Assembly (NCBI RefSeq): GCF_000014745.1
Contig: NC_008347.1
Location: 2,930,001 to 2,994,000 of the forward strand
Reading direction: 5' to 3'
DNA length: 64,000 nucleotides
Source: Maricaulis maris MCS10
Lineage (GTDB): Bacteria > Pseudomonadota > Alphaproteobacteria > Caulobacterales > Maricaulaceae
How positions within the stretch are numbered: position 1 is the stretch's first letter; the number at the start of each line of letters is the position of its first letter. Positions 1 to 64,000 of this stretch are shown one piece after another. The notes beneath the pieces were generated by a model. The model was not told the origin of the DNA. It saw nothing but the letters and a program-made list of their open reading frames with translations, and searched no databases. Position numbers and translations under genes: made by a program.

Positions 1-558
1 TGCTTCGCCATTGCTGACGCTCAGCTGTTCGACCTCGGACAGGCGCAGCTCGCCACCGGGGATGGCGGCCATCGACATGTCGTCACGCGCCAGCAGGGCG
101 CGGGCAGCAATCGCCAGCCAATAGGGGCTGGCATCCTGGGGGACGTAGAAGGCGTCACCATCGGGAATGGCCTGGTCGCTGCCGGTCGCATCGCGCCAAC
201 GCGCTTCGCTGTCGACATACTCAAAACTCTCATCGATCGGATTGCCAAAAGTCGAGGCGCCGGAAATCGTCCAGTCGACAGGCAGGCCGTTTTCATCGAG
301 CGTGACACTTTCGGTGATGGTCGGGCCGCGGCCATTATTGCGGTATTCGAACTCGATACCATACCCATCCTCGGTCGGCTGGATGTCCATGCCGCCAATC
401 TCGGTTCCTCCGACAAGGACTGTGAAGCGCGTGGCTTCCGGTGCCCCGTGAGCGGCCGACGAAACCTCGTCGGTCGAGCCGTTTTCTACAGGTGGGCTGC
501 ACGCGGCTAGCGCGGCGATGGCCATTCCGGCCCAGATCGATTTCATGGTCATGGACAT
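1..558 (-). CDS. Lipoprotein resembling the N-terminal region of amidohydrolases (3' end outside window)
   Basis: An open frame of 186 codons runs off the left edge with no stop, so only the N-terminal part is present. The ATG at 558 follows a GGGGAG ribosome site; in-frame ATGs at 552 and 546 are alternatives. Residues 1-20 form a lipoprotein signal with lipobox L-A-A-C (Cys20). The rest (IGGMDIQP, FEYRNNGRGPTITE, LPVDWTISG) resembles the beta-rich region that precedes the metal-dependent hydrolase domain in amidohydrolase-family proteins of Caulobacterales. That resemblance is from memory, and the catalytic HxH region would lie outside the window. It is divergent from the formate dehydrogenase operon. 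Function otherwise unknown. Confidence 0.6.
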   Translation of the reverse strand, partial: MSMTMKSIWAGMAIAALAACSPPVENGSTDEVSSAAHGAPEATRFTVLVGGTEIGGMDIQPTEDGYGIEFEYRNNGRGPTITESVTLDENGLPVDWTISGASTFGNPIDESFEYVDSEARWRDATGSDQAIPDGDAFYVPQDASPYWLAIAARALLARDDMSMAAIPGGELRLSEVEQLSVSNGEA

Positions 559-766
559 TGCTGTCTCCCCCGAGGCAAATCCTGTTGTCGAGGGTTAGCA
601 CCCTTTCCCGGGCCTGTCTTCACGACACGCCCCTATCCCCGTCATGCGATCGACCGCCCCCGGACAGGTGTCCCGCGTCGATGCAGCGGCGATTTGGGAA
701 CCGGACACAGACGCGTCATAGTGGAGCCTGAATGAAGGCGGCTATCGGGGAGGTTGGCGCCACACC
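559..766. promoter_or_regulatory. Divergent intergenic region between lipoprotein gene and fdsG
   Basis: These 208 bp separate two divergent genes, so promoters for both are expected here. A short inverted repeat, GGACA-GG-TGTCC, lies at 662-673. It could be an operator, but 5-bp arms are weak evidence. No convincing -35/-10 pair was identified. Confidence 0.3.
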
Positions 767-1258
767 ATGCCCATGTTGATCGATACGGTCGATGATCCGG
801 ACGCGCGTGCGGCGTGCGCGCACCACTCAAACCATCCCGACGCCTTGATCGAGGTGCTCCACTGGCTTCAGGCATCTGCCGGGCACATCTCGGACGCCGC
901 CATCGCGACCATCGCCGATGCCCTCAATCTGAGCCGAGCCGAAGTGCTGGGCGTGGTCAGCTTCTACCATGATTTCCGGCGTCAGCCGGGCGCCCGCCAT
1001 ACGTTCAAACTCTGTCGCGCCGAGGCCTGCCAGGCCGCCGGCGCCGAGGCCGTGGCGGCCGCCATTGAAGACCAGCTGGAGGCCCTCTCCACGACCGACC
1101 ACCCGCCGGAATTCGAGTTGAAGTCAGTCTACTGCCTCGGCAATTGCGCCCTTGGCCCGGCCGCCATGCTGGACGAACGCCCACTCGGCCGCCTCACCGC
1201 AGAACGGGCGCTTGCGGCGCTGACCCGACTGGACAGCCGGACCGGAGGCAAGGAATGA
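767..1258 (+). CDS. fdsG: NAD-dependent formate dehydrogenase gamma subunit (FdsG)
   Basis: This 163-residue protein is a NuoE-like thioredoxin-fold [2Fe-2S] subunit. It passes electrons within the soluble NAD+-reducing formate dehydrogenase. The four cluster ligands are visible as Cys83-x4-Cys88 (LCRAEAC) and Cys123-x3-Cys127 (YCLGNC). The start at 767 has a GGGAGG about 13 nt upstream; ATG 773 is an in-frame alternative nearer a normal spacing. Its TGA overlaps the ATG of fdsB by four bases (ATGA), which indicates translational coupling. It is the first gene of fdsGBA-fdhD. Confidence 0.93.
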   Translation: MPMLIDTVDDPDARAACAHHSNHPDALIEVLHWLQASAGHISDAAIATIADALNLSRAEVLGVVSFYHDFRRQPGARHTFKLCRAEACQAAGAEAVAAAIEDQLEALSTTDHPPEFELKSVYCLGNCALGPAAMLDERPLGRLTAERALAALTRLDSRTGGKE

Positions 1259-2790
1259 GCAGCTCACTCCAGCGCGTCCTTGTCCCCGGCGATTCAGCCG
1301 CGCGGTCTGTGGGGGCCGACGATGTCGCTGCACGCCTGGCCGACGCCCTGCCTACCGACACCCCTGTCATTCGCAACGGATCCCGGGGCCTGTTCTGGCT
1401 GGAGCCGCTGATCGAGGTCGAGCGGAATGGTGAGCGCCTCGGCTTCGGACCGGTGACTGTCGAGGATGTGGACGACATCATCGAAGCGGGCTTCCCCGCG
1501 AGCGGACACCCGCTCGCCCTGGGTCCGGTCGAAAAAATCCCGCAACTGGCCGACCAGCAACGCCTGATCTTTGCCCGTTGCGGCCTCGACGATCCGCTGG
1601 ACCTGGCAGCCTATCAAGCCGGCGGCGGCCTGGCTGGCCTGTCCCGCGCCAGAGCGCTGGCACCTGGCGTGATTGTCGAAGCGGTCAAAACGTCCGGCCT
1701 GAGAGGGCGTGGCGGCGCCGGCTTCCCGGCCGGGATCAAATGGGAGACCGCGGCCAAGGCTACCGTTGACGCGACCTATCTGTGCTGCAACGCCGACGAG
1801 GGAGACAGCGGCACCTATGCCGACCGCCTGTTGATGGAAGGCGACCCCTTCACCCTGATCGAAGGCATGTGCATCGCCGCCCGGGCCATCGGCGCGACCC
1901 GGGGGCTGGTTTATCTGCGCTCGGAGTATCCCGACGCCATCCGGACACTCAAAGCCGCCATCCGGATCTGGCGCGAAGCCGGGCTTTTCCAGGGCCTGTC
2001 GGACGGCGACGGCTTCGATATCGAAGTGCGCACGGGAGCTGGTGCCTATATCTGCGGTGAAGAAAGCTCAATGCTCAACAGCCTGGAGGGCAAGCGCGGT
2101 GAAGTGCGCGCCAAACCGCCCATACCGGCCATATCCGGCCTGTTTGGTCAGCCGACCATCGTCAATAATGTCCTGACGCTCGCCAGCGTGCCATGGATCC
2201 TCGAGCATGGCGGCGAGGCCTATCGCGATTTCGGCACCGGCCGGTCGCGCGGCACACAGGCCTTCCAGCTGGCCGGCGACGTCAAACAGGGCGCTTTGTT
2301 AGAGCTGGCCTTTGGTGTCAGCCTGCGGACGTTGATCGAGGATTTCGGCGGCGGCACGCGGTCGGGTCGGCCCCTGCGCGCAGTACAGGTCGGCGGCCCA
2401 TTGGGCGCCTATCTGGCCGATGCGGACCTGGACGTCGCGATGGATTATGAGGCGCTGGCGGCGATTGGTGCTATGCTTGGGCATGGCGGGATCGTGGTCT
2501 TCAACGATACGGTCGACATGGCGCGGCAGGCCCGCTTCGCGATGGAATTCTGCGCTATCGAGAGCTGTGGCAAGTGCACTCCCTGCCGGGTCGGCGCGAC
2601 GCGCGGACGCGAGACGCTCGACAAGATCATTGCCGGCGAGGCGGTGGCCGACAATCTCGCCCTGATTGAAGACCTGTGCGAGCTGATGACGGATGGCTCG
2701 CTGTGCGCAATGGGCGGGCTGACACCGATGCCGGTGCGCAGCGCCATTCAGCGTTTTCCCGAAGACTTCACCCGTCAAGCCGCCGAGTAG
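1255..2790 (+). CDS. fdsB: NAD-dependent formate dehydrogenase beta subunit (FdsB, flavoprotein)
   Basis: This 511-residue NuoF-like subunit carries FMN, the NAD+ site and one [4Fe-4S] cluster. Visible motifs are the glycine-rich NAD(H) loop GLRGRGGAGFPAG, the FMN-binding CNADEGDSGTYADR, the GAGAYICGEESS segment, and the C-terminal cluster motif ESCGKCTPCR. The N-terminal ~120 residues are a thioredoxin-like extension typical of FdsB and HoxF. The ATG at 1255 overlaps the fdsG stop; an upstream extension to 1144 exists in frame but lies inside fdsG and is not needed. The fdsA start follows 9 bp after the stop. Confidence 0.94.
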   Translation: MSSSLQRVLVPGDSAARSVGADDVAARLADALPTDTPVIRNGSRGLFWLEPLIEVERNGERLGFGPVTVEDVDDIIEAGFPASGHPLALGPVEKIPQLADQQRLIFARCGLDDPLDLAAYQAGGGLAGLSRARALAPGVIVEAVKTSGLRGRGGAGFPAGIKWETAAKATVDATYLCCNADEGDSGTYADRLLMEGDPFTLIEGMCIAARAIGATRGLVYLRSEYPDAIRTLKAAIRIWREAGLFQGLSDGDGFDIEVRTGAGAYICGEESSMLNSLEGKRGEVRAKPPIPAISGLFGQPTIVNNVLTLASVPWILEHGGEAYRDFGTGRSRGTQAFQLAGDVKQGALLELAFGVSLRTLIEDFGGGTRSGRPLRAVQVGGPLGAYLADADLDVAMDYEALAAIGAMLGHGGIVVFNDTVDMARQARFAMEFCAIESCGKCTPCRVGATRGRETLDKIIAGEAVADNLALIEDLCELMTDGSLCAMGGLTPMPVRSAIQRFPEDFTRQAAE

Positions 2791-2799
2791 GAGTTCGTC

Positions 2800-5655
2800 A
2801 TGCCCCTGGACCAGGACCTTGATTTCGGCACACCGGCGCCGCGTGGCGCCATCCGGTCTGTCACGCTGGAGATAGACGGCTTCAATGTCACAGTGCCGGA
2901 AGGCACCAGCGTCATGCGGGCCGCCTCGTCCCTGGGCACACAGATCCCGAAACTTTGCGCCACTGACAGCCTGAAGGCTTTCGGCTCCTGCCGGCTCTGC
3001 CTGGTCGAGATCGACGGAAAGCGCGGCACGCCGGCCTCCTGCACGACCCCGGTCGAGCCGGGCATGAAAGTCACGACCCAGTCCGACCGCCTGGCGCGCC
3101 TGCGCCGCGGGGTAATGGAGCTTTATATCTCCGACCATCCGCTCGATTGCCTGACCTGTTCGGACAATGGCGATTGCGAACTGCAGGACATGGCGGGCGC
3201 GGTCGGCCTGCGCGATGTCCGCTATGGGCTCGCGGGCGAGAACCATGGCGGTCAGGACAAGGATATCTCCAACCCCTACTTCGACTTCGAGCCGTCAAAA
3301 TGCATTGTCTGCTCACGTTGCGTTCGGGCCTGCGACGAGGTCCAGGGCACGCTGGCGCTGACGGTCGAGGGGCGCGGTTTCGACTCGCACATCTCGGTCG
3401 GTGGCCCGGATTTCTTCAACTCGGAATGTGTTTCCTGCGGCGCCTGTGTGCAGGCTTGCCCGACCGCGACCCTGCAGGAGAAGACTGTCGTCGAGCACGG
3501 CGTGCCGGACCGGACGGTGAAGACGACCTGCGCCTATTGCGGGGTGGGCTGTTCCTTCAAGGCCGAGCTGAAGGGCAATCAGGTCATCCGCATGGTGCCG
3601 GACAAGGATGGCAAGGCCAATCACGGCCATTCCTGCGTCAAGGGACGCTTTGCGTGGGGCTATGCCTCGCATGCCGACCGCATCACGGCGCCGATGATCC
3701 GCGACAGCATTGACGAGCCCTGGCGCGAAGTGTCGTGGGACGAGGCCATCGGTTTCGCAGCGACGCGTCTCAAGGCCACGCAAGCTGAACACGGGCGCAA
3801 GTCGATCGGCGCCATTTCCTCCTCACGCTGCACGATCGAGGAAGTCTGGCTGGTCCAGCGCATGGTGCGCGCCGCCTTCTCCAACAACAATATCGATACC
3901 TGTGCCCGGGTCTGCCATTCGCCGACCGGCTATGGCCTCAAACAGACCTATGGCACCTCCGCCGGCACACAGGATTTCGACAGTGTCGAGGACGCGGACG
4001 TCATCCTGCTGATCGGCGCCAATCCGACCGACGCGCACCCGGTCTTTGCCTCGCAGATGAAGCGTCGCCTGCGCGAAGGGGCCAAGCTGATCGTCGCCGA
4101 TCCGCGCGCCATTGACCTCGTTCGAACGCCACATGTCGAAGCCGCGCACCATCTGGCTCTCCAGCCCGGCACCAATGTCGCCCTGGTCAATGCGCTGGCC
4201 CATGTCGCCGCCACCGAAGGCCTGCTCGACGAGGATTTCGTCGCCGAGCGCTGTGAGACCGACAGTTTTGCCGACTGGATCGACTTCATCCGAGACGACG
4301 CGAACTCGCCGGAAGCCGCGGCCGCGATCACCGGTGTTCCGGCAGACGACATCCGCGCCGCGGCCCGTCTCTATGCCGGCGGCGGCAAGGCGGCGATCTA
4401 TTACGGGCTGGGCGTCACCGAGCACAGCCAGGGTTCGACCATGGTCATGGGCATGGCCAATCTCGCCATGGCAACCGGCAATATCGGGCGACGGGGTGTC
4501 GGGGTGAACCCGCTGCGCGGGCAGAACAATGTCCAGGGCTCGTGCGATATGGGCTCCTTCCCGCATGAATTCCCCGGTTACCGGCATGTCAGCGATGATG
4601 CGACCCGGGCGATCTTCGAAACGGCGTGGAAGCGCCCACAGGACGCCGAGCCGGGCTTGCGCATTCCCAACATGTTCGACGAGGCCTGCGGCGGGACGTT
4701 CAAGGGGCTCTATGTGCAGGGCGAGGACATCGCCCAGTCCGATCCCAACACCCAGCATGTCGAAGCGGCGCTGCGGGCGCTGGACATCCTGATCGTGCAG
4801 GACCTCTTCCTCAACGAGACTGCGCGCTTTGCCCATGTCTTCCTGCCCGGCACCTCCTTTCTGGAAAAGGATGGCTGTTTCATCAATGCCGAGCGCCGCA
4901 TCAACCGGGTCCGGCCGGCCATTCCCGTCAAGACCGGCATGGCCGAATGGGCCGTCACCCAGTCCCTGACCCTGGCGATGGGATATGACGAGACGGTCTT
5001 TTCCAGCAGTGCCGAGATCATGGACGAGATCGCCACTCTGACGCCAACCTTTGCCGACGTCTCCCATGCGCGGCTGGATCGTGATGGCAGTGTGCAATGG
5101 CCCTGTAACGAGGCCGCACCACAGGGTACGCCAATCATGCATGTCGACGGCTTTGTGCGTGGCAAGGGACATTTCGTGATCACTAAATTCGTGCCGACGA
5201 CCGAACGCGCCAACCGCAAATTCCCGCTGATCCTGACCACCGGCCGGATCCTCAGCCAATACAATGTCGGCGCCCAGTCACGGCGGACCGAGAATGCCCG
5301 CTGGCATGACGAGGATGTGCTGGAGCTGCATCCCAGTGACGCCGAAGCACGCGGAATTCTCGATGGGCATTGGGTCTCGGTGCGCAGTCGCAAGGGTGAG
5401 ACCACCTTGCGCGCCCGGCACTCCGAGCGGATGGCGCCGGGCGTCGTCTATACCACTTTTCACCATCCCGAGACCGGCGCCAATGTGGTGACAACCGAAA
5501 ACTCGGACTGGGCGACCAGCTGCCCGGAGTACAAGGTCACCGCGGTCGAGGTCGCACCGGCCAATCACCGTTCGCCCTGGCAGGAAGAGCGCTCCGGTTC
5601 CGCCCGCGAAGCGCGCCGGATCAAGCGGGACGACCATGTCGAGCCGGCGCAGTGA
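2800..5655 (+). CDS. fdsA: NAD-dependent formate dehydrogenase alpha subunit (FdsA, bis-MGD catalytic)
   Basis: A 951-residue catalytic subunit that oxidises formate to CO2 at a molybdenum bis-MGD centre. The order is an N-terminal [2Fe-2S] domain (KLCATDS, SCRLCLVE), a NuoG-type His-Cys [4Fe-4S] motif (HPLDCLTCSDNGDC), two ferredoxin-type clusters (CIVCSRCVRAC; CVSCGACVQACP), a further [4Fe-4S] in CAYCGVGC, then the molybdopterin domains. The Mo ligand is Cys372 followed by His373 (ARVCHSPTG), so this is the cysteine and not the selenocysteine form. GGAG precedes the ATG. The product depends on molybdenum cofactor, whose synthesis genes lie at 43.7-48.3 kb. Soluble, cytoplasmic. Confidence 0.95.
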   Translation: MPLDQDLDFGTPAPRGAIRSVTLEIDGFNVTVPEGTSVMRAASSLGTQIPKLCATDSLKAFGSCRLCLVEIDGKRGTPASCTTPVEPGMKVTTQSDRLARLRRGVMELYISDHPLDCLTCSDNGDCELQDMAGAVGLRDVRYGLAGENHGGQDKDISNPYFDFEPSKCIVCSRCVRACDEVQGTLALTVEGRGFDSHISVGGPDFFNSECVSCGACVQACPTATLQEKTVVEHGVPDRTVKTTCAYCGVGCSFKAELKGNQVIRMVPDKDGKANHGHSCVKGRFAWGYASHADRITAPMIRDSIDEPWREVSWDEAIGFAATRLKATQAEHGRKSIGAISSSRCTIEEVWLVQRMVRAAFSNNNIDTCARVCHSPTGYGLKQTYGTSAGTQDFDSVEDADVILLIGANPTDAHPVFASQMKRRLREGAKLIVADPRAIDLVRTPHVEAAHHLALQPGTNVALVNALAHVAATEGLLDEDFVAERCETDSFADWIDFIRDDANSPEAAAAITGVPADDIRAAARLYAGGGKAAIYYGLGVTEHSQGSTMVMGMANLAMATGNIGRRGVGVNPLRGQNNVQGSCDMGSFPHEFPGYRHVSDDATRAIFETAWKRPQDAEPGLRIPNMFDEACGGTFKGLYVQGEDIAQSDPNTQHVEAALRALDILIVQDLFLNETARFAHVFLPGTSFLEKDGCFINAERRINRVRPAIPVKTGMAEWAVTQSLTLAMGYDETVFSSSAEIMDEIATLTPTFADVSHARLDRDGSVQWPCNEAAPQGTPIMHVDGFVRGKGHFVITKFVPTTERANRKFPLILTTGRILSQYNVGAQSRRTENARWHDEDVLELHPSDAEARGILDGHWVSVRSRKGETTLRARHSERMAPGVVYTTFHHPETGANVVTTENSDWATSCPEYKVTAVEVAPANHRSPWQEERSGSAREARRIKRDDHVEPAQ

Positions 5656-6445
5656 GATGCCATTGATCACAGAACGCGGCGCCCCGGACCCAAGCTCCGT
5701 TGATATCAGCCTGGCAGATGGCAAGACCTGGGCCGTGGCCGAGGAGACGCCGGTCGCCCTCATCTACGATCGCCGCAATTACGCGGTGATGCTGGCGACC
5801 CCGTCCGACATTGCAGACTTCGCGATCGGATTCTCGCTGTCGGAAGGCATCGTGACCGCGCCTGACCAGATCGAGTCCATCGAAATCCTCCACAAGGACG
5901 TCGGGATCGACCTTCATATCGGCCTGGCCACGGACCGGCTCGAGCGACTGGAAATTATCCAGCGCCGCCGCAACCTGCCCGGTCGCGCCGGGTGCGGCCT
6001 GTGTGGGCTCGAAAATGCCGAAACCCTGACCGCCCCGCTGCCACCCGTGGCGCCCAGGCCCGCCGATCTGGCCGAAGACGCACTGGCGAAGGCGTTGGCA
6101 ACCCTCACCAACTGGCAACCATTGAATACCGAGACGCGATCCGTCCATGCGGCAGCCTGGTGCAACGCAAAAGGAGACATTCTCGCAGCGCGCGAGGATG
6201 TCGGTCGCCACAATGCGCTGGACAAGCTCATCGGGGCCAATGCCCGGAACGGGGTCGATCACACGGCCGGGTTTCTGGTCATGTCGAGCCGCTGCTCCTA
6301 CGAGCTGATCGAGAAGGCTGCGCGCGCCGGGATCCCGACACTCGCCAGCCTGTCGGCGCCAACCGCCTTCGCCATCCGCAAGGCGGCCGAAGCCAATATC
6401 CGCCTCTACGCCCGCAGTGGCCCCGGTTTTGTTGCCCTGGGCTGA
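5636..6445 (+). CDS. fdhD: Formate dehydrogenase sulfurtransferase FdhD (FdsC)
   Basis: This 269-residue FdhD family protein transfers sulfur from a cysteine desulfurase to the Mo-bis-MGD cofactor before insertion into FdsA. The sulfur-carrying CxxC is visible at Cys120-Gly-Leu-Cys123 (AGCGLCG). The family segments HAAAWC and DVGRHNALDK are present. The ATG at 5636 overlaps the end of fdsA by 20 bases; an in-frame ATG at 5657, two bases past the fdsA stop, is an equally plausible start. It closes the operon. The small fdsD gene that often follows in fdsGBACD operons is absent; katG comes next after a 143-bp gap. Confidence 0.93.
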   Translation: MSSRRSEMPLITERGAPDPSSVDISLADGKTWAVAEETPVALIYDRRNYAVMLATPSDIADFAIGFSLSEGIVTAPDQIESIEILHKDVGIDLHIGLATDRLERLEIIQRRRNLPGRAGCGLCGLENAETLTAPLPPVAPRPADLAEDALAKALATLTNWQPLNTETRSVHAAAWCNAKGDILAAREDVGRHNALDKLIGANARNGVDHTAGFLVMSSRCSYELIEKAARAGIPTLASLSAPTAFAIRKAAEANIRLYARSGPGFVALG

Positions 6446-6528
6446 CGCTCAGGTCGATTGGGTAGTGATCCGATCTATGGCTCCGGGAAATTAAATCGAT
6501 TGGATCAATGCTGGCAGATTTGAGATAG

Positions 6529-8763
<2,235 letters not shown>

Positions 8764-8790
8764 TTGGGCGACCCGTCATTGAACGAAGAA

Positions 8791-8821
8791 GGGGCGGCTC
8801 GCAATGAGCCGCCCCTTTTTT
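8791..8821 (+). terminator. Rho-independent terminator after katG
   Basis: A perfect 10-bp GC-rich stem (GGGGCGGCTC, 8791-8800, with GAGCCGCCCC, 8806-8815) has a 5-base loop and is followed by six T. It lies 27 bp after katG. The convergent protease gene ends at 8842, and on the minus strand the same stem is followed by TTCTTC, so it may act in both directions. Confidence 0.93.
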
Positions 8822-8841
8822 GTGTGTTGCAGCTTGCAGGC

Positions 8842-11079
8842 CTATTTCGAAGAGCCGAAATGCTCGGCGCTGAAGCTATAGGCGGCCGAAGCCGGCGCGC
8901 CCCCGACCGAAGGGGAGGCGCTGACGGTGTATCCGACCCCACTACAAGCTCCCGGCGCGTCCGGCATGGTGCGGTTGAAGACCATCAGGGCGAGACCCGT
9001 ATAGTCGGCGGTATCAATGCTGCCACCACGCCCCAGCGGGACAACCTCGACCCGATCACCACGCTGGCCCAGGGCCAGAAGCTCCAGCCCGGCATCACCG
9101 TCCACGCTAAACTGGTAACGACCGTCGAGATCAACGGAGATGTAGTTGGCGCCCAATTGCTCGAGCCCGCCCTTGGAGTTCACGCCAGCTTCGCTGTCCA
9201 TCGTGTGATGGATACGGACAGTGGAGTTGAAGACCGGAGCAAGATCATAGGCCAGCGCGTAATTCTGGGCGCGCCAGCGCTGGATCACATCCGGGATGGT
9301 TGTGCCGACCGTGTCGAGTGTCGCTGACATGGTCTCGAACCCGTCCAGCTCGACACTGTTCTCCCACATGTCCACGATGATGCCTTCGCCATAGCTGTCA
9401 GCCATGGACTGCAGCAGCGTCCACTGGGAATAGTCGAAGCCGCTCTCGCTGGTCGTCCAGCACATTTCCGGCGCGTCGAAATCGGTCTCGACATAGTCGG
9501 TGGCATCCTGGTCGCCGCCAACCGTGGTCGTCTCGGTCCAGGATGCGGTCGCCTCGTAGAGCCAGTCGAGGCCTTCCTCGGAGTCGTAGCCGAACTGGAC
9601 GACATGGTTGAACTCATGGGTCGCAGTGGCACGCATCAGGCTGTGTACCGGCGCTTCCTTGCCCATGCCGACGAAATCATTGTCGATCACGAACACGGTC
9701 CGCGCGGCCGTGGTCTCACGGACATCACCGGTGTTGGTATTGTCGAACGCGATCTGCACCGGATAGGTCACACCCATCGAGCCATCCGCATCGGCGACAT
9801 AGGCGCGATAACGACCATCATCATCGCGGATCGGCTCAGCCCAACCAATACGGGAAACCTGGACATCGAGCATGTCTTGCAGCGCATCGGAAACCGACTG
9901 GGCATATTCAGTCGACGAGGCGTCCACGCCTTCCAGCGTGTAGAGGACCCGGAAGTCAGGCGACAGAATGGTCAGCTCGGGGCCGCTCAGCGACACCCGG
10001 TTTTCCAGCAGGCCCTGCAAGGTATCGACAACCGATGCATCGACCCAGGACAGGTCGAGCTGGAAGTCACCGCTGCTCTCACCACTGCCATAGCGGCGCA
10101 TTTCCAGCGTGTACTCAGCGCTCTCCGGCGCCGTGAAGGCGAATGCTGAATTAAGTGAGCCATCACCGCGGTCATCATTCAGCGCGACCGGGAAACCGTC
10201 GGCACCGACCAGGCGCAGGACCGGGTCCAGATCGCCGCTGGTCGCGTCCGCGACAGCGAGCACTGTCTGCCCGGCTTCCAGCTGCAGCGGGTAATCAAAC
10301 TCGGTCTGGCCCGAGCCGATCGTGCCGGTATGGCGGGCAAAACGTTCGCCCTCGATGGTCGTGAAGTCAAACGGCACTTCGGCATTGGGGTCGGTCGCGA
10401 GAGAGAAGATCAGCTCACCGGTTCCAGTGCCGCCATAAGTGCTGACCTCGACCCGGTAGCGGCCAGCTTCCTCTGCCTGGAAGACAAGTTGCGAATTGAG
10501 GCTGCCATCACCGCGATCATCATTCTGGGCCAGGATATTGCCCGACGCATCGAGCAGGGCGAGCGTGGTATCGAGCCCTTCGGTCACGGCGAATGTGGAG
10601 ACGACAAGGATGTCGTCGGCTGCCAGATCGACATCCTGGCTAACGCTGGCGCGATCGGGGTCAAGCGCGACCACGCGCTCGTCAATCAGCGTGGCGTCAC
10701 TTGAAAGGCCAACATCGACACCATCGGCAATCGACAGCGTGTAGCTGCCCGTTGCATCGCCATAGCCGGTCACGACCGCCGAGTACTGGCCGCTGACGGT
10801 GGGCATGTGGATGATCTGTGAAGTGAGGTCACCGGGCGCGCGATCATCATTCTCGGCCAGCACGCGACCGTCCGGTCCGAGCAGGGTGAGAATGGTGTCG
10901 AGGCGATCCGCGGAGGCGGTCGTCAGGGTGACGACCTGGCCGGCCTCGAGGGTCAGATCAATGGTCGAGTTCGGCGCCTGGGCGGTGACCTCGCCGGCCA
11001 CCTCACGCGCGTCGCCGGATTGCGCATGCGCACCGCCAGCCAGACAGACAAAAGCACTCAAGACAGAAACTACGCGCAC
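8842..11079 (-). CDS. Secreted zinc metalloprotease with three N-terminal PPC-like modules
   Basis: A 745-residue protein with a signal peptide (residues 1-20, ending GGAHA-QS). Three similar modules of about 100 residues follow; each has the ENDDR/QNDDR/LNDDR turn and a terminal Tyr-Gly-rich strand typical of bacterial pre-peptidase C-terminal (PPC) domains. A catalytic domain then carries HEFNH (residues 488-492) and a probable third ligand Glu509 in WLYEATASW, which is HExxH with a downstream Glu as in gluzincin-type peptidases. The chosen start is GTG 11079, which has GGAGGT at good spacing and gives a compact signal peptide; the longer TTG start at 11091 would consume that ribosome site. 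Exported; substrate unknown. Confidence 0.82.
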   Translation of the reverse strand: MRVVSVLSAFVCLAGGAHAQSGDAREVAGEVTAQAPNSTIDLTLEAGQVVTLTTASADRLDTILTLLGPDGRVLAENDDRAPGDLTSQIIHMPTVSGQYSAVVTGYGDATGSYTLSIADGVDVGLSSDATLIDERVVALDPDRASVSQDVDLAADDILVVSTFAVTEGLDTTLALLDASGNILAQNDDRGDGSLNSQLVFQAEEAGRYRVEVSTYGGTGTGELIFSLATDPNAEVPFDFTTIEGERFARHTGTIGSGQTEFDYPLQLEAGQTVLAVADATSGDLDPVLRLVGADGFPVALNDDRGDGSLNSAFAFTAPESAEYTLEMRRYGSGESSGDFQLDLSWVDASVVDTLQGLLENRVSLSGPELTILSPDFRVLYTLEGVDASSTEYAQSVSDALQDMLDVQVSRIGWAEPIRDDDGRYRAYVADADGSMGVTYPVQIAFDNTNTGDVRETTAARTVFVIDNDFVGMGKEAPVHSLMRATATHEFNHVVQFGYDSEEGLDWLYEATASWTETTTVGGDQDATDYVETDFDAPEMCWTTSESGFDYSQWTLLQSMADSYGEGIIVDMWENSVELDGFETMSATLDTVGTTIPDVIQRWRAQNYALAYDLAPVFNSTVRIHHTMDSEAGVNSKGGLEQLGANYISVDLDGRYQFSVDGDAGLELLALGQRGDRVEVVPLGRGGSIDTADYTGLALMVFNRTMPDAPGACSGVGYTVSASPSVGGAPASAAYSFSAEHFGSSK

Positions 11080-11198
11080 AGACACCTCCAACGCCCCGTC
11101 GCCGGACAGATCCTATGCGACTTCCCGACACCGGCTTAGCGGTATCTAAAGACCACCACAAGCAAGCGACTGGCAGTCAGCCCGCGAGGAGTGATGAA

Positions 11199-12806
11199 TC
11201 AACGCAGTTTGAAGCGTTGCAGCTTGCCGGTCTGGGTCTTTGGCAGGGAGTCCAGGAACGCCACGGCGCGGGGATATTTGTAGGGCGCGATCGTCGCCTT
11301 GACGTGGTCTTGCAGGGCACACGCCAATGTTTCGCCAGCGCAATGACCGGCCTTGAGCACGACGAACGCCTTGACGATGGTGCCCCGCTCGGCGTCCGGC
11401 GCACCGACCACAGCGCACTCGGCCACCGCCGGATGGGTCAACAGCGCCTGCTCGACTTCCGGGCCGGCGATGTTGTAGCCCGAGGAGACAATGAGATCGT
11501 CGGCCCGTGAAAAATACCAGAAATACCCGTCCTCATCCCGTCTGAAGAGGTCGCCCGTCAAATTCCAGCCATCCTGGACATAACCAGCCTGGCGATCATC
11601 CTTGAGATAGAGACACCCGGTCGGGCCGCGCACGGCCAGGCGCCCCACCTCGCCGACCGGTACCTCATCGCCGTCATCACCGATCAGCCGGGCCTGGTAG
11701 CCGGGCACAACACGTCCGGTTGATCCGACCCGGACCGGCTCGCCGCTGCCTGCGATAAAGATATGGATCAGCTCCGTCGCGCCGATCCCATCGATCAGAC
11801 GCAATCCCGAGCATTCGTGGAACGCATCCGAGATGGCAGCGGGCAGGTGCTCGCCCGCTGACACGCATTTGCGCAGGGACGACAGGTCGTGTGTGTCCCA
11901 ATTGGCCATCAGGGCACGATATCCCATCGGTGCCGTGAACAACGTGGTCGCCTTGAAGGTCTCGATGCACTCGCAGAGCGCGTCAAAGCCGGGTTTGTCC
12001 GGCAAGGCGACGGCGATCCCCGCCCGGGCCGGAAACACGACAAAGGCACCCAGGCCGAAGGTGAAAGCGAAGGGCGGCGTACCGGTGTAGATTTCGTCGG
12101 AGTCGGGCACCAGTCCGTGTCGGCCGAATGTGTCGGCCATGGCCAGAACGCTGGAATGAAAATGGGCACAGGCCTTGGGTTGGCCGGTCGTTCCCGAGGT
12201 AAAGGCCAACAGGGCGACATCATCGCGGGCGGTATCGGCATTGTCGAAATCCGCCGGCTTGCCGGGCAGCGCCGCCGCGAGCTCGCTGTCCTCGCCCCAG
12301 CACTCGATCCGGGCCAGGACCGGTTCGCTCCGGGCAGCCTCCCGGACCGCCTCGACCAACGCCGGATCGCAAAGCGCGTGACCGACCTGACCCTTGGCGA
12401 TGACCTTGGCCAGCTCACCGGCCCGAAACATGGGCATGGTGGTCACCGCCACCGCGCCGGTCTTCATCACCGCATACCAGGCCACCATGAGATCGACCCC
12501 GTTGGGGCCGTGCAACAACACCCGGTTGCCGGGAATAATCCCCATCTCGTCGACCAGGTAGTGGGCCAGACGGTTGGCCTCTGCGAGCAATCCGGCATAG
12601 GTCAGCGAGCGGGCCTTGGAATAGACCGCCATGCGATCACCCAGGCCCTTGTCGACGGTCCTGTCGAGCAGTTCGGTACCGCAGTTGAGCCGGTCCGGAT
12701 AGGCCAGTTCCGGCAGGTCGAACACCAGGTCCGGCCATTGCTCCCGCGGCGGCAGATTCAGGCGGGTGAAGCGGTCTGCATGACCGCTGGGCTGAAGCTC
12801 TGTCAT
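11199..12806 (-). CDS. Aryl-CoA ligase, probable 2-aminobenzoate-CoA ligase
   Basis: A 535-residue acyl-adenylate-forming enzyme. Visible motifs are the phosphate loop LAFTSGTTGQPKACAH, the hinge region FSRADDLIVSSGYN and the C-terminal catalytic Lys in TQTGKLQRF. The overall sequence is of the benzoate/2-aminobenzoate-CoA ligase type. It would activate an aromatic acid with ATP and CoA for the monooxygenase/reductase encoded at the head of the same operon. ATG 12806 follows GGGGAGG at ideal spacing, whereas the longer GTG frame start at 12872 overlaps ridA and lacks support. The 62-bp gap from ridA is the largest in the operon. The substrate (2-aminobenzoate rather than benzoate or salicylate) is inferred from the neighbours. 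Confidence 0.85.
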   Translation of the reverse strand: MTELQPSGHADRFTRLNLPPREQWPDLVFDLPELAYPDRLNCGTELLDRTVDKGLGDRMAVYSKARSLTYAGLLAEANRLAHYLVDEMGIIPGNRVLLHGPNGVDLMVAWYAVMKTGAVAVTTMPMFRAGELAKVIAKGQVGHALCDPALVEAVREAARSEPVLARIECWGEDSELAAALPGKPADFDNADTARDDVALLAFTSGTTGQPKACAHFHSSVLAMADTFGRHGLVPDSDEIYTGTPPFAFTFGLGAFVVFPARAGIAVALPDKPGFDALCECIETFKATTLFTAPMGYRALMANWDTHDLSSLRKCVSAGEHLPAAISDAFHECSGLRLIDGIGATELIHIFIAGSGEPVRVGSTGRVVPGYQARLIGDDGDEVPVGEVGRLAVRGPTGCLYLKDDRQAGYVQDGWNLTGDLFRRDEDGYFWYFSRADDLIVSSGYNIAGPEVEQALLTHPAVAECAVVGAPDAERGTIVKAFVVLKAGHCAGETLACALQDHVKATIAPYKYPRAVAFLDSLPKTQTGKLQRFKLR

Positions 12807-12868
12807 CACGTCCTCCCCGACGCGTCGGCCGGCTGTCATGTCGTGCAGGGCCTCTTGCGGGCCCGGGG

Positions 12869-13261
12869 TCACGACGGGATGACGGCCGTGGTTTCGATTT
12901 CGATCTTGGCGCGCGTCTCGATCAGTCCGCCGACGACCAGAAAGGCCATCACGGGATAGTTGCGCCCCATCAATTCCTTCCAGATCGCGCCGAGTTGCGG
13001 CCCGGCCGCCAGGTATTCGTCGCGATCACTGACATAGCCCGTCATGCGGACAACGTGTTCGGGACCGGCTCCGCCTTCCTTGAGGACCGCCAGCGTATTG
13101 ACCAGCACCTGACGGAATTGCGCGGCAAAATCGTCGGAGACAATTGTTTCGGTCTCGTCCCAGCCGATCTGACCCGCAACAAAGACCATTTTCCCGGTCG
13201 CAGCGATGCCATTGGAATAGCCCTTGGGGCGTGGCCAGCCTGGCGGTTGCAATCGCTCCAT
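12869..13261 (-). CDS. RidA/YjgF-family protein, probable enamine/imine deaminase
   Basis: A 130-residue single-domain RidA/YjgF protein (GKMVFVAGQIGWD, HVVRMTGYVSD, VEIETTAVIP-like end). Family members hydrolyse reactive enamines and imines to ketones and ammonia, or are 2-aminomuconate deaminases. In this operon a natural job is hydrolysis of the amino group of the ring-reduced 2-amino-5-oxo-cyclohexene carboxyl-CoA intermediate; this is inference. ATG 13261 shares one base with the stop of the thioesterase gene (TGATG). The conserved catalytic Arg of the strict RidA subfamily cannot be assigned with certainty by eye. Confidence 0.85.
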   Translation of the reverse strand: MERLQPPGWPRPKGYSNGIAATGKMVFVAGQIGWDETETIVSDDFAAQFRQVLVNTLAVLKEGGAGPEHVVRMTGYVSDRDEYLAAGPQLGAIWKELMGRNYPVMAFLVVGGLIETRAKIEIETTAVIPS

Positions 13262-13674
13262 CAATCCATCTCCTCAAAATCCAGCATGCGGCCCCGCAAT
13301 TCCGGCAGGATCGAGATCGGCGTGTTGCCGGCCTGGTCGATAAAGACCAGCGTCGGACGGGCGATCATCCGGACCTCGTCTCCACACCGGGCAGTAATGG
13401 TGAGCTTGATCGAAGACCGGCCCAGTTCCCGCACCACCAGCGAGAAGACCAGCGTGTCGTCGAGCCGGCTGGGGGCCTTGAATTCGGCCTCCATTCGCGC
13501 CAGCGGAACGCCGTGCGGCCCGTTCACGATCATGGCGTCGAAGCCATAGCCGACGCCTTGTTCGAACCAGTCCTCAATGGTCGCGTTGATCATCTCGAAA
13601 TAACGCGGATAGAAGACGATCCCGGCCGGATCGACATCGGCAAAACGGATGCGGCGGGTGACGTCAAAACTCAT
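13261..13674 (-). CDS. Hotdog-fold acyl-CoA thioesterase, 4-hydroxybenzoyl-CoA thioesterase type
   Basis: A 137-residue hotdog protein. The family active-site segment is clear near the N terminus ([18 protein letters not shown]), with the catalytic Asp of DxxG(I/V)VF(Y). It would hydrolyse aromatic or ring-derived CoA thioesters, perhaps to recycle CoA from dead-end intermediates of the pathway. It overlaps the acyl-CoA dehydrogenase gene by four bases upstream and touches ridA downstream, so it is firmly inside the operon. Confidence 0.88.
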
Positions 13675-14846
13675 GGCGTCGTCTCGGCCAGGTGGGTCCG
13701 GGCGATCACCAGTTTCTGGACCTCGGACGCCCCTTCGTAGATGCGCAAAGCCCGGATTTCCCGGTACAGCGCCTCGGGCACACTGCCCTTGGTGACGCCC
13801 AACCCGCCGAAGATCTGGACCGCGGTGTCGATGGCACGCTGGGCTGCTTCGGTGGCATAGAGCTTGGCCATGGCCGCTTCGCGCGTAACCCGCGCCGCGC
13901 CCTGGTCCTTGGTCCAGGCGGCGCGGTAGATCAGCAGCGCAGCCGCGTCGATATCCATCGCCATTTCAGCCAGTTGAGTCTGCACGCCAGGGAGATCGGC
14001 CAGCGGCGCCCCGAACAGGTTGCGCCTGCGGGCGCGCGCCGTGGCCTCGTCCAGAGCCCGTCGGGCAAAACCCAGCGCCGCAGCGCCTACAGTCGAGCGG
14101 AAGACATCCAGCGTCCCCATGGCGATCCGGAAACCGGAGCCGCCCTCGCCGATGCGGTGGGTGACCGGAACGCGGCACTTGTCAAAGCGAAGTCGTGCCA
14201 GCGGATGCGGTGCGATGGTCTCGATCCGTTCGACCACCTCAAGGCCCGGCGTCGTCGCCGGCACAATGATCGCACTGAGGCCGCGCGCGCCGTCAGCCTC
14301 GCCGGTGCGGGCGAAGACGACATAGAAGTCGGCGATCCCGCCATTGGAGATAAAGGTTTTCTCGCCGCTGATGGCGTAGTGATCGCCATCCAGTTCAGCC
14401 CGCGTCGAGATCGCTGCCACGTCCGAACCGGCATCCGGTTCGGTCAGCGCGAAGGCCGCGCACAGCTTCCCCGTCCCGGTTCCCGGCAACCAGGCCTGTT
14501 GCTGATCACTCGACCCGAACAGGGAGATGGCGCCAGAGCCAAGCCCCTGCATGGCAAAGACAAAGTCGGCCAGGCCGGAGCGGTAGGCCAGATGCTCGCG
14601 GATCAGGCACAGGGAGCGGACATCGAGACGCTCATGAATACCGCCGAAAGCAGCCGGTACGGCATTGCGGACTATTCCGGCCTCGCCCAAAGCGGCCCGT
14701 ATCGCGGCGCAGTCGGCATCGACATCGGCGTGATCATAAAAACCATCGGCCTCGAACCGCGCCGCCGCCCAGTCCGACACCTCGCGGGCCAGGCTGCGGT
14801 GGCTGTCCTCCAGAAAGGGCCAGGCGAGATAGGACTGGTCTGACAT
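13671..14846 (-). CDS. Acyl-CoA dehydrogenase
   Basis: A 391-residue FAD-dependent acyl-CoA dehydrogenase. Visible features are the FAD/substrate segment [24 protein letters not shown] and a C-terminal [15 protein letters not shown] containing the catalytic-base Glu position of the short-chain type. In a 2-aminobenzoyl-CoA pathway it would work in beta-oxidation-like steps after ring reduction. The ATG follows directly on the TAG of the enoyl-CoA hydratase gene with no gap, and the 3' end overlaps the thioesterase by four bases. Confidence 0.92.
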
Positions 14847-15659
14847 CTAATCGCCCTCGAAGACCGGCGTCTCGCGGGCGGCGAAGGCCCGGTAGGCGCG
14901 TTCAAAGTCCTTGGTCTGCATGCAGATTGCCTGGGCCTGGGCCTCCGCCTCAATAGCTGTATGCAGACCCATATCCCACTCGGTATTGAGCTGGTTCTTG
15001 GTCATCGCATTGGCGAAATTCGGGCCCGCCGCGATCCGGCTCGCCCACGCCTTCGCCGCCGACATCAAGGCGTCCGCCTCGACAAGCCGGTTGTAGAAGC
15101 CCCAGCGCTCACCTTCCTCGGCCGACATCGAGCGCCCCAGGAAGAGCAACTCGCTCGCCCGACCCTGACCGATGAGGCGCGGCAGGATGGCGCAGGCGCC
15201 CATGTCACACCCGGCCAGTCCGACACGGTTGAACAGGAAGGCCGTCTTGGCGGCGGGTGTCGCAATCCGCAGGTCCGACGCCATGGCCATGATCGCCCCG
15301 GCACCGACGCAGATTCCGTCAACCGCCGCTATGACGGGCTGCGGGCAATCGCGCATCGCTTTCACGAGATCACCGGTCATGCGGGTGAAGTCGAGCAGTC
15401 CCGGCATCTCCATCTCGACCAGCGGACCAATGATTTCGTGGACGTCACCGCCGGAGCAGAAATTGCCGCCGGCACCGGTGACGATAACCGCCTGGACGGA
15501 TCGCGCGTAGACGAGGCCGCGAAACAGGTCGCGCAGCTCGGCATAGCTCTCGAAGGTCAGGGGATTTTTCCGGTCCGGGCGATTGAGCGTGATCGTGGCC
15601 ACGCCGTCTTCGAAGGACCAGAGGAAGTGTTCGGGGGCGTAGGTCTCGGGATCCAGCAT
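14847..15659 (-). CDS. Enoyl-CoA hydratase/isomerase-family protein
   Basis: A 270-residue crotonase-fold protein with the two oxyanion-hole segments ([12 protein letters not shown] and [20 protein letters not shown]). The region normally carrying the second catalytic Glu reads [18 protein letters not shown], so the typical Glu is replaced by Asp or shifted. The reaction may therefore be hydration, isomerisation or ring-opening hydrolysis. Ring cleavage of an alicyclic CoA thioester by a crotonase is known in related aromatic pathways, but this assignment is inference. It lies 3 bp after the MarR gene. Confidence 0.88.
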
Positions 15660-15662
15660 GAT

Positions 15663-16136
15663 CTATCCGTCCTGTTCGGTTCGCAGGGAATGCAAGAGGT
15701 GTTCGGTCTGGTCGGTCAGGCTGGCAGCCGCCTCGCCGGGCAGATCGGCGAAGATGTCAGCAAGCCAGCCCGCATGGGCCTTGGCCATAATGGTGAAAGT
15801 CGCGCGACCCGCCTCTGTCAGCTCGACGCGAAACCGGCGACGGTCCTGCTCTGACGCGGTCCGGGTGACCAGCCCGTCGGCAACCATCCGGCTGATCAGT
15901 CCCGTCACATTGCCATTGGTGACCAGAAGCCGCTCGGATAGCTCGCCCATCAACAGCCCGGTTTCGGCCCGGTCGAGGGCGGCCAGGGCATCGAAGCGCG
16001 ACAGGCTGACACCGAACTCACGCTGGAAGCGCGTCCGCAATTCCCGTTCGATCAGGGCGGTCGGGCGGTACAGTCTCAGCCACAGCTTGACCGCCGCCCG
16101 TCCATCAATCGATCCGGTTTGCGCGGACACGGCCAT
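15663..16136 (-). CDS. MarR-family transcriptional regulator of the aminobenzoyl-CoA-type operon
   Basis: A 157-residue MarR protein with a winged helix-turn-helix in the middle (LMGELSERLLVTNGNVTGLI, then the wing ASEQDRRRFRVELT). It sits inside the catabolic operon, which is common for repressors whose ligand is the pathway's CoA thioester. ATG 16136 follows GGGGGAG at 9 nt; a longer TTG start at 16163 would overlap the SDR gene. The SDR stop lies one base upstream. The likely operator is the perfect palindrome at 19201-19218, upstream of the first gene. Confidence 0.88.
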   Translation of the reverse strand: MAVSAQTGSIDGRAAVKLWLRLYRPTALIERELRTRFQREFGVSLSRFDALAALDRAETGLLMGELSERLLVTNGNVTGLISRMVADGLVTRTASEQDRRRFRVELTEAGRATFTIMAKAHAGWLADIFADLPGEAAASLTDQTEHLLHSLRTEQDG

Positions 16137-16137
16137 C

Positions 16138-16887
16138 TCAGACGGCTCCCCCCGAAATCGCAATGGCCTGTCCGGAGACCGAGCCAGACAGCGGCGAGCA
16201 CAGCCAGGCGACAGCCTCGGCGACTTCCTCGACCTGGATCAGGCGACCTTGCGGATTGGTCTTGGTCAGCTCGGCCAGCGCCTGGTCGCGGGTCCGGCCG
16301 GTCTTCTCCATGATGTTGGCGATGGAGTTTTCGACAATCTCGGTCTCGACATAGCCCGGACAGACCGCATTCACCGTCATCCGGGTCTGCGCGTATTCGA
16401 GTGACAGCGATTTGGTAAGGCCGACGACAGCATGCTTGGAGGCGACATAGGGCGCGACATAGGCGCCGCCGCGAAGACCGGCGATCGAGGCGATATTGAT
16501 GATCCGGGCATAATCGGCGCGCACCATCGGGCCGACCACGGCCTGACTGCAGCGAACCAGACCCTCGACATTGACCGCCTGGATGCGCTGCCAGTCGGCC
16601 ATCGGGGTACGATGGAAGGCCGCGGCGGACACGATCCCGGCATTGTTGACCAGGATATCGACCGCGCCGGCAGCCTCGAAGGCTGCTTTGACACTGTCGT
16701 CGTCCGTCACATCGCAGCGAATCGCGCTGGCCGCTTCAATATCGCCTGCCGCCTCTCGCAGACGGTCCAGGTCCCGGCCCATCAAAACCGTCTCGACACC
16801 CTCCGCCGCCAGGCGGCGTGCGCAGGCCAGACCGATACCTGTCCCGCCGCCGGTGATCACGGCCCGTCGTCCTGCCAATACGTTCAT
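16138..16887 (-). CDS. Short-chain dehydrogenase/reductase (3-hydroxyacyl-CoA dehydrogenase-like)
   Basis: A 249-residue classical SDR with the cofactor motif TGGGTGIG near residue 12, NNAG, the catalytic Ser-Tyr-Lys (INIASIAG, then YVASK) and PGYVETE. It is probably NAD(P)-dependent and could oxidise a ring or chain hydroxyl group after hydration by the neighbouring enoyl-CoA hydratase-like protein. Its ATG overlaps the stop of the monooxygenase/reductase by four bases. Substrate is inferred from the operon only. Confidence 0.9.
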
Positions 16888-19169
16888 GCCCGAAACTCCG
16901 TCTCATTGGCGCGCTGGAGATTGCGCGCGAGTTGGTCAAAGCCTGCCTTGTATTGCGGCGGCACGTCGACGCCGCGATAGCCCAGCTCAGCGGCAGCGCG
17001 CAGGGTCCAGTTGGGATCGAGCAGGTGCGGCCTCGCCAGAGCAACCAGGTCAGCGCGGCCGGCAGCCAGGATCGAATTGACATGATCCGGCTCGTAGATA
17101 TTGCCGACCGCCATGGTCGCGCATCCCAGGGAATTTCGGATCTGGTCGGAATAGGGCGTCTGGAACATGCGGCCATAGACCGGACGTCCCTGCGGAGTGG
17201 TCTGACCGGCGGAGACGTCGATCAGATCAGCCCCGGCATCGATGAAGGCCTGTGCAACAGCGACGCTGTCATCGCCATCAATGCCTTGTCCTGCGACCCA
17301 GTCGGTCGCCGATATCCGCACCGCCATCGGTTTTTCAGCCGGCCAGACATCCCGCATGGCGCGGAAGACTTCGAGCGGGAAGCGGAGACGGTTTTCCAGA
17401 CTGCCGCCATAGGCGTCGGTGCGATGATTGGAGATCGGCGTGATGAAGCTGGACAGCAGATAGCCGTGGGCACAATGCAGCTCGACCATGTCAAATCCGG
17501 CCTCGGCGGCCCGCCCGGTAGCCCGGACAAAGTCGGCCAGGACGCGATCCATATCGTGCCTGCTCATCTCAATAGGGGTCTGATTGCCCTCATCCCAGGG
17601 AATCGGAGACGGGCCGTATACAGGCCAGTTGCCCTCCGGCAAGGGCAAGTCATAGCCCTCCCAGCCAATCCGCGTGGATCCCTTGCGGCCGGCATGGGAC
17701 AGCTGGATAGCCATTTTCGCGTGGCTGTTTTGATGCGCGAAGTCGGTGATCTGACGCCAGGCTTCGACATGCTGATCCGTGTACAGCCCGGTGCAGCCCG
17801 GTGTGATGCGGGCATCGGCGCTGACATTGGTCATCTCGGTGTAAACGAGGCCAGCCCCGCCCAGGCAGCGGGCACCATAGTGCACCTGGTGGAAGGCTCC
17901 GGGCGCGCCGTCGCGGGCCGAATACTGACACATGGGTGAGACGACGACGCGGTTTTCCAGCCTCATCTCCCGCAGGGTCAGCGGGGCGAACATGGGCGGC
18001 TTTGCCCCGGCCCCGCCGCCAATGCCGGAAAACCAGCTCTCCACGCCAGCCAGCCAGTCCGGATCGCGCAGGCGCAGGTTTTCATGGCTGATCCGCTGCG
18101 AGCGGGTCAGCAATGAATAGGCAAACTGCTTGGGCTGGAAATCCAGATAGCGGTCGAGGTTTTCGAACCATTCGGTGGAATTGCGGGCGGCGCTTTGAAG
18201 CTTGAGCACTTCAACCTTGCGTGCCTCCTGATAGTCGACCAGCCCTTCGGCCACCGGCTTTGTCGTGCTGGTCAGGACATCCGCCAGCATGATCGCATCC
18301 TCGAAGGCCAGCTTGGTGCCCGAGCCAATCGAGAAATGGGCGGTGTGAGCGGCATCCCCGAGCAGGACGACATTGTCGTGCACCCAGGTGTCACACAGGA
18401 CGCGCGGGAAGTTGAGCCAGGCCGAGCCCCGCTTGTGGGCGGCGTTGGACATCAAGGGCTCGCCGTCGAGCCAGGACGCGAAAATCTGCTCACAGGCCCG
18501 ACAGGTCTCTGCCTGGTCCATGTCGCCAAAACCCCAGGCCTCCCAGGTTTCAGGCGCACATTCGACGATGAAGGTCGAGGTCTCGTCGTCAAACCGGTAG
18601 GCGTGAGCCCAGACCCAGCCGTGCTGGGTCTCGGTGAAGATGAAGGTGAAGGCTTCGAATACCTTGTGCGTGCCCAGCCAGACAAAGCGGTTGCGGCGGG
18701 TCTCGATATCGGGCTTGAAACTGGCCTCGAACCGGGACCGGATCCTCGAATTGAGCCCGTCGGACGCGACGATCATGTCGGCATCGGCAAAGGCCGACAG
18801 ATCGCCATCGATCTCGGATTCAAAATGCAATCCGACACCCAGTTCGCGAGCCCGCTCCTGCAGGATGTTCAGCAGGTGTTTGCGACCGATGCCGCAAAAC
18901 CCGTGTCCCGTCGAGGTCTCGATTGTATTGCGGAAATGGACGTCAATATCGTCCCAATGGGCCAGGCTGTCGGCGATTGTCCGGGCGCTCTCGGGATCAT
19001 TGCCGGCCAGATTATCCATTGTCTGATCGGAGAACACGACGCCCCAGCCAAACGTGTCGCCGGGCTTGTTGCGCTCATGGACATCGATCTCGCAACCGGG
19101 ATCACGCAGCTTCATGGAAATGGCGAAATACAGACCGGCCGGTCCGCCACCAAGGCAGGCAATCTTCAT
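16884..19169 (-). CDS. Bifunctional 2-aminobenzoyl-CoA (or salicylyl-CoA) monooxygenase/reductase
   Basis: A 761-residue two-domain flavoenzyme. Residues 1 to ~390 are a flavin monooxygenase of the salicylate-hydroxylase class with FAD loop GGGPAG at 7-12 and the second FAD motif [14 protein letters not shown]. Residues ~400-760 are an old-yellow-enzyme domain ([47 protein letters not shown]). This fusion is the hallmark of 2-aminobenzoyl-CoA monooxygenase/reductase, which hydroxylates and then reduces the ring; salicylyl-CoA 5-hydroxylase/oxidoreductases look alike. RidA and the ligase in the operon favour the amino substrate. ATG 19169 follows GAGGGGAG; a TTG at 19199 is the longer alternative. 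It is the first gene of the operon. Confidence 0.87.
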
Positions 19170-19200
19170 CCCGGGCCATCTCCCCTCGAGAACGCCCAAT

Positions 19201-19218
19201 TATTTTAGACCTAAAATA
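19201..19218. promoter_or_regulatory. Palindromic operator, probably for the operon's MarR regulator
   Basis: TATTTTAG-AC-CTAAAATA is a perfect inverted repeat with 8-bp arms and a 2-bp spacer, an AT-rich island in GC-rich DNA. It ends 31 bp before the ATG of the monooxygenase/reductase. Size, symmetry and position fit a MarR-type operator, and TATATT/TAAAAT inside it could serve as a -10 element on the minus strand. The link to the MarR protein encoded at 15663-16136 is inference. Confidence 0.7.
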
Positions 19219-19356
19219 TATCGATGCAAGAGCCCGACGTATCGCTCCAGCCTCGATGCCGTCACCGGCGTTGCGGGTGCGAAGCCCCCGCTTCACACCC
19301 GCTCCGACACCCGGCGCTCACCCCTGAAACCGGCGAGGCCGGCTTTCGCCAGGGTG

Positions 19357-22300
19357 TCAGTTGAAGCTGAACCGCACCTCGACCCGCGCCCCGCGCGCCT
19401 CGAAATCGGCTTCCCCCAGCCCGTCGATATCCATTTCCAGCAGGATCGATGCGCCTGGCGCCAGTTGACCACGCAGGCCCAGCTTGGCGTCGGCCCGCAG
19501 GCCACCGGTACCGACCAATTGGCCGTCAAGGTCGAGCAATTCGGCGGGGTTGTAGTCCCAAACGCCGGTCAGGCCGATTGTCGGCTCCCACCAACCGCCG
19601 GTCGCCGTATCGAAGCGATAGGCAATCTCCGGACCGGCACGCAGGCGACCGATTGCGATGGTCTGTTCGGGAATGCTGATCCCGAGCGAGTCGGAATAGC
19701 CGTCCTGGGTCTCCTGGAAGTGGGCGAGGCTGACACTCGGACGGATCCGCCAGTCACCGGACCGCCACTCACCCGACAGGTTCATGCGAACCATGAAACG
19801 GTCGGTTTCGAAAGTGTCCTCATAGAGCCCCAAAGGGTCGACGGTATTGTCGGACTGGCCATAGAGGGCCAGGGCATCAAACCAGACACCCTCACGGATC
19901 TCGCGCACCACATAGGGACCCGCCATCCAGCCGGATCCACTGACCCGGGCGCCGCGGACGGCTCCAGCCCGTATGGCGATCTCGTCCGTAGTCTCGTCGG
20001 CCCAGTCATGCTGCAGCATCACACCGGCAACCGTCCGGTCATCGACCGCCCAGTCGACACCCAGCTGGACCACGCCAAAGGCGCTGTCGGCAGCATCGCC
20101 CGAACGTTCATCGGACACGGAGGCGTAGTTGGCAGCAAGCCAGATGTCGGCATTGCCACTGTCAGCCGGCCGGACCCCGTCCTCGCCAGGCATTTGCGGC
20201 GTGCTGGCGGCGGCGTGATAGCGCATGCCGGCCAGGCTGGCACCCATCGACACAATGCGATTGCCGCCATTGATATCGGCCGAGAACTGGCCGGGCGAAG
20301 TCGTGTTCCGATCCCGGACGCGACGCGTCAGGTCCGGTGCCGCATTCAGAAGGCTGTCAGCGCGGCGAACCAGGAAGTTTCGGATCGCACGCTGGGTCGC
20401 CAGGCGGACTTCCGCCTCGTCACGCGTATTGGCAAAGGTACAGATGATGGTCTCGTTGGCATCGAGATCGATGTCGACACGTCCGGCCGCCAGATCGATC
20501 ACGCTGCCATTGTCGGTGTCACCAATGCAGGAGAGCGAGTCGAGCCGCCAACCCTCGGGCAGGATCTGGGTGACGTCGTAGCTGCCCAGCAGCTTGCGGA
20601 CCGGCGTACTCGCCGCATGTCCACCTTGCGTGGCCAGGCTGATGGCATCCAGGTCTGCATCCGACGAGACGAAGTCGAAGACCGCGTCCCGTTGCACGCC
20701 ACCCGGCGTGGTCGATACCAGCTGGATCGAGCCGCGGCGCTCGGCGATGGTTACCGTCAGCGGGATCGCCACGACAGTCGTGTTCCCGGCCGCCCGGGCA
20801 TGGGCGTTCGGCGTCTTGGCGGCAGCCCCGCCACCGCTGAGATTGATCACGGTCACGGTGCCGGTATAGGTGCCCGCTTCCAGATCGTTGGCGAACTCAT
20901 TGACCGCGATGGTCAGTTCCAGCTCACCCAGCGACGGGATCGTTCCGCTCCTCGGGTCAACATCAAGCCAGGGCACATCGACCTCGACCAGGAAGTCGAC
21001 CGGCTGGCTGCCGGGATTGGTGACCCGCGCCGTGGCCGAAATTTCAGTCGGATCTTCGACGTCTTCGGCCACCACAACAGCCACTTCGATCGGCTCGGCA
21101 ACAGCCTCGAGACTTGCCTCGGCGGCAAGGCTCGCGTTTCCTGCGGCGTCCTCAGCGGCGCCGGCGGCAACGCCGAGCGTGATCGTGCCGATGGTCTGCG
21201 GCGTCACCGTCACCGACCAGCTGGTCTCGTCTATGGCCGTGAACTCCGACAGGTCACCATTGGTGACCGTTATGTCATCCGCCTCGAACCCGGTTACAGC
21301 TTCCGAGAACAGGAAGGTCGCGGTGAACACGCCCTCGGTCTCTTCGCCCGGCACGGAGATTTCCAGGTTCGGCGGTGTGTTGTCGGTGATGATGGCGTAG
21401 GTGTCCGCCGCAGTATTGCCATTGCCCGCGCCATCGACAGCACTGTCGGCGGCAAGGTCAACGGCAACCGGGCTGCCGCCGGACGGGGTCACGACCACGG
21501 TGTAGACCGCCCCGTCGCCCGCGAGGTCAGACAGATCGGCATTGGTGACCACAAGATCAGCAAGCTCAAAGCCGGTGACATCCTCACTGAAGGTGATGAT
21601 CAGCGTAAAGGCGTCGACAACCGGTTCGGCCGCAGCAGAGCTCAGCACCACGCTCGGCGCGGACTGGTCATTCTCGATGATGAAGCTGGTCGCCGCGACA
21701 TTGCCATTGCCGGCATCGTCGGATGCGGAATCTGCGGCCAGGTCAACGGTCACGGCGCCATCGCCAGCGGGCGTGATGGTCACCGTGTAATCTGCACCGG
21801 AACCGGACAGGTCCGAGGCCGTGCCGTTGGAGACCACAAGGTCTTCCAGGGCAAAGCCGGTGACGTCTTCCGAAAAGGCTACGTCCAGCGTGAACGCGCC
21901 GGAGACCGGATCGCTTGACGCGCTCGACAGGACGACCGTCGGGGCAAGGACATCATTTTCAAGGATGAAGGTGTTGTCATTGGTGCCGGTCGGGACCGTG
22001 CTCGCCAACGTGGTGCCCGCGACATCAGCAATGTCGTTGCCACTGGCGAGGGACAAGGTCACCGTGCCGTTGAGTGTCGCCAGGTCACCCCCCTGTGCCG
22101 TCACCGAGTACTGGTAGCTGGGCCCGCCCGGTCCACGGTCTTCTGCACTGGCCCGGCTGCCCGAACCTCCCGCATCCCCGCCACGGCCACCGCTGACAAA
22201 CAGTGTCGCCGTGGTCCCGGCGATCTGGAAATCGCTCGCGTCGACATTGCCGACGGTTTCCGAGAAGTTGATACCCCAGACAACATAATCGGAGTCGGTT

Positions 22301-25300
22301 GTCTCGTCGGTCGGATAGGCCCGCGCGATCGTGGTGAGGCTCGGCGCGACCGGGTCGTAGACAAAATAGCTCGGGCCCGCCGCCGCATTCCCATTGCCCG
22401 CCGTATCCGTCATCTGATCGGGGGCGAGGCTGAGACTGATCTGGCCGGCCGCTGTCGGTGATATCGTGGCAATGAAATTGTCGCCATTCGCGACCAGCGC
22501 CGTCACGGTCCCGTTGCTCACCGCAAGGTCGTCGCTCGTGAAACCGGTCACGGCTTCATTCAGATTGACGGCGACGTCGAAACTTCCGGACACGTAGTAA
22601 TCGTCATAGCTGAACGAGACGACCGGCGCAGTATTGTCCATCGTCACGGCGCGCTCGTCGGTGCCGCCCGTCACCTCCATGGAGGTAAGCCGGTTGCCGC
22701 CCAGGTCCGCAATGTCCAGGCTGCCGGTGGTCAGGGTCACCAGCCCCTCCTTGTTGGCCAGGTCACCGCCGGAAGCCGAGACGACGATGACCGTCGATTG
22801 CGGCTGACTGATTGAGAGGGTGCTGCCAAAGGAATTGAGGAGCGCAAAGTCGCTCGCATCCACATTTTCGACCGCTTCAGACAGGGCGATCGCCCACTGC
22901 AAGGTGTCGGAATTGGTCGGCGATCCGCCGGTGGTGACGAATTCGACATTGGTCACATACGGTGCGGTATTGTCGAAATACTCCGACCAGGTTTCCGCGG
23001 CCGTGTTGTCATTGCCCGCCGCATCCTGGGCAATGGCGGCATTGACGGCCAGGGAAACCAACCCGTCCCCGCTCGGTGTCAGGTTGAAGGTGAAGAACCG
23101 GCCGGCGAGGGTTTCAACGATCTCGGACGCGGTCGCGTTGCCGATATCGAGATCGCTGGCATCAAACCCGCTGACAACCTCGGAGAACGCCACCGTGACT
23201 TCAAACGGGTCTGAACTCCCGCCCGGCCCGTCAGTGTAGATCGCGACCGTCGGCACCGTGTTGTCGAGCCAATATGTGTTTTCATTGGCCCCGGTCGGAT
23301 CGGTACTGCCATTCAGCTCATTGCCGAATTCATCCGGATAGATGCCGCTGTTCAGGCGCAGGCGAATCTCACCATTGGAACTCGCCAGGTCACCGCCCGA
23401 CGCAGTGATGTAGAAGCCGATGGAATAACGGGTGACCGCAAGGTCTGCCGTCGTGCCCGTCAGCGTGAAATCATCGGCATCGAGCGAGAAAAAGCTGGAG
23501 ATCGACGAGAACTGCATGTCCCAGGTGAGGCTGTCGGCATTGGTGTATTCGCTCGCCGGTGTCTGGCGCGTGAGGCTGGCGATGACCGGGGCCGCGTGGG
23601 AGACCCGATAGCTGTCCTCATTGGTGCCACTCGGGCTGGCTTCCGTCAGGGCCAGACCATTGGCGTCGGTGATCGATGCGCCCGCCGCAAACGACAGCGT
23701 AACCGTACCGGTCATCGTGGACAGGTCACCCCCACCGACAATCACGTCATAGGCATTGCCACCCGCACTGGCGACAGAAATCACGGAGCCGGTCGTTCCA
23801 TCGACCGCGAAATCCGGGATTCCAACACCCTGCACGGCTTCGGAGAAAGTCACGAGCCAGGTCAGGCTGGTGGCATTGGTGTACTCGCCTGTTGGCGTAT
23901 CGCGCTCGATAGACAGCACTGTCGGCGCCGTCTCGTCAAAGGCGATCGAGAATTCGGACGCGGCGGTGCTTGTATTGCCTGCCTCATCCTGCGCCGCGCC
24001 TGCGGCAACATTGATCGTGATCGGCGTGCCACCCGACGCGGTCGCTTCAGCGGTGTAGACATCGCCGCTTCCCGACAGATTGGCGAGCGTGACATTGGTC
24101 GCGACGACATCATCCAGGGAAAAGCCTGTGACGTCCTCGGCGAACGTAAACGTCACCGTGAAGTTGGATGTTCCCAGCGCCGGGCCGGAAATCGTAAGTC
24201 CCGGCTGCGTATTGTCGATCTCATAATACTCTTGGGTGGTCGCGGCCGAATAGCTGGTCATCGCCCGACCGGCGATATCCTCAACCGTTGGGGACGTGGT
24301 CGCGAACACGGTCAGCGAGGCGCTTGCTCCGGTGCTGTAATTGCCACCGATAGAGGCCAGATTGCCGCCGCTGACAGTCACTTGATATTGGCTGGCTGAC
24401 GTCGCGACGACCTGGGTGATGGTTCCGGTCGTCGGTGTTGTGGCTTCATCACTGAGAATTCGAAGATCGCCGGCATCAAATCCGGTCACGTCTTCGGTGA
24501 AGGTCACGGCGAAAGTCAGACTGTCCGCATTGGTGACCGCAGCGGCTGGAGACAGGCGTTCGATCAAATCGATTTGCGGGGATTTCACATCATAGGCGAC
24601 CGAGAAGGGCGTTGCGGCAGCGTTGTCATTGCCGGCCCTGTCCGGCGCCGCGCCCGCTTCGAGTTCCACGGTGACAGTGCCCTCGGTGTTGGAGCTCGGT
24701 CGAATTGTGACCTGGTAGTTCGACCCCGAACCGGAGAGCCCCGATGCCGTACCATTGGTCACGGTCAGATAGCTCGACTGGAAATGGACGTCTTCAGACA
24801 CGCTGATATCCAGAGTGAAATTGTCGATGGCTGGCGACGCGACCGCGCTGCTGAGCGTGTAGACCGGCGCATCGGTGTCATAGACGCCCGCAAACTGCGT
24901 CGCCGCGGTGTTGGCGAACCCGTCTGCATCGACGGCAACCCCGGCAGGAAGGTCAACCGTGAAGGCCCCCTGAGCGGTCGGCGTGACGGTCAGCGTGAAA
25001 GAGCGTGAACTTGAACTCAGCACGGCAATGGTTGCGTTGGAAAGAACGAGATCGGTCGTCGGGTCGAACCCGGTCACACTTTCGGAGAAGGTGATACCCA
25101 GCGTGAGGGGTCCGGAATAGGGCGACAGGGACCAGGGGTTCATCGTGACGGTCGGCACGGTCACGTCCGATGAAATTGAGAACTGTGTCGACGCCGTGTT
25201 CGTGTTGCTGGCCTCATCGTAAAGACTGTCAGCGGGCAAATCGACCGTAACGGTTCCCGAATCCAGCGGCCGCAGAACAAAGCTGCCGGCATAGGTGCTG

Positions 25301-25953
25301 GACGTGAAGGAAAAGCTCTCAAGGCTTGCGTTTGACAGGACCAGGTCGCTGGATTCGAACCCGATGATGGTGTCAGCCCAGCCATTCTGCGGTGTGCATG
25401 TCACGTCGACAGTGAATGTGGACGTGACAGGCGCCGTCGCTGCCGTCGTAAACGCGCAATCGGGCCGGGTATTGTTGACTATCGTGTCTTCCGGATTGAC
25501 CGTCGCGAGGTCGGTCAACGGGGCGCCAGCAAGATTTTCAATGTCCTGGGAAGCGGACAGGATGAGGCGCACGGAACCGTTCAGGTCTGCCAGGTCACCG
25601 CCTGAGACGGTGGCCAGATAGGAGCTCGAGCTACCCCCCTGCATCACGATGCTGGTAATTGTCGCTGTCGTGCCGAGCATCTCGAAATCGGTCGGGTCCG
25701 CATTGCGGACGTCGGTATCAAATGAAAGGCCGAAGGTCAGCGTGTCGGCGTTGGTGTAGGTAGACCCGGACGCCCACTCCAATCGTGGCGCAGCGGCCGG
25801 GATAGCCATGGCTTGGACGGGAAGGGCCATGCTTGCGAGTCCGGCAGCAAGACCGAGCCCGGCAATCTTTGAAGGCAACGCCGCCGCGGCCGAAAACCAA
25901 CGGCTACCCAAACGGCGGACACCCTGTCGCATGCGAAACATAACCGGACCCAT
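19357..25953 (-). CDS. Giant Ig-repeat autotransporter adhesin-like protein
   Basis: A 2198-residue surface protein. An extended signal region (residues 1-48, ending ALPVQA) precedes about 15 tandem Ig-like modules (residues ~55-1623). They come in a longer (~110 aa) type with TNADSLT and GGDLA motifs and a shorter (~95 aa) type with VTGF-DLVVSN and DDAGNGN motifs. A BACON-like module follows (PWLDVDPRSGTIPS), then a prealbumin-like region (GSIQLVSTTPGG, ILPEGWRL), then a C-terminal autotransporter beta-barrel of ~280 residues ending FSFN, so the usual terminal Phe is one residue inside. ATG 25953 has GAGGGGGA upstream. A role in adhesion is inferred from architecture. Confidence 0.88.
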   Translation of the reverse strand: MGPVMFRMRQGVRRLGSRWFSAAAALPSKIAGLGLAAGLASMALPVQAMAIPAAAPRLEWASGSTYTNADTLTFGLSFDTDVRNADPTDFEMLGTTATITSIVMQGGSSSSYLATVSGGDLADLNGSVRLILSASQDIENLAGAPLTDLATVNPEDTIVNNTRPDCAFTTAATAPVTSTFTVDVTCTPQNGWADTIIGFESSDLVLSNASLESFSFTSSTYAGSFVLRPLDSGTVTVDLPADSLYDEASNTNTASTQFSISSDVTVPTVTMNPWSLSPYSGPLTLGITFSESVTGFDPTTDLVLSNATIAVLSSSSRSFTLTVTPTAQGAFTVDLPAGVAVDADGFANTAATQFAGVYDTDAPVYTLSSAVASPAIDNFTLDISVSEDVHFQSSYLTVTNGTASGLSGSGSNYQVTIRPSSNTEGTVTVELEAGAAPDRAGNDNAAATPFSVAYDVKSPQIDLIERLSPAAAVTNADSLTFAVTFTEDVTGFDAGDLRILSDEATTPTTGTITQVVATSASQYQVTVSGGNLASIGGNYSTGASASLTVFATTSPTVEDIAGRAMTSYSAATTQEYYEIDNTQPGLTISGPALGTSNFTVTFTFAEDVTGFSLDDVVATNVTLANLSGSGDVYTAEATASGGTPITINVAAGAAQDEAGNTSTAASEFSIAFDETAPTVLSIERDTPTGEYTNATSLTWLVTFSEAVQGVGIPDFAVDGTTGSVISVASAGGNAYDVIVGGGDLSTMTGTVTLSFAAGASITDANGLALTEASPSGTNEDSYRVSHAAPVIASLTRQTPASEYTNADSLTWDMQFSSISSFFSLDADDFTLTGTTADLAVTRYSIGFYITASGGDLASSNGEIRLRLNSGIYPDEFGNELNGSTDPTGANENTYWLDNTVPTVAIYTDGPGGSSDPFEVTVAFSEVVSGFDASDLDIGNATASEIVETLAGRFFTFNLTPSGDGLVSLAVNAAIAQDAAGNDNTAAETWSEYFDNTAPYVTNVEFVTTGGSPTNSDTLQWAIALSEAVENVDASDFALLNSFGSTLSISQPQSTVIVVSASGGDLANKEGLVTLTTGSLDIADLGGNRLTSMEVTGGTDERAVTMDNTAPVVSFSYDDYYVSGSFDVAVNLNEAVTGFTSDDLAVSNGTVTALVANGDNFIATISPTAAGQISLSLAPDQMTDTAGNGNAAAGPSYFVYDPVAPSLTTIARAYPTDETTDSDYVVWGINFSETVGNVDASDFQIAGTTATLFVSGGRGGDAGGSGSRASAEDRGPGGPSYQYSVTAQGGDLATLNGTVTLSLASGNDIADVAGTTLASTVPTGTNDNTFILENDVLAPTVVLSSASSDPVSGAFTLDVAFSEDVTGFALEDLVVSNGTASDLSGSGADYTVTITPAGDGAVTVDLAADSASDDAGNGNVAATSFIIENDQSAPSVVLSSAAAEPVVDAFTLIITFSEDVTGFELADLVVTNADLSDLAGDGAVYTVVVTPSGGSPVAVDLAADSAVDGAGNGNTAADTYAIITDNTPPNLEISVPGEETEGVFTATFLFSEAVTGFEADDITVTNGDLSEFTAIDETSWSVTVTPQTIGTITLGVAAGAAEDAAGNASLAAEASLEAVAEPIEVAVVVAEDVEDPTEISATARVTNPGSQPVDFLVEVDVPWLDVDPRSGTIPSLGELELTIAVNEFANDLEAGTYTGTVTVINLSGGGAAAKTPNAHARAAGNTTVVAIPLTVTIAERRGSIQLVSTTPGGVQRDAVFDFVSSDADLDAISLATQGGHAASTPVRKLLGSYDVTQILPEGWRLDSLSCIGDTDNGSVIDLAAGRVDIDLDANETIICTFANTRDEAEVRLATQRAIRNFLVRRADSLLNAAPDLTRRVRDRNTTSPGQFSADINGGNRIVSMGASLAGMRYHAAASTPQMPGEDGVRPADSGNADIWLAANYASVSDERSGDAADSAFGVVQLGVDWAVDDRTVAGVMLQHDWADETTDEIAIRAGAVRGARVSGSGWMAGPYVVREIREGVWFDALALYGQSDNTVDPLGLYEDTFETDRFMVRMNLSGEWRSGDWRIRPSVSLAHFQETQDGYSDSLGISIPEQTIAIGRLRAGPEIAYRFDTATGGWWEPTIGLTGVWDYNPAELLDLDGQLVGTGGLRADAKLGLRGQLAPGASILLEMDIDGLGEADFEARGARVEVRFSFN
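21085..25791 (-). repeat. Tandem Ig-like module array within the autotransporter gene
   Basis: About fifteen consecutive coding repeats of roughly 285-400 bp encode the two Ig-like module types. Order by eye from the N terminus: long, short x3, long, short, long, long, short, long, short, long, short x3. Recurring motifs are FSEDVTGF, GGDLA, DNTAP and DAAGN. Copies have diverged, so this is old domain duplication and not a recent array, though the last short modules (PTVVLSSA, PSVVLSSA) are most alike. Module boundaries are approximate. Confidence 0.8.
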
Positions 25954-26123
25954 GTCATTCCCCCTCATCGAGCCCGTCAAAGCAGGCTCGCTGAAACCCC
26001 GGCACAGACCGCGGCTTGCAACCTCAAATCGAACACCTCCATCCCGCCACAGGCGCACGCCCGCAATCTGGATAAAGGTTTGATTTAAATTTGATTGGGC
26101 CGGATTTTGCCGGTAGCAACAAT

Positions 26124-26162
26124 CACCCAAACGGGTGGTCTTGCCGACCGTTTACACGGTCG
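26124..26162. promoter_or_regulatory. Two inverted repeats upstream of the MFS transporter
   Basis: CACCC-AAAC-GGGTG (26124-26137) and CGACCG-TTTACA-CGGTCG (26145-26162) are perfect inverted repeats in tandem, ending 18 bp before the ATG of the transporter. They lie in the 227-bp divergent region shared with the autotransporter gene. They could be operators or leader stem-loops; no regulator can be assigned. Confidence 0.4.
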
Positions 26163-26180
26163 CTTGAAAGGCCCGCGCTG

Positions 26181-27578
26181 ATGAGTTTGCCGAATACCCA
26201 TTCACCGGTCACACCATCGGCCCGTGCGCCCCTGGGGATCGGCACACGCATAGGATACGGCATCGGCGATTTCGGCTTTGTGGCAGCCTGGCAGGGCGCC
26301 GCGCTCTTCCTGCTCTATTTCTATACGGACGTGTTGCTTCTCTCGCCGTGGGTCGCCGGAACGATCTATCTGACCGGCATGATCTGGGATGCGGTCTCCG
26401 ACCCATTGGTCGCCAGCCACGCCGACCGGTTCGCGGCCCGCCGGGGCCGCTACGGCCCGCTGCTGCGTCGCGCCGCCATTCCGCTGGGATTGAGCTATGC
26501 CCTGCTGTTCGCGGTTCCTGCCGGTGGTGAAGTCTGGACCATCGGGGCCGCCCTCGCCGGTCACCTCATCTTCCGCACGGCCTACACCTATGCCAGCATG
26601 CCCTACAACACATTGCCCGTGCGCCTGACCACCGACGGTGACGCGCGCAGCAGCCTGTCCGCCCTCCGGGTCATCGGCGCGGCATTGGGCGGGCTGACCG
26701 TCGCCATCGCGACCCCCCTGCTCGTCCAAGCCACAGCCCATGCCGGCGAGCGGACCGGGTATGGTCTGGCGTCGTTTGTGATCGGCGCCGTCATTATCGC
26801 CATCCTGCTCGGATCCAGCCTGGCGACCCGGGAACCCGATCGACCCCGGCCCGTCGCACCCAAGGCCAATATCCGTCAGGATATTCTGGAACTCTGGTCT
26901 GCCACCCGCCGCAATGGGCCGCTGCAGCGCCTGCTGGTTCTGATGATGCTGGCGACCATTGGCTTTGCGCTGTTCATACAGAGCCAACTCTATTTTCTCA
27001 ATCACGTCCTGGAGGCGCCCGAGATAGCCGCCGCGATTCTGGCCGGCCCGGCACTGGCAATGATCATCGCGGCACCGCTGTGGATGATGCTGTCGGCCCG
27101 GACCTCCAAGCGATCAACGATGATCAGCGGCCTGCTGGTCGCGACGGTCGGCTATGTAATGATGGGGCTGGCCCCGCTTGGAGGGGTCTCTGTCGCCCTG
27201 GTCGCGATCTGCCTGATCGGCGCCGGCAGTGCGGCTATCCCGGTCATGTTCTGGTCGATGATGCCTGACGTGATTGACCATGGTGAGCTGAGCACCGGTA
27301 TCCGGGTCGAAGCCCGGACCTTCGGCCTGACCACTTTTGTCCAGAAATGTTCAGCCGGGCTGGCGGCCCTGCTGACCGGCGGATTGCTGACACTGTCTGG
27401 CTACGCCGCGGAAGAAGCGCCGGGTGGCTATGCGCTGGATTCCATCACCGCCATGGTATCCTGGATCCCTGCCGCGTTCATGCTGGCGATGGTCATGGTG
27501 ACCCGTCGATATCCGGTGAGCCGGGATCAACACCGGACCAACATCAACCGATTGGCCAGCCGCAGCGACGCCGATTGA
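26181..27578 (+). CDS. MFS transporter, GPH (sugar:cation symporter) family
   Basis: A 465-residue membrane protein with about 12 hydrophobic segments. The N-terminal GTRIGYGIGDFGF and the AGTIYLTGMIWDAVSDPLVA segment are typical of glycoside-pentoside-hexuronide symporters (MelB-like). Substrate unknown. ATG 26181 has AAAGG upstream and gives a normal N terminus; upstream in-frame extension to 26091 crosses the inverted repeats and is unlikely. It is divergent from the autotransporter and followed after 104 bp by a hybrid histidine kinase, with no direct evidence of a functional link. Confidence 0.88.
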   Translation: MSLPNTHSPVTPSARAPLGIGTRIGYGIGDFGFVAAWQGAALFLLYFYTDVLLLSPWVAGTIYLTGMIWDAVSDPLVASHADRFAARRGRYGPLLRRAAIPLGLSYALLFAVPAGGEVWTIGAALAGHLIFRTAYTYASMPYNTLPVRLTTDGDARSSLSALRVIGAALGGLTVAIATPLLVQATAHAGERTGYGLASFVIGAVIIAILLGSSLATREPDRPRPVAPKANIRQDILELWSATRRNGPLQRLLVLMMLATIGFALFIQSQLYFLNHVLEAPEIAAAILAGPALAMIIAAPLWMMLSARTSKRSTMISGLLVATVGYVMMGLAPLGGVSVALVAICLIGAGSAAIPVMFWSMMPDVIDHGELSTGIRVEARTFGLTTFVQKCSAGLAALLTGGLLTLSGYAAEEAPGGYALDSITAMVSWIPAAFMLAMVMVTRRYPVSRDQHRTNINRLASRSDAD

Positions 27579-27682
27579 GCCGCCTTCTCACCCGTTCGGG
27601 CGGTTGAGCCGATCCGACCGCGGTGGCAATCTTGCGGGAAGGCTCCACGTCGGCGCCCGCTGAGGCGTTCCGAGGGGCCTTC

Positions 27683-29470
27683 ATGACCGATCACGCCCGA
27701 GACAATCCGGAACCCGCGGCGCCCATCCATGCGGATCTCGATCAGCGCCGTCTCGATCAGGCCCGGCTGTTGCACGCGCGTACGCGCACCTCATGCCTTG
27801 TCGTTGAGGGCGTCGTCCTCTATCTCGCGGCGCTTGTCGTCCTGAACGGGGACCTGCGTTTTGCCGGCCTTTGGCTGGCCTGTACCAGCATGATGGTCGG
27901 GGTCGTTTATCTCGCCGCGAAGCTCTTGGCACCGGACGGCGTCGACCAGCAGAACTACAAGCGGTACCTGACGGTCCACACAGCGATTTCGGGAGTGACC
28001 GGCCTGGTCTGGGGTGGCCTCGCCATCGCCTATCTGGACGCAGACAACCTGTTCAACCTGTTCATCGCCATCAATATGGTGTTCTCGATCACGGTCGGCG
28101 GCATGATGCCCAGCGCTGAATACCGCCCGACTTATGTCAGCCTGGCCACCAGCACACTCTTTCCCTTTTCCGCCTACTGGCTTTTGACCGTCGAAGGGCC
28201 TTTGCGGATCATTGGCATCGGATTGTTGATCTACTACGCGTTCGGATTGATGGTCAGCGCCCGCGCCGAATTGCAAACGATCGCGACACTGGCGGCAGCC
28301 CGGACGGCGGAGTTGACCCGCAAGCTGCAGGAACAGAACCGCGTCATCGAGCAGGCAAGCGCCAGCAAGTCCCGTTTCCTCGCCGCAACCAGCCATGACA
28401 TGTCCCAACCCCTGCAGGCACAAAGTTTCTTCATCACCGCCATGCGCCGCACCCTGAACCAGCCCGACCAGGTCGAGATGCTGGACAAGATCGAGGGGTG
28501 CTGGCGCAGCCAGCAACAGCTGTTGCAAGCGCTCGTCGAGACGGCCCGACTGGACAGTGGCGCGGTGATTGCCCGCAAACGTGTGTTTGACCTCGCAGCG
28601 GAACTGGACGGCCTCAGGGCGGAATTCGCCGCCATGGCAGCGGATGGCGACATCACGCTCGACATCAGCGACGCTCCGGTTTGGGTCGAAAGTGACCCGC
28701 TTCTGGTCACGCGTATCCTCCGCAACCTGCTCGCCAACGCCACCCGCTACACGCCGCCTGGCGGTCGGGTCGACCTGCACTGGCACCGCGAAGATGTTTC
28801 GGTTTTCGTCGAGGTCGTCGATACCGGACCGGGCATCGAGGCTGCCGACCAGGCCCGCGTTTTTGAAGAATATGTCCAGCTGGGGTCGCCCGGAAATGAC
28901 GCGCCTCAGGGACTGGGCCTGGGGTTGACCATCGTCAGCCAGCTCGCCCGCAAGCTTGAGGTGGAACTTCGCTTCGACAGCGAACCGGGCGTGGGAACCC
29001 GGGCCGGCATCGTGCTGCCCTTCCGTCAGGTTCAAACGGAAGCCTGCCCTGACACGCCGTCCATCACGAGCATCGCCGGCTCGCCGCTGGTCGTCCTGGT
29101 CGAGGATGAAGCGGCCTTGCGCGAAGGTCTGACCATGCTTCTGACCGATTGGGGCTGCCGTGTGATCGCGGCAGCGTCCGGCGTGGAAGCGCTTGAGCTC
29201 CTGTCCTGGGCCGATGCCGAGCCGGCGCTCCTGATCATCGACAAGCGGCTGGCTGACGGTGAAGACGGGCTGGACACCATCCTGGCGCTTCGCTCAGAGG
29301 TCGTCTGCGACATTCCCGCCGTCCTGCTCACAGGCGACATCTATCAGTTCGAGCGACTGGAAAGCATTGAAGACATCACGGTCCTGGCCAAGCCAGCCGA
29401 TCCTGCCCAATTGCACGCCGTCCTGATGGAGCATGTATCGCCGACGCCTTCACTCGACGCGGACGGTTAG
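27683..29470 (+). CDS. Hybrid sensor histidine kinase with C-terminal receiver domain
   Basis: A 595-residue protein. Residues ~35-195 hold about six hydrophobic membrane segments with no large periplasmic domain. A coiled-coil linker (TAELTRKLQEQNRVIEQAS) leads to the H box SHDMSQPLQA with His238. ATPase boxes follow: N box LRNLLANATRY, VDTGPGI, GLGLGLTIV. A receiver domain (~residues 465-590) has phospho-acceptor Asp520 in LLIIDKRLADG. ATG 27683 follows GAGGGG. The 3' end overlaps the stop of the convergent response-regulator gene by four bases, so the two probably form a pair; the signal is unknown. Confidence 0.9.
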   Translation: MTDHARDNPEPAAPIHADLDQRRLDQARLLHARTRTSCLVVEGVVLYLAALVVLNGDLRFAGLWLACTSMMVGVVYLAAKLLAPDGVDQQNYKRYLTVHTAISGVTGLVWGGLAIAYLDADNLFNLFIAINMVFSITVGGMMPSAEYRPTYVSLATSTLFPFSAYWLLTVEGPLRIIGIGLLIYYAFGLMVSARAELQTIATLAAARTAELTRKLQEQNRVIEQASASKSRFLAATSHDMSQPLQAQSFFITAMRRTLNQPDQVEMLDKIEGCWRSQQQLLQALVETARLDSGAVIARKRVFDLAAELDGLRAEFAAMAADGDITLDISDAPVWVESDPLLVTRILRNLLANATRYTPPGGRVDLHWHREDVSVFVEVVDTGPGIEAADQARVFEEYVQLGSPGNDAPQGLGLGLTIVSQLARKLEVELRFDSEPGVGTRAGIVLPFRQVQTEACPDTPSITSIAGSPLVVLVEDEAALREGLTMLLTDWGCRVIAAASGVEALELLSWADAEPALLIIDKRLADGEDGLDTILALRSEVVCDIPAVLLTGDIYQFERLESIEDITVLAKPADPAQLHAVLMEHVSPTPSLDADG

Positions 29471-30117
29471 ATCATCCCCAGGGCCTGGGCCTTTCGCACG
29501 CAAGCGGTCCGGGTGTGAACATCCAATGCTTCGAAGATCGCCCGCATGTGCGATTTGACGGTGTTCTCGCTGATATTGAGGGTCGCTGCGACTTCCTTGT
29601 TGGTAGCTCCCCCGGCCATCAGATGGACGATTTCGAGCTGGCGTTGACCAAGGCGTGGCAAGGGACGATCCCCACGCGGAGGCCAGTCATCATCCTCATC
29701 ACCGTCTGCGTCAGGGTCAGGTGCCCCGAAAAATCGGGTCTGGCCTGCGAGAATGCCATCGACCGCCGCCAGAAGCGTCTCCGTGTCGGCCGACTTGTGC
29801 ACGAATCCACGCGCGCCGAGTTTTTTCATTTCGGCGAGCGGTGGATCGGCACCGATCCCGGACAGCATCAGGACCGGACAGCGCGATTTGCGTTCCCGTA
29901 TGGCCGCCAATAGAGCGAGCCCGTTCATGGTCCGCATGACGAGGTCGAGTATGATCAGATCATAGCTGGAATCGGACTGGAAAGATTTGAGAAAGTCGAC
30001 CGGATCATCGAAAACGTCCACGATATGGCCGTCGCGCAATTGCATCAGCAATGCACTGAAACCATCCGAAAACATGCGATGATCGTCGACCAAAGCAATC
30101 CGTCGTGTGGCACTCAT
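29467..30117 (-). CDS. NarL/LuxR-family response regulator
   Basis: A 216-residue two-domain regulator. The receiver has the acidic pair DD at 11-12, phospho-acceptor Asp58 (LIILDLVMR) and Lys in GFVHKSAD. A low-complexity linker rich in Asp joins it to a LuxR-type HTH (LGQRQLEIVHLMAGGATNKE, NISENTVKSHMRAIFEAL). It is the likely output partner of the hybrid kinase at 27683-29470, with which it converges and overlaps. It lies downstream of the carbonic anhydrase gene on the same strand after a 206-bp gap, so its own promoter probably lies in that gap. Confidence 0.92.
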   Translation of the reverse strand: MSATRRIALVDDHRMFSDGFSALLMQLRDGHIVDVFDDPVDFLKSFQSDSSYDLIILDLVMRTMNGLALLAAIRERKSRCPVLMLSGIGADPPLAEMKKLGARGFVHKSADTETLLAAVDGILAGQTRFFGAPDPDADGDEDDDWPPRGDRPLPRLGQRQLEIVHLMAGGATNKEVAATLNISENTVKSHMRAIFEALDVHTRTACVRKAQALGMI

Positions 30118-30323
30118 TTCCCGAGCCGTTCCGACATCAAATTCCCCTCGCCCTAGCCAGACCCGCGCGCCGTAGACGGACGGATGACCCCGGACCGGAA
30201 CTGGTCTAACCCGCAGCGCTCAACTCCGCAAACCGGCGGCACCGCCTGGGCTGGATTTTGCTCGGGAATGGCGCCTGCAAGCAGCGAAGCACAATCGCCT
30301 GGACAACATCCCTGGAACGATTG
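30118..30323. other. Intergenic gap between response regulator and carbonic anhydrase
   Basis: These 206 bp hold no gene I can support; short open frames on both strands lack family features and ribosome sites. The region should contain the response-regulator promoter and the end of the nar-operon transcript. I found no clear terminator. Confidence 0.4.
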
Positions 30324-31013
30324 CTATCCCGGCAGCGTCTGGCAACATGCCTGGAGTTCAGGCGACGCGTCGGTACCCAGCCAGACCGAAAGGCTGTTGG
30401 GGAAATGGTGCGACACATCCTGCAAGCCACGAACGGTGACGCCCAGGTCGCGGACCAGACCGTTCTCTATTGCATAGATCCAGCCGTGGATCGCCACGCC
30501 CTGCCCACGACGCCAGGCATCAGCGATGATCGGGTTGCAGGCGATCGACCGAACCTGCATGGCAACATTGCCCTCACACAGCGCGTCCAGACGCTTTTTT
30601 GGGTCCCGAATTCGCAACAAGTGTCCGGCCAGTTCGTCCGAGGTATCCCGGATGGGCTGCAGCCAATGGTCGATCAGGCCGTGACGATCCCCCGAAACGG
30701 CTGCGGCCACACCGCCACATCCATAATGCCCACACACAATGACATGGCGAACCTTCAGCGTTTCGACAGCGAACTGCAGCACCGACAGGAAATTTGTGTC
30801 CTGCGCCGGCGCGAGGTTGGCGATGTTGCGGTGAACGAACAGCTCGCCCGGATCGAGTCCGACAATATCATTGGCCGGCACCCGGCTGTCGGAGCACCCG
30901 ACCCAGAGGTATTCCGGGTGCTGCTGCGCGGACAGGCGACGGAAAAAGTCAGGATCGTCCTGTGTCTTGCGCATCGCCCAATCGGCATTGTTGCGCAGCA
31001 GATCATCGATCAT
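30324..31013 (-). CDS. Beta-class carbonic anhydrase
   Basis: A 229-residue cytoplasmic zinc enzyme that interconverts CO2 and bicarbonate. The zinc ligands and catalytic dyad are visible: Cys40, Asp42 and Arg44 in GCSDSR, and His96 and Cys99 in CGHYGCGG. GGAG lies 7 nt before the ATG. It is 27 bp downstream of the porin gene at the end of the nitrate reductase operon and may be cotranscribed with it. A carbonic anhydrase is not a usual member of nar operons; it could manage CO2/bicarbonate during anaerobic respiration, or the placement may be incidental. Confidence 0.95.
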   Translation of the reverse strand: MIDDLLRNNADWAMRKTQDDPDFFRRLSAQQHPEYLWVGCSDSRVPANDIVGLDPGELFVHRNIANLAPAQDTNFLSVLQFAVETLKVRHVIVCGHYGCGGVAAAVSGDRHGLIDHWLQPIRDTSDELAGHLLRIRDPKKRLDALCEGNVAMQVRSIACNPIIADAWRRGQGVAIHGWIYAIENGLVRDLGVTVRGLQDVSHHFPNSLSVWLGTDASPELQACCQTLPG

Positions 31014-31040
31014 GGCGATCTCCGTTCAGCCAATGGCCCC

Positions 31041-32258
31041 CTAGTAGTTCACGGTGAAGGCCAACCACACCTTGTCACGGTCTGCAGGTCCGCCGGCGGG
31101 ACCGTTGTAGAAAGCCGCCTTGAGTTCGAGTGCGTAGTGGGCGCTGAGACGCGTCGTCACGACGGCATCGATTTCGGAGCCGAGATCGCCGCCACCATTG
31201 CCCGCCTCAAAATCGTGAAAGATCACCGCCGCGGACAGGCTTTCGCCGATGGGAGATTGCGCAGTAGCCCATCCGAACCGGACATAGGCGTCGCGTATAC
31301 CGTTCGCCGGCGTTGTCAGGAACACGTCCGCCCAACCCTGATAGGCATGCAGTGTCGCCAACGGCGTCGAGAAACCACGCACGCCATCGCCTTCAAGGCT
31401 CTCGAAACCAATCGCCCCGGACCACCCGTTCGCTGCCAGGCTCACCTGAGCCCTGAACAGGTCCAGGTCAAAACTGGCCGGGTTATCGCCGCGGTCGCTT
31501 TGGCGCGCATACTCGGCCAACCAGGCGAGGTTCGTGTTGTCGGCTGTCACATGCTGTCCGCTCCAACGGGCCCCGAAAGTGGCCGTTGAGAGTGCCGCAA
31601 CATCCTGATTGTCAACGAGATAAACAAAGCCGCCGAAGGTTCCGAGGCGGGTCGCGTAATCGCCATCGAACAGATGCGCATCAAGGTCCCATTCGCCGGC
31701 CGGGTGGTCATCGCCGAATATGCGGTGGACGCGATCCAGATAGAGGTAGTTGAACGTGCCGCCCTCCTGGCCGGTCCAGGTCAGTCTGAAAGCGTCAAAC
31801 GTTTGCTCGTTCTGCCGGAATCCGACATTGCCGACATGTCGGGCGTCTCCAAGGACGACGCGTTGGCGGCCGAGGACGGCGACCATGTCGGACAAGCCGG
31901 TGAAACTGACCTGTAGACGGTTGAGCTCGGTCTCTTCCGGGTCGGCGACAACCGGGAAACCGGTGCGACCATTGGTCGAGGAATTGAAGTCATCGACGAG
32001 GTGAAGCACGTTTTCGGCCTCGACAAGGAAGCGAAAACCCTCGATCTCACCGCTATCGATGCCCAGGCGCGTTCGCAAGGTCAGCGCATTGGCGCGATCG
32101 GCAAACCCCTCTTGATCGACCTGTTCATACCGCAGACGGGCATTCAACAGGATATCCGGCTCGGACTGCGCCAACGCGGCGCCGGTAATGGCGGCGAGCC
32201 CGAAGGCACAGCCAATCATAAGCATGGTCTTGGACGACTTGGTTTCGGTCAGAATCAC
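31041..32258 (-). CDS. Outer-membrane porin, alginate-export-like family
   Basis: A 405-residue protein with a signal peptide (ending ITGAALA-QSE) and alternating strands throughout (LNARLRYEQV, NALTLRTRLGID, VLGRQRVVLGD), ending in an aromatic residue (LAFTVNY) as expected for a beta-barrel. The pattern RQRVVLGDARHVGN resembles alginate-export-type porins. In this operon it might pass nitrate or nitrite across the outer membrane; that is inference. GTG 32258 has AGGGAAA upstream and lies 12 bp after the PpiC gene; ATG 32225 has no ribosome site. Confidence 0.8.
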   Translation of the reverse strand: MILTETKSSKTMLMIGCAFGLAAITGAALAQSEPDILLNARLRYEQVDQEGFADRANALTLRTRLGIDSGEIEGFRFLVEAENVLHLVDDFNSSTNGRTGFPVVADPEETELNRLQVSFTGLSDMVAVLGRQRVVLGDARHVGNVGFRQNEQTFDAFRLTWTGQEGGTFNYLYLDRVHRIFGDDHPAGEWDLDAHLFDGDYATRLGTFGGFVYLVDNQDVAALSTATFGARWSGQHVTADNTNLAWLAEYARQSDRGDNPASFDLDLFRAQVSLAANGWSGAIGFESLEGDGVRGFSTPLATLHAYQGWADVFLTTPANGIRDAYVRFGWATAQSPIGESLSAAVIFHDFEAGNGGGDLGSEIDAVVTTRLSAHYALELKAAFYNGPAGGPADRDKVWLAFTVNY

Positions 32259-32270
32259 GACTTGGTTTCC

Positions 32271-33104
32271 CTATTGAACGAGTGGGGACTGCGCCCCTTT
32301 GAGATCGACCCCGGAGACTTCGGCATCTCCGATGACCAACGACACGAATTGCGAGACAGCCCGGCGCCAGCTGGCGTCCCGCAGGAATTCCTCAACCAAC
32401 GGCCGGGCTTGTGCGAACTCCGGGATGTTTCCACGCACCGCGTGATCAAGCCGGATAATGTGGACGCCGTACGGCGTTTCGACCGGTTCGGGATGAATGG
32501 CACCGGCTTGCATTTGCGCCAGCACAGCCTCAAAGGCCGGTGTCGTCTGGCCCCGCATGACCTGACCCAGGCGCCCTCCCTCGGTCGCCGAGACGCAATC
32601 CGACCGGTCCCGCGCCATGCGGGCAAACAGATCCGGCTTTTCGCTCAGGGTTTCCAGCAGGGTGCGGGCCTCGGCCAGTGCTCGCTCAAACGCCGGCGCG
32701 TCCCGGCGATCGGCCTGCAAAAGGATGTGGGCCGGCTCGTAGAGATCCGGCGCACGCAACTTTTCCCGGTTGTTGTCGTAATAGCGACGACAGGAAGCCT
32801 CGTCCGGTTCCGGCGTCTTGACCTCGACATCGAGCATGACCCGGATCAATGAGTCATCCGGCGCCTCAGGCCGCCCTTCGGCATCGGTCAGCGGCTCGGC
32901 CACCAGGTCGAGTGCGCGGGCGCGTTGCAGCAAGGCTTCGCGGATCGCCAGGGCGCGGGCCGCGGCCTGCCATGCGACCTCGGGACGCTTGGCTGGATGA
33001 TGTTGGGCTTCCGCCGCGATGGCCTCGGCAGTGATCTCGACACCATTGACGATGACCGGAATGACGGCTTCGGCCGGCTTTGAAATCAGGGTGCTTGTGG
33101 TCAT
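32271..33104 (-). CDS. PpiC-type peptidyl-prolyl cis-trans isomerase of the nar operon
   Basis: A 277-residue protein with a parvulin domain near the centre (PAHILLQADRRD, SVSATEGGRLG-like DCVSATEGGRLGQV, TPYGVHIIRLDH). No signal peptide is visible, so it probably acts in the cytoplasm, perhaps in folding of NarG/NarH. Pseudomonas nar operons carry a PpiC gene in the same position after narI. ATG 33104 overlaps the narI stop (ATGA) and follows GGGAGAGG; the upstream in-frame extension to 33317 is narI in another frame. Confidence 0.88.
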   Translation of the reverse strand: MTTSTLISKPAEAVIPVIVNGVEITAEAIAAEAQHHPAKRPEVAWQAAARALAIREALLQRARALDLVAEPLTDAEGRPEAPDDSLIRVMLDVEVKTPEPDEASCRRYYDNNREKLRAPDLYEPAHILLQADRRDAPAFERALAEARTLLETLSEKPDLFARMARDRSDCVSATEGGRLGQVMRGQTTPAFEAVLAQMQAGAIHPEPVETPYGVHIIRLDHAVRGNIPEFAQARPLVEEFLRDASWRRAVSQFVSLVIGDAEVSGVDLKGAQSPLVQ

Positions 33105-33805
33105 CCTGCCTCTCCCTTCTTCGGCTTGCGGCGGACGACCTGGTAACCCTGGCGGAAAATGTAGCGGACCGGGGCGCTGAACATGTGGACCAGTCGCGTG
33201 AACGGGAAGACCAGGAATATCGTCAGGCCAAGCACCAGGTGCGCCTTGAAAATCCAGTGCACGTCCGCGACATGAGCCGCGACGCCGGGCTGGAAGGTGA
33301 AGACGCCCTGCGCCCAACTCATGAACTTGGTCATTTCGTGACCATCGAGGTGCTGCATCGAGACCGCTATGGATCCGACACCCAACAGGAGTTGCGCATA
33401 GAGCATCAGCAATATGGCCATGTCTGAAAAGCTGGTCGTGGACCGGATTCGCGCATCGAACAGGCGCCGGTGGAGCAACAGGCTTGCACCGATCAGCGCC
33501 ATGACCCCGGCGACCCCGCCGGCGATAACAGCGAGAAGCTGCTTGGCACCATGGCTGATCCCCAGCGCATCGAAAACGCCGATCGGGGTCAACAGGCCGA
33601 CCAGGTGACCGAAGAAGATCACCAGGACTCCGACATGGAAAAGGATTGAGCCGAGGACCAGCTGACGCCGGCGCAAGAGCTGGCTGGACCCGGCGCGCCA
33701 GGAATAAGGCTCACGATCGTAGCGGATGATCGAGCCGACCACGAGAACCGCCAAGGCGATATAGGGATAGATGCCAAACAGGGCAGAGTTGAGAATATCA
33801 CTCAT
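33101..33805 (-). CDS. narI: Respiratory nitrate reductase gamma subunit NarI
   Basis: A 234-residue membrane subunit with five transmembrane segments that oxidises quinol and passes electrons through two b haems to NarH. Haem-ligand histidines are visible in FHVGVLVIFFGHLVG (first pair) and in DVHWIFKAHLVLG plus TRLVHMF (second pair region). The 4-bp overlap with narJ upstream and ppiC downstream keeps it in the operon. Length and topology are normal for the family. Confidence 0.95.
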   Translation of the reverse strand: MSDILNSALFGIYPYIALAVLVVGSIIRYDREPYSWRAGSSQLLRRRQLVLGSILFHVGVLVIFFGHLVGLLTPIGVFDALGISHGAKQLLAVIAGGVAGVMALIGASLLLHRRLFDARIRSTTSFSDMAILLMLYAQLLLGVGSIAVSMQHLDGHEMTKFMSWAQGVFTFQPGVAAHVADVHWIFKAHLVLGLTIFLVFPFTRLVHMFSAPVRYIFRQGYQVVRRKPKKGEAG

Positions 33806-34503
33806 GGCCGGCGTCCTTCATCGGATGCGGCGGCAGGTGGAACCGCCATCTTGGTGAGCATGTTTTCGGCGACCGGACACCCAGCCGACGGGTCTGGCCC
33901 GAAGCGGACCTGCTCTTCCTCCCAGGCCTGATCGATGGCCTCGAGGGTTTGCGGGTCTTCAGCCGGTGTCTCGACGGCAGATTTTTCCAGCTCGGCCGGC
34001 CGGACGGCTATCCGCGCCAGATCGAGCAGCACGGCCTGGTAGACGCTTTTGCGCTTGCCCAGACGTTCGGCGAGGGCGTCGAGTACATGGGCCGTTTCCC
34101 CCAGCAGGGCCTTCGCCTCTTCGAGCGGGCGCAGGGACAGGTATTCGAGGAAAAGCGGCAGGAAGTCGGGCAGCTCACTGGCTGTGATTTCCAGACCGTG
34201 GCTCTCGTAGAGCGCCTTGAGGTCGACCATCGCCTGACCGCGATCCCGGCTTTCGCCATGAACGTGCTCGAACAGGTGCAGCGACAGGGCCCTGGACCGG
34301 TCGAACAGGTCCACATAACGGGCCTGCAGTTCATAGAGATCCTGCGAAGCGAGTTCCTCGATCAACTGCGCAACCCCCGTCCGGTCACCCGGCGCGAGGA
34401 GAGCTTCCTCGTCGAGGGCACCGGCAAAGGCCGGCGCGGCGGCCCGGATGTCCTCGGTCGGATAGCTGAGCAGGGCTGCATATACCTTGAAAGACAGGGT
34501 CAT
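33802..34503 (-). CDS. narJ: Nitrate reductase assembly chaperone NarJ
   Basis: A 233-residue cytoplasmic chaperone that holds NarGH until molybdenum cofactor is inserted and the complex docks on NarI. The all-helical sequence has the family segments FKVYAALLSYPTED, LHLFEHVHGESRDRG and PDFLPLFLEYLS. ATG 34503 shares one base with the narH stop (TGATG). The C-terminal tail is rich in Pro, Glu and Ala and variable in this family. Confidence 0.94.
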   Translation of the reverse strand: MTLSFKVYAALLSYPTEDIRAAAPAFAGALDEEALLAPGDRTGVAQLIEELASQDLYELQARYVDLFDRSRALSLHLFEHVHGESRDRGQAMVDLKALYESHGLEITASELPDFLPLFLEYLSLRPLEEAKALLGETAHVLDALAERLGKRKSVYQAVLLDLARIAVRPAELEKSAVETPAEDPQTLEAIDQAWEEEQVRFGPDPSAGCPVAENMLTKMAVPPAAASDEGRRP

Positions 34504-36029
34504 CAGCTTTTCTCCATCGGGGTGACCTGGGCGCGGCGTCGCGGGCTGCCAAACAGCGAGGCCTTGCTCTGCCCGTCCGAACAGCCATTGCCGAAGCTGA
34601 ACCCGCACTCGCCCCGGATATCGAAGGCTTCTTCCGCCTCTTCGCGATGCGAGGTCGGAATGACGAAACGATCCTCGTAATTGGCGATCGCCATAATCTG
34701 GTACATGTCTTCGATCAGATCCTCGGTGAGGCCGACCCGTTCGGCGATCGACGCGTCGATCACGCCCTCAACCGTTTTCGACCGCATGTAGGCCCGCATG
34801 GCGAGCATGCGTTCGAGACCCAGCGCGACTGGCTCCTCATCCCCGGCCGTCAGCAGATTGGCCAGATAGCGAAGCGGGATGCGCAGGGACCGGACGTCCG
34901 GCATCTCGCCATCGGTCTCGAGCGCGCCGGACTCGGCCGCGTTCTTGATCGGCGACAGGGGCGGCACATACCAGACCATCGGCAAGGTGCGGTATTCAGG
35001 GTGAAGGGGGAAAGCGACCTTCCAGTCGATCGCCATCTTGTAAACCGGCGACTGCTTGGCCGCTTCCAGCCAGGCTTCCGGCACGCCGTCCCGGCGCGCC
35101 TGGGCTTGAACTTCCGGATCATGCGGATCGAGGAAGATGTCGAGCTGGGCCTGGTACAGATCCTTCTCGTCTTCCATCGAGGCCGCTGCCTCGATGCGGT
35201 CGGCATCGTAGAGCATGACGCCGAGATAACGGATCCGGCCGACACAGGTCTCCGAACATACGGTCGGCTGACCCGCCTCGATACGCGGATAACAGAAGGT
35301 GCACTTCTCGGATTTGCCGCTCGACCAGTTGTAATAGATCTTCTTGTACGGGCAGCCGGACACGCACATGCGCCAACCACGACATTTTTCCTGGTCGATC
35401 AGGACAATGCCGTCTTCCTCGCGCTTGTAGATCGCACCAGAGGGGCAAGCCGCCGCGCAGGTCGGGTTGAGGCAGTGCTCACACAGACGCGGCAGATACA
35501 TCATGAAAGTGTTTTCGAACTCGCCGTAAATCTCCTTCTGGATGCCCTCGAAATTGTAGTCCTCGGACCGCTTGGAGAATTCTCCGCCGAGGATTTCCTC
35601 CCAGTTGGGACCCCATTCGATCTTTTCCATCCGCTCGCCGGTCAACAGCGAGCGCGGTCGGGCGGTCGGAAAGGCTTTCGACTCCTTGGCCGATTGCAGG
35701 TGACCGTAATCAAAGGTGAACGGCTCGTAGTAATCATCGATCTGCGGCAGGTCCGGATTGGCGAAAATCTTCGCCAGGACCCGCCATTTCGATCCCATTT
35801 TCGGATGAAGCGACCCGTTGCCGGACCGTTTCCAGCCACCATTCCAGCGGCCCTGGTTTTCCCAGTCCTTGGGATAGCCGACACCCGGCTTGGTCTCGAC
35901 ATTGTTGAACCAGGCGTATTCAACGCCCTCGCGGCTGGTCCAGACATTCTTGCAGGTCACGGAACAGGTGTGGCAGCCGATACATTTGTCCAGATTGAGG
36001 ACCTTGCCAATTTGCGCACGGATTTTCAT
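34503..36029 (-). CDS. narH: Respiratory nitrate reductase beta subunit NarH
   Basis: A 508-residue iron-sulfur subunit that carries three [4Fe-4S] clusters and one [3Fe-4S] cluster between NarI and NarG. Cluster motifs are CIGCHTCSVTCKNVW, CEHCLNPTCAAACP, CRGWRMCVSGCP and CTFC/CVGRIRYLG. The Trp in CRGWRMC replaces a Cys and marks the [3Fe-4S] site, as in other NarH proteins. It overlaps narG by four bases and narJ by one. Confidence 0.96.
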   Translation of the reverse strand: MKIRAQIGKVLNLDKCIGCHTCSVTCKNVWTSREGVEYAWFNNVETKPGVGYPKDWENQGRWNGGWKRSGNGSLHPKMGSKWRVLAKIFANPDLPQIDDYYEPFTFDYGHLQSAKESKAFPTARPRSLLTGERMEKIEWGPNWEEILGGEFSKRSEDYNFEGIQKEIYGEFENTFMMYLPRLCEHCLNPTCAAACPSGAIYKREEDGIVLIDQEKCRGWRMCVSGCPYKKIYYNWSSGKSEKCTFCYPRIEAGQPTVCSETCVGRIRYLGVMLYDADRIEAAASMEDEKDLYQAQLDIFLDPHDPEVQAQARRDGVPEAWLEAAKQSPVYKMAIDWKVAFPLHPEYRTLPMVWYVPPLSPIKNAAESGALETDGEMPDVRSLRIPLRYLANLLTAGDEEPVALGLERMLAMRAYMRSKTVEGVIDASIAERVGLTEDLIEDMYQIMAIANYEDRFVIPTSHREEAEEAFDIRGECGFSFGNGCSDGQSKASLFGSPRRRAQVTPMEKS

Positions 36030-39000
36030 TCCGCTGCCTCCATTTCATCACCGGCCGGGCCTTCGAGCCAGTCGACCTTGTCCATCTTGCGGACAATGAC
36101 GAACTCGTCGCGGTTGGAACCAACCGTGCCGTAATAGTTGAATCCATAGGATTGCTGGGCGTAGCCGCCGATCATGTGGGTCGGCTTGAGGGTTGTCCGG
36201 GTGACCGAGTTGTGGATGCCACCACGCTGTCCGGTCAGCTCCGAACCCGGAACATTCACGATCTTTTCCTGGGCGTGATACATGAACAGGGTGCCCGACT
36301 TGATCCGCTGCGAGACCACCGCCCGGGCCACCAGGGCTCCGTTCGAATTATAGGCCTCGACCCAGTCGTTATCGACGATGCCTGCTGATCTGGCGTCGTC
36401 CTCCGATAGCCAGACAATTGGTCCCCCGCGTGACAGGGTCAGCATCAACAGATTGTCGGTGTAGGTGGAGTGGATCCCCCACTTCTGGTGCGGTGTGATG
36501 AAGTTCAGCACGATCTGCTGGTTGCCATTGGGCTTGGAGTTGATCACCGGCGCCACGGTCGCCGTGTCGATCGGTGGCCGGTAGACACACAGGCCCTCAC
36601 CGAAGGCGAGCATCCATTTATGATCCTGGTAGAGCTGCTGACGACCCGTCAACGTGCGCCAGGGGATGCGCTCGTGCACATTGGTGTACCCGGCATTGTA
36701 GCAGACATCCTCGCTCTCTATGCCTGACCAGGTTGGCGAGGAGATGATCTTGCGCGGCTGCGCGACCACATCCCGGAAGCGGATCTTCTCGTCTTCCTTT
36801 GGCGCTGCCAGATGGGTGTGATCCCGCCCGGTATTTTTGGACAAGGCATCCCAGGCCTTGACCGCAACCTCGCCATTGGTTTCCGGCGCGAGCATGAGGA
36901 TGACCTCGGCGGCATCAATGGCCGTCTCGATTTTCGGCCGCCCCTTGGAGATGCCGGCCTCGCGCACAACGCCATTCAGCGCTGCCAGATGCTCGACCTC
37001 GTCCTCGGTATTCCAGCCAATACCCTTGCCACCATTGCCGAGCGTGTCGAGCAACGGGCCGAGGGAGGTGAACTTCTTGTAGAGGCTTGCATAATCCCGT
37101 TCGACGACCGTGATTTGCGGCATCGTCTTGCCGGGGATGGCCTCGATTTCACCCTTGGTCCAGTCCTTGACGTCGAAAGGCTGGGCGATTTCGCCGGGCG
37201 TGTCATGCAGGATCGGGGTCAGGACGATATCCGTCTCCACGCCCAGCTCCTCCGGTGCGATCTCCGACAGTTTTTTCGCAAGACCCTTGAAGATGTCCCA
37301 GTCACTGCGCGCTTCCCAGGCTGGATCCGTCGCCGCCGTCAGCGGGTGGATGAAGGGGTGCATGTCAGACGTATTGAGATCGTTCTTCTCGTACCAGGTC
37401 GCGGTTGGCAGCACGATGTCGGAGTAGACGCAGGTCGTGGACATGCGGAAGTCGATCGTGACCAACAGGTCCAGCTTGCCTTCCGGGCAATGCTCCGCCC
37501 ACTCGACCTCGGACGGGCGCATGTCCGGCCCGGCCTCATGGCCGAGAACACCATGGCTCGCGCCAACAAGGTGTTTGAGGAAATACTCGTGCCCCTTGCC
37601 CGATGAGCCGAGCAGGTTGGAGCGCCAGACGAAGAGGTTGCGCGGCCAGTTGGCCGGATTGTCCGGATCACCGCAGGACAGCTTCACGTCTCCGGACTTG
37701 AGACCATTGAGCACATAGTCCTTGGCGTCGACGCCGGCTTCGGCAGCCGCCCGTGACAAGTCTAGCGGGTTGGTCTGCAATTGCGGCGCGGAGGGCAGCC
37801 AGCCCATCCGCTCGGCCCGGACATTCCAGTCAATCATTGACCCGGACCAGTCGCCCTCAGGCGCCGTCGGCGACAGGATTTCATCGACCGAAAGCGTCTC
37901 ATAGCGCCATTGACCGGTATGTGCGTACCAGGCGGAGGTGGAATTCTGGTGGCGCGGCGGGCGGTTCCAGTCGAGCGCGAAGGCCAGTGGCTGCCAGCCG
38001 GTTTGCGGGCGCAGCTTTTCCTGCCCCACATAGTGGGCCCAGCCGCCGCCGGACTGGCCGATACAGCCGCACATGACCAGGAGGTTGATGATCCCCCGAT
38101 AGTTCATGTCCATGTGGTACCAATGGTTCAGACCGGCACCGAGAATGACCATCGACTTGCCATTCGTCTTCTCGGCATTGGTGGCAAAGGCGCGAGCCGT
38201 GGCGATGATCTTCTTGCGATCCACACCTGTAATCGCTTCTGCCCAGGCCGGTGTGTAAGGCGCCATGTCGTCGTAATCGCGTGCCACGTCATCGCCGCCG
38301 AGACCGCGGTCAAGGCCGTAATTGGCGCACATCAGGTCAAACACGGTGACGACCAGTGCCTCACCGTCCTTCAGGGCCACCCGGCGTGCCGGCAGCTTGC
38401 GGGTCAGGACATCCGGGTGATCGGTTCCGGCGAAATGATCATGATGCTTGTTGCCGAAATAGGGAAAACCGACCTCGACCGCCTCGTCATGGCGGTCGTC
38501 GAGGATGAAGGACAGCTCCAGCTCGACCTCATCGCCCTTGCCGGCGCGTTGTTCGAGATTCCACTTGCCCTTCTCGCCCCATCGAAAACCGATCGATCCA
38601 AGCGGCGCCACATAGCTTGCCGACTTGCGATCATAGGCAATCGTTTTCCAATCCGGATTGTTGTCCTCACCGAGATTGTCGGCGAAGTCCGAGGCCCGGA
38701 GCAGCCGTCCCGGAACATAGCGGCCATCCTTCTTTTCCAACCGGACCAGGTTGGGCATGTCGGTATTTTCGCGGGCGTAGGTCTCGAAATAGGCCGCCTG
38801 GCGGTCAAGATGGTATTCGCGAAGGATCACATGGCCCATCGCCAGCGCGAGCGCGGCGTCGGTTCCCTGTTTGGGATTGAGCCAGATATCGCCGAACTTG
38901 GAGGCTTCCGAATAGTCCGGGCAGATCACCGCGCTCTTGGTGCCGCGATATCGCGCCTCGGTATAGAAGTGCGCGTCCGGCGTCCGGGTTTGCGGAACGT

Positions 39001-39763
39001 TCGACCCCCAGATCAGCAGGAATCCGGCATTGTACCAGTCAGCCGATTCCGGGACATCGGTCTGCTCACCCCAGGTCTGCGGACTGGCCGGCGGCAGGTC
39101 GCAATACCAGTCATAGAACGACATGCAGACGCCGCCGAGCAATGACAGGTAACGCGAGCCCGCTGCATAGGACACCATCGACATCGCCGGGATCGGCGAA
39201 AAGCCAAACACCCGGTCGGGCCCGTACTCCTTGGCGGTATAGGCGTTGGCGGCGGCGATGATCTCGTTGACCTCGTCCCAGTCGCCACGGACCATCCCGC
39301 CGGCACCGCGCTTTGACACATAGGATTTGCGCGCCGCCGGATCAGCCTGGATCGACCGCCAGGCCGCCATGGGCGACAGGGTCTCGCGCGCCTTGCGCCA
39401 GGCTTTCAGGAGGCGGCTGCGGATCAACGGGTATTTCAGGCGATTGCCCGAATACATGTACCAGGAATAGCTGGCGCCGCGAGAGCAGCCGCGGGGTTCG
39501 TGATTGGGCAGATCTGGACGGGTGCGCGGGTAGTCAGTCTGTTGGGTTTCCCAGGTCACCAACCCGCCCTTGACGTAGATTTTCCAGCTGCACGACCCGG
39601 TGCAGTTCACGCCGTGGGTCGAGCGCACGACCTTGTCGTGCTGCCAGCGCTTGCGATAGGCGTCCTCCCACTTGCGGTCTTCGGTCGTGGTGATGCCATG
39701 CCCGTCAGAAAACGCTTCAGACTTGCGTGCAAAGAATGTGAGGCGGTCGAGAAGATGGCTCAT
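36026..39763 (-). CDS. narG: Respiratory nitrate reductase alpha subunit NarG
   Basis: A 1245-residue catalytic subunit that reduces nitrate to nitrite at a bis-MGD molybdenum centre on the cytoplasmic side of the membrane. The FS0 cluster ligands are visible as His-x3-Cys-x3-Cys (HGVNCTGSC) with a later Cys in EPRGCSRGAS. The Mo-ligand Asp lies in WYCDLPPASPQTWGEQTD. There is no twin-arginine signal, as expected for membrane-bound Nar. narK2 ends 13 bp upstream. Full length for the family. Confidence 0.97.
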   Translation of the reverse strand: MSHLLDRLTFFARKSEAFSDGHGITTTEDRKWEDAYRKRWQHDKVVRSTHGVNCTGSCSWKIYVKGGLVTWETQQTDYPRTRPDLPNHEPRGCSRGASYSWYMYSGNRLKYPLIRSRLLKAWRKARETLSPMAAWRSIQADPAARKSYVSKRGAGGMVRGDWDEVNEIIAAANAYTAKEYGPDRVFGFSPIPAMSMVSYAAGSRYLSLLGGVCMSFYDWYCDLPPASPQTWGEQTDVPESADWYNAGFLLIWGSNVPQTRTPDAHFYTEARYRGTKSAVICPDYSEASKFGDIWLNPKQGTDAALALAMGHVILREYHLDRQAAYFETYARENTDMPNLVRLEKKDGRYVPGRLLRASDFADNLGEDNNPDWKTIAYDRKSASYVAPLGSIGFRWGEKGKWNLEQRAGKGDEVELELSFILDDRHDEAVEVGFPYFGNKHHDHFAGTDHPDVLTRKLPARRVALKDGEALVVTVFDLMCANYGLDRGLGGDDVARDYDDMAPYTPAWAEAITGVDRKKIIATARAFATNAEKTNGKSMVILGAGLNHWYHMDMNYRGIINLLVMCGCIGQSGGGWAHYVGQEKLRPQTGWQPLAFALDWNRPPRHQNSTSAWYAHTGQWRYETLSVDEILSPTAPEGDWSGSMIDWNVRAERMGWLPSAPQLQTNPLDLSRAAAEAGVDAKDYVLNGLKSGDVKLSCGDPDNPANWPRNLFVWRSNLLGSSGKGHEYFLKHLVGASHGVLGHEAGPDMRPSEVEWAEHCPEGKLDLLVTIDFRMSTTCVYSDIVLPTATWYEKNDLNTSDMHPFIHPLTAATDPAWEARSDWDIFKGLAKKLSEIAPEELGVETDIVLTPILHDTPGEIAQPFDVKDWTKGEIEAIPGKTMPQITVVERDYASLYKKFTSLGPLLDTLGNGGKGIGWNTEDEVEHLAALNGVVREAGISKGRPKIETAIDAAEVILMLAPETNGEVAVKAWDALSKNTGRDHTHLAAPKEDEKIRFRDVVAQPRKIISSPTWSGIESEDVCYNAGYTNVHERIPWRTLTGRQQLYQDHKWMLAFGEGLCVYRPPIDTATVAPVINSKPNGNQQIVLNFITPHQKWGIHSTYTDNLLMLTLSRGGPIVWLSEDDARSAGIVDNDWVEAYNSNGALVARAVVSQRIKSGTLFMYHAQEKIVNVPGSELTGQRGGIHNSVTRTTLKPTHMIGGYAQQSYGFNYYGTVGSNRDEFVIVRKMDKVDWLEGPAGDEMEAAE

Positions 39764-39776
39764 ATCTCTGTTTCCT

Positions 39777-41384
39777 TTACGGGTTTTTCACATCAGCGCC
39801 GGGGCGCAGGTAGAACCACCAATTGATGGCGATGCAGACGGCGTAGAAGACGGCGAAGCCGATCAGCGCGTATTCCGGCGTGGTCGCCCGGATCTGTTCG
39901 CCGAAGACCTGTGGGATGATGAAGGCGCCATAGGCCGCAACGGCCGAGGTCCAGCCCAACACCGGGCCCGCCTGCTCGCGGTCGAAGACCACTGCGATGG
40001 TGCGGAAGGTCGAGCCATTGCCGATCCCGGTCGCCGCAAACAGCACCAGGAACAGGATCAGGAAGGGGGTGAAGAAGACTTCCGGCGTAGCCGAGCCATA
40101 AGCCTGCTTCATGAACCAGGCGACGCCGAGCGCACAGATCACCATGATGACCGAGATCACCTGTGTGACCAGCGCCCCGCCGAAACGGTCGGCCAGCTTG
40201 CCGCCAATCGGGCGGATCAGGGCGCCAATGAATGGCCCGGTCCAGGCGAACATCAACGCGCTCGGCCCGTTCGGGTTCGCGACGTCATGGGTCATAACGC
40301 CGTCCACCTCGATATGCTGGAAGCCGAAGATCACCTTGATGGCAAGACCAAAGGCGGCCGCAAATCCGATGAAGGATCCGAAAGTCATCGTGTAGATGAC
40401 CGTCATCACCCAGGTATGGGTATTGCGGAAAATCTTGTACTGGCGGTCAAGGCTCTTGCGGATTGCACCCGGAATGGCTTTCAGCGCAAACACCGTTGCC
40501 GCAATCACCAGCGGCAAGACCAGCCATTTCGATACACCCCAGCCCGACCCGTTTGCCGTCTCCGGCAGCATCAACCAGAGACCTGCAGCAGCGGTCACGA
40601 GGCCGATTGCCAACATGCCGATGATTTTTGCAAAGGCAGCGATTGGGGAACCGATGTCCGGCGAGACGTGCTCGTCCCGGATGTTGTTCATGCCCAGCCA
40701 CGCCGCGATGACGATCGGGATCAGGATGACAACCCAGATGAAACCGGCATTGTGCAGGAAGGTTTCCGTGCCCGCCGGAATACGTCCGATCAGCGTGCCG
40801 GAGGTGTTTTCAAGGATCATCGAGGAGCCGCCGAAGACACCGACTGTCATCACCAGCGGGATCAGGATCTGCATGGTGGTGACGCCGAAATTGCCCAGAC
40901 CGGCATTCATTCCCAGGGAGTAGCCCTGCACCTTCTTGGGAAAGAAGAAGCTGATATTGGACATCGAGCTGGCAAAATTACCGCCGCCAAAACCTGACAG
41001 CAGCGCCATCAACTGGAATTGCCAGAGCGGCGCATCAGGATTTTGAAGGATTACCGCGGTGCCCGCTGCCGGAATGAGAAGGAGCGCCGTGGTCAGGAAG
41101 ACCGTGTTGCGGCCCCCGGCCAGTCGAATGAAGAAGGTCGACGGAATTCGCAACGTCGCACCGGACAGCCCGGCGATCGCCGTGAGCGTGAACAGCTCGG
41201 CCTGGGTAAAACCGAAATTCAGATTGATCATCTGGACGGTGATGATGCCCCAGTAGAGCCACACCGCGAACCCGCACAACAAGGCGGGAATGGAAATCCA
41301 GAGATTGCGGTTGGCAATGCCCTGACCGCCGTTTTCCCATTGCTCCGGGTCTTCCGGATTCCAGTCTTTGAGGTCCTTTGCCAT
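39777..41384 (-). CDS. narK2: Nitrate/nitrite transporter, NarK2 type
   Basis: A 535-residue major facilitator with about 12-14 membrane segments. The nitrate-signature region GFGGGNFASSMSNISFFFPK and GMNAGLGNFGVTTMQ match the NarK/NarK2 nitrate-nitrite exchanger type. ATG 41384 follows AAGGAAG at 8 nt; a GTG at 41393 is in frame but less well placed. It lies between narK1 (87 bp upstream) and narG. It would export the nitrite made by NarG in exchange for nitrate. Confidence 0.9.
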   Translation of the reverse strand: MAKDLKDWNPEDPEQWENGGQGIANRNLWISIPALLCGFAVWLYWGIITVQMINLNFGFTQAELFTLTAIAGLSGATLRIPSTFFIRLAGGRNTVFLTTALLLIPAAGTAVILQNPDAPLWQFQLMALLSGFGGGNFASSMSNISFFFPKKVQGYSLGMNAGLGNFGVTTMQILIPLVMTVGVFGGSSMILENTSGTLIGRIPAGTETFLHNAGFIWVVILIPIVIAAWLGMNNIRDEHVSPDIGSPIAAFAKIIGMLAIGLVTAAAGLWLMLPETANGSGWGVSKWLVLPLVIAATVFALKAIPGAIRKSLDRQYKIFRNTHTWVMTVIYTMTFGSFIGFAAAFGLAIKVIFGFQHIEVDGVMTHDVANPNGPSALMFAWTGPFIGALIRPIGGKLADRFGGALVTQVISVIMVICALGVAWFMKQAYGSATPEVFFTPFLILFLVLFAATGIGNGSTFRTIAVVFDREQAGPVLGWTSAVAAYGAFIIPQVFGEQIRATTPEYALIGFAVFYAVCIAINWWFYLRPGADVKNP

Positions 41385-41471
41385 CGTCGGCACTTCCTTG
41401 TTGTTGTTGGTTCGACTGCGGCGGTGATGGTCGGGACCGGGGGAGGTTCGGCCATCACCGCCGCGGCGAAA

Positions 41472-42797
41472 TCAGCGCGCCGCCGGCGCCGGGTGGGGGA
41501 GGTCCGGGACGTCGCTGAGATGAGTATCGGTTGCGAGCTCGGGGAATTTGCGCCGTTCCATGCGGCGGATGGCCAGATGCATCCAGACCGTCGAGACCAG
41601 CACGATTATGAACATCAGCATGAAGCAACTGGTCCAGACGCCGGTCAGATCATTCATGACCCCGAAACTGATCGGCAGAATGAAACCACCAAGCCCGCCA
41701 ATCATGCCAACCAGGCCGCCGACCGCGCCGACATGATGCGGGTAGTAGACCGGGATGTGCTTGTAGACAGCCGCCTTACCGAGCGACATCACGAAGCCGA
41801 GGCCGATGCTGAGAGTCGCGAACAAGGGCACGCCGATGCCGAAGCTGAACTCGATCGGCCCGTTGATCCCGCTGACGATGTAGCGGGTGTCGGGGTAGCT
41901 CAGGATGAACAGGCAGATGAGCGAGATGATGAAGGTGAGGTACATCACGAAGCGCGCACCCCACTTGTCCGACATCCAACCGCCCAACGCGCGGAAAATC
42001 GACGCCGGAAGGGAATAGGCTGCGGCGAGCATGCCGGCGGTTTGCAGATCGAGCCCGTAGGCGCCGACATAATAGCGCGGCAGCCAGGAGGCGAGGGCCA
42101 CGAAGGCTCCGAAAACAAAGAAGTAATAGGTCGCGAAACGCCAAACCTGCGGGTTCTTGAGCGGCTCGAGTTGCATCAGCGCGGATGCCGGTCGGGCGCC
42201 CGCTTTCCGTTGCGCGACCAAGACCGGGTCATCCTTGGTGAAAACCCAGAAGATCAGCGCCATGACCAGCAGGACAACCGCGTAGATCTGCGCCGTTTGC
42301 TGCCAGCCGAATGCCACGACCAGGAAGGGGGCGCCGAAATTGGTGACCGCGGCCCCCATATTGCCGACACCGAAAATACCCAACGCGGTCCCTTGGGACT
42401 TCGCGTCATACCATCGCGAGACATAGGCGATGCCGATGATGAAGGAACCGCCAGCCAGACCGACCCCCAGGGCCGCGAGGAGGAAAAGCGGATAGCTGTC
42501 AGCCATCGACAACAGGAATGCAGCAACAGCGGTCGTCACCATCTGGATCGGAAACATGATCCGGCCGCCGACCTGTTCGGTCAGGATGCCGAGAAAGATG
42601 CGACTGATCGAACCGGTCAGGACGGGGGTTGCCACGAGCAGACCAAACTGGGTCTCTGACAGGCCGAGCTCCTGTTTGATCCGGATCCCGATGATCGAAA
42701 AGATTGTCCAGACCGCGAAGCAAGTCGTGAACGCCAGGGTGCTCATTCCCAGCGCTTGCCTTTGTTGGCCTTTGGTCACCCCGTCAAGCACGTGCAT
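41472..42797 (-). CDS. narK1: Nitrate transporter, NarK1 type
   Basis: A 441-residue major facilitator with 12 membrane segments. GVGLAGGSFIIGIAYVSRWY and GIFGVGNMGAAVTNFGAP are the two signature regions of NarK1-type nitrate/proton symporters. It is the first gene of the nar operon, and separate narK1 and narK2 genes are arranged as in Pseudomonas, whereas Paracoccus has a fused protein. ATG 42797 has GGGAGAG close upstream; the frame extends to 42836 without a better start. The FNR-like box is about 185 bp upstream. Confidence 0.9.
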   Translation of the reverse strand: MHVLDGVTKGQQRQALGMSTLAFTTCFAVWTIFSIIGIRIKQELGLSETQFGLLVATPVLTGSISRIFLGILTEQVGGRIMFPIQMVTTAVAAFLLSMADSYPLFLLAALGVGLAGGSFIIGIAYVSRWYDAKSQGTALGIFGVGNMGAAVTNFGAPFLVVAFGWQQTAQIYAVVLLVMALIFWVFTKDDPVLVAQRKAGARPASALMQLEPLKNPQVWRFATYYFFVFGAFVALASWLPRYYVGAYGLDLQTAGMLAAAYSLPASIFRALGGWMSDKWGARFVMYLTFIISLICLFILSYPDTRYIVSGINGPIEFSFGIGVPLFATLSIGLGFVMSLGKAAVYKHIPVYYPHHVGAVGGLVGMIGGLGGFILPISFGVMNDLTGVWTSCFMLMFIIVLVSTVWMHLAIRRMERRKFPELATDTHLSDVPDLPHPAPAAR

Positions 42798-42869
42798 GTC
42801 ACTCTCCCATGTCCCCCTTCGATCCGAAGGCGTCATGGATTGATAGCAAACTGCATTTGTCGTTAAAAC

Positions 42870-42885
42870 CGCGACACTTGTCGCG
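42870..42885. promoter_or_regulatory. Inverted repeat upstream of narK1
   Basis: CGCGACA-CT-TGTCGCG is a perfect palindrome with 7-bp arms, 72 bp upstream of the narK1 ATG. It is near where a promoter-proximal operator for narK1 would be expected. No family assignment is possible from sequence alone. Confidence 0.4.
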
Positions 42886-42981
42886 CGTCAATCAACCGCA
42901 CACGCAACCCAAACTACAGTGCCGGTCAATTCAGCATATGACTTAAGTAAGGCGACGCGTTACTTTAAATCAACTCCACCC

Positions 42982-42995
42982 TTGATGTAGGTCAA
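42982..42995. promoter_or_regulatory. FNR/NNR-type box in the narK1-crp divergent region
   Basis: TTGATGTAGGTCAA matches the FNR/DNR consensus TTGAT-N4-ATCAA at nine of ten defined positions. It lies 54 bp before the ATG of the Crp/Fnr gene and 184 bp before narK1. A weaker copy, TTACTTTAAATCAA (42960-42973), has an intact ATCAA half and is centred 22 bp away, about two helical turns. Confidence 0.75.
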
Positions 42996-43049
42996 GGATA
43001 CGTGTAGGTCGACCTCACCCCGTCAATCAGGCCCCTGATCGGAGACGAC

Positions 43050-43748
43050 ATGCGCGATGAGGATCGCCAGACCATTCGCCAGCTACCGCTGTTTTCGAAG
43101 ATGGAAGAGCACCATTTCGAACAGCTCATGCGCGCTGCTTATGCCCAGCGAATTCCGCAGCATGTTGATCTGATCCGGGAAGGCGAGCCGGCAGATTTTC
43201 TCTATCTGGTTATGGAAGGCCGGGTTGAGCTTTTCTCGGCCAGTCATGGCCGGGAGACATCGATGGCGATCGTTTCGCCAGTTTCGACCTTCATCCTTGC
43301 GGCGACCATCAAGGACGCCCCTTTCCTGATGTCGGCGAGGACCGCAACCGCGAGCACTCTGCTTCTGATCCCGTCGCAGAATGTCCGGGCCGTTTTCGAA
43401 AACGACCCGGAATTCGCCCGAGCCATCGTGGCCGAGCTGGCCACCTGCTATCGCTCAGTCGTGAAATCCATGAAGAACCTCAAACTGAGAACCGCTGTCG
43501 AACGCGTCGGCAATTATTTACTTCGCCTGCATGACAAGGCTGGTCAGGCCAGGGTCGTGACGCTGCCCTATGGCAAGAAAAGCCTCGCATCCATCCTCGG
43601 CATGACGCCAGAGAACCTGTCCCGCGCCTTCGGTTCGCTGCAGGCTCATGGCATTATAATGGACGGTTCCCGTGTCGAGATTGACGATCGCGAGGCACTG
43701 GCCCGTTTCTGCAAACCAAATCCGCTGATCGATGACCCGCACAGCTGA
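43050..43748 (+). CDS. Crp/Fnr-family regulator without N-terminal cysteine cluster (NarR/Dnr-like)
   Basis: A 232-residue regulator with an N-terminal cyclic-nucleotide-binding fold (residues ~15-130), a long dimer helix and a C-terminal winged HTH. The recognition region SLASILGMTPENLSRAFGSL has the ExxSR pattern that reads TTGAT half-sites. It lacks the N-terminal cysteines that bind the oxygen-sensing cluster of FNR; only two Cys are present, both elsewhere. This fits NarR or Dnr/NnrR regulators, which respond to nitrate/nitrite or NO. It is divergent from the nar operon and probably controls it and itself through the box at 42982. It heads the Moco operon. Confidence 0.88.
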   Translation: MRDEDRQTIRQLPLFSKMEEHHFEQLMRAAYAQRIPQHVDLIREGEPADFLYLVMEGRVELFSASHGRETSMAIVSPVSTFILAATIKDAPFLMSARTATASTLLLIPSQNVRAVFENDPEFARAIVAELATCYRSVVKSMKNLKLRTAVERVGNYLLRLHDKAGQARVVTLPYGKKSLASILGMTPENLSRAFGSLQAHGIIMDGSRVEIDDREALARFCKPNPLIDDPHS

Positions 43749-44286
43749 CACATTCAACATTACAGGCGTTGTCTTGGCCGGCGGACAGTCACGCCGGATG
43801 GGCCGTGACAAGGCAATGATCGAGTTGGATGGTGAAACATTGCTGGACCGGGGTCGCGCACTTCTGGCGTCGACCGGATGCGGGTCTATCCGCGTCAGCG
43901 GGCGACCGGGGGTCGCGGACGCGATACCCGACAGTCGCCCCGGCGAAGGACCCGGACATGCCATCTTCGATACCCTGGAAGTCGCCCGGGAATCCGGTCA
44001 GGACGGCGTCCTCATTATCCCGGTCGACATGCCGGGCCTGTGCGTCGAAACCCTGACCCCGCTCCTGCAACCGACGTCCGCCCGATGTCGCGCCTGGGAA
44101 GACCATCCCCTGCCGGTATTCATTACCGCCCAGGGAGCATTGCCTGACCGCACAGAAGCAGCATCGGTTCGCCGTCTGCTCGCCGCTCTCGGGACAGAAT
44201 GGCTGGCAATCGGGCCGGACCGGTCCGATCACTTTTGCAACATCAACGCGCCGGATGACCTTGCGTCTTTTCGCAACCCGGTCTGA
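43732..44286 (+). CDS. mobA: Molybdenum cofactor guanylyltransferase MobA
   Basis: A 184-residue nucleotidyltransferase that adds GMP to Mo-molybdopterin to make the MGD form used by NarG and FdsA. The GTP-binding motif LAGGQSRRMGRDKA is complete, followed by IIPVDMPGL and the C-terminal FCNINAPDD. It starts inside the last 17 bases of the regulator gene, so the two are likely translationally coupled; the ribosome site is weak, consistent with coupling. Slightly shorter than Escherichia coli MobA. Confidence 0.9.
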   Translation: MTRTADTFNITGVVLAGGQSRRMGRDKAMIELDGETLLDRGRALLASTGCGSIRVSGRPGVADAIPDSRPGEGPGHAIFDTLEVARESGQDGVLIIPVDMPGLCVETLTPLLQPTSARCRAWEDHPLPVFITAQGALPDRTEAASVRRLLAALGTEWLAIGPDRSDHFCNINAPDDLASFRNPV

Positions 44287-44359
44287 CATGCGACGAGACG
44301 TCACTTGCCGCATCGACAAGGCATGATAAATGTCAAGTTCGAGCGATCAGGAGGCCCGC

Positions 44360-45379
44360 ATGGACCGGCCGGACTTAACCCTTCAGCGAGCGCCACTTGT
44401 CGACACGTTCGGCAGACAGATTACCTATCTTCGCCTGTCCGTGACCGATCGCTGCGACCTGCGGTGTGTATACTGCATGAAAGCCAAGCCGACCTTCCTG
44501 CCGAAGAAGGACTTGCTGTCGCTCGAGGAACTGACGGCGGTTTGCGACACCTTCATTGCACGGGGCGTCACCAAGGTCCGTCTGACCGGCGGCGAACCAT
44601 TGGTCCGCAAGGATATACTGAGCCTGATCGAGAATTTGGGTGCCCGGATCGGCAAATCCGGGCTGGAAGAAGTCTGCCTGACAACCAATGGGACCCAATT
44701 GCCGCGCTATGCCGCTGCATTGGCAAGCGCCGGAATCCGGCGGCTCAACATCTCCCTCGACACGCTCGATCCGGACACCTTCTCTACCCTCACGCGGGGC
44801 GGTCAACTGGAGCAGACACTGGCTGGCATTCGCGCCGCCAGGGCTGCAGGCCTGCAGGTCAAACTCAATGCCGTCGCCATGAAAGGCGTCAATGACGGGC
44901 ATTTGCCGGGCCTGATCGAGTGGGCTCATGGCGAAGGTCATGAGGTCACGTTGATCGAAGTGATGCCAATCGGCGAGATCGGCGTTGACCGGGCCGACCA
45001 ATTCCTGTCGCTGGCCCAGTTGCGGGCAGAGTTTGAAAACCGCTGGACCCTGACCGACCTGCCCGACTCCACAGGAGGTCCGGCCCGCTATGTCCGGCTG
45101 GCCGAGACCGGCGGGCGCCTCGGATTCATCTCGCCCCTGACCGGAAATTTCTGTGACACCTGCAACCGTGTCCGGCTGACTTGCACGGGCAAGCTCTACA
45201 TGTGCCTGGGCAGAAATGGCGCCGTGGACCTGCGCGATGCGCTGCGCAATGGCGGACCGGAAGCGCTCGACGCCCTGCTCGACACCGCCATGCGGCAGAA
45301 AGAACGCGGCCATGATTTCGATGTTTCCCGAGGGGCTGCAGCGGCTGTGCCCCGCGACATGGCCACGACCGGAGGCTGA
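44360..45379 (+). CDS. moaA: GTP 3',8-cyclase MoaA
   Basis: A 339-residue radical SAM enzyme for the first step of molybdenum cofactor synthesis. The N-terminal SAM cluster is CDLRCVYC, the C-terminal cluster is CDTCNRVRLTC with a later Cys in YMCLG, and the protein ends in Gly-Gly as functional MoaA proteins do. ATG 44360 has AGGAGG six bases upstream and is preferred over the in-frame ATG at 44330. A 73-bp gap separates it from mobA, leaving room for a second promoter. Confidence 0.95.
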   Translation: MDRPDLTLQRAPLVDTFGRQITYLRLSVTDRCDLRCVYCMKAKPTFLPKKDLLSLEELTAVCDTFIARGVTKVRLTGGEPLVRKDILSLIENLGARIGKSGLEEVCLTTNGTQLPRYAAALASAGIRRLNISLDTLDPDTFSTLTRGGQLEQTLAGIRAARAAGLQVKLNAVAMKGVNDGHLPGLIEWAHGEGHEVTLIEVMPIGEIGVDRADQFLSLAQLRAEFENRWTLTDLPDSTGGPARYVRLAETGGRLGFISPLTGNFCDTCNRVRLTCTGKLYMCLGRNGAVDLRDALRNGGPEALDALLDTAMRQKERGHDFDVSRGAAAAVPRDMATTGG

Positions 45380-45384
45380 TCGTG

Positions 45385-45642
45385 ATGCAGTTTGAACTCG
45401 AGTTTTTCGGCCCGCTTCAGGACCGGCTTGGCGCCCGTACCGACACAATGCGCACGACGGCTGCGCCTGTCACAGTAGACGACCTGATCGCGCTGGTGGC
45501 CGAGTCCAAGCCAGGCGGTGATGCTCTTCGGGCTCCGCATATCCGGCTGGCCATCAATGACAAGATGATCGCACGCAACGCGCCGCTTTCCCTTGCCGAT
45601 GGCGATCGGATTGCTTTCATGTCTCCTTTTTCCGGTGGATGA
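45385..45642 (+). CDS. moaD: Molybdopterin synthase small subunit MoaD
   Basis: An 85-residue ubiquitin-like sulfur carrier that ends in SPFSGG; the terminal Gly-Gly is where the thiocarboxylate forms. It pairs with MoaE to put the dithiolene sulfurs on cyclic pyranopterin. ATG 45385 lies 9 nt after GGAGG; the in-frame GTG at 45382 is an alternative. The stop overlaps the moaE start (ATGA). Confidence 0.93.
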   Translation: MQFELEFFGPLQDRLGARTDTMRTTAAPVTVDDLIALVAESKPGGDALRAPHIRLAINDKMIARNAPLSLADGDRIAFMSPFSGG

Positions 45643-46100
45643 GCATGCAACCGATCATCCGGCTCGGCGGCGATACGCTGGACCTGCAATCGCTGAACCG
45701 GCTTGTCGGTCATGACCCGGCCTGTGGTGCCGTTGCGACATTTGCCGGTCATGTTCGCGCCAGTTCCGACCTGACCGCACTCGAGCTGATCCACCACCCG
45801 GTCTTGACAGAGCGCGCGCTCGAGCGGATCGGCGCGACGGCCATGACCCAGTTCAGCCTTCAGGCTTTGCTGATTGCACACCGGTATGGCCGCATGCCCG
45901 TCGGCGAACCCATCGTTTACATCGCCGCCACCGCGGCCCACCGCCGCGCCGCGCTTGACGCGGTCAGCTTTACAATCGATGTGCTGAAAACAGAGGCGCC
46001 GTTCTGGAAACGGGAGTGGCGCGGCGAAAACGCGGTCTGGATCGAGCCGACCTCAGCCGACCAAACGGCGTCCGAACAATGGATGGAAACCACCCCATGA
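45639..46100 (+). CDS. moaE: Molybdopterin synthase catalytic subunit MoaE
   Basis: A 153-residue MoaE with the family segments GAVATFAGHVR, IAHRYGRMPVGE and the active-site region DVLKTEAPFWKRE, where the Lys residues act on the substrate. It overlaps moaD upstream and moaB downstream by ATGA junctions, so subunits should be made in step. Confidence 0.94.
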   Translation: MSMQPIIRLGGDTLDLQSLNRLVGHDPACGAVATFAGHVRASSDLTALELIHHPVLTERALERIGATAMTQFSLQALLIAHRYGRMPVGEPIVYIAATAAHRRAALDAVSFTIDVLKTEAPFWKREWRGENAVWIEPTSADQTASEQWMETTP

Positions 46101-46612
46101 CGCACAAACCAGTGACGATCGGCTTCGCAGTCATGACCGTGTCAGACACCCGCGACAACCGGACTGACAAGACCGGTCCCTGGTTGCGGGAGCAAATCGC
46201 TGCAGCCAATCATGCCGTGATTGATCATGCCATCATCGCCGATGACGTCACATCCATCCGCGAGCGTGCACGCGACTGGATCGTCAATCCGGACATCCAT
46301 GCCATCATCGCGACGGGCGGCACCGGGCTGACAGGTCGCGATGTGACGCCGGAAGCGTTGCGCCCCCTGTTCGACAAGGAAATGGACGGCTTTGCTGCCG
46401 TCTACCACCAGATCAGTTTCAGGTCGGTCGGGGTTTCCACCATTCAGTCCCGGGCCGTCGCCGGAATCTCGAACGGCACCTATGTTTTCGCCATTCCGGG
46501 TTCCTCCGGCGGCTGCAAGGATGCCTGGAACCATATCCTTCGCGACGAGTTCGACGAAGCCCACAGGCCCTGTAACCTGATTGACCTCCTTCCCCGACTG
46601 AAAGAGCGCTAG
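46097..46612 (+). CDS. moaB: Molybdopterin adenylyltransferase-type protein MoaB
   Basis: A 171-residue MoaB/Mog-family protein with the molybdopterin-binding motif [17 protein letters not shown] and the segment [14 protein letters not shown]. It probably adenylylates molybdopterin before metal insertion by MoeA. No mogA is present, so MoaB would fill that role. ATG 46097 overlaps the moaE stop; an in-frame ATG at 46079 is possible. moaC begins one base after its stop. Confidence 0.92.
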
Positions 46613-46613
46613 G

Positions 46614-47105
46614 ATGACAGACCGCCTGACCCATCAGGATGAAGTCGGCCGTGTCCGCATGGTCGCCGTCGGTGACAAGGCTGCCAGTCAGCGCCGCGCA
46701 ATTGCCGGCGCACGCCTGTCAATGACGCAAACCGCCTTCGAGGCTGTCCGCAATGGGCAGGGCCCGAAGGGCAATGCCCTCTACGCCGCCGAGCTGGCTG
46801 GCATCATGGCCGCCAAGCGTACGTCCGATCTCATTCCGCTATGCCACCCGCTGCCGCTGACATCGGTCAAGGTCAGCATCGAAGCGACCGACTCCGACCG
46901 GGCATTCGAAATCCGTGCAGAAGTCACCTGTGACGGCAAGACCGGCGTCGAGATGGAAGCATTGACGGCCGCGTCCGTTGCAGCGCTGACGCTCTATGAC
47001 ATGGCCAAGGCCCTCGACAAGTCGATGGTCATCGACGCCGTTCGACTGCTTGAGAAACAGGGCGGCAAGTCCGGTGACTATCACCGCGAGGAGCCGTCAG
47101 AATGA
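46614..47105 (+). CDS. moaC: Cyclic pyranopterin monophosphate synthase MoaC
   Basis: A 163-residue MoaC that completes conversion of the MoaA product to cyclic pyranopterin monophosphate. The family signatures [15 protein letters not shown] and [20 protein letters not shown], and the catalytic Lys in the AKALDKSM region, are clear. The 3' end overlaps the moeA start by four bases. Confidence 0.95.
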
Positions 47106-48292
47106 TTTCCCTCGATACGGCACTGCGCACGCTCAACGACCACATCCAGACACTTGGCGCCGAGCGGGTGCCATTATCTGCCGCCGCCGGGCGCATCCTC
47201 GCAGAACCAGTCACTGCCTTGCGCACCCAACCGCCCTTTGCCGCCTCGGCCATGGATGGGTATGCGGTCCGTGCCAGCGATCTGGGTGGCGGGGACACCT
47301 GCCTGACGACAGTCGGCGAGTCCGCCGCCGGGCACGCCAGCTCCCGGCCACTGGGCGCGGGCGAAGCGATGAGGATATCTACCGGCGCACCGATCCCGTC
47401 TGGTGCCGATCAGGTTGTCATCCAGGAAAACGTGTCCTTGCAGGATGATCGCATCCAGCTCCGGGACCGCTCCAGTCCGGGCAATAATATTCGGCCGGCC
47501 GGGACAGACTTTCGTGCGGGCGACACTTTGCTAACGCAGGGCGATCCGCTGACGCCGGCCGCGCTTTCGCTCCTTGCAAGTGCCGGGCTGACCGAACTTT
47601 GCCTGGTCCGGCGACCGCTGGTCGCAATCCTGTCCACCGGCGACGAGTTGGTTGAACCGGGCGAAGCGACCCGACCGGACCAGATCATCAATTCCCTGGC
47701 CCCGGCCGTGGCGGCCATGGTGCAAAACTGGGGCGGCGTTCCGCGCTATATCGGCATAGCGCGCGACACACCGGAGGATGTCCGGAACAAGATCGCTGAC
47801 GCGAGCGAGGCCGATATCCTGGTGACGATCGGCGGCGCCTCGGTCGGAGACCATGACCACCTGCGCACCGTCTTCAAGGAGATGGGTGGTCAGACATATT
47901 TCGAAAAGATCGCAACCAAGCCCGGCAAGCCGACCTGGTTTGGCTCACTCGGCGGTCATTGGGTGCTCGGCCTGCCGGGCAATCCGGTCTCCGCCATGGT
48001 TATGGCATTGCTGTGTTTGAAGCCGGCCCTGGCCCGGCTGAGCGGAACACGGCACGAGACTGTGTTCGTTACGGCCGAACTCGGCAGCGCATTGCCCGCG
48101 AACGGGCCCCGGGAAACCTTCGTGCGGGCGCGCTTTGATCCGGCGACAGGGCTGACCTCACCGCTCACCAATCAGGATTCCTCGGCAGCCTCCGCGCTGG
48201 TTGCGGCGAATTGCCTGATACGGCGACCAGCGGACGCGAAGGCGGCCCCGAAGGGCGCATCGACCGAGATCGTCCTGCTCGATCATCCATGA
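47102..48292 (+). CDS. moeA: Molybdopterin molybdenumtransferase MoeA
   Basis: A 396-residue MoeA that inserts molybdate into adenylylated molybdopterin. The N-terminal domain I motif [14 protein letters not shown], the [12 protein letters not shown] segment, the MPT-binding [12 protein letters not shown] and [11 protein letters not shown] are visible. It overlaps moaC and the TSUP gene by ATGA junctions. Full length. Confidence 0.95.
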
Positions 48293-49047
48293 CCGCGCTG
48301 GCCGGCCTCGCCGGCGGATTCCTGCTGACCGCCTTCATCTACGCCATGGTCGGGTTCGGTGGCGGATCCACCTACACGGCCCTGCTCGTTCTGGCTGACA
48401 CGGACTACCGCCTGCTGCCGGCAATCTCCCTCGCCTGCAACATCACCGTCGTGACGGGCTCGGTTGCGCAGTACGCACGGGCCGGACTGATACCCTGGAA
48501 GCGATTGTGGCCCCTCATCGCCTGTTCTGTGCCAGCGGCCTGGATCGGCGGGATCATCGAAATCCCGGAGCGCGCTTTCATCGGACTGCTCGCTACTGCA
48601 CTGCTGGCTTCGTCGGTCGCACTCGCCTTCCGCAATCCCGCTCCGCCGGCTAAAGCGCCCAGAATCTGGCCCGCCCTGACCCCGTTGATGGGCCTCGGCA
48701 TCGGATTATTGGCCGGATTGGTCGGCATCGGTGGCGGGATATTTCTCGCGCCCCTGCTTCACCTGCTCCGCTGGGACGGCGCAAAGGCGATCGCGGCGTC
48801 TGCAGCGACCTTCATCCTCGCCAACTCCATCGCAGGCCTGGCCGGTCAGGCGCAGCGGATTGCCGGGAGCGGCGAGTTGGCGGATCTGGCTGGCTACTGG
48901 CCCTTGCTGCCTGCCGTCCTTGTCGGTGGCCAGGTCGGCGTCTGGCTCGGACGCCGGAAAATGTCCGACACCTGGCTGGCAAGGGCCACCGCTCTCCTCG
49001 TATGCGCAGTTGCAGTCCGGCTCTTGTGGCGGGCCTCAGTCGGCTGA
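48289..49047 (+). CDS. TSUP (TauE/SafE) family membrane permease
   Basis: A 252-residue membrane protein with about eight hydrophobic segments. Two glycine-rich repeats, AMVGFGGGSTYTALL and LVGIGGGIFLAPLLH, mark the two halves of the TauE/SafE family, whose members move sulfur-containing anions. As the last gene of the Moco operon with a 4-bp overlap on moeA it may move sulfite or another oxyanion linked to cofactor synthesis, or simply be a passenger. The family match is good; the substrate is unknown. Confidence 0.87.
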   Translation: MTALAGLAGGFLLTAFIYAMVGFGGGSTYTALLVLADTDYRLLPAISLACNITVVTGSVAQYARAGLIPWKRLWPLIACSVPAAWIGGIIEIPERAFIGLLATALLASSVALAFRNPAPPAKAPRIWPALTPLMGLGIGLLAGLVGIGGGIFLAPLLHLLRWDGAKAIAASAATFILANSIAGLAGQAQRIAGSGELADLAGYWPLLPAVLVGGQVGVWLGRRKMSDTWLARATALLVCAVAVRLLWRASVG

Positions 49048-49121
49048 ACCACTTGCCGGCCTGGCACCGAACAGCATCCAGGCACAAGCGATCGCAAACA
49101 CTGCAACGGCCGCGCGCAGTA

Positions 49122-50165
49122 TCACAAATCTTTGGCCGGGCCCGTTGCCGGCGTCGTCACAGAATCTCGTTCGATGAGTTCATAGTCGAGGAGAACTGCA
49201 GCACCTTCCGGGTCAGTCGTGGCGGACAGGGAATCGATCAGGCGCTCAACTGCCATGGTTCCGTATTCAACCAGGGGCTGACGGACAGTCGTCAGCGCAG
49301 GCCAGGTTCGGTCGGCAATCTCTGAGTCATCGAATCCGACAACCGACAAGCGCTCGGGAACCGGGACACCCCGGCGATGTGCTGCCATGACAATCCCCGC
49401 CGCCATGTCATCATTCGCCGCGAAAACCGCTGTCGGCGGGTCGTCCCTGTCCAACAGGTCGTCACCAGCCGTCAGACCGGAGGAGAACTCGAAATTGCCG
49501 GGAAGCACCAATGCCGGGTCGAAGACAATGCCGGCCTCGTCCAGAGCGTCCCGATAGCCGCGAAAACGTTCCTGTGTGGCGTTCTGGTTTTCCTTGCCGC
49601 GCTGGAAGGCAATCCGAGTATGGCCGCGATCGATCAGATACCGTGTCAGATCGCGGGCAGCCGCCTGCTCGTCGATCATGACAGTGAGCGAGGAACCCGG
49701 GAGGTCATGCGGGCCGACACGCGCCACCCGCACATCAAATTCAGATAGGACTTCCGCCAGACGCAGATTGTTGGACAGCGGTGGAACCAGCAACAGGGCG
49801 TCCGGCTTGCTGACTTCCATCAGACGGGCAAAACGCGCGTGCAACTGACTCCAGTCCATGTCGTCCATGCGTTCGAAAAGCGAAATCATCAATTGATAGC
49901 CACGCGCCTGACAGGCCCGCACCGCACCGAACTGGATCGCATTCACATAACTGGACCGGTCCGAGTGCGAGACCATGTGTACCGAGTAGGAGCGCCCCCC
50001 GCGCAATTGACGCGCCGAGGTGCTGGGCACATAGCCGACTTCCGCAGCCGCAGCTTGCACCCGTTTGCGCAGTGCGTCCTTCACATGTGGCTCATTGTTA
50101 AGCACGCGCGACACGGTCTTGACGGACACGCCAGCCTTCTCGGCGACATCAACCATTCGTGCCAT
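49122..50165 (-). CDS. LacI-family transcriptional regulator of the glucan locus
   Basis: A 347-residue LacI repressor. The N-terminal HTH (MVDVAEKAGVSVKTVSRVLN) and hinge helix (YVPSTSARQLRGG) precede a periplasmic-binding-protein-like sugar-binding domain (VFAANDDMAAGI, LSVVGFDDSEIA). The ATG follows a GGGGG stretch and lies 18 bp after the transporter stop, so the two genes are cotranscribed. It likely binds the matched palindromes at 54718-54733 and 62584-62599 and is released by a glucose oligosaccharide; both points are inference. It converges on the TSUP gene. Confidence 0.92.
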   Translation of the reverse strand: MARMVDVAEKAGVSVKTVSRVLNNEPHVKDALRKRVQAAAAEVGYVPSTSARQLRGGRSYSVHMVSHSDRSSYVNAIQFGAVRACQARGYQLMISLFERMDDMDWSQLHARFARLMEVSKPDALLLVPPLSNNLRLAEVLSEFDVRVARVGPHDLPGSSLTVMIDEQAAARDLTRYLIDRGHTRIAFQRGKENQNATQERFRGYRDALDEAGIVFDPALVLPGNFEFSSGLTAGDDLLDRDDPPTAVFAANDDMAAGIVMAAHRRGVPVPERLSVVGFDDSEIADRTWPALTTVRQPLVEYGTMAVERLIDSLSATTDPEGAAVLLDYELIERDSVTTPATGPAKDL

Positions 50166-50183
50166 GCATAGCCCCCAAGCTGG

Positions 50184-51515
50184 TCAGTGCGACTGGATCT
50201 CTTCGACGATCTTTGCGTGAATGTGCCGGTTCAGCGGCAAACGCAAGATAACCAGAGAGGAAAGGAAGAGCAGTATCGACGGCCCCGCGAACATGTAAAG
50301 CTCAAGCCTGTCAGCGGTTTCAAGAGATTGCCGCGCCAGATCCGGATCATAGCCGACCGCTGTCAGCACCGTGCCAACCAGGAGCCCGGCCAGACCGCCA
50401 GCAGTTTTCTGGGACAGGAGCACCGAGCCGAATACCGCCCCCTCATTGCGCGTCCCGCTCTTCCACTGGCCGAACTCCACCGTGTCGGGCACCAGGGCCC
50501 AAACCAATACGCCAAACCCGCTGAACCCGACACCATAGAGCAGGATTTGTAGCGGCAGACCTCCGATCAGCACAGGCCCCAGCAAGGCCAGGAGAAGACC
50601 AGCCGAAATCACCACCCAACACGCCGATATCCAGCCGAGGCGCTTGCCGAACCGACGGATCACTGCTGTCCAGACGGGAATTGAAGCCAGCGTAGCCACA
50701 GCGTAGGCGGTCATGACCGCTTCCTTGCGCGCAAAATCCGCCGCATGGGCTTCGATATAAAAGGCCAACGGAATCAGGAAGGAGGCTCCAGCGCCGGATT
50801 GCAGGAAAATGGCCAGCAACAAGACCTGAAGGGCTCGATTGGCTCGCACTGCCCGCCAGAAGCCCCGAAAACTCAGATCTGCTGGCCGCTCATGGAGTGT
50901 CTCCAGCGTGCGTTCCCGGGTGAAGAGGAAACAAGCCTGGAGGGCGATCGTTGCGATGATGCCGCCCAGCAGGGCCGCAACCAGAAATCCGGTTGGCGAT
51001 TCATCCGTGCCGTCGCCGAAAAAGCGAACGATCGGGAACCAAAGGCCGGACACAGCGAGCAAACCCAGGAAGGCGAAGGCCATGCGCGTCCCGGACAGGA
51101 CGGTACGTTCGCGGCTGTCGAAACTCAGTCGAGAAGCCAACGCAGAGTAGGGAACCGCCACAATGGTGTAGGCCAGCCGAAACAGGATATGCGCCATTGC
51201 CAGCGCCACCATCAGTATCCAGCCCTCCAGCGGCGGCACCCAGAAAAGCAGGACGAACGCCGCGCCCAGGATGACGCCTCCGATCGCGAGGTAGGGCCTG
51301 TAGGTCCCGTATCGGGTCCGGGTTCGCTGGGTCAGATTGGCTATCACGACATCGGAGACGGCATCCCAGGCCATGCCGATGAAGTAGATCAATCCGGCGG
51401 CGTCAGGCGATAGCCCGACTACTTCGGCATACCAGAACACCAGAATAAGCGAGAGCGCATTCCAGTAGATGTTGAGGCCGAAATCGCCAGTGCCGTAGCC
51501 AAGATAGGTCTTCAA
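50184..51515 (-). CDS. MFS sugar transporter, GPH family
   Basis: A 443-residue protein with about 12 membrane segments. The N-terminal YLGYGTGDFGLNIYWN and the AGLIYFIGMAWDAVSDVVI segment are typical of glycoside-pentoside-hexuronide symporters. It would import oligosaccharides from the periplasm after passage through the TonB-dependent receptor. The start appears to be TTG at 51515, since an in-frame stop lies about 36 bases upstream and no ATG or GTG intervenes. It follows the receptor gene, separated by a strong terminator-like stem. Confidence 0.88.
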   Translation of the reverse strand: MKTYLGYGTGDFGLNIYWNALSLILVFWYAEVVGLSPDAAGLIYFIGMAWDAVSDVVIANLTQRTRTRYGTYRPYLAIGGVILGAAFVLLFWVPPLEGWILMVALAMAHILFRLAYTIVAVPYSALASRLSFDSRERTVLSGTRMAFAFLGLLAVSGLWFPIVRFFGDGTDESPTGFLVAALLGGIIATIALQACFLFTRERTLETLHERPADLSFRGFWRAVRANRALQVLLLAIFLQSGAGASFLIPLAFYIEAHAADFARKEAVMTAYAVATLASIPVWTAVIRRFGKRLGWISACWVVISAGLLLALLGPVLIGGLPLQILLYGVGFSGFGVLVWALVPDTVEFGQWKSGTRNEGAVFGSVLLSQKTAGGLAGLLVGTVLTAVGYDPDLARQSLETADRLELYMFAGPSILLFLSSLVILRLPLNRHIHAKIVEEIQSH

Positions 51516-51590
51516 TACGCGCTCTCTATGTTCGATGGCTCCAGCGTTTCACGGATTCCCTGTCCGAGGAAAGCCTGTCCGCCAGAATGC

Positions 51591-51625
51591 AAAGGGGCGG
51601 CAGGTCCAATTTGACCTGCCGCCCC
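51591..51625 (-). terminator. Stem-loop terminator after the TonB-dependent receptor gene
   Basis: On the minus strand a perfect 13-bp GC-rich stem (51613-51625 with 51594-51606) has a 6-base loop and is followed by TTT. It sits 28-62 bp after the receptor stop and before the transporter start. It probably terminates most transcripts while letting some read on into the transporter and LacI genes. Confidence 0.82.
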
Positions 51626-51634
51626 TGCATACCG

Positions 51635-51653
51635 ACTCGCGGAGGGAGCGAGT
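51635..51653 (-). other. Second stem-loop at the receptor stop codon
   Basis: ACTCGC and GCGAGT form a perfect 6-bp stem with a 7-base loop next to the TAA of the receptor gene. With the stronger stem at 51594-51625 it gives two consecutive 3' hairpins, which may stabilise the receptor messenger RNA. Confidence 0.45.
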
Positions 51654-54600
51654 TAGAAGCGGCCGCGCAAGACGAATGCGAAGCGCCGGTCATTGCGGAA
51701 ATAGGCCCGCGGTGCCTGCACCAGGTTCGAATTGATGACCGCGCTGGTTTCAGAAACCTCATCCAGCAGGTTCACCGCCTGGACACCGACAGTCAGACTG
51801 TCCGTGATGTCGTAGAAGATTGAGCCATCAAGCTGACCCGTACTCTCATGAACGACAGGGGTGAACGGATAGATCACGTCACGAACAGTCAGCGTGTATT
51901 CCGAACGCCAATTATAGGCGAGACGGGCGCTCCAGCTGTCGGTTTCGTAGAAGCCGACCAGGTTGACCGTGTGCTCGGACATGAGCGGCAGGCGCAACTG
52001 TGACACGTCGAAGTTAGGCGCGGAGCCACGCCCGTTCGGCTCGTCATTCTTGGGACCGATGTTCGGCACACCCTGAGCGTCGATATAGGTGTAGTTCGCC
52101 TGGACGCCCAATCCTGACCATATGCCGGGCAGGTCATCGAAGGTTTGCTGATAGGCAATTTCGAAGCCCTTGATCTCGCCACTGTCCGACGCATTGCCGA
52201 CACCGTCGACATCAACGGCAAATGTCTCGCCATTGTTTGTGACATCCCGTTGCAGGATGGCCGGAACGATGTAGTCGCTCAGGTTTTTCTGGAACAAGGA
52301 GAAGGTCAGCGAGCCAACATCATCGAAATACCATTCGAATGCGAGGTCAAACTGGTCGGCCGTGATCGGGTCAAGTTGAACGTTGCCGGTTGAGGCGTCC
52401 GGCCCCAGCCACGCGCCGGTCACCGGGTCATCGCCGCCTTGCTGAATGACCAGATTGCTTTTCATCAGGCCGAAATCAGGACGGAAGATGGCCTGGGAGA
52501 GACCCAGGCGGATCTGGAATTCGTCCGTGATACCGAACACCACATTGGCGCTGGGAAGCCAATTCTCATAGGTGTGGCTGTCGGTGTTGGACTGGTTGCT
52601 GCCATCCGCCCAGTCATAGAAGGCCGTCTGCGTTGCCGCACCCTCGAGGCAGATACCGGGCGTAGTACCGACGATACCGGCACAATAGGCCGCCGGCGTC
52701 ATACCGTTGAACACCAGGGCACGGTCCGGGAATGAGAGCGCACCAACGGCACTGGTCTGGGTTTCGACATAACGAAGGCCGACATTGCCTGAAATGCGAA
52801 TGCCGTCGGACCGATGTTCATTGTCGAAGTCCAGACGGCCATAGAATGCCGTCGTATCCTGCGTCACATCGGTAATCTCGGACGGCAGGAATGGCGTCCC
52901 TGCCACGACACCACCACGCTGGGCCAGCGGCACCCAGCCACCGTTTCCAGCCGCGTTACGCATCGCCATGATGGCAGCGACAGCCTGGTCGTAATCCTCG
53001 CCCAGAGCGCCAGTATACATCGGGATGCCGCCCTCAAGGCCGGTTGTCATGCCACGCATGTAATTATCGAAGTTATAGAGCTCGAATGTTCCCGGCGGGA
53101 TGGCCGGATTGTCCAGAGCGAACGGCGAGTTCCATGTCGCCGAAATATTGCCCCAGTTATAGACCGAGCTGCGTACAACCTGCTCCCGGTTGGAAACACG
53201 GCCACCAAAGCGCACGGACCTCAGCCAGCTGTCGCCTTCGAAATCATATTCGGCGTCAGCACGGAAGGCGACCGATTCGCCTTCATTGTCCGAGAGATGG
53301 TCCATAGCCGAGCGAAGGTAGTAGTTGCTGGCGTCAGAGAAATACGGATCCGAGCCGTCAGCAGGACGGCGGTAGATCACGCTGGGCACATCACCGGTCA
53401 CATCCAGATCAATGTCCGAGAAAAACGCGCCGTGGACCGTAACATCCGCGATGTTCACTTCGGACTCAACGAACTGCAGGTCAAAACTGGCGCGGAAGCG
53501 GTCAGTCGGCGACCAGCGGAGATTGAATCCGATGTCGGTGGTCAGACTTTCATCCGTCTTGCCCCGTGCAAGGGCGAGCTGGCGAACGCCGTTCAGCGGA
53601 TGAGTCGGATCATTCGAACGCCAACCGACATTCTCCGAGATCACGCCGCTCTCGAACAGACCATTGTCGTCATAGGTGAAGCTTGTACCCGGAGCCGGCG
53701 TGATTGCGGGCCCACTGTCGATGGACGGCTCAACCGCGCGTTCCGACCAGGCATTTTCATAGGAAGCCCGGAAGAATTGCGCCGTCGCCTCCAATTCACC
53801 GTCTGCACTGCGCCACTGAGCGGCAGCGGAAATCGAGTCTCGTGTCCGGTCAAACAACTGCGTCCGGATCCCAGCGCCAGACGGCACGTAGAGGCTTTGG
53901 CCGTCACTAGGGTCCCGATCGAGCCATTCAGCGACGAGCGTACCATCAGCGCGGCTTTGCAGCTCGGAATAGGAGGCGCCAAAGATGAGGCCGAATTCAG
54001 ACCCATTCCCCAGCTCCCAGCGATTGCTGTAGATGCCCGACATCGTGGGCGTGACTTCCTCGGCGAAATCCGAGTAGTTCGCCTCGAGGGTGAACGCCAT
54101 CATGCGACCACCCTGGTCGAACGGGAGGCGTGTATTGAGGTTCACCGTACCGGCGAGCCCGCCTTCGATCATGTCGGCCGACTGGTTCTTGAATACTTCA
54201 ACCGATCCAAGCATTTCCGGCGAAACATCGTTGAAGCCGATTTGCTGACCATTATCGGCAGAGAACACGTCCCGACCGTTCAGCTCACTGCGGGCGAAGT
54301 TGAGGCCACGAATGATCGCGCCGGACCCTTCGACCGAGAAATGGTCTGGGTCGTTTTCACCTTCAAACCGCGTGATGTTCACACCCGGAACGCGCTGCAA
54401 CGCTTCCGCGACCGAACGGTCCGGCAAAGCGCCGATATCCTCGGCCGTGATCGCGTCCACAAGAACGTCGGAATTGCGGCGGATCTCCTGGGCGCTTTGC
54501 AGGCTGGAGCGGATACCCCGCACCGTGATCACCTCGGTATTGCTATCGTCTTCGTCCTCGACATCCTGCGCGTAAACGCTCGTCGAAACCATCGCAATGG

Positions 54601-54682
54601 ATATGGCTGCGAGGCTCGCCCCCCGCCACAATCCAGTTCGGAGCCCCCGCATCGGACGCTCCCTCATCCCTTTGTAAAACAT
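51653..54682 (-). CDS. TonB-dependent outer-membrane receptor (Caulobacter/Xanthomonas type)
   Basis: A 1009-residue receptor. A signal peptide (ending STSVYA-QD) is followed by a short acidic stretch with the TonB-box-like EVITVRGIR, the plug domain (DVLVDAITAEDIGALPDRSV, VPGVNITRF, NQSADMIEGGLAGTVNL) and a ~750-residue barrel ending in FVLRGRF with terminal Phe. The sequence is of the long TonB-Xanth-Caul type that imports complex carbohydrates. ATG 54682 has GAGGGGAG; the longer TTG frame at 54733 overlaps the operator palindrome. Context predicts glucan oligosaccharide uptake. It is divergent from the halogenase-like genes. Confidence 0.94.
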   Translation of the reverse strand: MFYKGMRERPMRGLRTGLWRGASLAAISIAMVSTSVYAQDVEDEDDSNTEVITVRGIRSSLQSAQEIRRNSDVLVDAITAEDIGALPDRSVAEALQRVPGVNITRFEGENDPDHFSVEGSGAIIRGLNFARSELNGRDVFSADNGQQIGFNDVSPEMLGSVEVFKNQSADMIEGGLAGTVNLNTRLPFDQGGRMMAFTLEANYSDFAEEVTPTMSGIYSNRWELGNGSEFGLIFGASYSELQSRADGTLVAEWLDRDPSDGQSLYVPSGAGIRTQLFDRTRDSISAAAQWRSADGELEATAQFFRASYENAWSERAVEPSIDSGPAITPAPGTSFTYDDNGLFESGVISENVGWRSNDPTHPLNGVRQLALARGKTDESLTTDIGFNLRWSPTDRFRASFDLQFVESEVNIADVTVHGAFFSDIDLDVTGDVPSVIYRRPADGSDPYFSDASNYYLRSAMDHLSDNEGESVAFRADAEYDFEGDSWLRSVRFGGRVSNREQVVRSSVYNWGNISATWNSPFALDNPAIPPGTFELYNFDNYMRGMTTGLEGGIPMYTGALGEDYDQAVAAIMAMRNAAGNGGWVPLAQRGGVVAGTPFLPSEITDVTQDTTAFYGRLDFDNEHRSDGIRISGNVGLRYVETQTSAVGALSFPDRALVFNGMTPAAYCAGIVGTTPGICLEGAATQTAFYDWADGSNQSNTDSHTYENWLPSANVVFGITDEFQIRLGLSQAIFRPDFGLMKSNLVIQQGGDDPVTGAWLGPDASTGNVQLDPITADQFDLAFEWYFDDVGSLTFSLFQKNLSDYIVPAILQRDVTNNGETFAVDVDGVGNASDSGEIKGFEIAYQQTFDDLPGIWSGLGVQANYTYIDAQGVPNIGPKNDEPNGRGSAPNFDVSQLRLPLMSEHTVNLVGFYETDSWSARLAYNWRSEYTLTVRDVIYPFTPVVHESTGQLDGSIFYDITDSLTVGVQAVNLLDEVSETSAVINSNLVQAPRAYFRNDRRFAFVLRGRF

Positions 54683-54717
54683 AATCTTCTCCCCTCGTTT
54701 GGCTGAAGTCTCCGCCG

Positions 54718-54733
54718 TTGACAGCGTTGTCAA
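54718..54733. promoter_or_regulatory. LacI-type operator in the receptor/halogenase divergent promoter
   Basis: TTGACAGCGTTGTCAA has perfect 6-bp outer arms and a central CG, typical of LacI-family operators. It lies 35 bp before the receptor ATG and 120 bp before the first halogenase-like gene. Read on the minus strand it differs at only two of 16 positions from the palindrome before the GH3 gene (62584-62599). Confidence 0.78.
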
Positions 54734-54853
54734 TTTTTGGCACTTTCAATCAAACAACCTGTTCTGTCAACAAGAACCAATGATGGTCGAGGTGCGGAGT
54801 TGTAGGGAGAATGCAAAGATGCCGCGCATCAACTGCACTCCGGGGAGGGAAGA

Positions 54854-56377
54854 TTGGGTCAAGATGCCCCAAGGCGGATCGTCGTTGTCGGCGGAGGCAC
54901 CGCAGGATGGATGGCTGCGGCCGCGCTGGTGTCGGTTTTGCCCAGCCAGCGCGTCCAGGTCACCCTGGTCGAATCCGAAGCAATCGGCATCATCGGTGTG
55001 GGCGAGGCGACGCTTCCCCATCTGCGCCATTTCAATGAAACCCTTGGCATCAACGAGGCCGATTTCATCAAGGCGACGTCCGCCACGCTGAAGCTCGGCA
55101 TCGAGTTCGTGAACTGGGCCCGAAAGGGCGACAGCTATGTGCACCCATTCGGCGATTTCGGGACCGAGATTGCCGGCCTGCCCTTTCATCAAGCCTGGAC
55201 CCGGATGCGGGCCGCCGGCAAGGCCCGGGATATCGGTGCCTACTCGCTTCCCGTCCGCATGTGCGCGGCAAACCGGTTCGACAGACCCGCAGAAGACCCG
55301 GCCGATTTTGCATCCCGCTTCGGCTATGCCTACCAGTTCGACGCCACCCGTTATGCGCCCTTCCTGCGCCAGCATGCCGAAGCCCGCGGCGCGACCCGAA
55401 TTGAGGGCATTGTCGACACGGTTCATTGCGATCCTGAAACCGGCGATATCGAGCGGCTCGACCTGAAGGACGGGCAAGAGATCGAAGGCGATTTCTTCTT
55501 TGACTGCACCGGATTCCGAGGCGTTCTGATCGAGCAGGCGTTGAATGTGGGTTATGAGGACTGGTCACATTGGCTGCCGTGCAACCGGGCTATCGCCCTG
55601 CCTAGCGAAAAATCCGGACCAACCCCGCCCTACACGCGTGCAACCGCACATCAGGCGGGCTGGCTATGGCGGATTCCGCTGCAGCACCGCACCGGGAACG
55701 GGCATGTCTATGCCAGCGATTTCATCGATGATGAGACGGCCCGTCAGACGCTGCTCGACAATCTGGAAGGCGCGCCCCTGGCTGATCCTCGACCGCTGCG
55801 TTTCACAACCGGCAGGCGTAAACAATTCTGGGCTCATAATTGCGTCAGCATCGGGCTGGCTGGCGGTTTCCTTGAACCGCTTGAATCGACGAGCATCCAT
55901 CTAACGCAGATCGCAATCACGCAATTCATTGAACTGTTTCCGGTAGATAACGATTACACGCTTGAGCGAGAAAGCTACAACGCGCACATGACGCGGGAAT
56001 TCGAGCGCGTGCGCGACTTCCTCATCCTCCACTATCATGCGACCGAACGGACTGATTCCGAGTTCTGGAACTACGTCCGCACCATGCCGGTACCGGATTC
56101 GCTGACGGAAAAAATGGCCCTGTTTCGGCAAACCGGGCGTGTCGGTCGATATCAGCAAGGGCTATTTTTGGAGCCCAGCTGGCTCGCCGTCTATCTCGGT
56201 CAGCGAATCGTCCCGCAGAGCTGGGATGGGCGATTGGACACGATCCCGGAAGAATCCCTCGGTCAGTCGCTGACAACAATCGAGTCGCAGATCGATCAGG
56301 CGATGTCCCGTATGCCCGACCATGACACCTGGCTGGCCAATCTGGCCGGCGTCGAGGCGGAGACGCGTCATGGCTGA
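54854..56377 (+). CDS. Tryptophan-halogenase-like flavoprotein 1
   Basis: A 507-residue flavin-dependent halogenase family protein of normal length. The FAD loop VVGGGTAGW is near residue 10, GVGEAT follows, the catalytic Lys is Lys80 (TLKLGIEF), the WxWxIP motif spans Trp270-Pro275, and the catalytic Glu is Glu344 (EPLEST). All hallmark residues are present, so halogenation chemistry is possible, though no substrate can be named. A partner flavin reductase is not encoded nearby. The apparent start is TTG 54854 behind GGGGAGGGA; ATGs nearby are out of frame. First gene of the operon diverging from the receptor. Confidence 0.88.
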   Translation: MGQDAPRRIVVVGGGTAGWMAAAALVSVLPSQRVQVTLVESEAIGIIGVGEATLPHLRHFNETLGINEADFIKATSATLKLGIEFVNWARKGDSYVHPFGDFGTEIAGLPFHQAWTRMRAAGKARDIGAYSLPVRMCAANRFDRPAEDPADFASRFGYAYQFDATRYAPFLRQHAEARGATRIEGIVDTVHCDPETGDIERLDLKDGQEIEGDFFFDCTGFRGVLIEQALNVGYEDWSHWLPCNRAIALPSEKSGPTPPYTRATAHQAGWLWRIPLQHRTGNGHVYASDFIDDETARQTLLDNLEGAPLADPRPLRFTTGRRKQFWAHNCVSIGLAGGFLEPLESTSIHLTQIAITQFIELFPVDNDYTLERESYNAHMTREFERVRDFLILHYHATERTDSEFWNYVRTMPVPDSLTEKMALFRQTGRVGRYQQGLFLEPSWLAVYLGQRIVPQSWDGRLDTIPEESLGQSLTTIESQIDQAMSRMPDHDTWLANLAGVEAETRHG

Positions 56378-57650
56378 ACCAATCCGGTCGATATGCATTC
56401 TGGGAAACGGTCTGGAAGCCTGGCTTACCGCGCATGTGCTGTACAAGGCACTCGGGGGAGAGGCGGTCTCAATCCATATCCAACCGCTCGACTCAAGGAT
56501 CCATGACGACTGCGCCTATACGATCTTGCGCCCATCGGCGCTGGTCGCTCTGGACCAGTTCGGTCTGAACCTGCAGGGCCTTCTGCGTCTGCCGGCGACC
56601 CTGCCCAGCCTGGGTCAGGTCCTTCGTTCTGCAAGCGGCGTCGACACGCTCCTGCCCTATGGCGGGCAAGGTGTCGATTGGGCCGGGACCAGTTTTCACC
56701 ATCATTGGCTTCGCGCACGCCAGGCCGGTTTGCGCCATCCCTATTTCGCCTTTTCGCCCGGCTATCACGCCATGGCGTCAGACCGCTTTGCCCCGCCCGA
56801 CAGACGCAACGCGATAGGGCCGATGCAGCATGAAAGCGGCTTGCACGTCAGTACTCGGGAGTTGACGGAAAACCTGCGGCTCAATTTGCAGGCCAACATT
56901 ATCGTCCTCGATCCGACAGCCAATTGCGAACAGGCTGATCTTGTCATCCATGCGCCCGGGGCTCCGGACCGGAATTCTACGCTGGACCCGGTTCACGCTG
57001 GCCCGCCCAAACCCTACGCCGTGCGAGTCGAGGCTGGCGGCGAATCGCGCCTGCAAATCCCGCTGCGTTCCGGCTGGTTGGACCTGCCGACGCCTGCGGG
57101 ACCGGCCAAACGTCATTGTGGCAACTCACCCTGGGGCGAGGATGGCCTGGTCGTCGGGCTCGCGGCCGCCCACCTGCCCGGCCTTGAAGACCGGTCCATG
57201 GACCGGCTTCTCTTCGAGCTCGAAACCTTGCTGGAACTCTGGCCACGGTCCGGTGTCCATTCCGCGGAGGCCCTCGAATACAACCGCCTTTGGGCGCAGG
57301 AGGCCGATGAATGGACAGCACTGAGCGCGCTGTCGGCCGACCAGGAAGACCAACGTTGTCAGGCGCGGAAGGCTGTGTTCCGCCGACGCGGTTATATCGA
57401 GCCGCTGGAAAGCCGCACGATCACTCCGGAGGACTGGGTGGAGGCCTTTATTGGGCGCGGTGTGATCCCTGCCCATTACGACCGGTTGAGTGAGCGTTTG
57501 ACCGACCCGCAGCTCAAGTCCGAGCTGCAAAAATTCACCGATGCGGTCGGTCGGACCGTCCGCGAGTTTCCCAGTTTCCCGAGCTATCTACGGGCGATCG
57601 ACCGAGCGGTCGGGCCGGCCACCGATGCCAAGACGGAGCCATCCGCATGA
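56370..57650 (+). CDS. Degenerate tryptophan-halogenase-like paralogue
   Basis: A 426-residue protein about 80 residues shorter than its neighbours. The N terminus MAEPIRSICILGNGLEAW parallels the start of the fourth copy but the FAD loop reads GNGLEAW in place of GGGTAGW. GVGEAT, the catalytic Lys segment and WxWxIP are lost. Similarity persists in FHHHWLRARQ (FHHFWLHARQ in copy 4), in EYNRL and in the C-terminal GRGVIPAHYDRLSE region. The Glu of EPLEST may survive as GLEDRS. It is probably not a halogenase, yet the frame is intact and overlaps both neighbours (8 bp and 4 bp), so it is expressed with them. Function unknown. Confidence 0.8.
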   Translation: MAEPIRSICILGNGLEAWLTAHVLYKALGGEAVSIHIQPLDSRIHDDCAYTILRPSALVALDQFGLNLQGLLRLPATLPSLGQVLRSASGVDTLLPYGGQGVDWAGTSFHHHWLRARQAGLRHPYFAFSPGYHAMASDRFAPPDRRNAIGPMQHESGLHVSTRELTENLRLNLQANIIVLDPTANCEQADLVIHAPGAPDRNSTLDPVHAGPPKPYAVRVEAGGESRLQIPLRSGWLDLPTPAGPAKRHCGNSPWGEDGLVVGLAAAHLPGLEDRSMDRLLFELETLLELWPRSGVHSAEALEYNRLWAQEADEWTALSALSADQEDQRCQARKAVFRRRGYIEPLESRTITPEDWVEAFIGRGVIPAHYDRLSERLTDPQLKSELQKFTDAVGRTVREFPSFPSYLRAIDRAVGPATDAKTEPSA

Positions 57651-59176
57651 CGGGCACCATCTCGAAAGTTGTAATCGCCGGAGGCGGTACCGCTGGCTGG
57701 ATGACGGCGGCGGCCCTGTCCCGCTTTCTTGTGCCTTCCGGCGTCACAGTCGAACTGGTGGAAAGCGAACAGATCGGAACGGTTGGGGTTGGCGAGGCGA
57801 CCATCCCGGGCATCATCGACTTCAACCGCATGCTCGGAATTGACGAGGCGGACTTCATTGCCGCCACCAAGGGGACGTTCAAGCTGGGCATTGAATTTGT
57901 CGACTGGGACCGGGTCGGAAATCGCTATCTTCACCCGTTCGGTGAATACGGCTTCGACCTGGAGGGCGTCCCTTTCCATCATTACTGGCTGCGCGACCGG
58001 TTGCGCGGGAGTGATCACCCGCTGTCGGCCTACTCCATGTGTTGCCAGGCGGCCATGTCCGGGAAATTCATGCGGCCGGTGAGCGATCCGCAATCGCCGG
58101 TCGCCCAAATGCGTCACGCCTACCATTTCGATGCCGGGCTCTACGCCCGCTACTTGCGCAACTATGCGGAACAGCGTGGCGTGACGCGTGTGGAAGGCCG
58201 GATCAAGGCGGTTGATCAATCAACAGAGACCGGCTCGCTGACCGCGCTCGAGCTTGAGAATGGCAGCCGGATCGAGGGCGACATCTTCGTGGATTGCACC
58301 GGCTTTCGAGCCTTGTTGATCGGCGAAACGCTGGGCGTCGACTATGATGACTGGCGCCGCTACCTGCCATGCGACCGGGCAATTGCCGTGCCCTGCGAAA
58401 AGATCGGGGCCGCCGCCCCGTACACACGCGCAACGGCCCGTGAGGCCGGCTGGCAATGGCGTATTCCCCTGCAGCACCGGACCGGTAACGGGTATGTCTA
58501 TTCGTCCTCCTTCCTGAACGATGACGAGGCAGAGAGTGCACTCCTGGCCAATCTCGACGCTCCGACGACCGGCCCGACCAACAGGCTGCGTTTCACCCCG
58601 GGACGCCGCCGCTCGGTGTGGAAGAAGAACTGTGTCGCGATCGGCTTGTCCGCCGGCTTCCTTGAACCTCTGGAATCGACCAGCATCCATCTCATCCAGG
58701 AGGGCGTCAGCAAGCTGCTGGCCCTGTTCCCGCGGGGCGGGATCAACCAACGCGAGGTCACCCGCTACAATTCGATTATCGGCAATGCCTATGACTATGT
58801 GAGGGATTTCCTGATCCTCCACTACAACGCGACCACGCGCGACGATACGCCATTCTGGGACTATGTGCGGACAATGGCCGTGCCCGACAGCCTCACGGAA
58901 ACGGTTGAACTCTTCGCAGAAAACGGGCGCTTCTTCGCCCACAAGAGCGACCTGTTTAGCATCACGTCCTGGGTCGCGGTGATGATCGGCCAGGGAATAT
59001 TGCCACGCGGCTATGATCCGGTGGCCGACTCCATCCCGGACCAGGATCTCGTCGCCACGCTCACCAACATGCGCGAGATCTATGCCCAGGCGGCTTCGAA
59101 AATGCCGCCACATCAGGCCTTTATCGACCATCTTGCAAAATCCGCCCGCCAAGGAGGCCAGGCCCATGCCCGTTGA
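57647..59176 (+). CDS. Tryptophan-halogenase-like flavoprotein 3
   Basis: A 509-residue flavin-dependent halogenase family protein. The FAD loop IAGGGTAGWM, GVGEATIP, catalytic Lys79 (TFKLGIEF), WxWxIP at Trp269-Pro274 and Glu343 (EPLEST) are all present. It is closer to the fourth copy than to the first (ESEQIGTVGVGEATIP in both). Its ATG overlaps the stop of the degenerate copy (ATGA). No signal peptide, so it should act in the cytoplasm. Confidence 0.9.
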   Translation: MTGTISKVVIAGGGTAGWMTAAALSRFLVPSGVTVELVESEQIGTVGVGEATIPGIIDFNRMLGIDEADFIAATKGTFKLGIEFVDWDRVGNRYLHPFGEYGFDLEGVPFHHYWLRDRLRGSDHPLSAYSMCCQAAMSGKFMRPVSDPQSPVAQMRHAYHFDAGLYARYLRNYAEQRGVTRVEGRIKAVDQSTETGSLTALELENGSRIEGDIFVDCTGFRALLIGETLGVDYDDWRRYLPCDRAIAVPCEKIGAAAPYTRATAREAGWQWRIPLQHRTGNGYVYSSSFLNDDEAESALLANLDAPTTGPTNRLRFTPGRRRSVWKKNCVAIGLSAGFLEPLESTSIHLIQEGVSKLLALFPRGGINQREVTRYNSIIGNAYDYVRDFLILHYNATTRDDTPFWDYVRTMAVPDSLTETVELFAENGRFFAHKSDLFSITSWVAVMIGQGILPRGYDPVADSIPDQDLVATLTNMREIYAQAASKMPPHQAFIDHLAKSARQGGQAHAR

Positions 59177-60698
59177 TCCCATTCGCTCCGTCCTGATTGT
59201 CGGCGGCGGCACGGCCGGCTGGATGACGGCGGCGGCCCTGGCGAAGATATTCGGTGATCAGGCGCTGGACATACGCCTTGTGGAAAGCGAGCAGATCGGC
59301 ACGGTCGGCGTCGGCGAGGCCACGATTCCACAAATCCTGCTCTTCAACCGGATGCTCGGGATCGACGAGAACGAGTTTGTTCGCGCGACCCAGGGCACGT
59401 TCAAGCTGGGGATCGAATTCGTCAATTGGCGGCGTGAGGGGCATAGCTATATCCACCCGTTCGGCTCCTACGGCAGCGACATGGATGGGGTTATGTTCCA
59501 CCACTTCTGGCTCCACGCGCGGCAGCGCGGCTATGAAGTGGACCTGCCGGAATTTTGCCTGCAGATAATCGCCGCCCGCCAGGGCAAATTCCTGCGGCCG
59601 GTACCCGATGCCCGCAATTCTCCGCTCGGGCATATCGCCTACGCATTCCAGTTCGATGCCAGCCTCTATGCCGCCTATCTCCGGCGCTACGCAGAAGGCC
59701 GTGGCGTCACGAGAACGGAAGGCCGCATTGCTAATACGCGTCTCGATCCAGAGACAGGACATGTGCAGGGCGTTCAGCTTGAGAACGGCGAGACGATAGA
59801 AGCCGACTTCTTCATCGACTGCTCGGGCTTTCGCGGCCTGCTGATCGAACAGGCGCTCAAGACTGGTTATGAGGACTGGAGCTCCTGGCTGCCCTGCAAC
59901 AGCGCCCTTGCGGTTCCGTCCGAAAACACGGGGCCGCCCTCGCCCTACACGCGCGCCACGGCCCGGAAGGCTGGTTGGCAGTGGCGTATTCCGCTCCAGC
60001 ACCGCACCGGTAACGGTCATGTCTATTGCTCTGACCATATCAGCGATGACGAAGCGGCGAACATCCTGCTGTCCAACCTCGACGGCCCGGCGCTGCGTGA
60101 CCCGCTGCAACTGCGTTTTACGACCGGACATCGAAAGAAGTTCTGGAACAAGAACGTGCTCGCGATCGGACTGTCTGCCGGCTTCATGGAACCACTGGAG
60201 TCGACGAGCATCCATCTGATTCAGAGCGGCATTGCGCGTTTGATGACACTCTTTCCCGACCGCGCCTTCAACCCGGTGGACATCGACGAATACAATCGAC
60301 TCACCCTGCAGGAATACGACTATGTGCGCGACTTTCTGGTTCTGCACTATCGGCAGACAGAGCGCGATGACAGCGAGTTCTGGCGCTATTGCCGAAACCT
60401 CCCGCTAACGGATCATCTGGCCCGCAAGCTTGCGCTCTACCAGACCAATGGTCGCGTCAGCCGCGAAAAGGACGAGCTCTTCAACGAGACCAGCTGGCTG
60501 GCTGTTCTGGATGGGCAGGGCGTCGTTCCGCAGGGGCATCACCCGCTTGTTACCGGGCTTGGCGATGCAGAAGTCGATGCGCGCCTGGAGCAGATTCTGG
60601 GCGCAGTCCGAGCATCGGCCCGACAAATGCCCTCGCATGCAGACTTCATCGCCAACCAGTGCGCTGCGCCGGCCGATATCCAACTTTTTCAGGCTTAG
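59166..60698 (+). CDS. Tryptophan-halogenase-like flavoprotein 4
   Basis: A 510-residue halogenase family protein with FAD loop IVGGGTAGWM, Lys80 (TFKLGIEF), WxWxIP at Trp271-Pro276 and Glu345 (EPLEST), so the catalytic set is complete. ATG 59166 has AAGGAGG at 8 nt and lies inside the last 11 bases of the third copy. The longer in-frame start at 59013 is coding sequence of copy 3 in another frame. The GH9 gene starts 9 bp after its stop, which places halogenase-like and glycosidase genes on one transcript. Confidence 0.9.
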   Translation: MPVDPIRSVLIVGGGTAGWMTAAALAKIFGDQALDIRLVESEQIGTVGVGEATIPQILLFNRMLGIDENEFVRATQGTFKLGIEFVNWRREGHSYIHPFGSYGSDMDGVMFHHFWLHARQRGYEVDLPEFCLQIIAARQGKFLRPVPDARNSPLGHIAYAFQFDASLYAAYLRRYAEGRGVTRTEGRIANTRLDPETGHVQGVQLENGETIEADFFIDCSGFRGLLIEQALKTGYEDWSSWLPCNSALAVPSENTGPPSPYTRATARKAGWQWRIPLQHRTGNGHVYCSDHISDDEAANILLSNLDGPALRDPLQLRFTTGHRKKFWNKNVLAIGLSAGFMEPLESTSIHLIQSGIARLMTLFPDRAFNPVDIDEYNRLTLQEYDYVRDFLVLHYRQTERDDSEFWRYCRNLPLTDHLARKLALYQTNGRVSREKDELFNETSWLAVLDGQGVVPQGHHPLVTGLGDAEVDARLEQILGAVRASARQMPSHADFIANQCAAPADIQLFQA

Positions 60699-60707
60699 GA
60701 GACTTCC

Positions 60708-62543
60708 ATGCTCGTCACACTTATCAGCCTGACCCAGGCATTGGCCGCAGCAGGTTGCGACATTCCCGCTGGTGAAACACCGATCCTGTTCAACCAGACC
60801 GGCTTTGAGTCGGGTGCCGTGAAACTTGCGGTCTTGCGCAATGCCGCGACAGAACCGGCCCGCTGGGAAATCCGTGACGCGAGCGGCAGCGTCCGGTTGA
60901 ACGGCGAGACCATCGTCCACGGGTTGGATGCCAGCTCGGGCGATTTTGTTCACCAGATCCGCTTTGATGCCTTGACCGACCAGGGGGAAGATTACCAACT
61001 CACTGTGTGCGGCGAGGAGAGCCGACCGTTCACGATCGCCGACGAGCCCTATGGCCGATTGGCGGAAGACGCGCTGCGCTATTTCTATCTCAACCGGCTG
61101 GGGACCGAATTGCAGCCGGAATTTACCGGCGGGGCGATGTGGGCGCGCGCGGCCGGGTTCATTGACAGCCATCCGACCTGCTTTTTCGGCCCGGACCAAG
61201 AGGGAACCGAGTGGCCGGGCTGTAGCTACACGCTCGAAACGACCGGTGGCTGGGCCGATGCTGGGGATTACGGCCAGTATGTGGTCAATGGAGGCATCTC
61301 AGTCTGGACCCTGCAACATGCCTACGAACGCCTGGCGGCACGCGGTCAACTGGCCACATTGGGCTGGACCGGTGAACGCGTAGCACTGCCCCAAGAGCAG
61401 GAGACCATCAGTGAAATCCTGCTGGAGGCGCGCTGGCACCTGGACTGGATGCTGACGATGCAGATCCCCGACGGCGAGACCGTTTGGGTCGATCAGCGGT
61501 TACCCGGGGCCGACACGGCAGACCTTCAGGAGATTGATGGCTCGGGCCTGGTCCATCACAAGCTCCATGAACGGGCCTGGCTGCCTTTGCCCTTATTGCC
61601 ACAAGACGCGGATGAAGAACGCTTTCTCATACCCCCATCTACGGCTGCAAGCCTGAACCTGGCCGCAGCCGCGGCCCAAGCTTCGCGTCTGTGGGAAGAA
61701 CTTGATCCTGACTATGCCGTGCGCACGCTCGAGGCCGCGCGTCGCGCCTATACTGCCGCTCAACGCAATCCGGACCTTCTGGCCCGGAACAATTTCGATG
61801 GCGGTGGCGCCTATGGCGATACCGATCTTCTGGATGAGTTTGCCTGGGCCGCGGCAGAGCTCTTTCTGACGACCGGAGACACAGGCTACGCAGATGACCT
61901 TGCGGCGGCTCTGACCAATGACGCCTATCAGCCCTCGCCCATATTCTGGGCCAATACAGGCCTGCTGGCGGACCTGTCCCTTGCACTGAGTGACGAGCCC
62001 TCGCCTGAGCGGGCAGACGCGGCTGACCGCCTGGTCGCGGAGGCCAATCGATATCTCGAAGAGGCGGATCGCGAAGGATACCACTTCCCGATGCCTGCGA
62101 GTGAAATGAACTGGGGGTCGAACGCCAACCTCCTCAATCGGGGACTGGTCCTTGCCAGCGCCCACGACCTCACCGGGGACGAACGATACCGCAATGGCGC
62201 AGTCCATGCCCTGGACTATGTATTGGGCCGCAACGCCCTGGATCAGAGTTATGTGTCCGGCCACGGAGTCCGCAGCATGCAGACACCGCATCACCGCTTT
62301 TGGGCACGTGGTGCCGATCCGGAATTCCCGCCAGCCCCGGCCGGGGCCCTGTCGGGCGGCGCCAATCATCTGAACATGGCAGATCCGGTTGCGATGGAAA
62401 TGCGCGGAACCTGCGCGCCCCAACGCTGCTGGGCCGATCATGTCGATGCATTCGCTCTCAACGAGGTCGCCATCAACTGGAATGCGCCCCTGTTTGCGCT
62501 GGCGGCTCAACTGGAGAGCACCACCGCGCAAGCCTCTGAATGA
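60708..62543 (+). CDS. GH9-family endoglucanase
   Basis: A 611-residue secreted glycoside hydrolase family 9 enzyme. A short signal peptide precedes an N-terminal Ig-like CelD-type domain (PILFNQTGFESG) at residues ~20-110. The (alpha/alpha)6 catalytic domain has the Asp pair Asp184 and Asp187 in GGWADAGDYGQYV and the catalytic acid Glu586 in NEVAINWNAPL. It would cleave beta-1,4 or mixed-linkage glucans in the periplasm or at the surface. TAGGAG precedes the ATG. It ends the halogenase operon; the GH3 gene follows after 89 bp with its own operator. Confidence 0.92.
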   Translation: MLVTLISLTQALAAAGCDIPAGETPILFNQTGFESGAVKLAVLRNAATEPARWEIRDASGSVRLNGETIVHGLDASSGDFVHQIRFDALTDQGEDYQLTVCGEESRPFTIADEPYGRLAEDALRYFYLNRLGTELQPEFTGGAMWARAAGFIDSHPTCFFGPDQEGTEWPGCSYTLETTGGWADAGDYGQYVVNGGISVWTLQHAYERLAARGQLATLGWTGERVALPQEQETISEILLEARWHLDWMLTMQIPDGETVWVDQRLPGADTADLQEIDGSGLVHHKLHERAWLPLPLLPQDADEERFLIPPSTAASLNLAAAAAQASRLWEELDPDYAVRTLEAARRAYTAAQRNPDLLARNNFDGGGAYGDTDLLDEFAWAAAELFLTTGDTGYADDLAAALTNDAYQPSPIFWANTGLLADLSLALSDEPSPERADAADRLVAEANRYLEEADREGYHFPMPASEMNWGSNANLLNRGLVLASAHDLTGDERYRNGAVHALDYVLGRNALDQSYVSGHGVRSMQTPHHRFWARGADPEFPPAPAGALSGGANHLNMADPVAMEMRGTCAPQRCWADHVDAFALNEVAINWNAPLFALAAQLESTTAQASE

Positions 62544-62583
62544 GACTGGCGATTAATCACTGAAACGTTTTGCGCGCCGAGAA

Positions 62584-62599
62584 TTGACAACGTAGTCAA
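62584..62599. promoter_or_regulatory. LacI-type operator upstream of the GH3 gene
   Basis: TTGACAACGTAGTCAA is a near-perfect palindrome with central CG, 33 bp before the GH3 ATG. It matches 14 of 16 positions of the operator at 54718-54733 read on the minus strand. TTGACA could also serve as a -35 element, so binding would block the promoter. Confidence 0.78.
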
Positions 62600-62632
62600 T
62601 AATTGGTCATCTTTCGGTCGAGGGAGACCAGA

Positions 62633-64000
62633 ATGACAACGAAGACGCAGAAGCTCGCATCCGTTTCTATGATCGCGACCTTGATCAGCATCGGGCTGGC
62701 AGGTTGTAGCGACGGCACCGATACCGCCGCTACCGAACGCCCCGCTGCGTCGTCATCTCCCGCGGTCTATACTCCGCCCGCCGATGCTATGGCGGATCCG
62801 GACGCTTGGCCCCAAATCGCCCCCTTGCCGCTCGACCCCGAAGTCGAAGCCCGTATCGATAGCATCATGGCGATGATGACCGTCGAGCAGAAAGTCGGCC
62901 AGACGATCCAGGCCGATAGCGGCTCCGTGACACCTGAGGATGTTCGCAATTATCGACTGGGGTCGGTGCTGAGCGGTGGGAACTCCGCACCTGGACCGCG
63001 CGCCTATGCCGACGCCCAAACCTGGCTCGATGCGGCCGACGCATACTTCAACGCCTCGATCGACCCTGACGGCGTCGAGATCGCGATTCCCATCATATGG
63101 GGAATTGATGCGGTCCATGGTCACGCCAATTTGCGCGGCGCCGTGGTCTTTCCGCACAATATCGGCCTCGGCGCGATGAATAATCCCGATCTGATCGAAG
63201 ACATCTACCGTGTGACCGCACGCGAGTTGTCCGTATCAGGCCATGACTGGACGTTCGCGCCCACGCTCGCCGTGCCCCGGGACGACCGATGGGGTCGCAC
63301 CTATGAGGGGTTTTCGGAAGATCCGGCCATCGTCGCCGCCTATGGTGAGCGCATAGTCTGGGGCTTGCAGGGACGGCCGGGCACAGATGAGTTCATGGGC
63401 GAGGGCCGCGTCATCTCCAGTGCCAAGCATTTCCTGGCCGATGGCGGTACTCTGGATGGTCGCGATCAAGGCGACGCCCAGATCAGTGAGGCCGAGCTGC
63501 GCGATATTCACGCAGCCGGTTACTACACCGCGATTCCGGCTGGTGTGCTGACTGTCATGGCTTCATTCTCAAGCTGGAATGACGCCCGCATGCACGGCAA
63601 TGAAAGCCTGCTGGAAGACGTTCTGCGTGACCGGATGGGCTTTACTGGATTTGTGGTCGGCGACTGGAACGGCCACGGTCTGATCCCGGGCTGTGTGTCG
63701 ACTGATTGTCCCGAAAGTTTCAATGCGGGCGTCGACATGTTCATGGCGCCCGACAGCTGGCGCGAGCTCTATCACAATACGCTGGCCCAGGTTCGGTCTG
63801 GCGAGATCTCCATGGAACGCCTCGACCAGGCTGTTCGCCGTATCCTGCGAGTCAAGATCGAAGCCGGCCTGTTTGAACAGGTCGCGCCCAGTGAACGCCC
63901 GCTGGCCAACAGCGACACAGTCCTGGCCGCGCCGGAACATCGCGCCATCGCCCGGCAGGCGGTTCGCGAGTCGCTCGTCCTCCTGAAAAACGTTGATCAG
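62633..64000 (+). CDS. GH3-family beta-glucosidase lipoprotein (3' end outside window)
   Basis: 456 codons are present with no stop before the right edge, so about half of a typical ~800-residue GH3 exo-beta-glucosidase is seen. A lipoprotein signal ends in a lipobox with Cys after GLAG (ISIGLAGC). The GH3 barrel shows GIDAVHGH, KHFLADGG and the nucleophile Asp344 in GFVVGDWNG. The sequence is of the exo-1,3/1,4-beta-glucanase type. It would release glucose from GH9 products at the membrane. GAGGGAG precedes ATG 62633. It has its own promoter and LacI-type operator. Confidence 0.92.
   Translation, partial: MTTKTQKLASVSMIATLISIGLAGCSDGTDTAATERPAASSSPAVYTPPADAMADPDAWPQIAPLPLDPEVEARIDSIMAMMTVEQKVGQTIQADSGSVTPEDVRNYRLGSVLSGGNSAPGPRAYADAQTWLDAADAYFNASIDPDGVEIAIPIIWGIDAVHGHANLRGAVVFPHNIGLGAMNNPDLIEDIYRVTARELSVSGHDWTFAPTLAVPRDDRWGRTYEGFSEDPAIVAAYGERIVWGLQGRPGTDEFMGEGRVISSAKHFLADGGTLDGRDQGDAQISEAELRDIHAAGYYTAIPAGVLTVMASFSSWNDARMHGNESLLEDVLRDRMGFTGFVVGDWNGHGLIPGCVSTDCPESFNAGVDMFMAPDSWRELYHNTLAQVRSGEISMERLDQAVRRILRVKIEAGLFEQVAPSERPLANSDTVLAAPEHRAIARQAVRESLVLLKNVDQ

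Follow-up and report, generated by a model that had tools for sequence, protein, structure and literature searches.

A probable LacI-controlled uptake locus of Maricaulis maris carries receptor-linked halogenases, one of which is a degenerate partner

Gene content and regulation of the locus

The window analysed here is a 64,000-nucleotide stretch of the Maricaulis maris MCS10 genome (NC_008347.1, positions 2,930,001 to 2,994,000), and the locus lies at its end, where a LacI-family regulator, a GPH transporter and a TonB-dependent receptor (TBDR) on the reverse strand diverge from four halogenase-like genes, a GH9 gene and a GH3 gene on the forward strand; this layout was given in the preliminary description, and the open reading frames and domain matches agree with it. 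The regulator is the probable repressor of the locus (49122–50165, -; PF00356 66.6 bits, PF13377 133.7 bits, with operator sites in the cluster), and is followed by a GPH-family sugar:cation symporter of the inner membrane (50184–51515, -; TIGR00792 273 bits, above the cut-off) and the TBDR, a member of the TonB-Xanth-Caul family (51653–54682, -; TIGR01782 663 bits). The probable start of the receptor is ATG 54682; the listed open reading frame (51653–54733) opens at a TTG (54733) within an operator. On the forward strand are hal1 (HalA, 54854–56377, +; PF04820 629.6 bits), hal2 (HalB, 56370–57650, +; 426 aa, 51.9 bits), hal3 (HalC, 57647–59176, +; 637.7 bits) and hal4 (HalD, 59166–60698, +; 661.7 bits), with the start of hal2 inside the final 8 bp of hal1 and a 4 bp overlap between hal2 and hal3. 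The 9-bp gap reported earlier separates hal4 from a GH9 glycoside hydrolase with a CelD_N domain (60708–62543, +; PF00759 284.5 bits, PF02927 66.3 bits), beyond which a GH3 glycoside hydrolase (62633–64000, +; PF00933 242.9 bits for the in-window part) runs past the window end to position 1204 of the adjoining stretch, L009.

These profile matches place a TonB-Xanth-Caul receptor, an inner-membrane sugar transporter and glycosidases together, which is the mark of a TBDR carbohydrate-utilisation locus, and together with the LacI gene they support the carbohydrate-uptake reading already proposed for this DNA; that this is an uptake locus, in our proposal a LacI-controlled one for β-glucan, is in our view very likely. 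The locus shares a TBDR, LacI, an inner-membrane symporter, GHs and shared operator-like sites with the TBDR carbohydrate-utilisation loci of Caulobacterales, Sphingomonadales and Xanthomonas, which we take to be CUT/PUL-like, and differs from them in the halogenase cassette with a degenerate member, which is an added module here. The cluster extends beyond the window, with a second TBDR, two further halogenases and two GH13 genes found 10–16 kb on. The genome search gave seven halogenase matches from six genes, all of which fall in these two loci; the two loci also hold two of the five TBDRs in the genome that score above the TIGR01782 cut-off.

A LacI-type operator (TTGACAGCGTTGTCAA, 54718–54733) is located in the divergent receptor/hal1 promoter and is the only mismatch-free site in the genome, and the same motif is found at the equivalent place in a same-genus relative (L155, 7450–7465). 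A second operator-like site, with one mismatch to TTGACANCGNTGTCAA, precedes the GH3 gene (62584–62599) and has a counterpart in the relative (15265–15280). Only three sites with one mismatch or fewer occur genome-wide, all within the cluster and the third preceding a second GH3 gene, and two of the three are kept in the relative. Judging from these motifs, the halogenases probably have their regulation in common with the receptor and GH genes through shared LacI-type operator-like sites.

Three intact halogenases and a degenerate second member

The four tandem halogenase genes of the preliminary description were only partly borne out, as three are intact and the second, hal2, is degenerate and has lost catalytic residues (51.9 bits against 630–662 bits for the others). 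Hal1, Hal3 and Hal4 are full-length matches to PF04820 covering at least 454 of 458 positions, and all have the catalytic Lys, WxWxIP and Glu (signature GGGKWWIPPLESTS); Hal3 shares 50% identity with Hal1 and 53% with Hal4. Their motifs are those of BrvH, the flavin-dependent halogenase of Brevundimonas BAL3 (PDB 6frl), against which Hal1 and Hal4 score 478 and 518 bits. The best match of Hal4 is Xcc4156 from Xanthomonas campestris (PDB 6y1w, 546.6 bits), while that of Hal1 is a Pseudoalteromonas sp. L11 halogenase (PDB 9luq, named from the entry title; 479 bits), and Hal1 also shares a superfamily with the peptide/RiPP tryptophan halogenase MibH (PDB 5uao, 187 bits).

The weak PF04820 match of Hal2 is best in its C-terminal stretch. 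In its signature (GGASSLIPGLEDRS) the catalytic Lys is replaced by Ser and the Trp-Trp of WxW by Ser-Leu, so that WxWxIP is absent, as is the FAD-loop motif GVGEAT, and the residue in the catalytic-Glu column is E in a changed context. The best sequence match is again PDB 9luq (50.8 bits). An AlphaFold single-chain model of Hal2 has a pLDDT of 90.8 (the alignment and model used 56367–57650, one N-terminal residue more than the likely protein), and structure comparison aligned it with BrvH (6frl_A) over 400 residues (Z 36.4, rmsd 2.5), with CmlS and CtcP scoring lower (Z 19.5–19.7). In this prediction Hal2 keeps the halogenase fold, while its flavin-loop residues and most of those for halogenation are gone.

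Structures of BrvH-class halogenases have been solved, and no native substrate is known for the class (PMC7336383). Indole-type test substrates are modified by BrvH and by three of its relatives from Xanthomonas, and free tryptophan is not (PMC5945002, PMC7336383); part of the BrvH structure has been likened to MibH (PMC5945002). The brvH gene also adjoins a second halogenase gene (42.7% identical); the accessible part of that paper describes no degenerate partner of the kind seen in hal1/hal2, and the word TonB is absent from the paper (PMC5945002).

Conservation of the intact and degenerate pair

Across 179 loci, 77 of 80 degenerate halogenase genes immediately follow an intact one, and 72 of the 77 intact partners belong to one clade, the HalA clade, of which hal1 is a member. 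As this clade was picked without rooting, by comparing every split of the tree for its agreement with the pairing, the number of its members that are followed by a degenerate gene (72/72) is a fitted figure; it compares with 5/253 for other intact halogenases. Support for the clade is 0.652, with an inner clade of 67 members at 0.906; rooting on L144 instead gave an uninformative clade of 298 and was dropped. The sample is non-random, with 11 loci picked by a hal2 search (L155–L165) and 80 by a HalA search (L196–L275), and one place was taken twice (L163 and L244), so that two intact proteins are double among the 405 and no degenerate or clade member is. In the phylum-sample loci alone, a degenerate gene comes after each of the 8 clade members, and 9 of the 11 degenerate genes present occupy that position. 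The pairing of a hal2-type paralogue with the HalA clade spans the Alpha- and Gammaproteobacteria, all sampled members of the clade to which hal1 belongs have a degenerate partner, and a degenerate partner beside a working halogenase is a conserved design. We found no account of such a partner in the literature searched, a weak negative as subscription papers were mostly outside its coverage.

At flavin and catalytic positions the 77 degenerate proteins rarely keep the residue (GxGE loop 1, K77 9, W269 9, E341 13, F336 1), and elsewhere they mostly keep G10 (75), W323 (72), D214 (70) and G331 (70). Retention is partial for the first Trp of WxW (54/77) and for GxGxx[GA] (53/77), and eight proteins have lost just one of the three features tested. 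Purifying selection acts on the degenerate genes (dN/dS 0.15–0.35 in the nine of ten pairs that were computable), and in all nine pairs the hal2-type gene evolves faster than the position-1 gene. Their matched stretches are 269–517 aa long (median 479) in one open frame, with the openness a product of construction as the proteins were cut from stop-free frames; the shortest are 269–341 aa, two of which end at a contig edge. The deep relationships among hal2-type genes are poorly resolved in the tree. A further halogenase gene lies 3' of the degenerate one in 58/77 cases, so HalB could serve that enzyme instead of HalA.

Linkage to TonB-dependent receptors

The proposed linkage of TBDR, halogenase and GH genes holds in other genomes, as a TBDR is present in 69/86 sampled halogenase loci (median halogenase–TBDR gap 192 bp), with none seen within the stretch in the other 17. 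Three Xanthomonas loci from species other than campestris (L257, L268 and L271) differ in having a single halogenase and LacI, no TBDR recognised in the stretch, and no cassette. Halogenase-like genes have reportedly been noticed beside TBDRs in xanthomonads before, but no paper stating so was found in the literature searched, which mostly lacked subscription papers and held nothing joining these halogenases to TBDR loci. Among 299 genomes, both families occur in 33, the halogenase alone in 3, the TBDR alone in 15 and neither in 248; at a threshold of E <= 1e-60, 15 of the 48 genomes that carry the receptor family give no halogenase match.

The linkage occurs beside GH13, GH3/GH9 or GH10/GH43, and since the glycosidases vary in this way what stays constant is the receptor and not any single glycan. 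Halogenase divergence tracks that of the receptor better than that of the GHs, with distance correlations in the same loci of 0.64 for TBDR–halogenase against 0.18 for halogenase–GH3 (46 loci), 0.60 against 0.34 for GH13 (30 loci), and 0.81 against 0.60 for GH9 (19 loci). Some other pairs exceed the TBDR–halogenase value in the same loci: TBDR–LacI (0.61 vs 0.40), TBDR–cupin (0.65 vs 0.54) and TBDR–SapC (0.73 vs 0.47). GH13/97 genes occur without SapC, cupin, GH3/GH9 or three halogenases in 17/69 of the TBDR-linked loci. The four-gene cassette is often near xylan-type GHs (GH10, GH43, GH67 and GH115), with GH10 in 14/76 loci, GH43 in 10/76, GH9 in 17/76 and GH3 in 30/76, the GH10 and GH43 labels resting on the typing of one member per cluster, and a GMC oxidoreductase recurs in 5 loci. 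Among the 10 typed of 28 listed recurring neighbour clusters (one of the 10 without a family) there is no esterase or ring-cleavage family.

No aromatic column universally marks the linked receptors, with W516 present in 108/150 linked and 11/41 unlinked sequences. The strongest differences are both non-aromatic, R143 (140/150 vs 10/41) and D407 (139/150 vs 11/41), and are confounded by receptor phylogeny; the linked/unlinked label changes 12 times on the receptor tree. Most of the unlinked receptors were taken from 40 stretches chosen for having no known nearby halogenase, two of which held one (L290 and L307). In a comparison with MibH-type RiPP systems, a search around these halogenases and receptors for a conserved gene encoding a precursor peptide gave no convincing candidate among 3160 small ORFs (18–110 aa), and the groups listed, common to six loci or fewer, resembled shadows of other genes when judged by eye, though a diverged or distant precursor would escape such a search.

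Discussion

We propose a LacI-controlled β-glucan uptake locus with a receptor-linked heteromeric halogenase module, and put the probability of this explanation as a whole at roughly 0.45. HalA and HalB would assemble in the cytoplasm as an asymmetric complex, a step that we consider reasonably probable, in which HalA would carry out the reaction, using FADH2, O2 and halide, and HalB may give structure or substrate recognition. HalC and HalD may act on the same position or a following one. The aromatic group that is modified would belong to the receptor polypeptide or to something travelling with the receptor, and not to the glucan, although this step is doubtful. The most specific version, in which HalA with its degenerate subunit HalB, assisted by HalC and HalD, would halogenate an aromatic side chain of the TBDR before export, making this outer-membrane transporter subject to regulated halogenation after translation, is a long shot.

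Two alternatives concern Hal2 itself. It might be a decaying duplicate on its way to being lost and the cassette a mere tandem array of paralogues, as the faster evolution of hal2-type genes, their poorly resolved deep relationships and the shortening of some of them would allow. This is already disfavoured and very improbable given a dN/dS well below 1, the confidently predicted fold, the 77 members with long matched stretches in one frame, and the keeping of position 2 across classes. It is also conceivable, if improbable, that HalB binds substrate or carries flavin for HalA without a stable heterodimer, which would suit the retained fold and the GxGxx[GA] motif, but with GxGE kept in just one of 77 proteins a role as flavin carrier is unlikely.

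Others concern the target. An aromatic group on the glucan, as suggested earlier for this locus, is weakened by the GH13/GH97 linkage and by divergence that follows the receptor, and we know of no aromatic substituent for GH13/GH97 (α-glucan) loci. Xylan can carry ferulate, however, and other β-linked wall polysaccharides can carry phenolics, and with xylan-type GHs nearby the idea keeps some ground for the four-gene cassette. The cassette might then halogenate or oxidise aromatics bound to plant or algal wall glycans (ferulate-type esters or phenolics) that enter with the oligosaccharide, for detoxification or sugar release; its proximity to GH10, GH43, GH9 and GH3 and the recurring GMC oxidoreductase speak for this, yet we hold it to be unlikely as GH13/GH97 loci likewise contain receptor-linked halogenases of this class and the typed neighbours offer no esterase or ring-cleavage family. 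The activity of BrvH and its Xanthomonas relatives on indole-type substrates instead suggests a small signal or defence molecule, such as an indole derivative, made or modified by the halogenases and released when glycan is plentiful, with the degenerate subunit tuning activity. We think this quite unlikely: BrvH is slow on indole, which its authors doubt is the natural substrate (PMC5945002), a non-systematic search of the typed neighbour families gave no biosynthetic or export gene of such a sort, and a secreted product alone would leave the tie to receptor clades unexplained.

For the receptor-linked heteromeric module that we prefer, the phylum-wide sample ties BrvH-class halogenases to one receptor family. 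Dependence on HalB does not explain the behaviour of BrvH and Xcc4156, as both score higher against Hal4 than Hal1. The degenerate partner is conserved, and single-enzyme assays would omit it; if HalA needs HalB, a HalA-type enzyme might seem poorly active in vitro when alone.

Organisation and regulation of the halogenase locus

As set out in the preliminary description, the minus strand of the locus at 49122–64000 encodes LacI, a GPH symporter and a TonB-dependent receptor; the plus strand, read divergently from the receptor, encodes four halogenase-like proteins, GH9 and GH3. The genes hal1 (54854–56377), hal2 (56370–57650), hal3 (57647–59176) and hal4 (59166–60698), which encode HalA to HalD, overlap successively by 8, 4 and 11 bases, and the ORF coordinates bear out the 9-bp gap to GH9 noted in the same description. 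Because of these overlaps and the 9-base spacing after hal4, hal1–hal2–hal3–hal4–GH9 is probably a single transcript. The locus is a portion of a larger cluster which reaches past the window end to include a second GH3, an SSS-type transporter, two GH13, two more halogenases, a second receptor and a second LacI. These two halogenases are intact and convergent (10124–13279 of L009, the home-genome stretch beyond the window; about 3004123–3007278 of the genome contig C1), and adjoin the second receptor and the GH13 genes; a similar arrangement is seen in the same-genus relatives L162 and L163 (L244 and L163 are one and the same place). All six PF04820 genes of the home genome lie within these two loci, and two of the five home-genome receptors over the TIGR01782 cut-off are in this cluster.

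The divergent receptor/hal1 promoter contains a candidate operator, TTGACAGCGTTGTCAA (54718–54733), a palindrome with a central CG, which is a LacI-like trait. Sites with no more than one mismatch to TTGACANCGNTGTCAA occur at three places genome-wide, all inside this cluster, including those before GH3 (62584–62599) and before the second GH3 (genome 3000039–3000054), and allowing two mismatches gives 14 places in the genome compared with 4 for the reversed pattern. In L155, from a relative in the same genus, the motif recurs at both corresponding places (two matches were seen in 0/200 shuffles). The restriction of these sites to the cluster and their retention in L155 suggest that the receptor, halogenases and GHs are likely to be under common control. 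A further TonB-Xanth-Caul receptor, at 235710, has a two-mismatch site some 300 bp ahead of it (C1 235407–235422), which may belong to a related regulator.

Linkage between halogenases and receptors

The enzymes of the locus are members of a known halogenase class, and halogenases linked to receptors have reportedly been noticed previously. When 299 genomes from the phylum were searched with PF04820, with at most five matches scored per genome, 36 (the home genome included) had a match at E ≤ 1e-60. Stretches no longer than 19.8 kb, 86 in all, were fetched around the 108 listed hits outside the home genome, with neighbours detected by HMMs made from recurring neighbour genes. A receptor of the TonB-Xanth-Caul family (TIGR01782) was present in 69 of the 86 stretches, within 5 kb in 68 and 1 kb in 49 (the median gap over the 69 loci is 192 bp), and the receptor–halogenase linkage for which a neighbourhood search had been proposed is thus conserved. 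At least 231 receptors were found in the 35 genomes at E ≤ 1e-80 in about 138 Mb, which by our estimate puts the probability of a random stretch of this length containing one at about 4%. Both families were found in 33 of the 299 genomes, the halogenase only in 3, the receptor only in 15, and neither in 248 (Fisher p 7e-29, related genomes not being independent); the three halogenase-only genomes have the lowest best PF04820 scores among the 36. Stretch L241, which came from a separate HalA search and belongs to a record titled Arthrobacter sp. TPD3018, carries a halogenase cassette of typical alphaproteobacterial look, and the record is probably mislabelled or contaminated.

A conserved degenerate partner

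The 179 loci yielded 405 halogenase-like proteins, 403 of them distinct. The catalytic lysine, the pair of WxW tryptophans and the catalytic glutamate are all present in 325, and the other 80 lack one or more of these three features (all three in 56, two in 15 and one in 9); the catalytic positions were assigned in part from PMC5945002. Of the 80 degenerate proteins, 77 are encoded immediately after an intact halogenase gene and in the same direction; the exceptions are L239, a partial sequence where the contig ends, and the lone genes of L153 and L154, whose stretches contain SapC. The latter two (L153 9105 in genome G289 and L154 9227 in genome G413) occur in genomes where no TonB-Xanth-Caul receptor was matched, and we read them as another use of the halogenase family. 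The intact partners fall into one clade in 72 of the 77 cases, and all 72 members are followed by a degenerate gene, the split having been fitted to the pairing; the five outside are in L070, L224, L254 (two) and L258. The degenerate gene is followed by two more halogenase genes in 37 of the 77 cases, by one in 20, by three in 1 and by none in 19, of which 3 lie where the contig ends, and positions 3 and 4 from different species partly group together in the tree. In the literature searched, no description was found of a halogenase clade with a conserved degenerate partner. The Sphingomonas gene RS06730, annotated as a tryptophan halogenase, is listed with one insertion among colony-morphology genes in PMC11340318.

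The dN/dS of the degenerate gene is 0.15–0.35, well below 1, in the nine computable of ten related-cassette pairs and exceeds that of position 1 in each; the method was simple counting, and five of the nine pairs have one or more genes with dS above 1. The matched stretches are 269–517 aa long, with a median of 479, and all are uninterrupted open frames, though by construction as the proteins were cut from stop-free frames. The degenerate genes do not look like pseudogenes. When the 66 columns shared by 95% or more of intact enzymes were scored in the 77 degenerate proteins, the GxGE flavin loop was retained in 1, the lysine in 9, the second tryptophan in 9, the glutamate in 13 and the first WxW tryptophan in 54, with the eight best-kept columns retained in 64 to 75; on this measure residue loss is selective. 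In hal2 the lysine is replaced by serine and the two tryptophans by serine and leucine, and E aligns with the catalytic glutamate. The predicted HalB model (pLDDT 90.8, pTM 0.91, from an alignment of 55 sequences), the single modelled member of the degenerate set, matches BrvH (PDB 6frl) with a Z of 36.4 over 400 residues.

Neighbouring genes and co-divergence

SapC (PF07277) is found in 29 of the 69 receptor-linked loci, 24 of which also have a Cupin_8 gene (PF13621); a further pattern, GH13/GH97 without SapC, cupin, GH3/GH9 or three halogenases, is seen in 17, and three or more halogenases in 9 (neighbour family names rest on one representative each). The 76 loci with an intact-then-degenerate pair include GH3 (30), cupin (26), LacI (21), GH9 (17), GH10 (14) and GH43 (10), as well as GH5, GH67 and GH115 clusters (one member of each typed). 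Across the 86 loci, SapC (32), cupin (31) and DUF6445 (12) recur beside the same receptors, and we know of no role for them there.

On the receptor tree, a clade of 76 (support 0.971) takes in 64 of the 68 receptors from pair loci, and most receptors of the SapC and GH13 types lie outside it. Halogenase distances track receptor distances more than GH distances within the same loci. Distances of LacI, SapC and cupin show a tighter fit to the receptor than those of the halogenase, which is therefore one among several receptor-tied parts.

Proposed function of the halogenase pair

BrvH and Xcc4156 (PDB 6y1w) are relatives of HalD and HalA, with which HalC shares 50–53% identity. PMC5945002 describes slow indole bromination by BrvH in vitro, and there and in PMC7336383 the native substrates of the BrvH group are given as not known. 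One-clade pairing, gene overlap, a retained fold and lost chemistry are what a non-catalytic subunit usually shows, and suggest that HalB would form a complex with HalA. This would sit in the cytoplasm, as each of the four Hal proteins has a flavin-binding strand that starts no more than about ten residues from the likely N-terminus.

Our first guess for the modification target is the receptor or something travelling with it, because the receptor is constant while the glycan varies, and because Cupin_8 members include JmjC-type oxygenases; this is tentative, and we would give it about three chances in ten. Comparison of residue columns between halogenase-linked and unlinked receptors found no direct mark of receptor modification. 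Arg143 is present in 140/150 linked and 10/41 unlinked receptors, and Asp407 in 139/150 and 11/41, respectively (numbered by the matched window receptor stretch); these positions may mark a receptor subfamily alone. In the receptor tree, two GH13-type receptor loci with no halogenase within the stretch, L283 and L293, are nested among halogenase-linked ones, and provide natural controls for the contribution of the halogenase.
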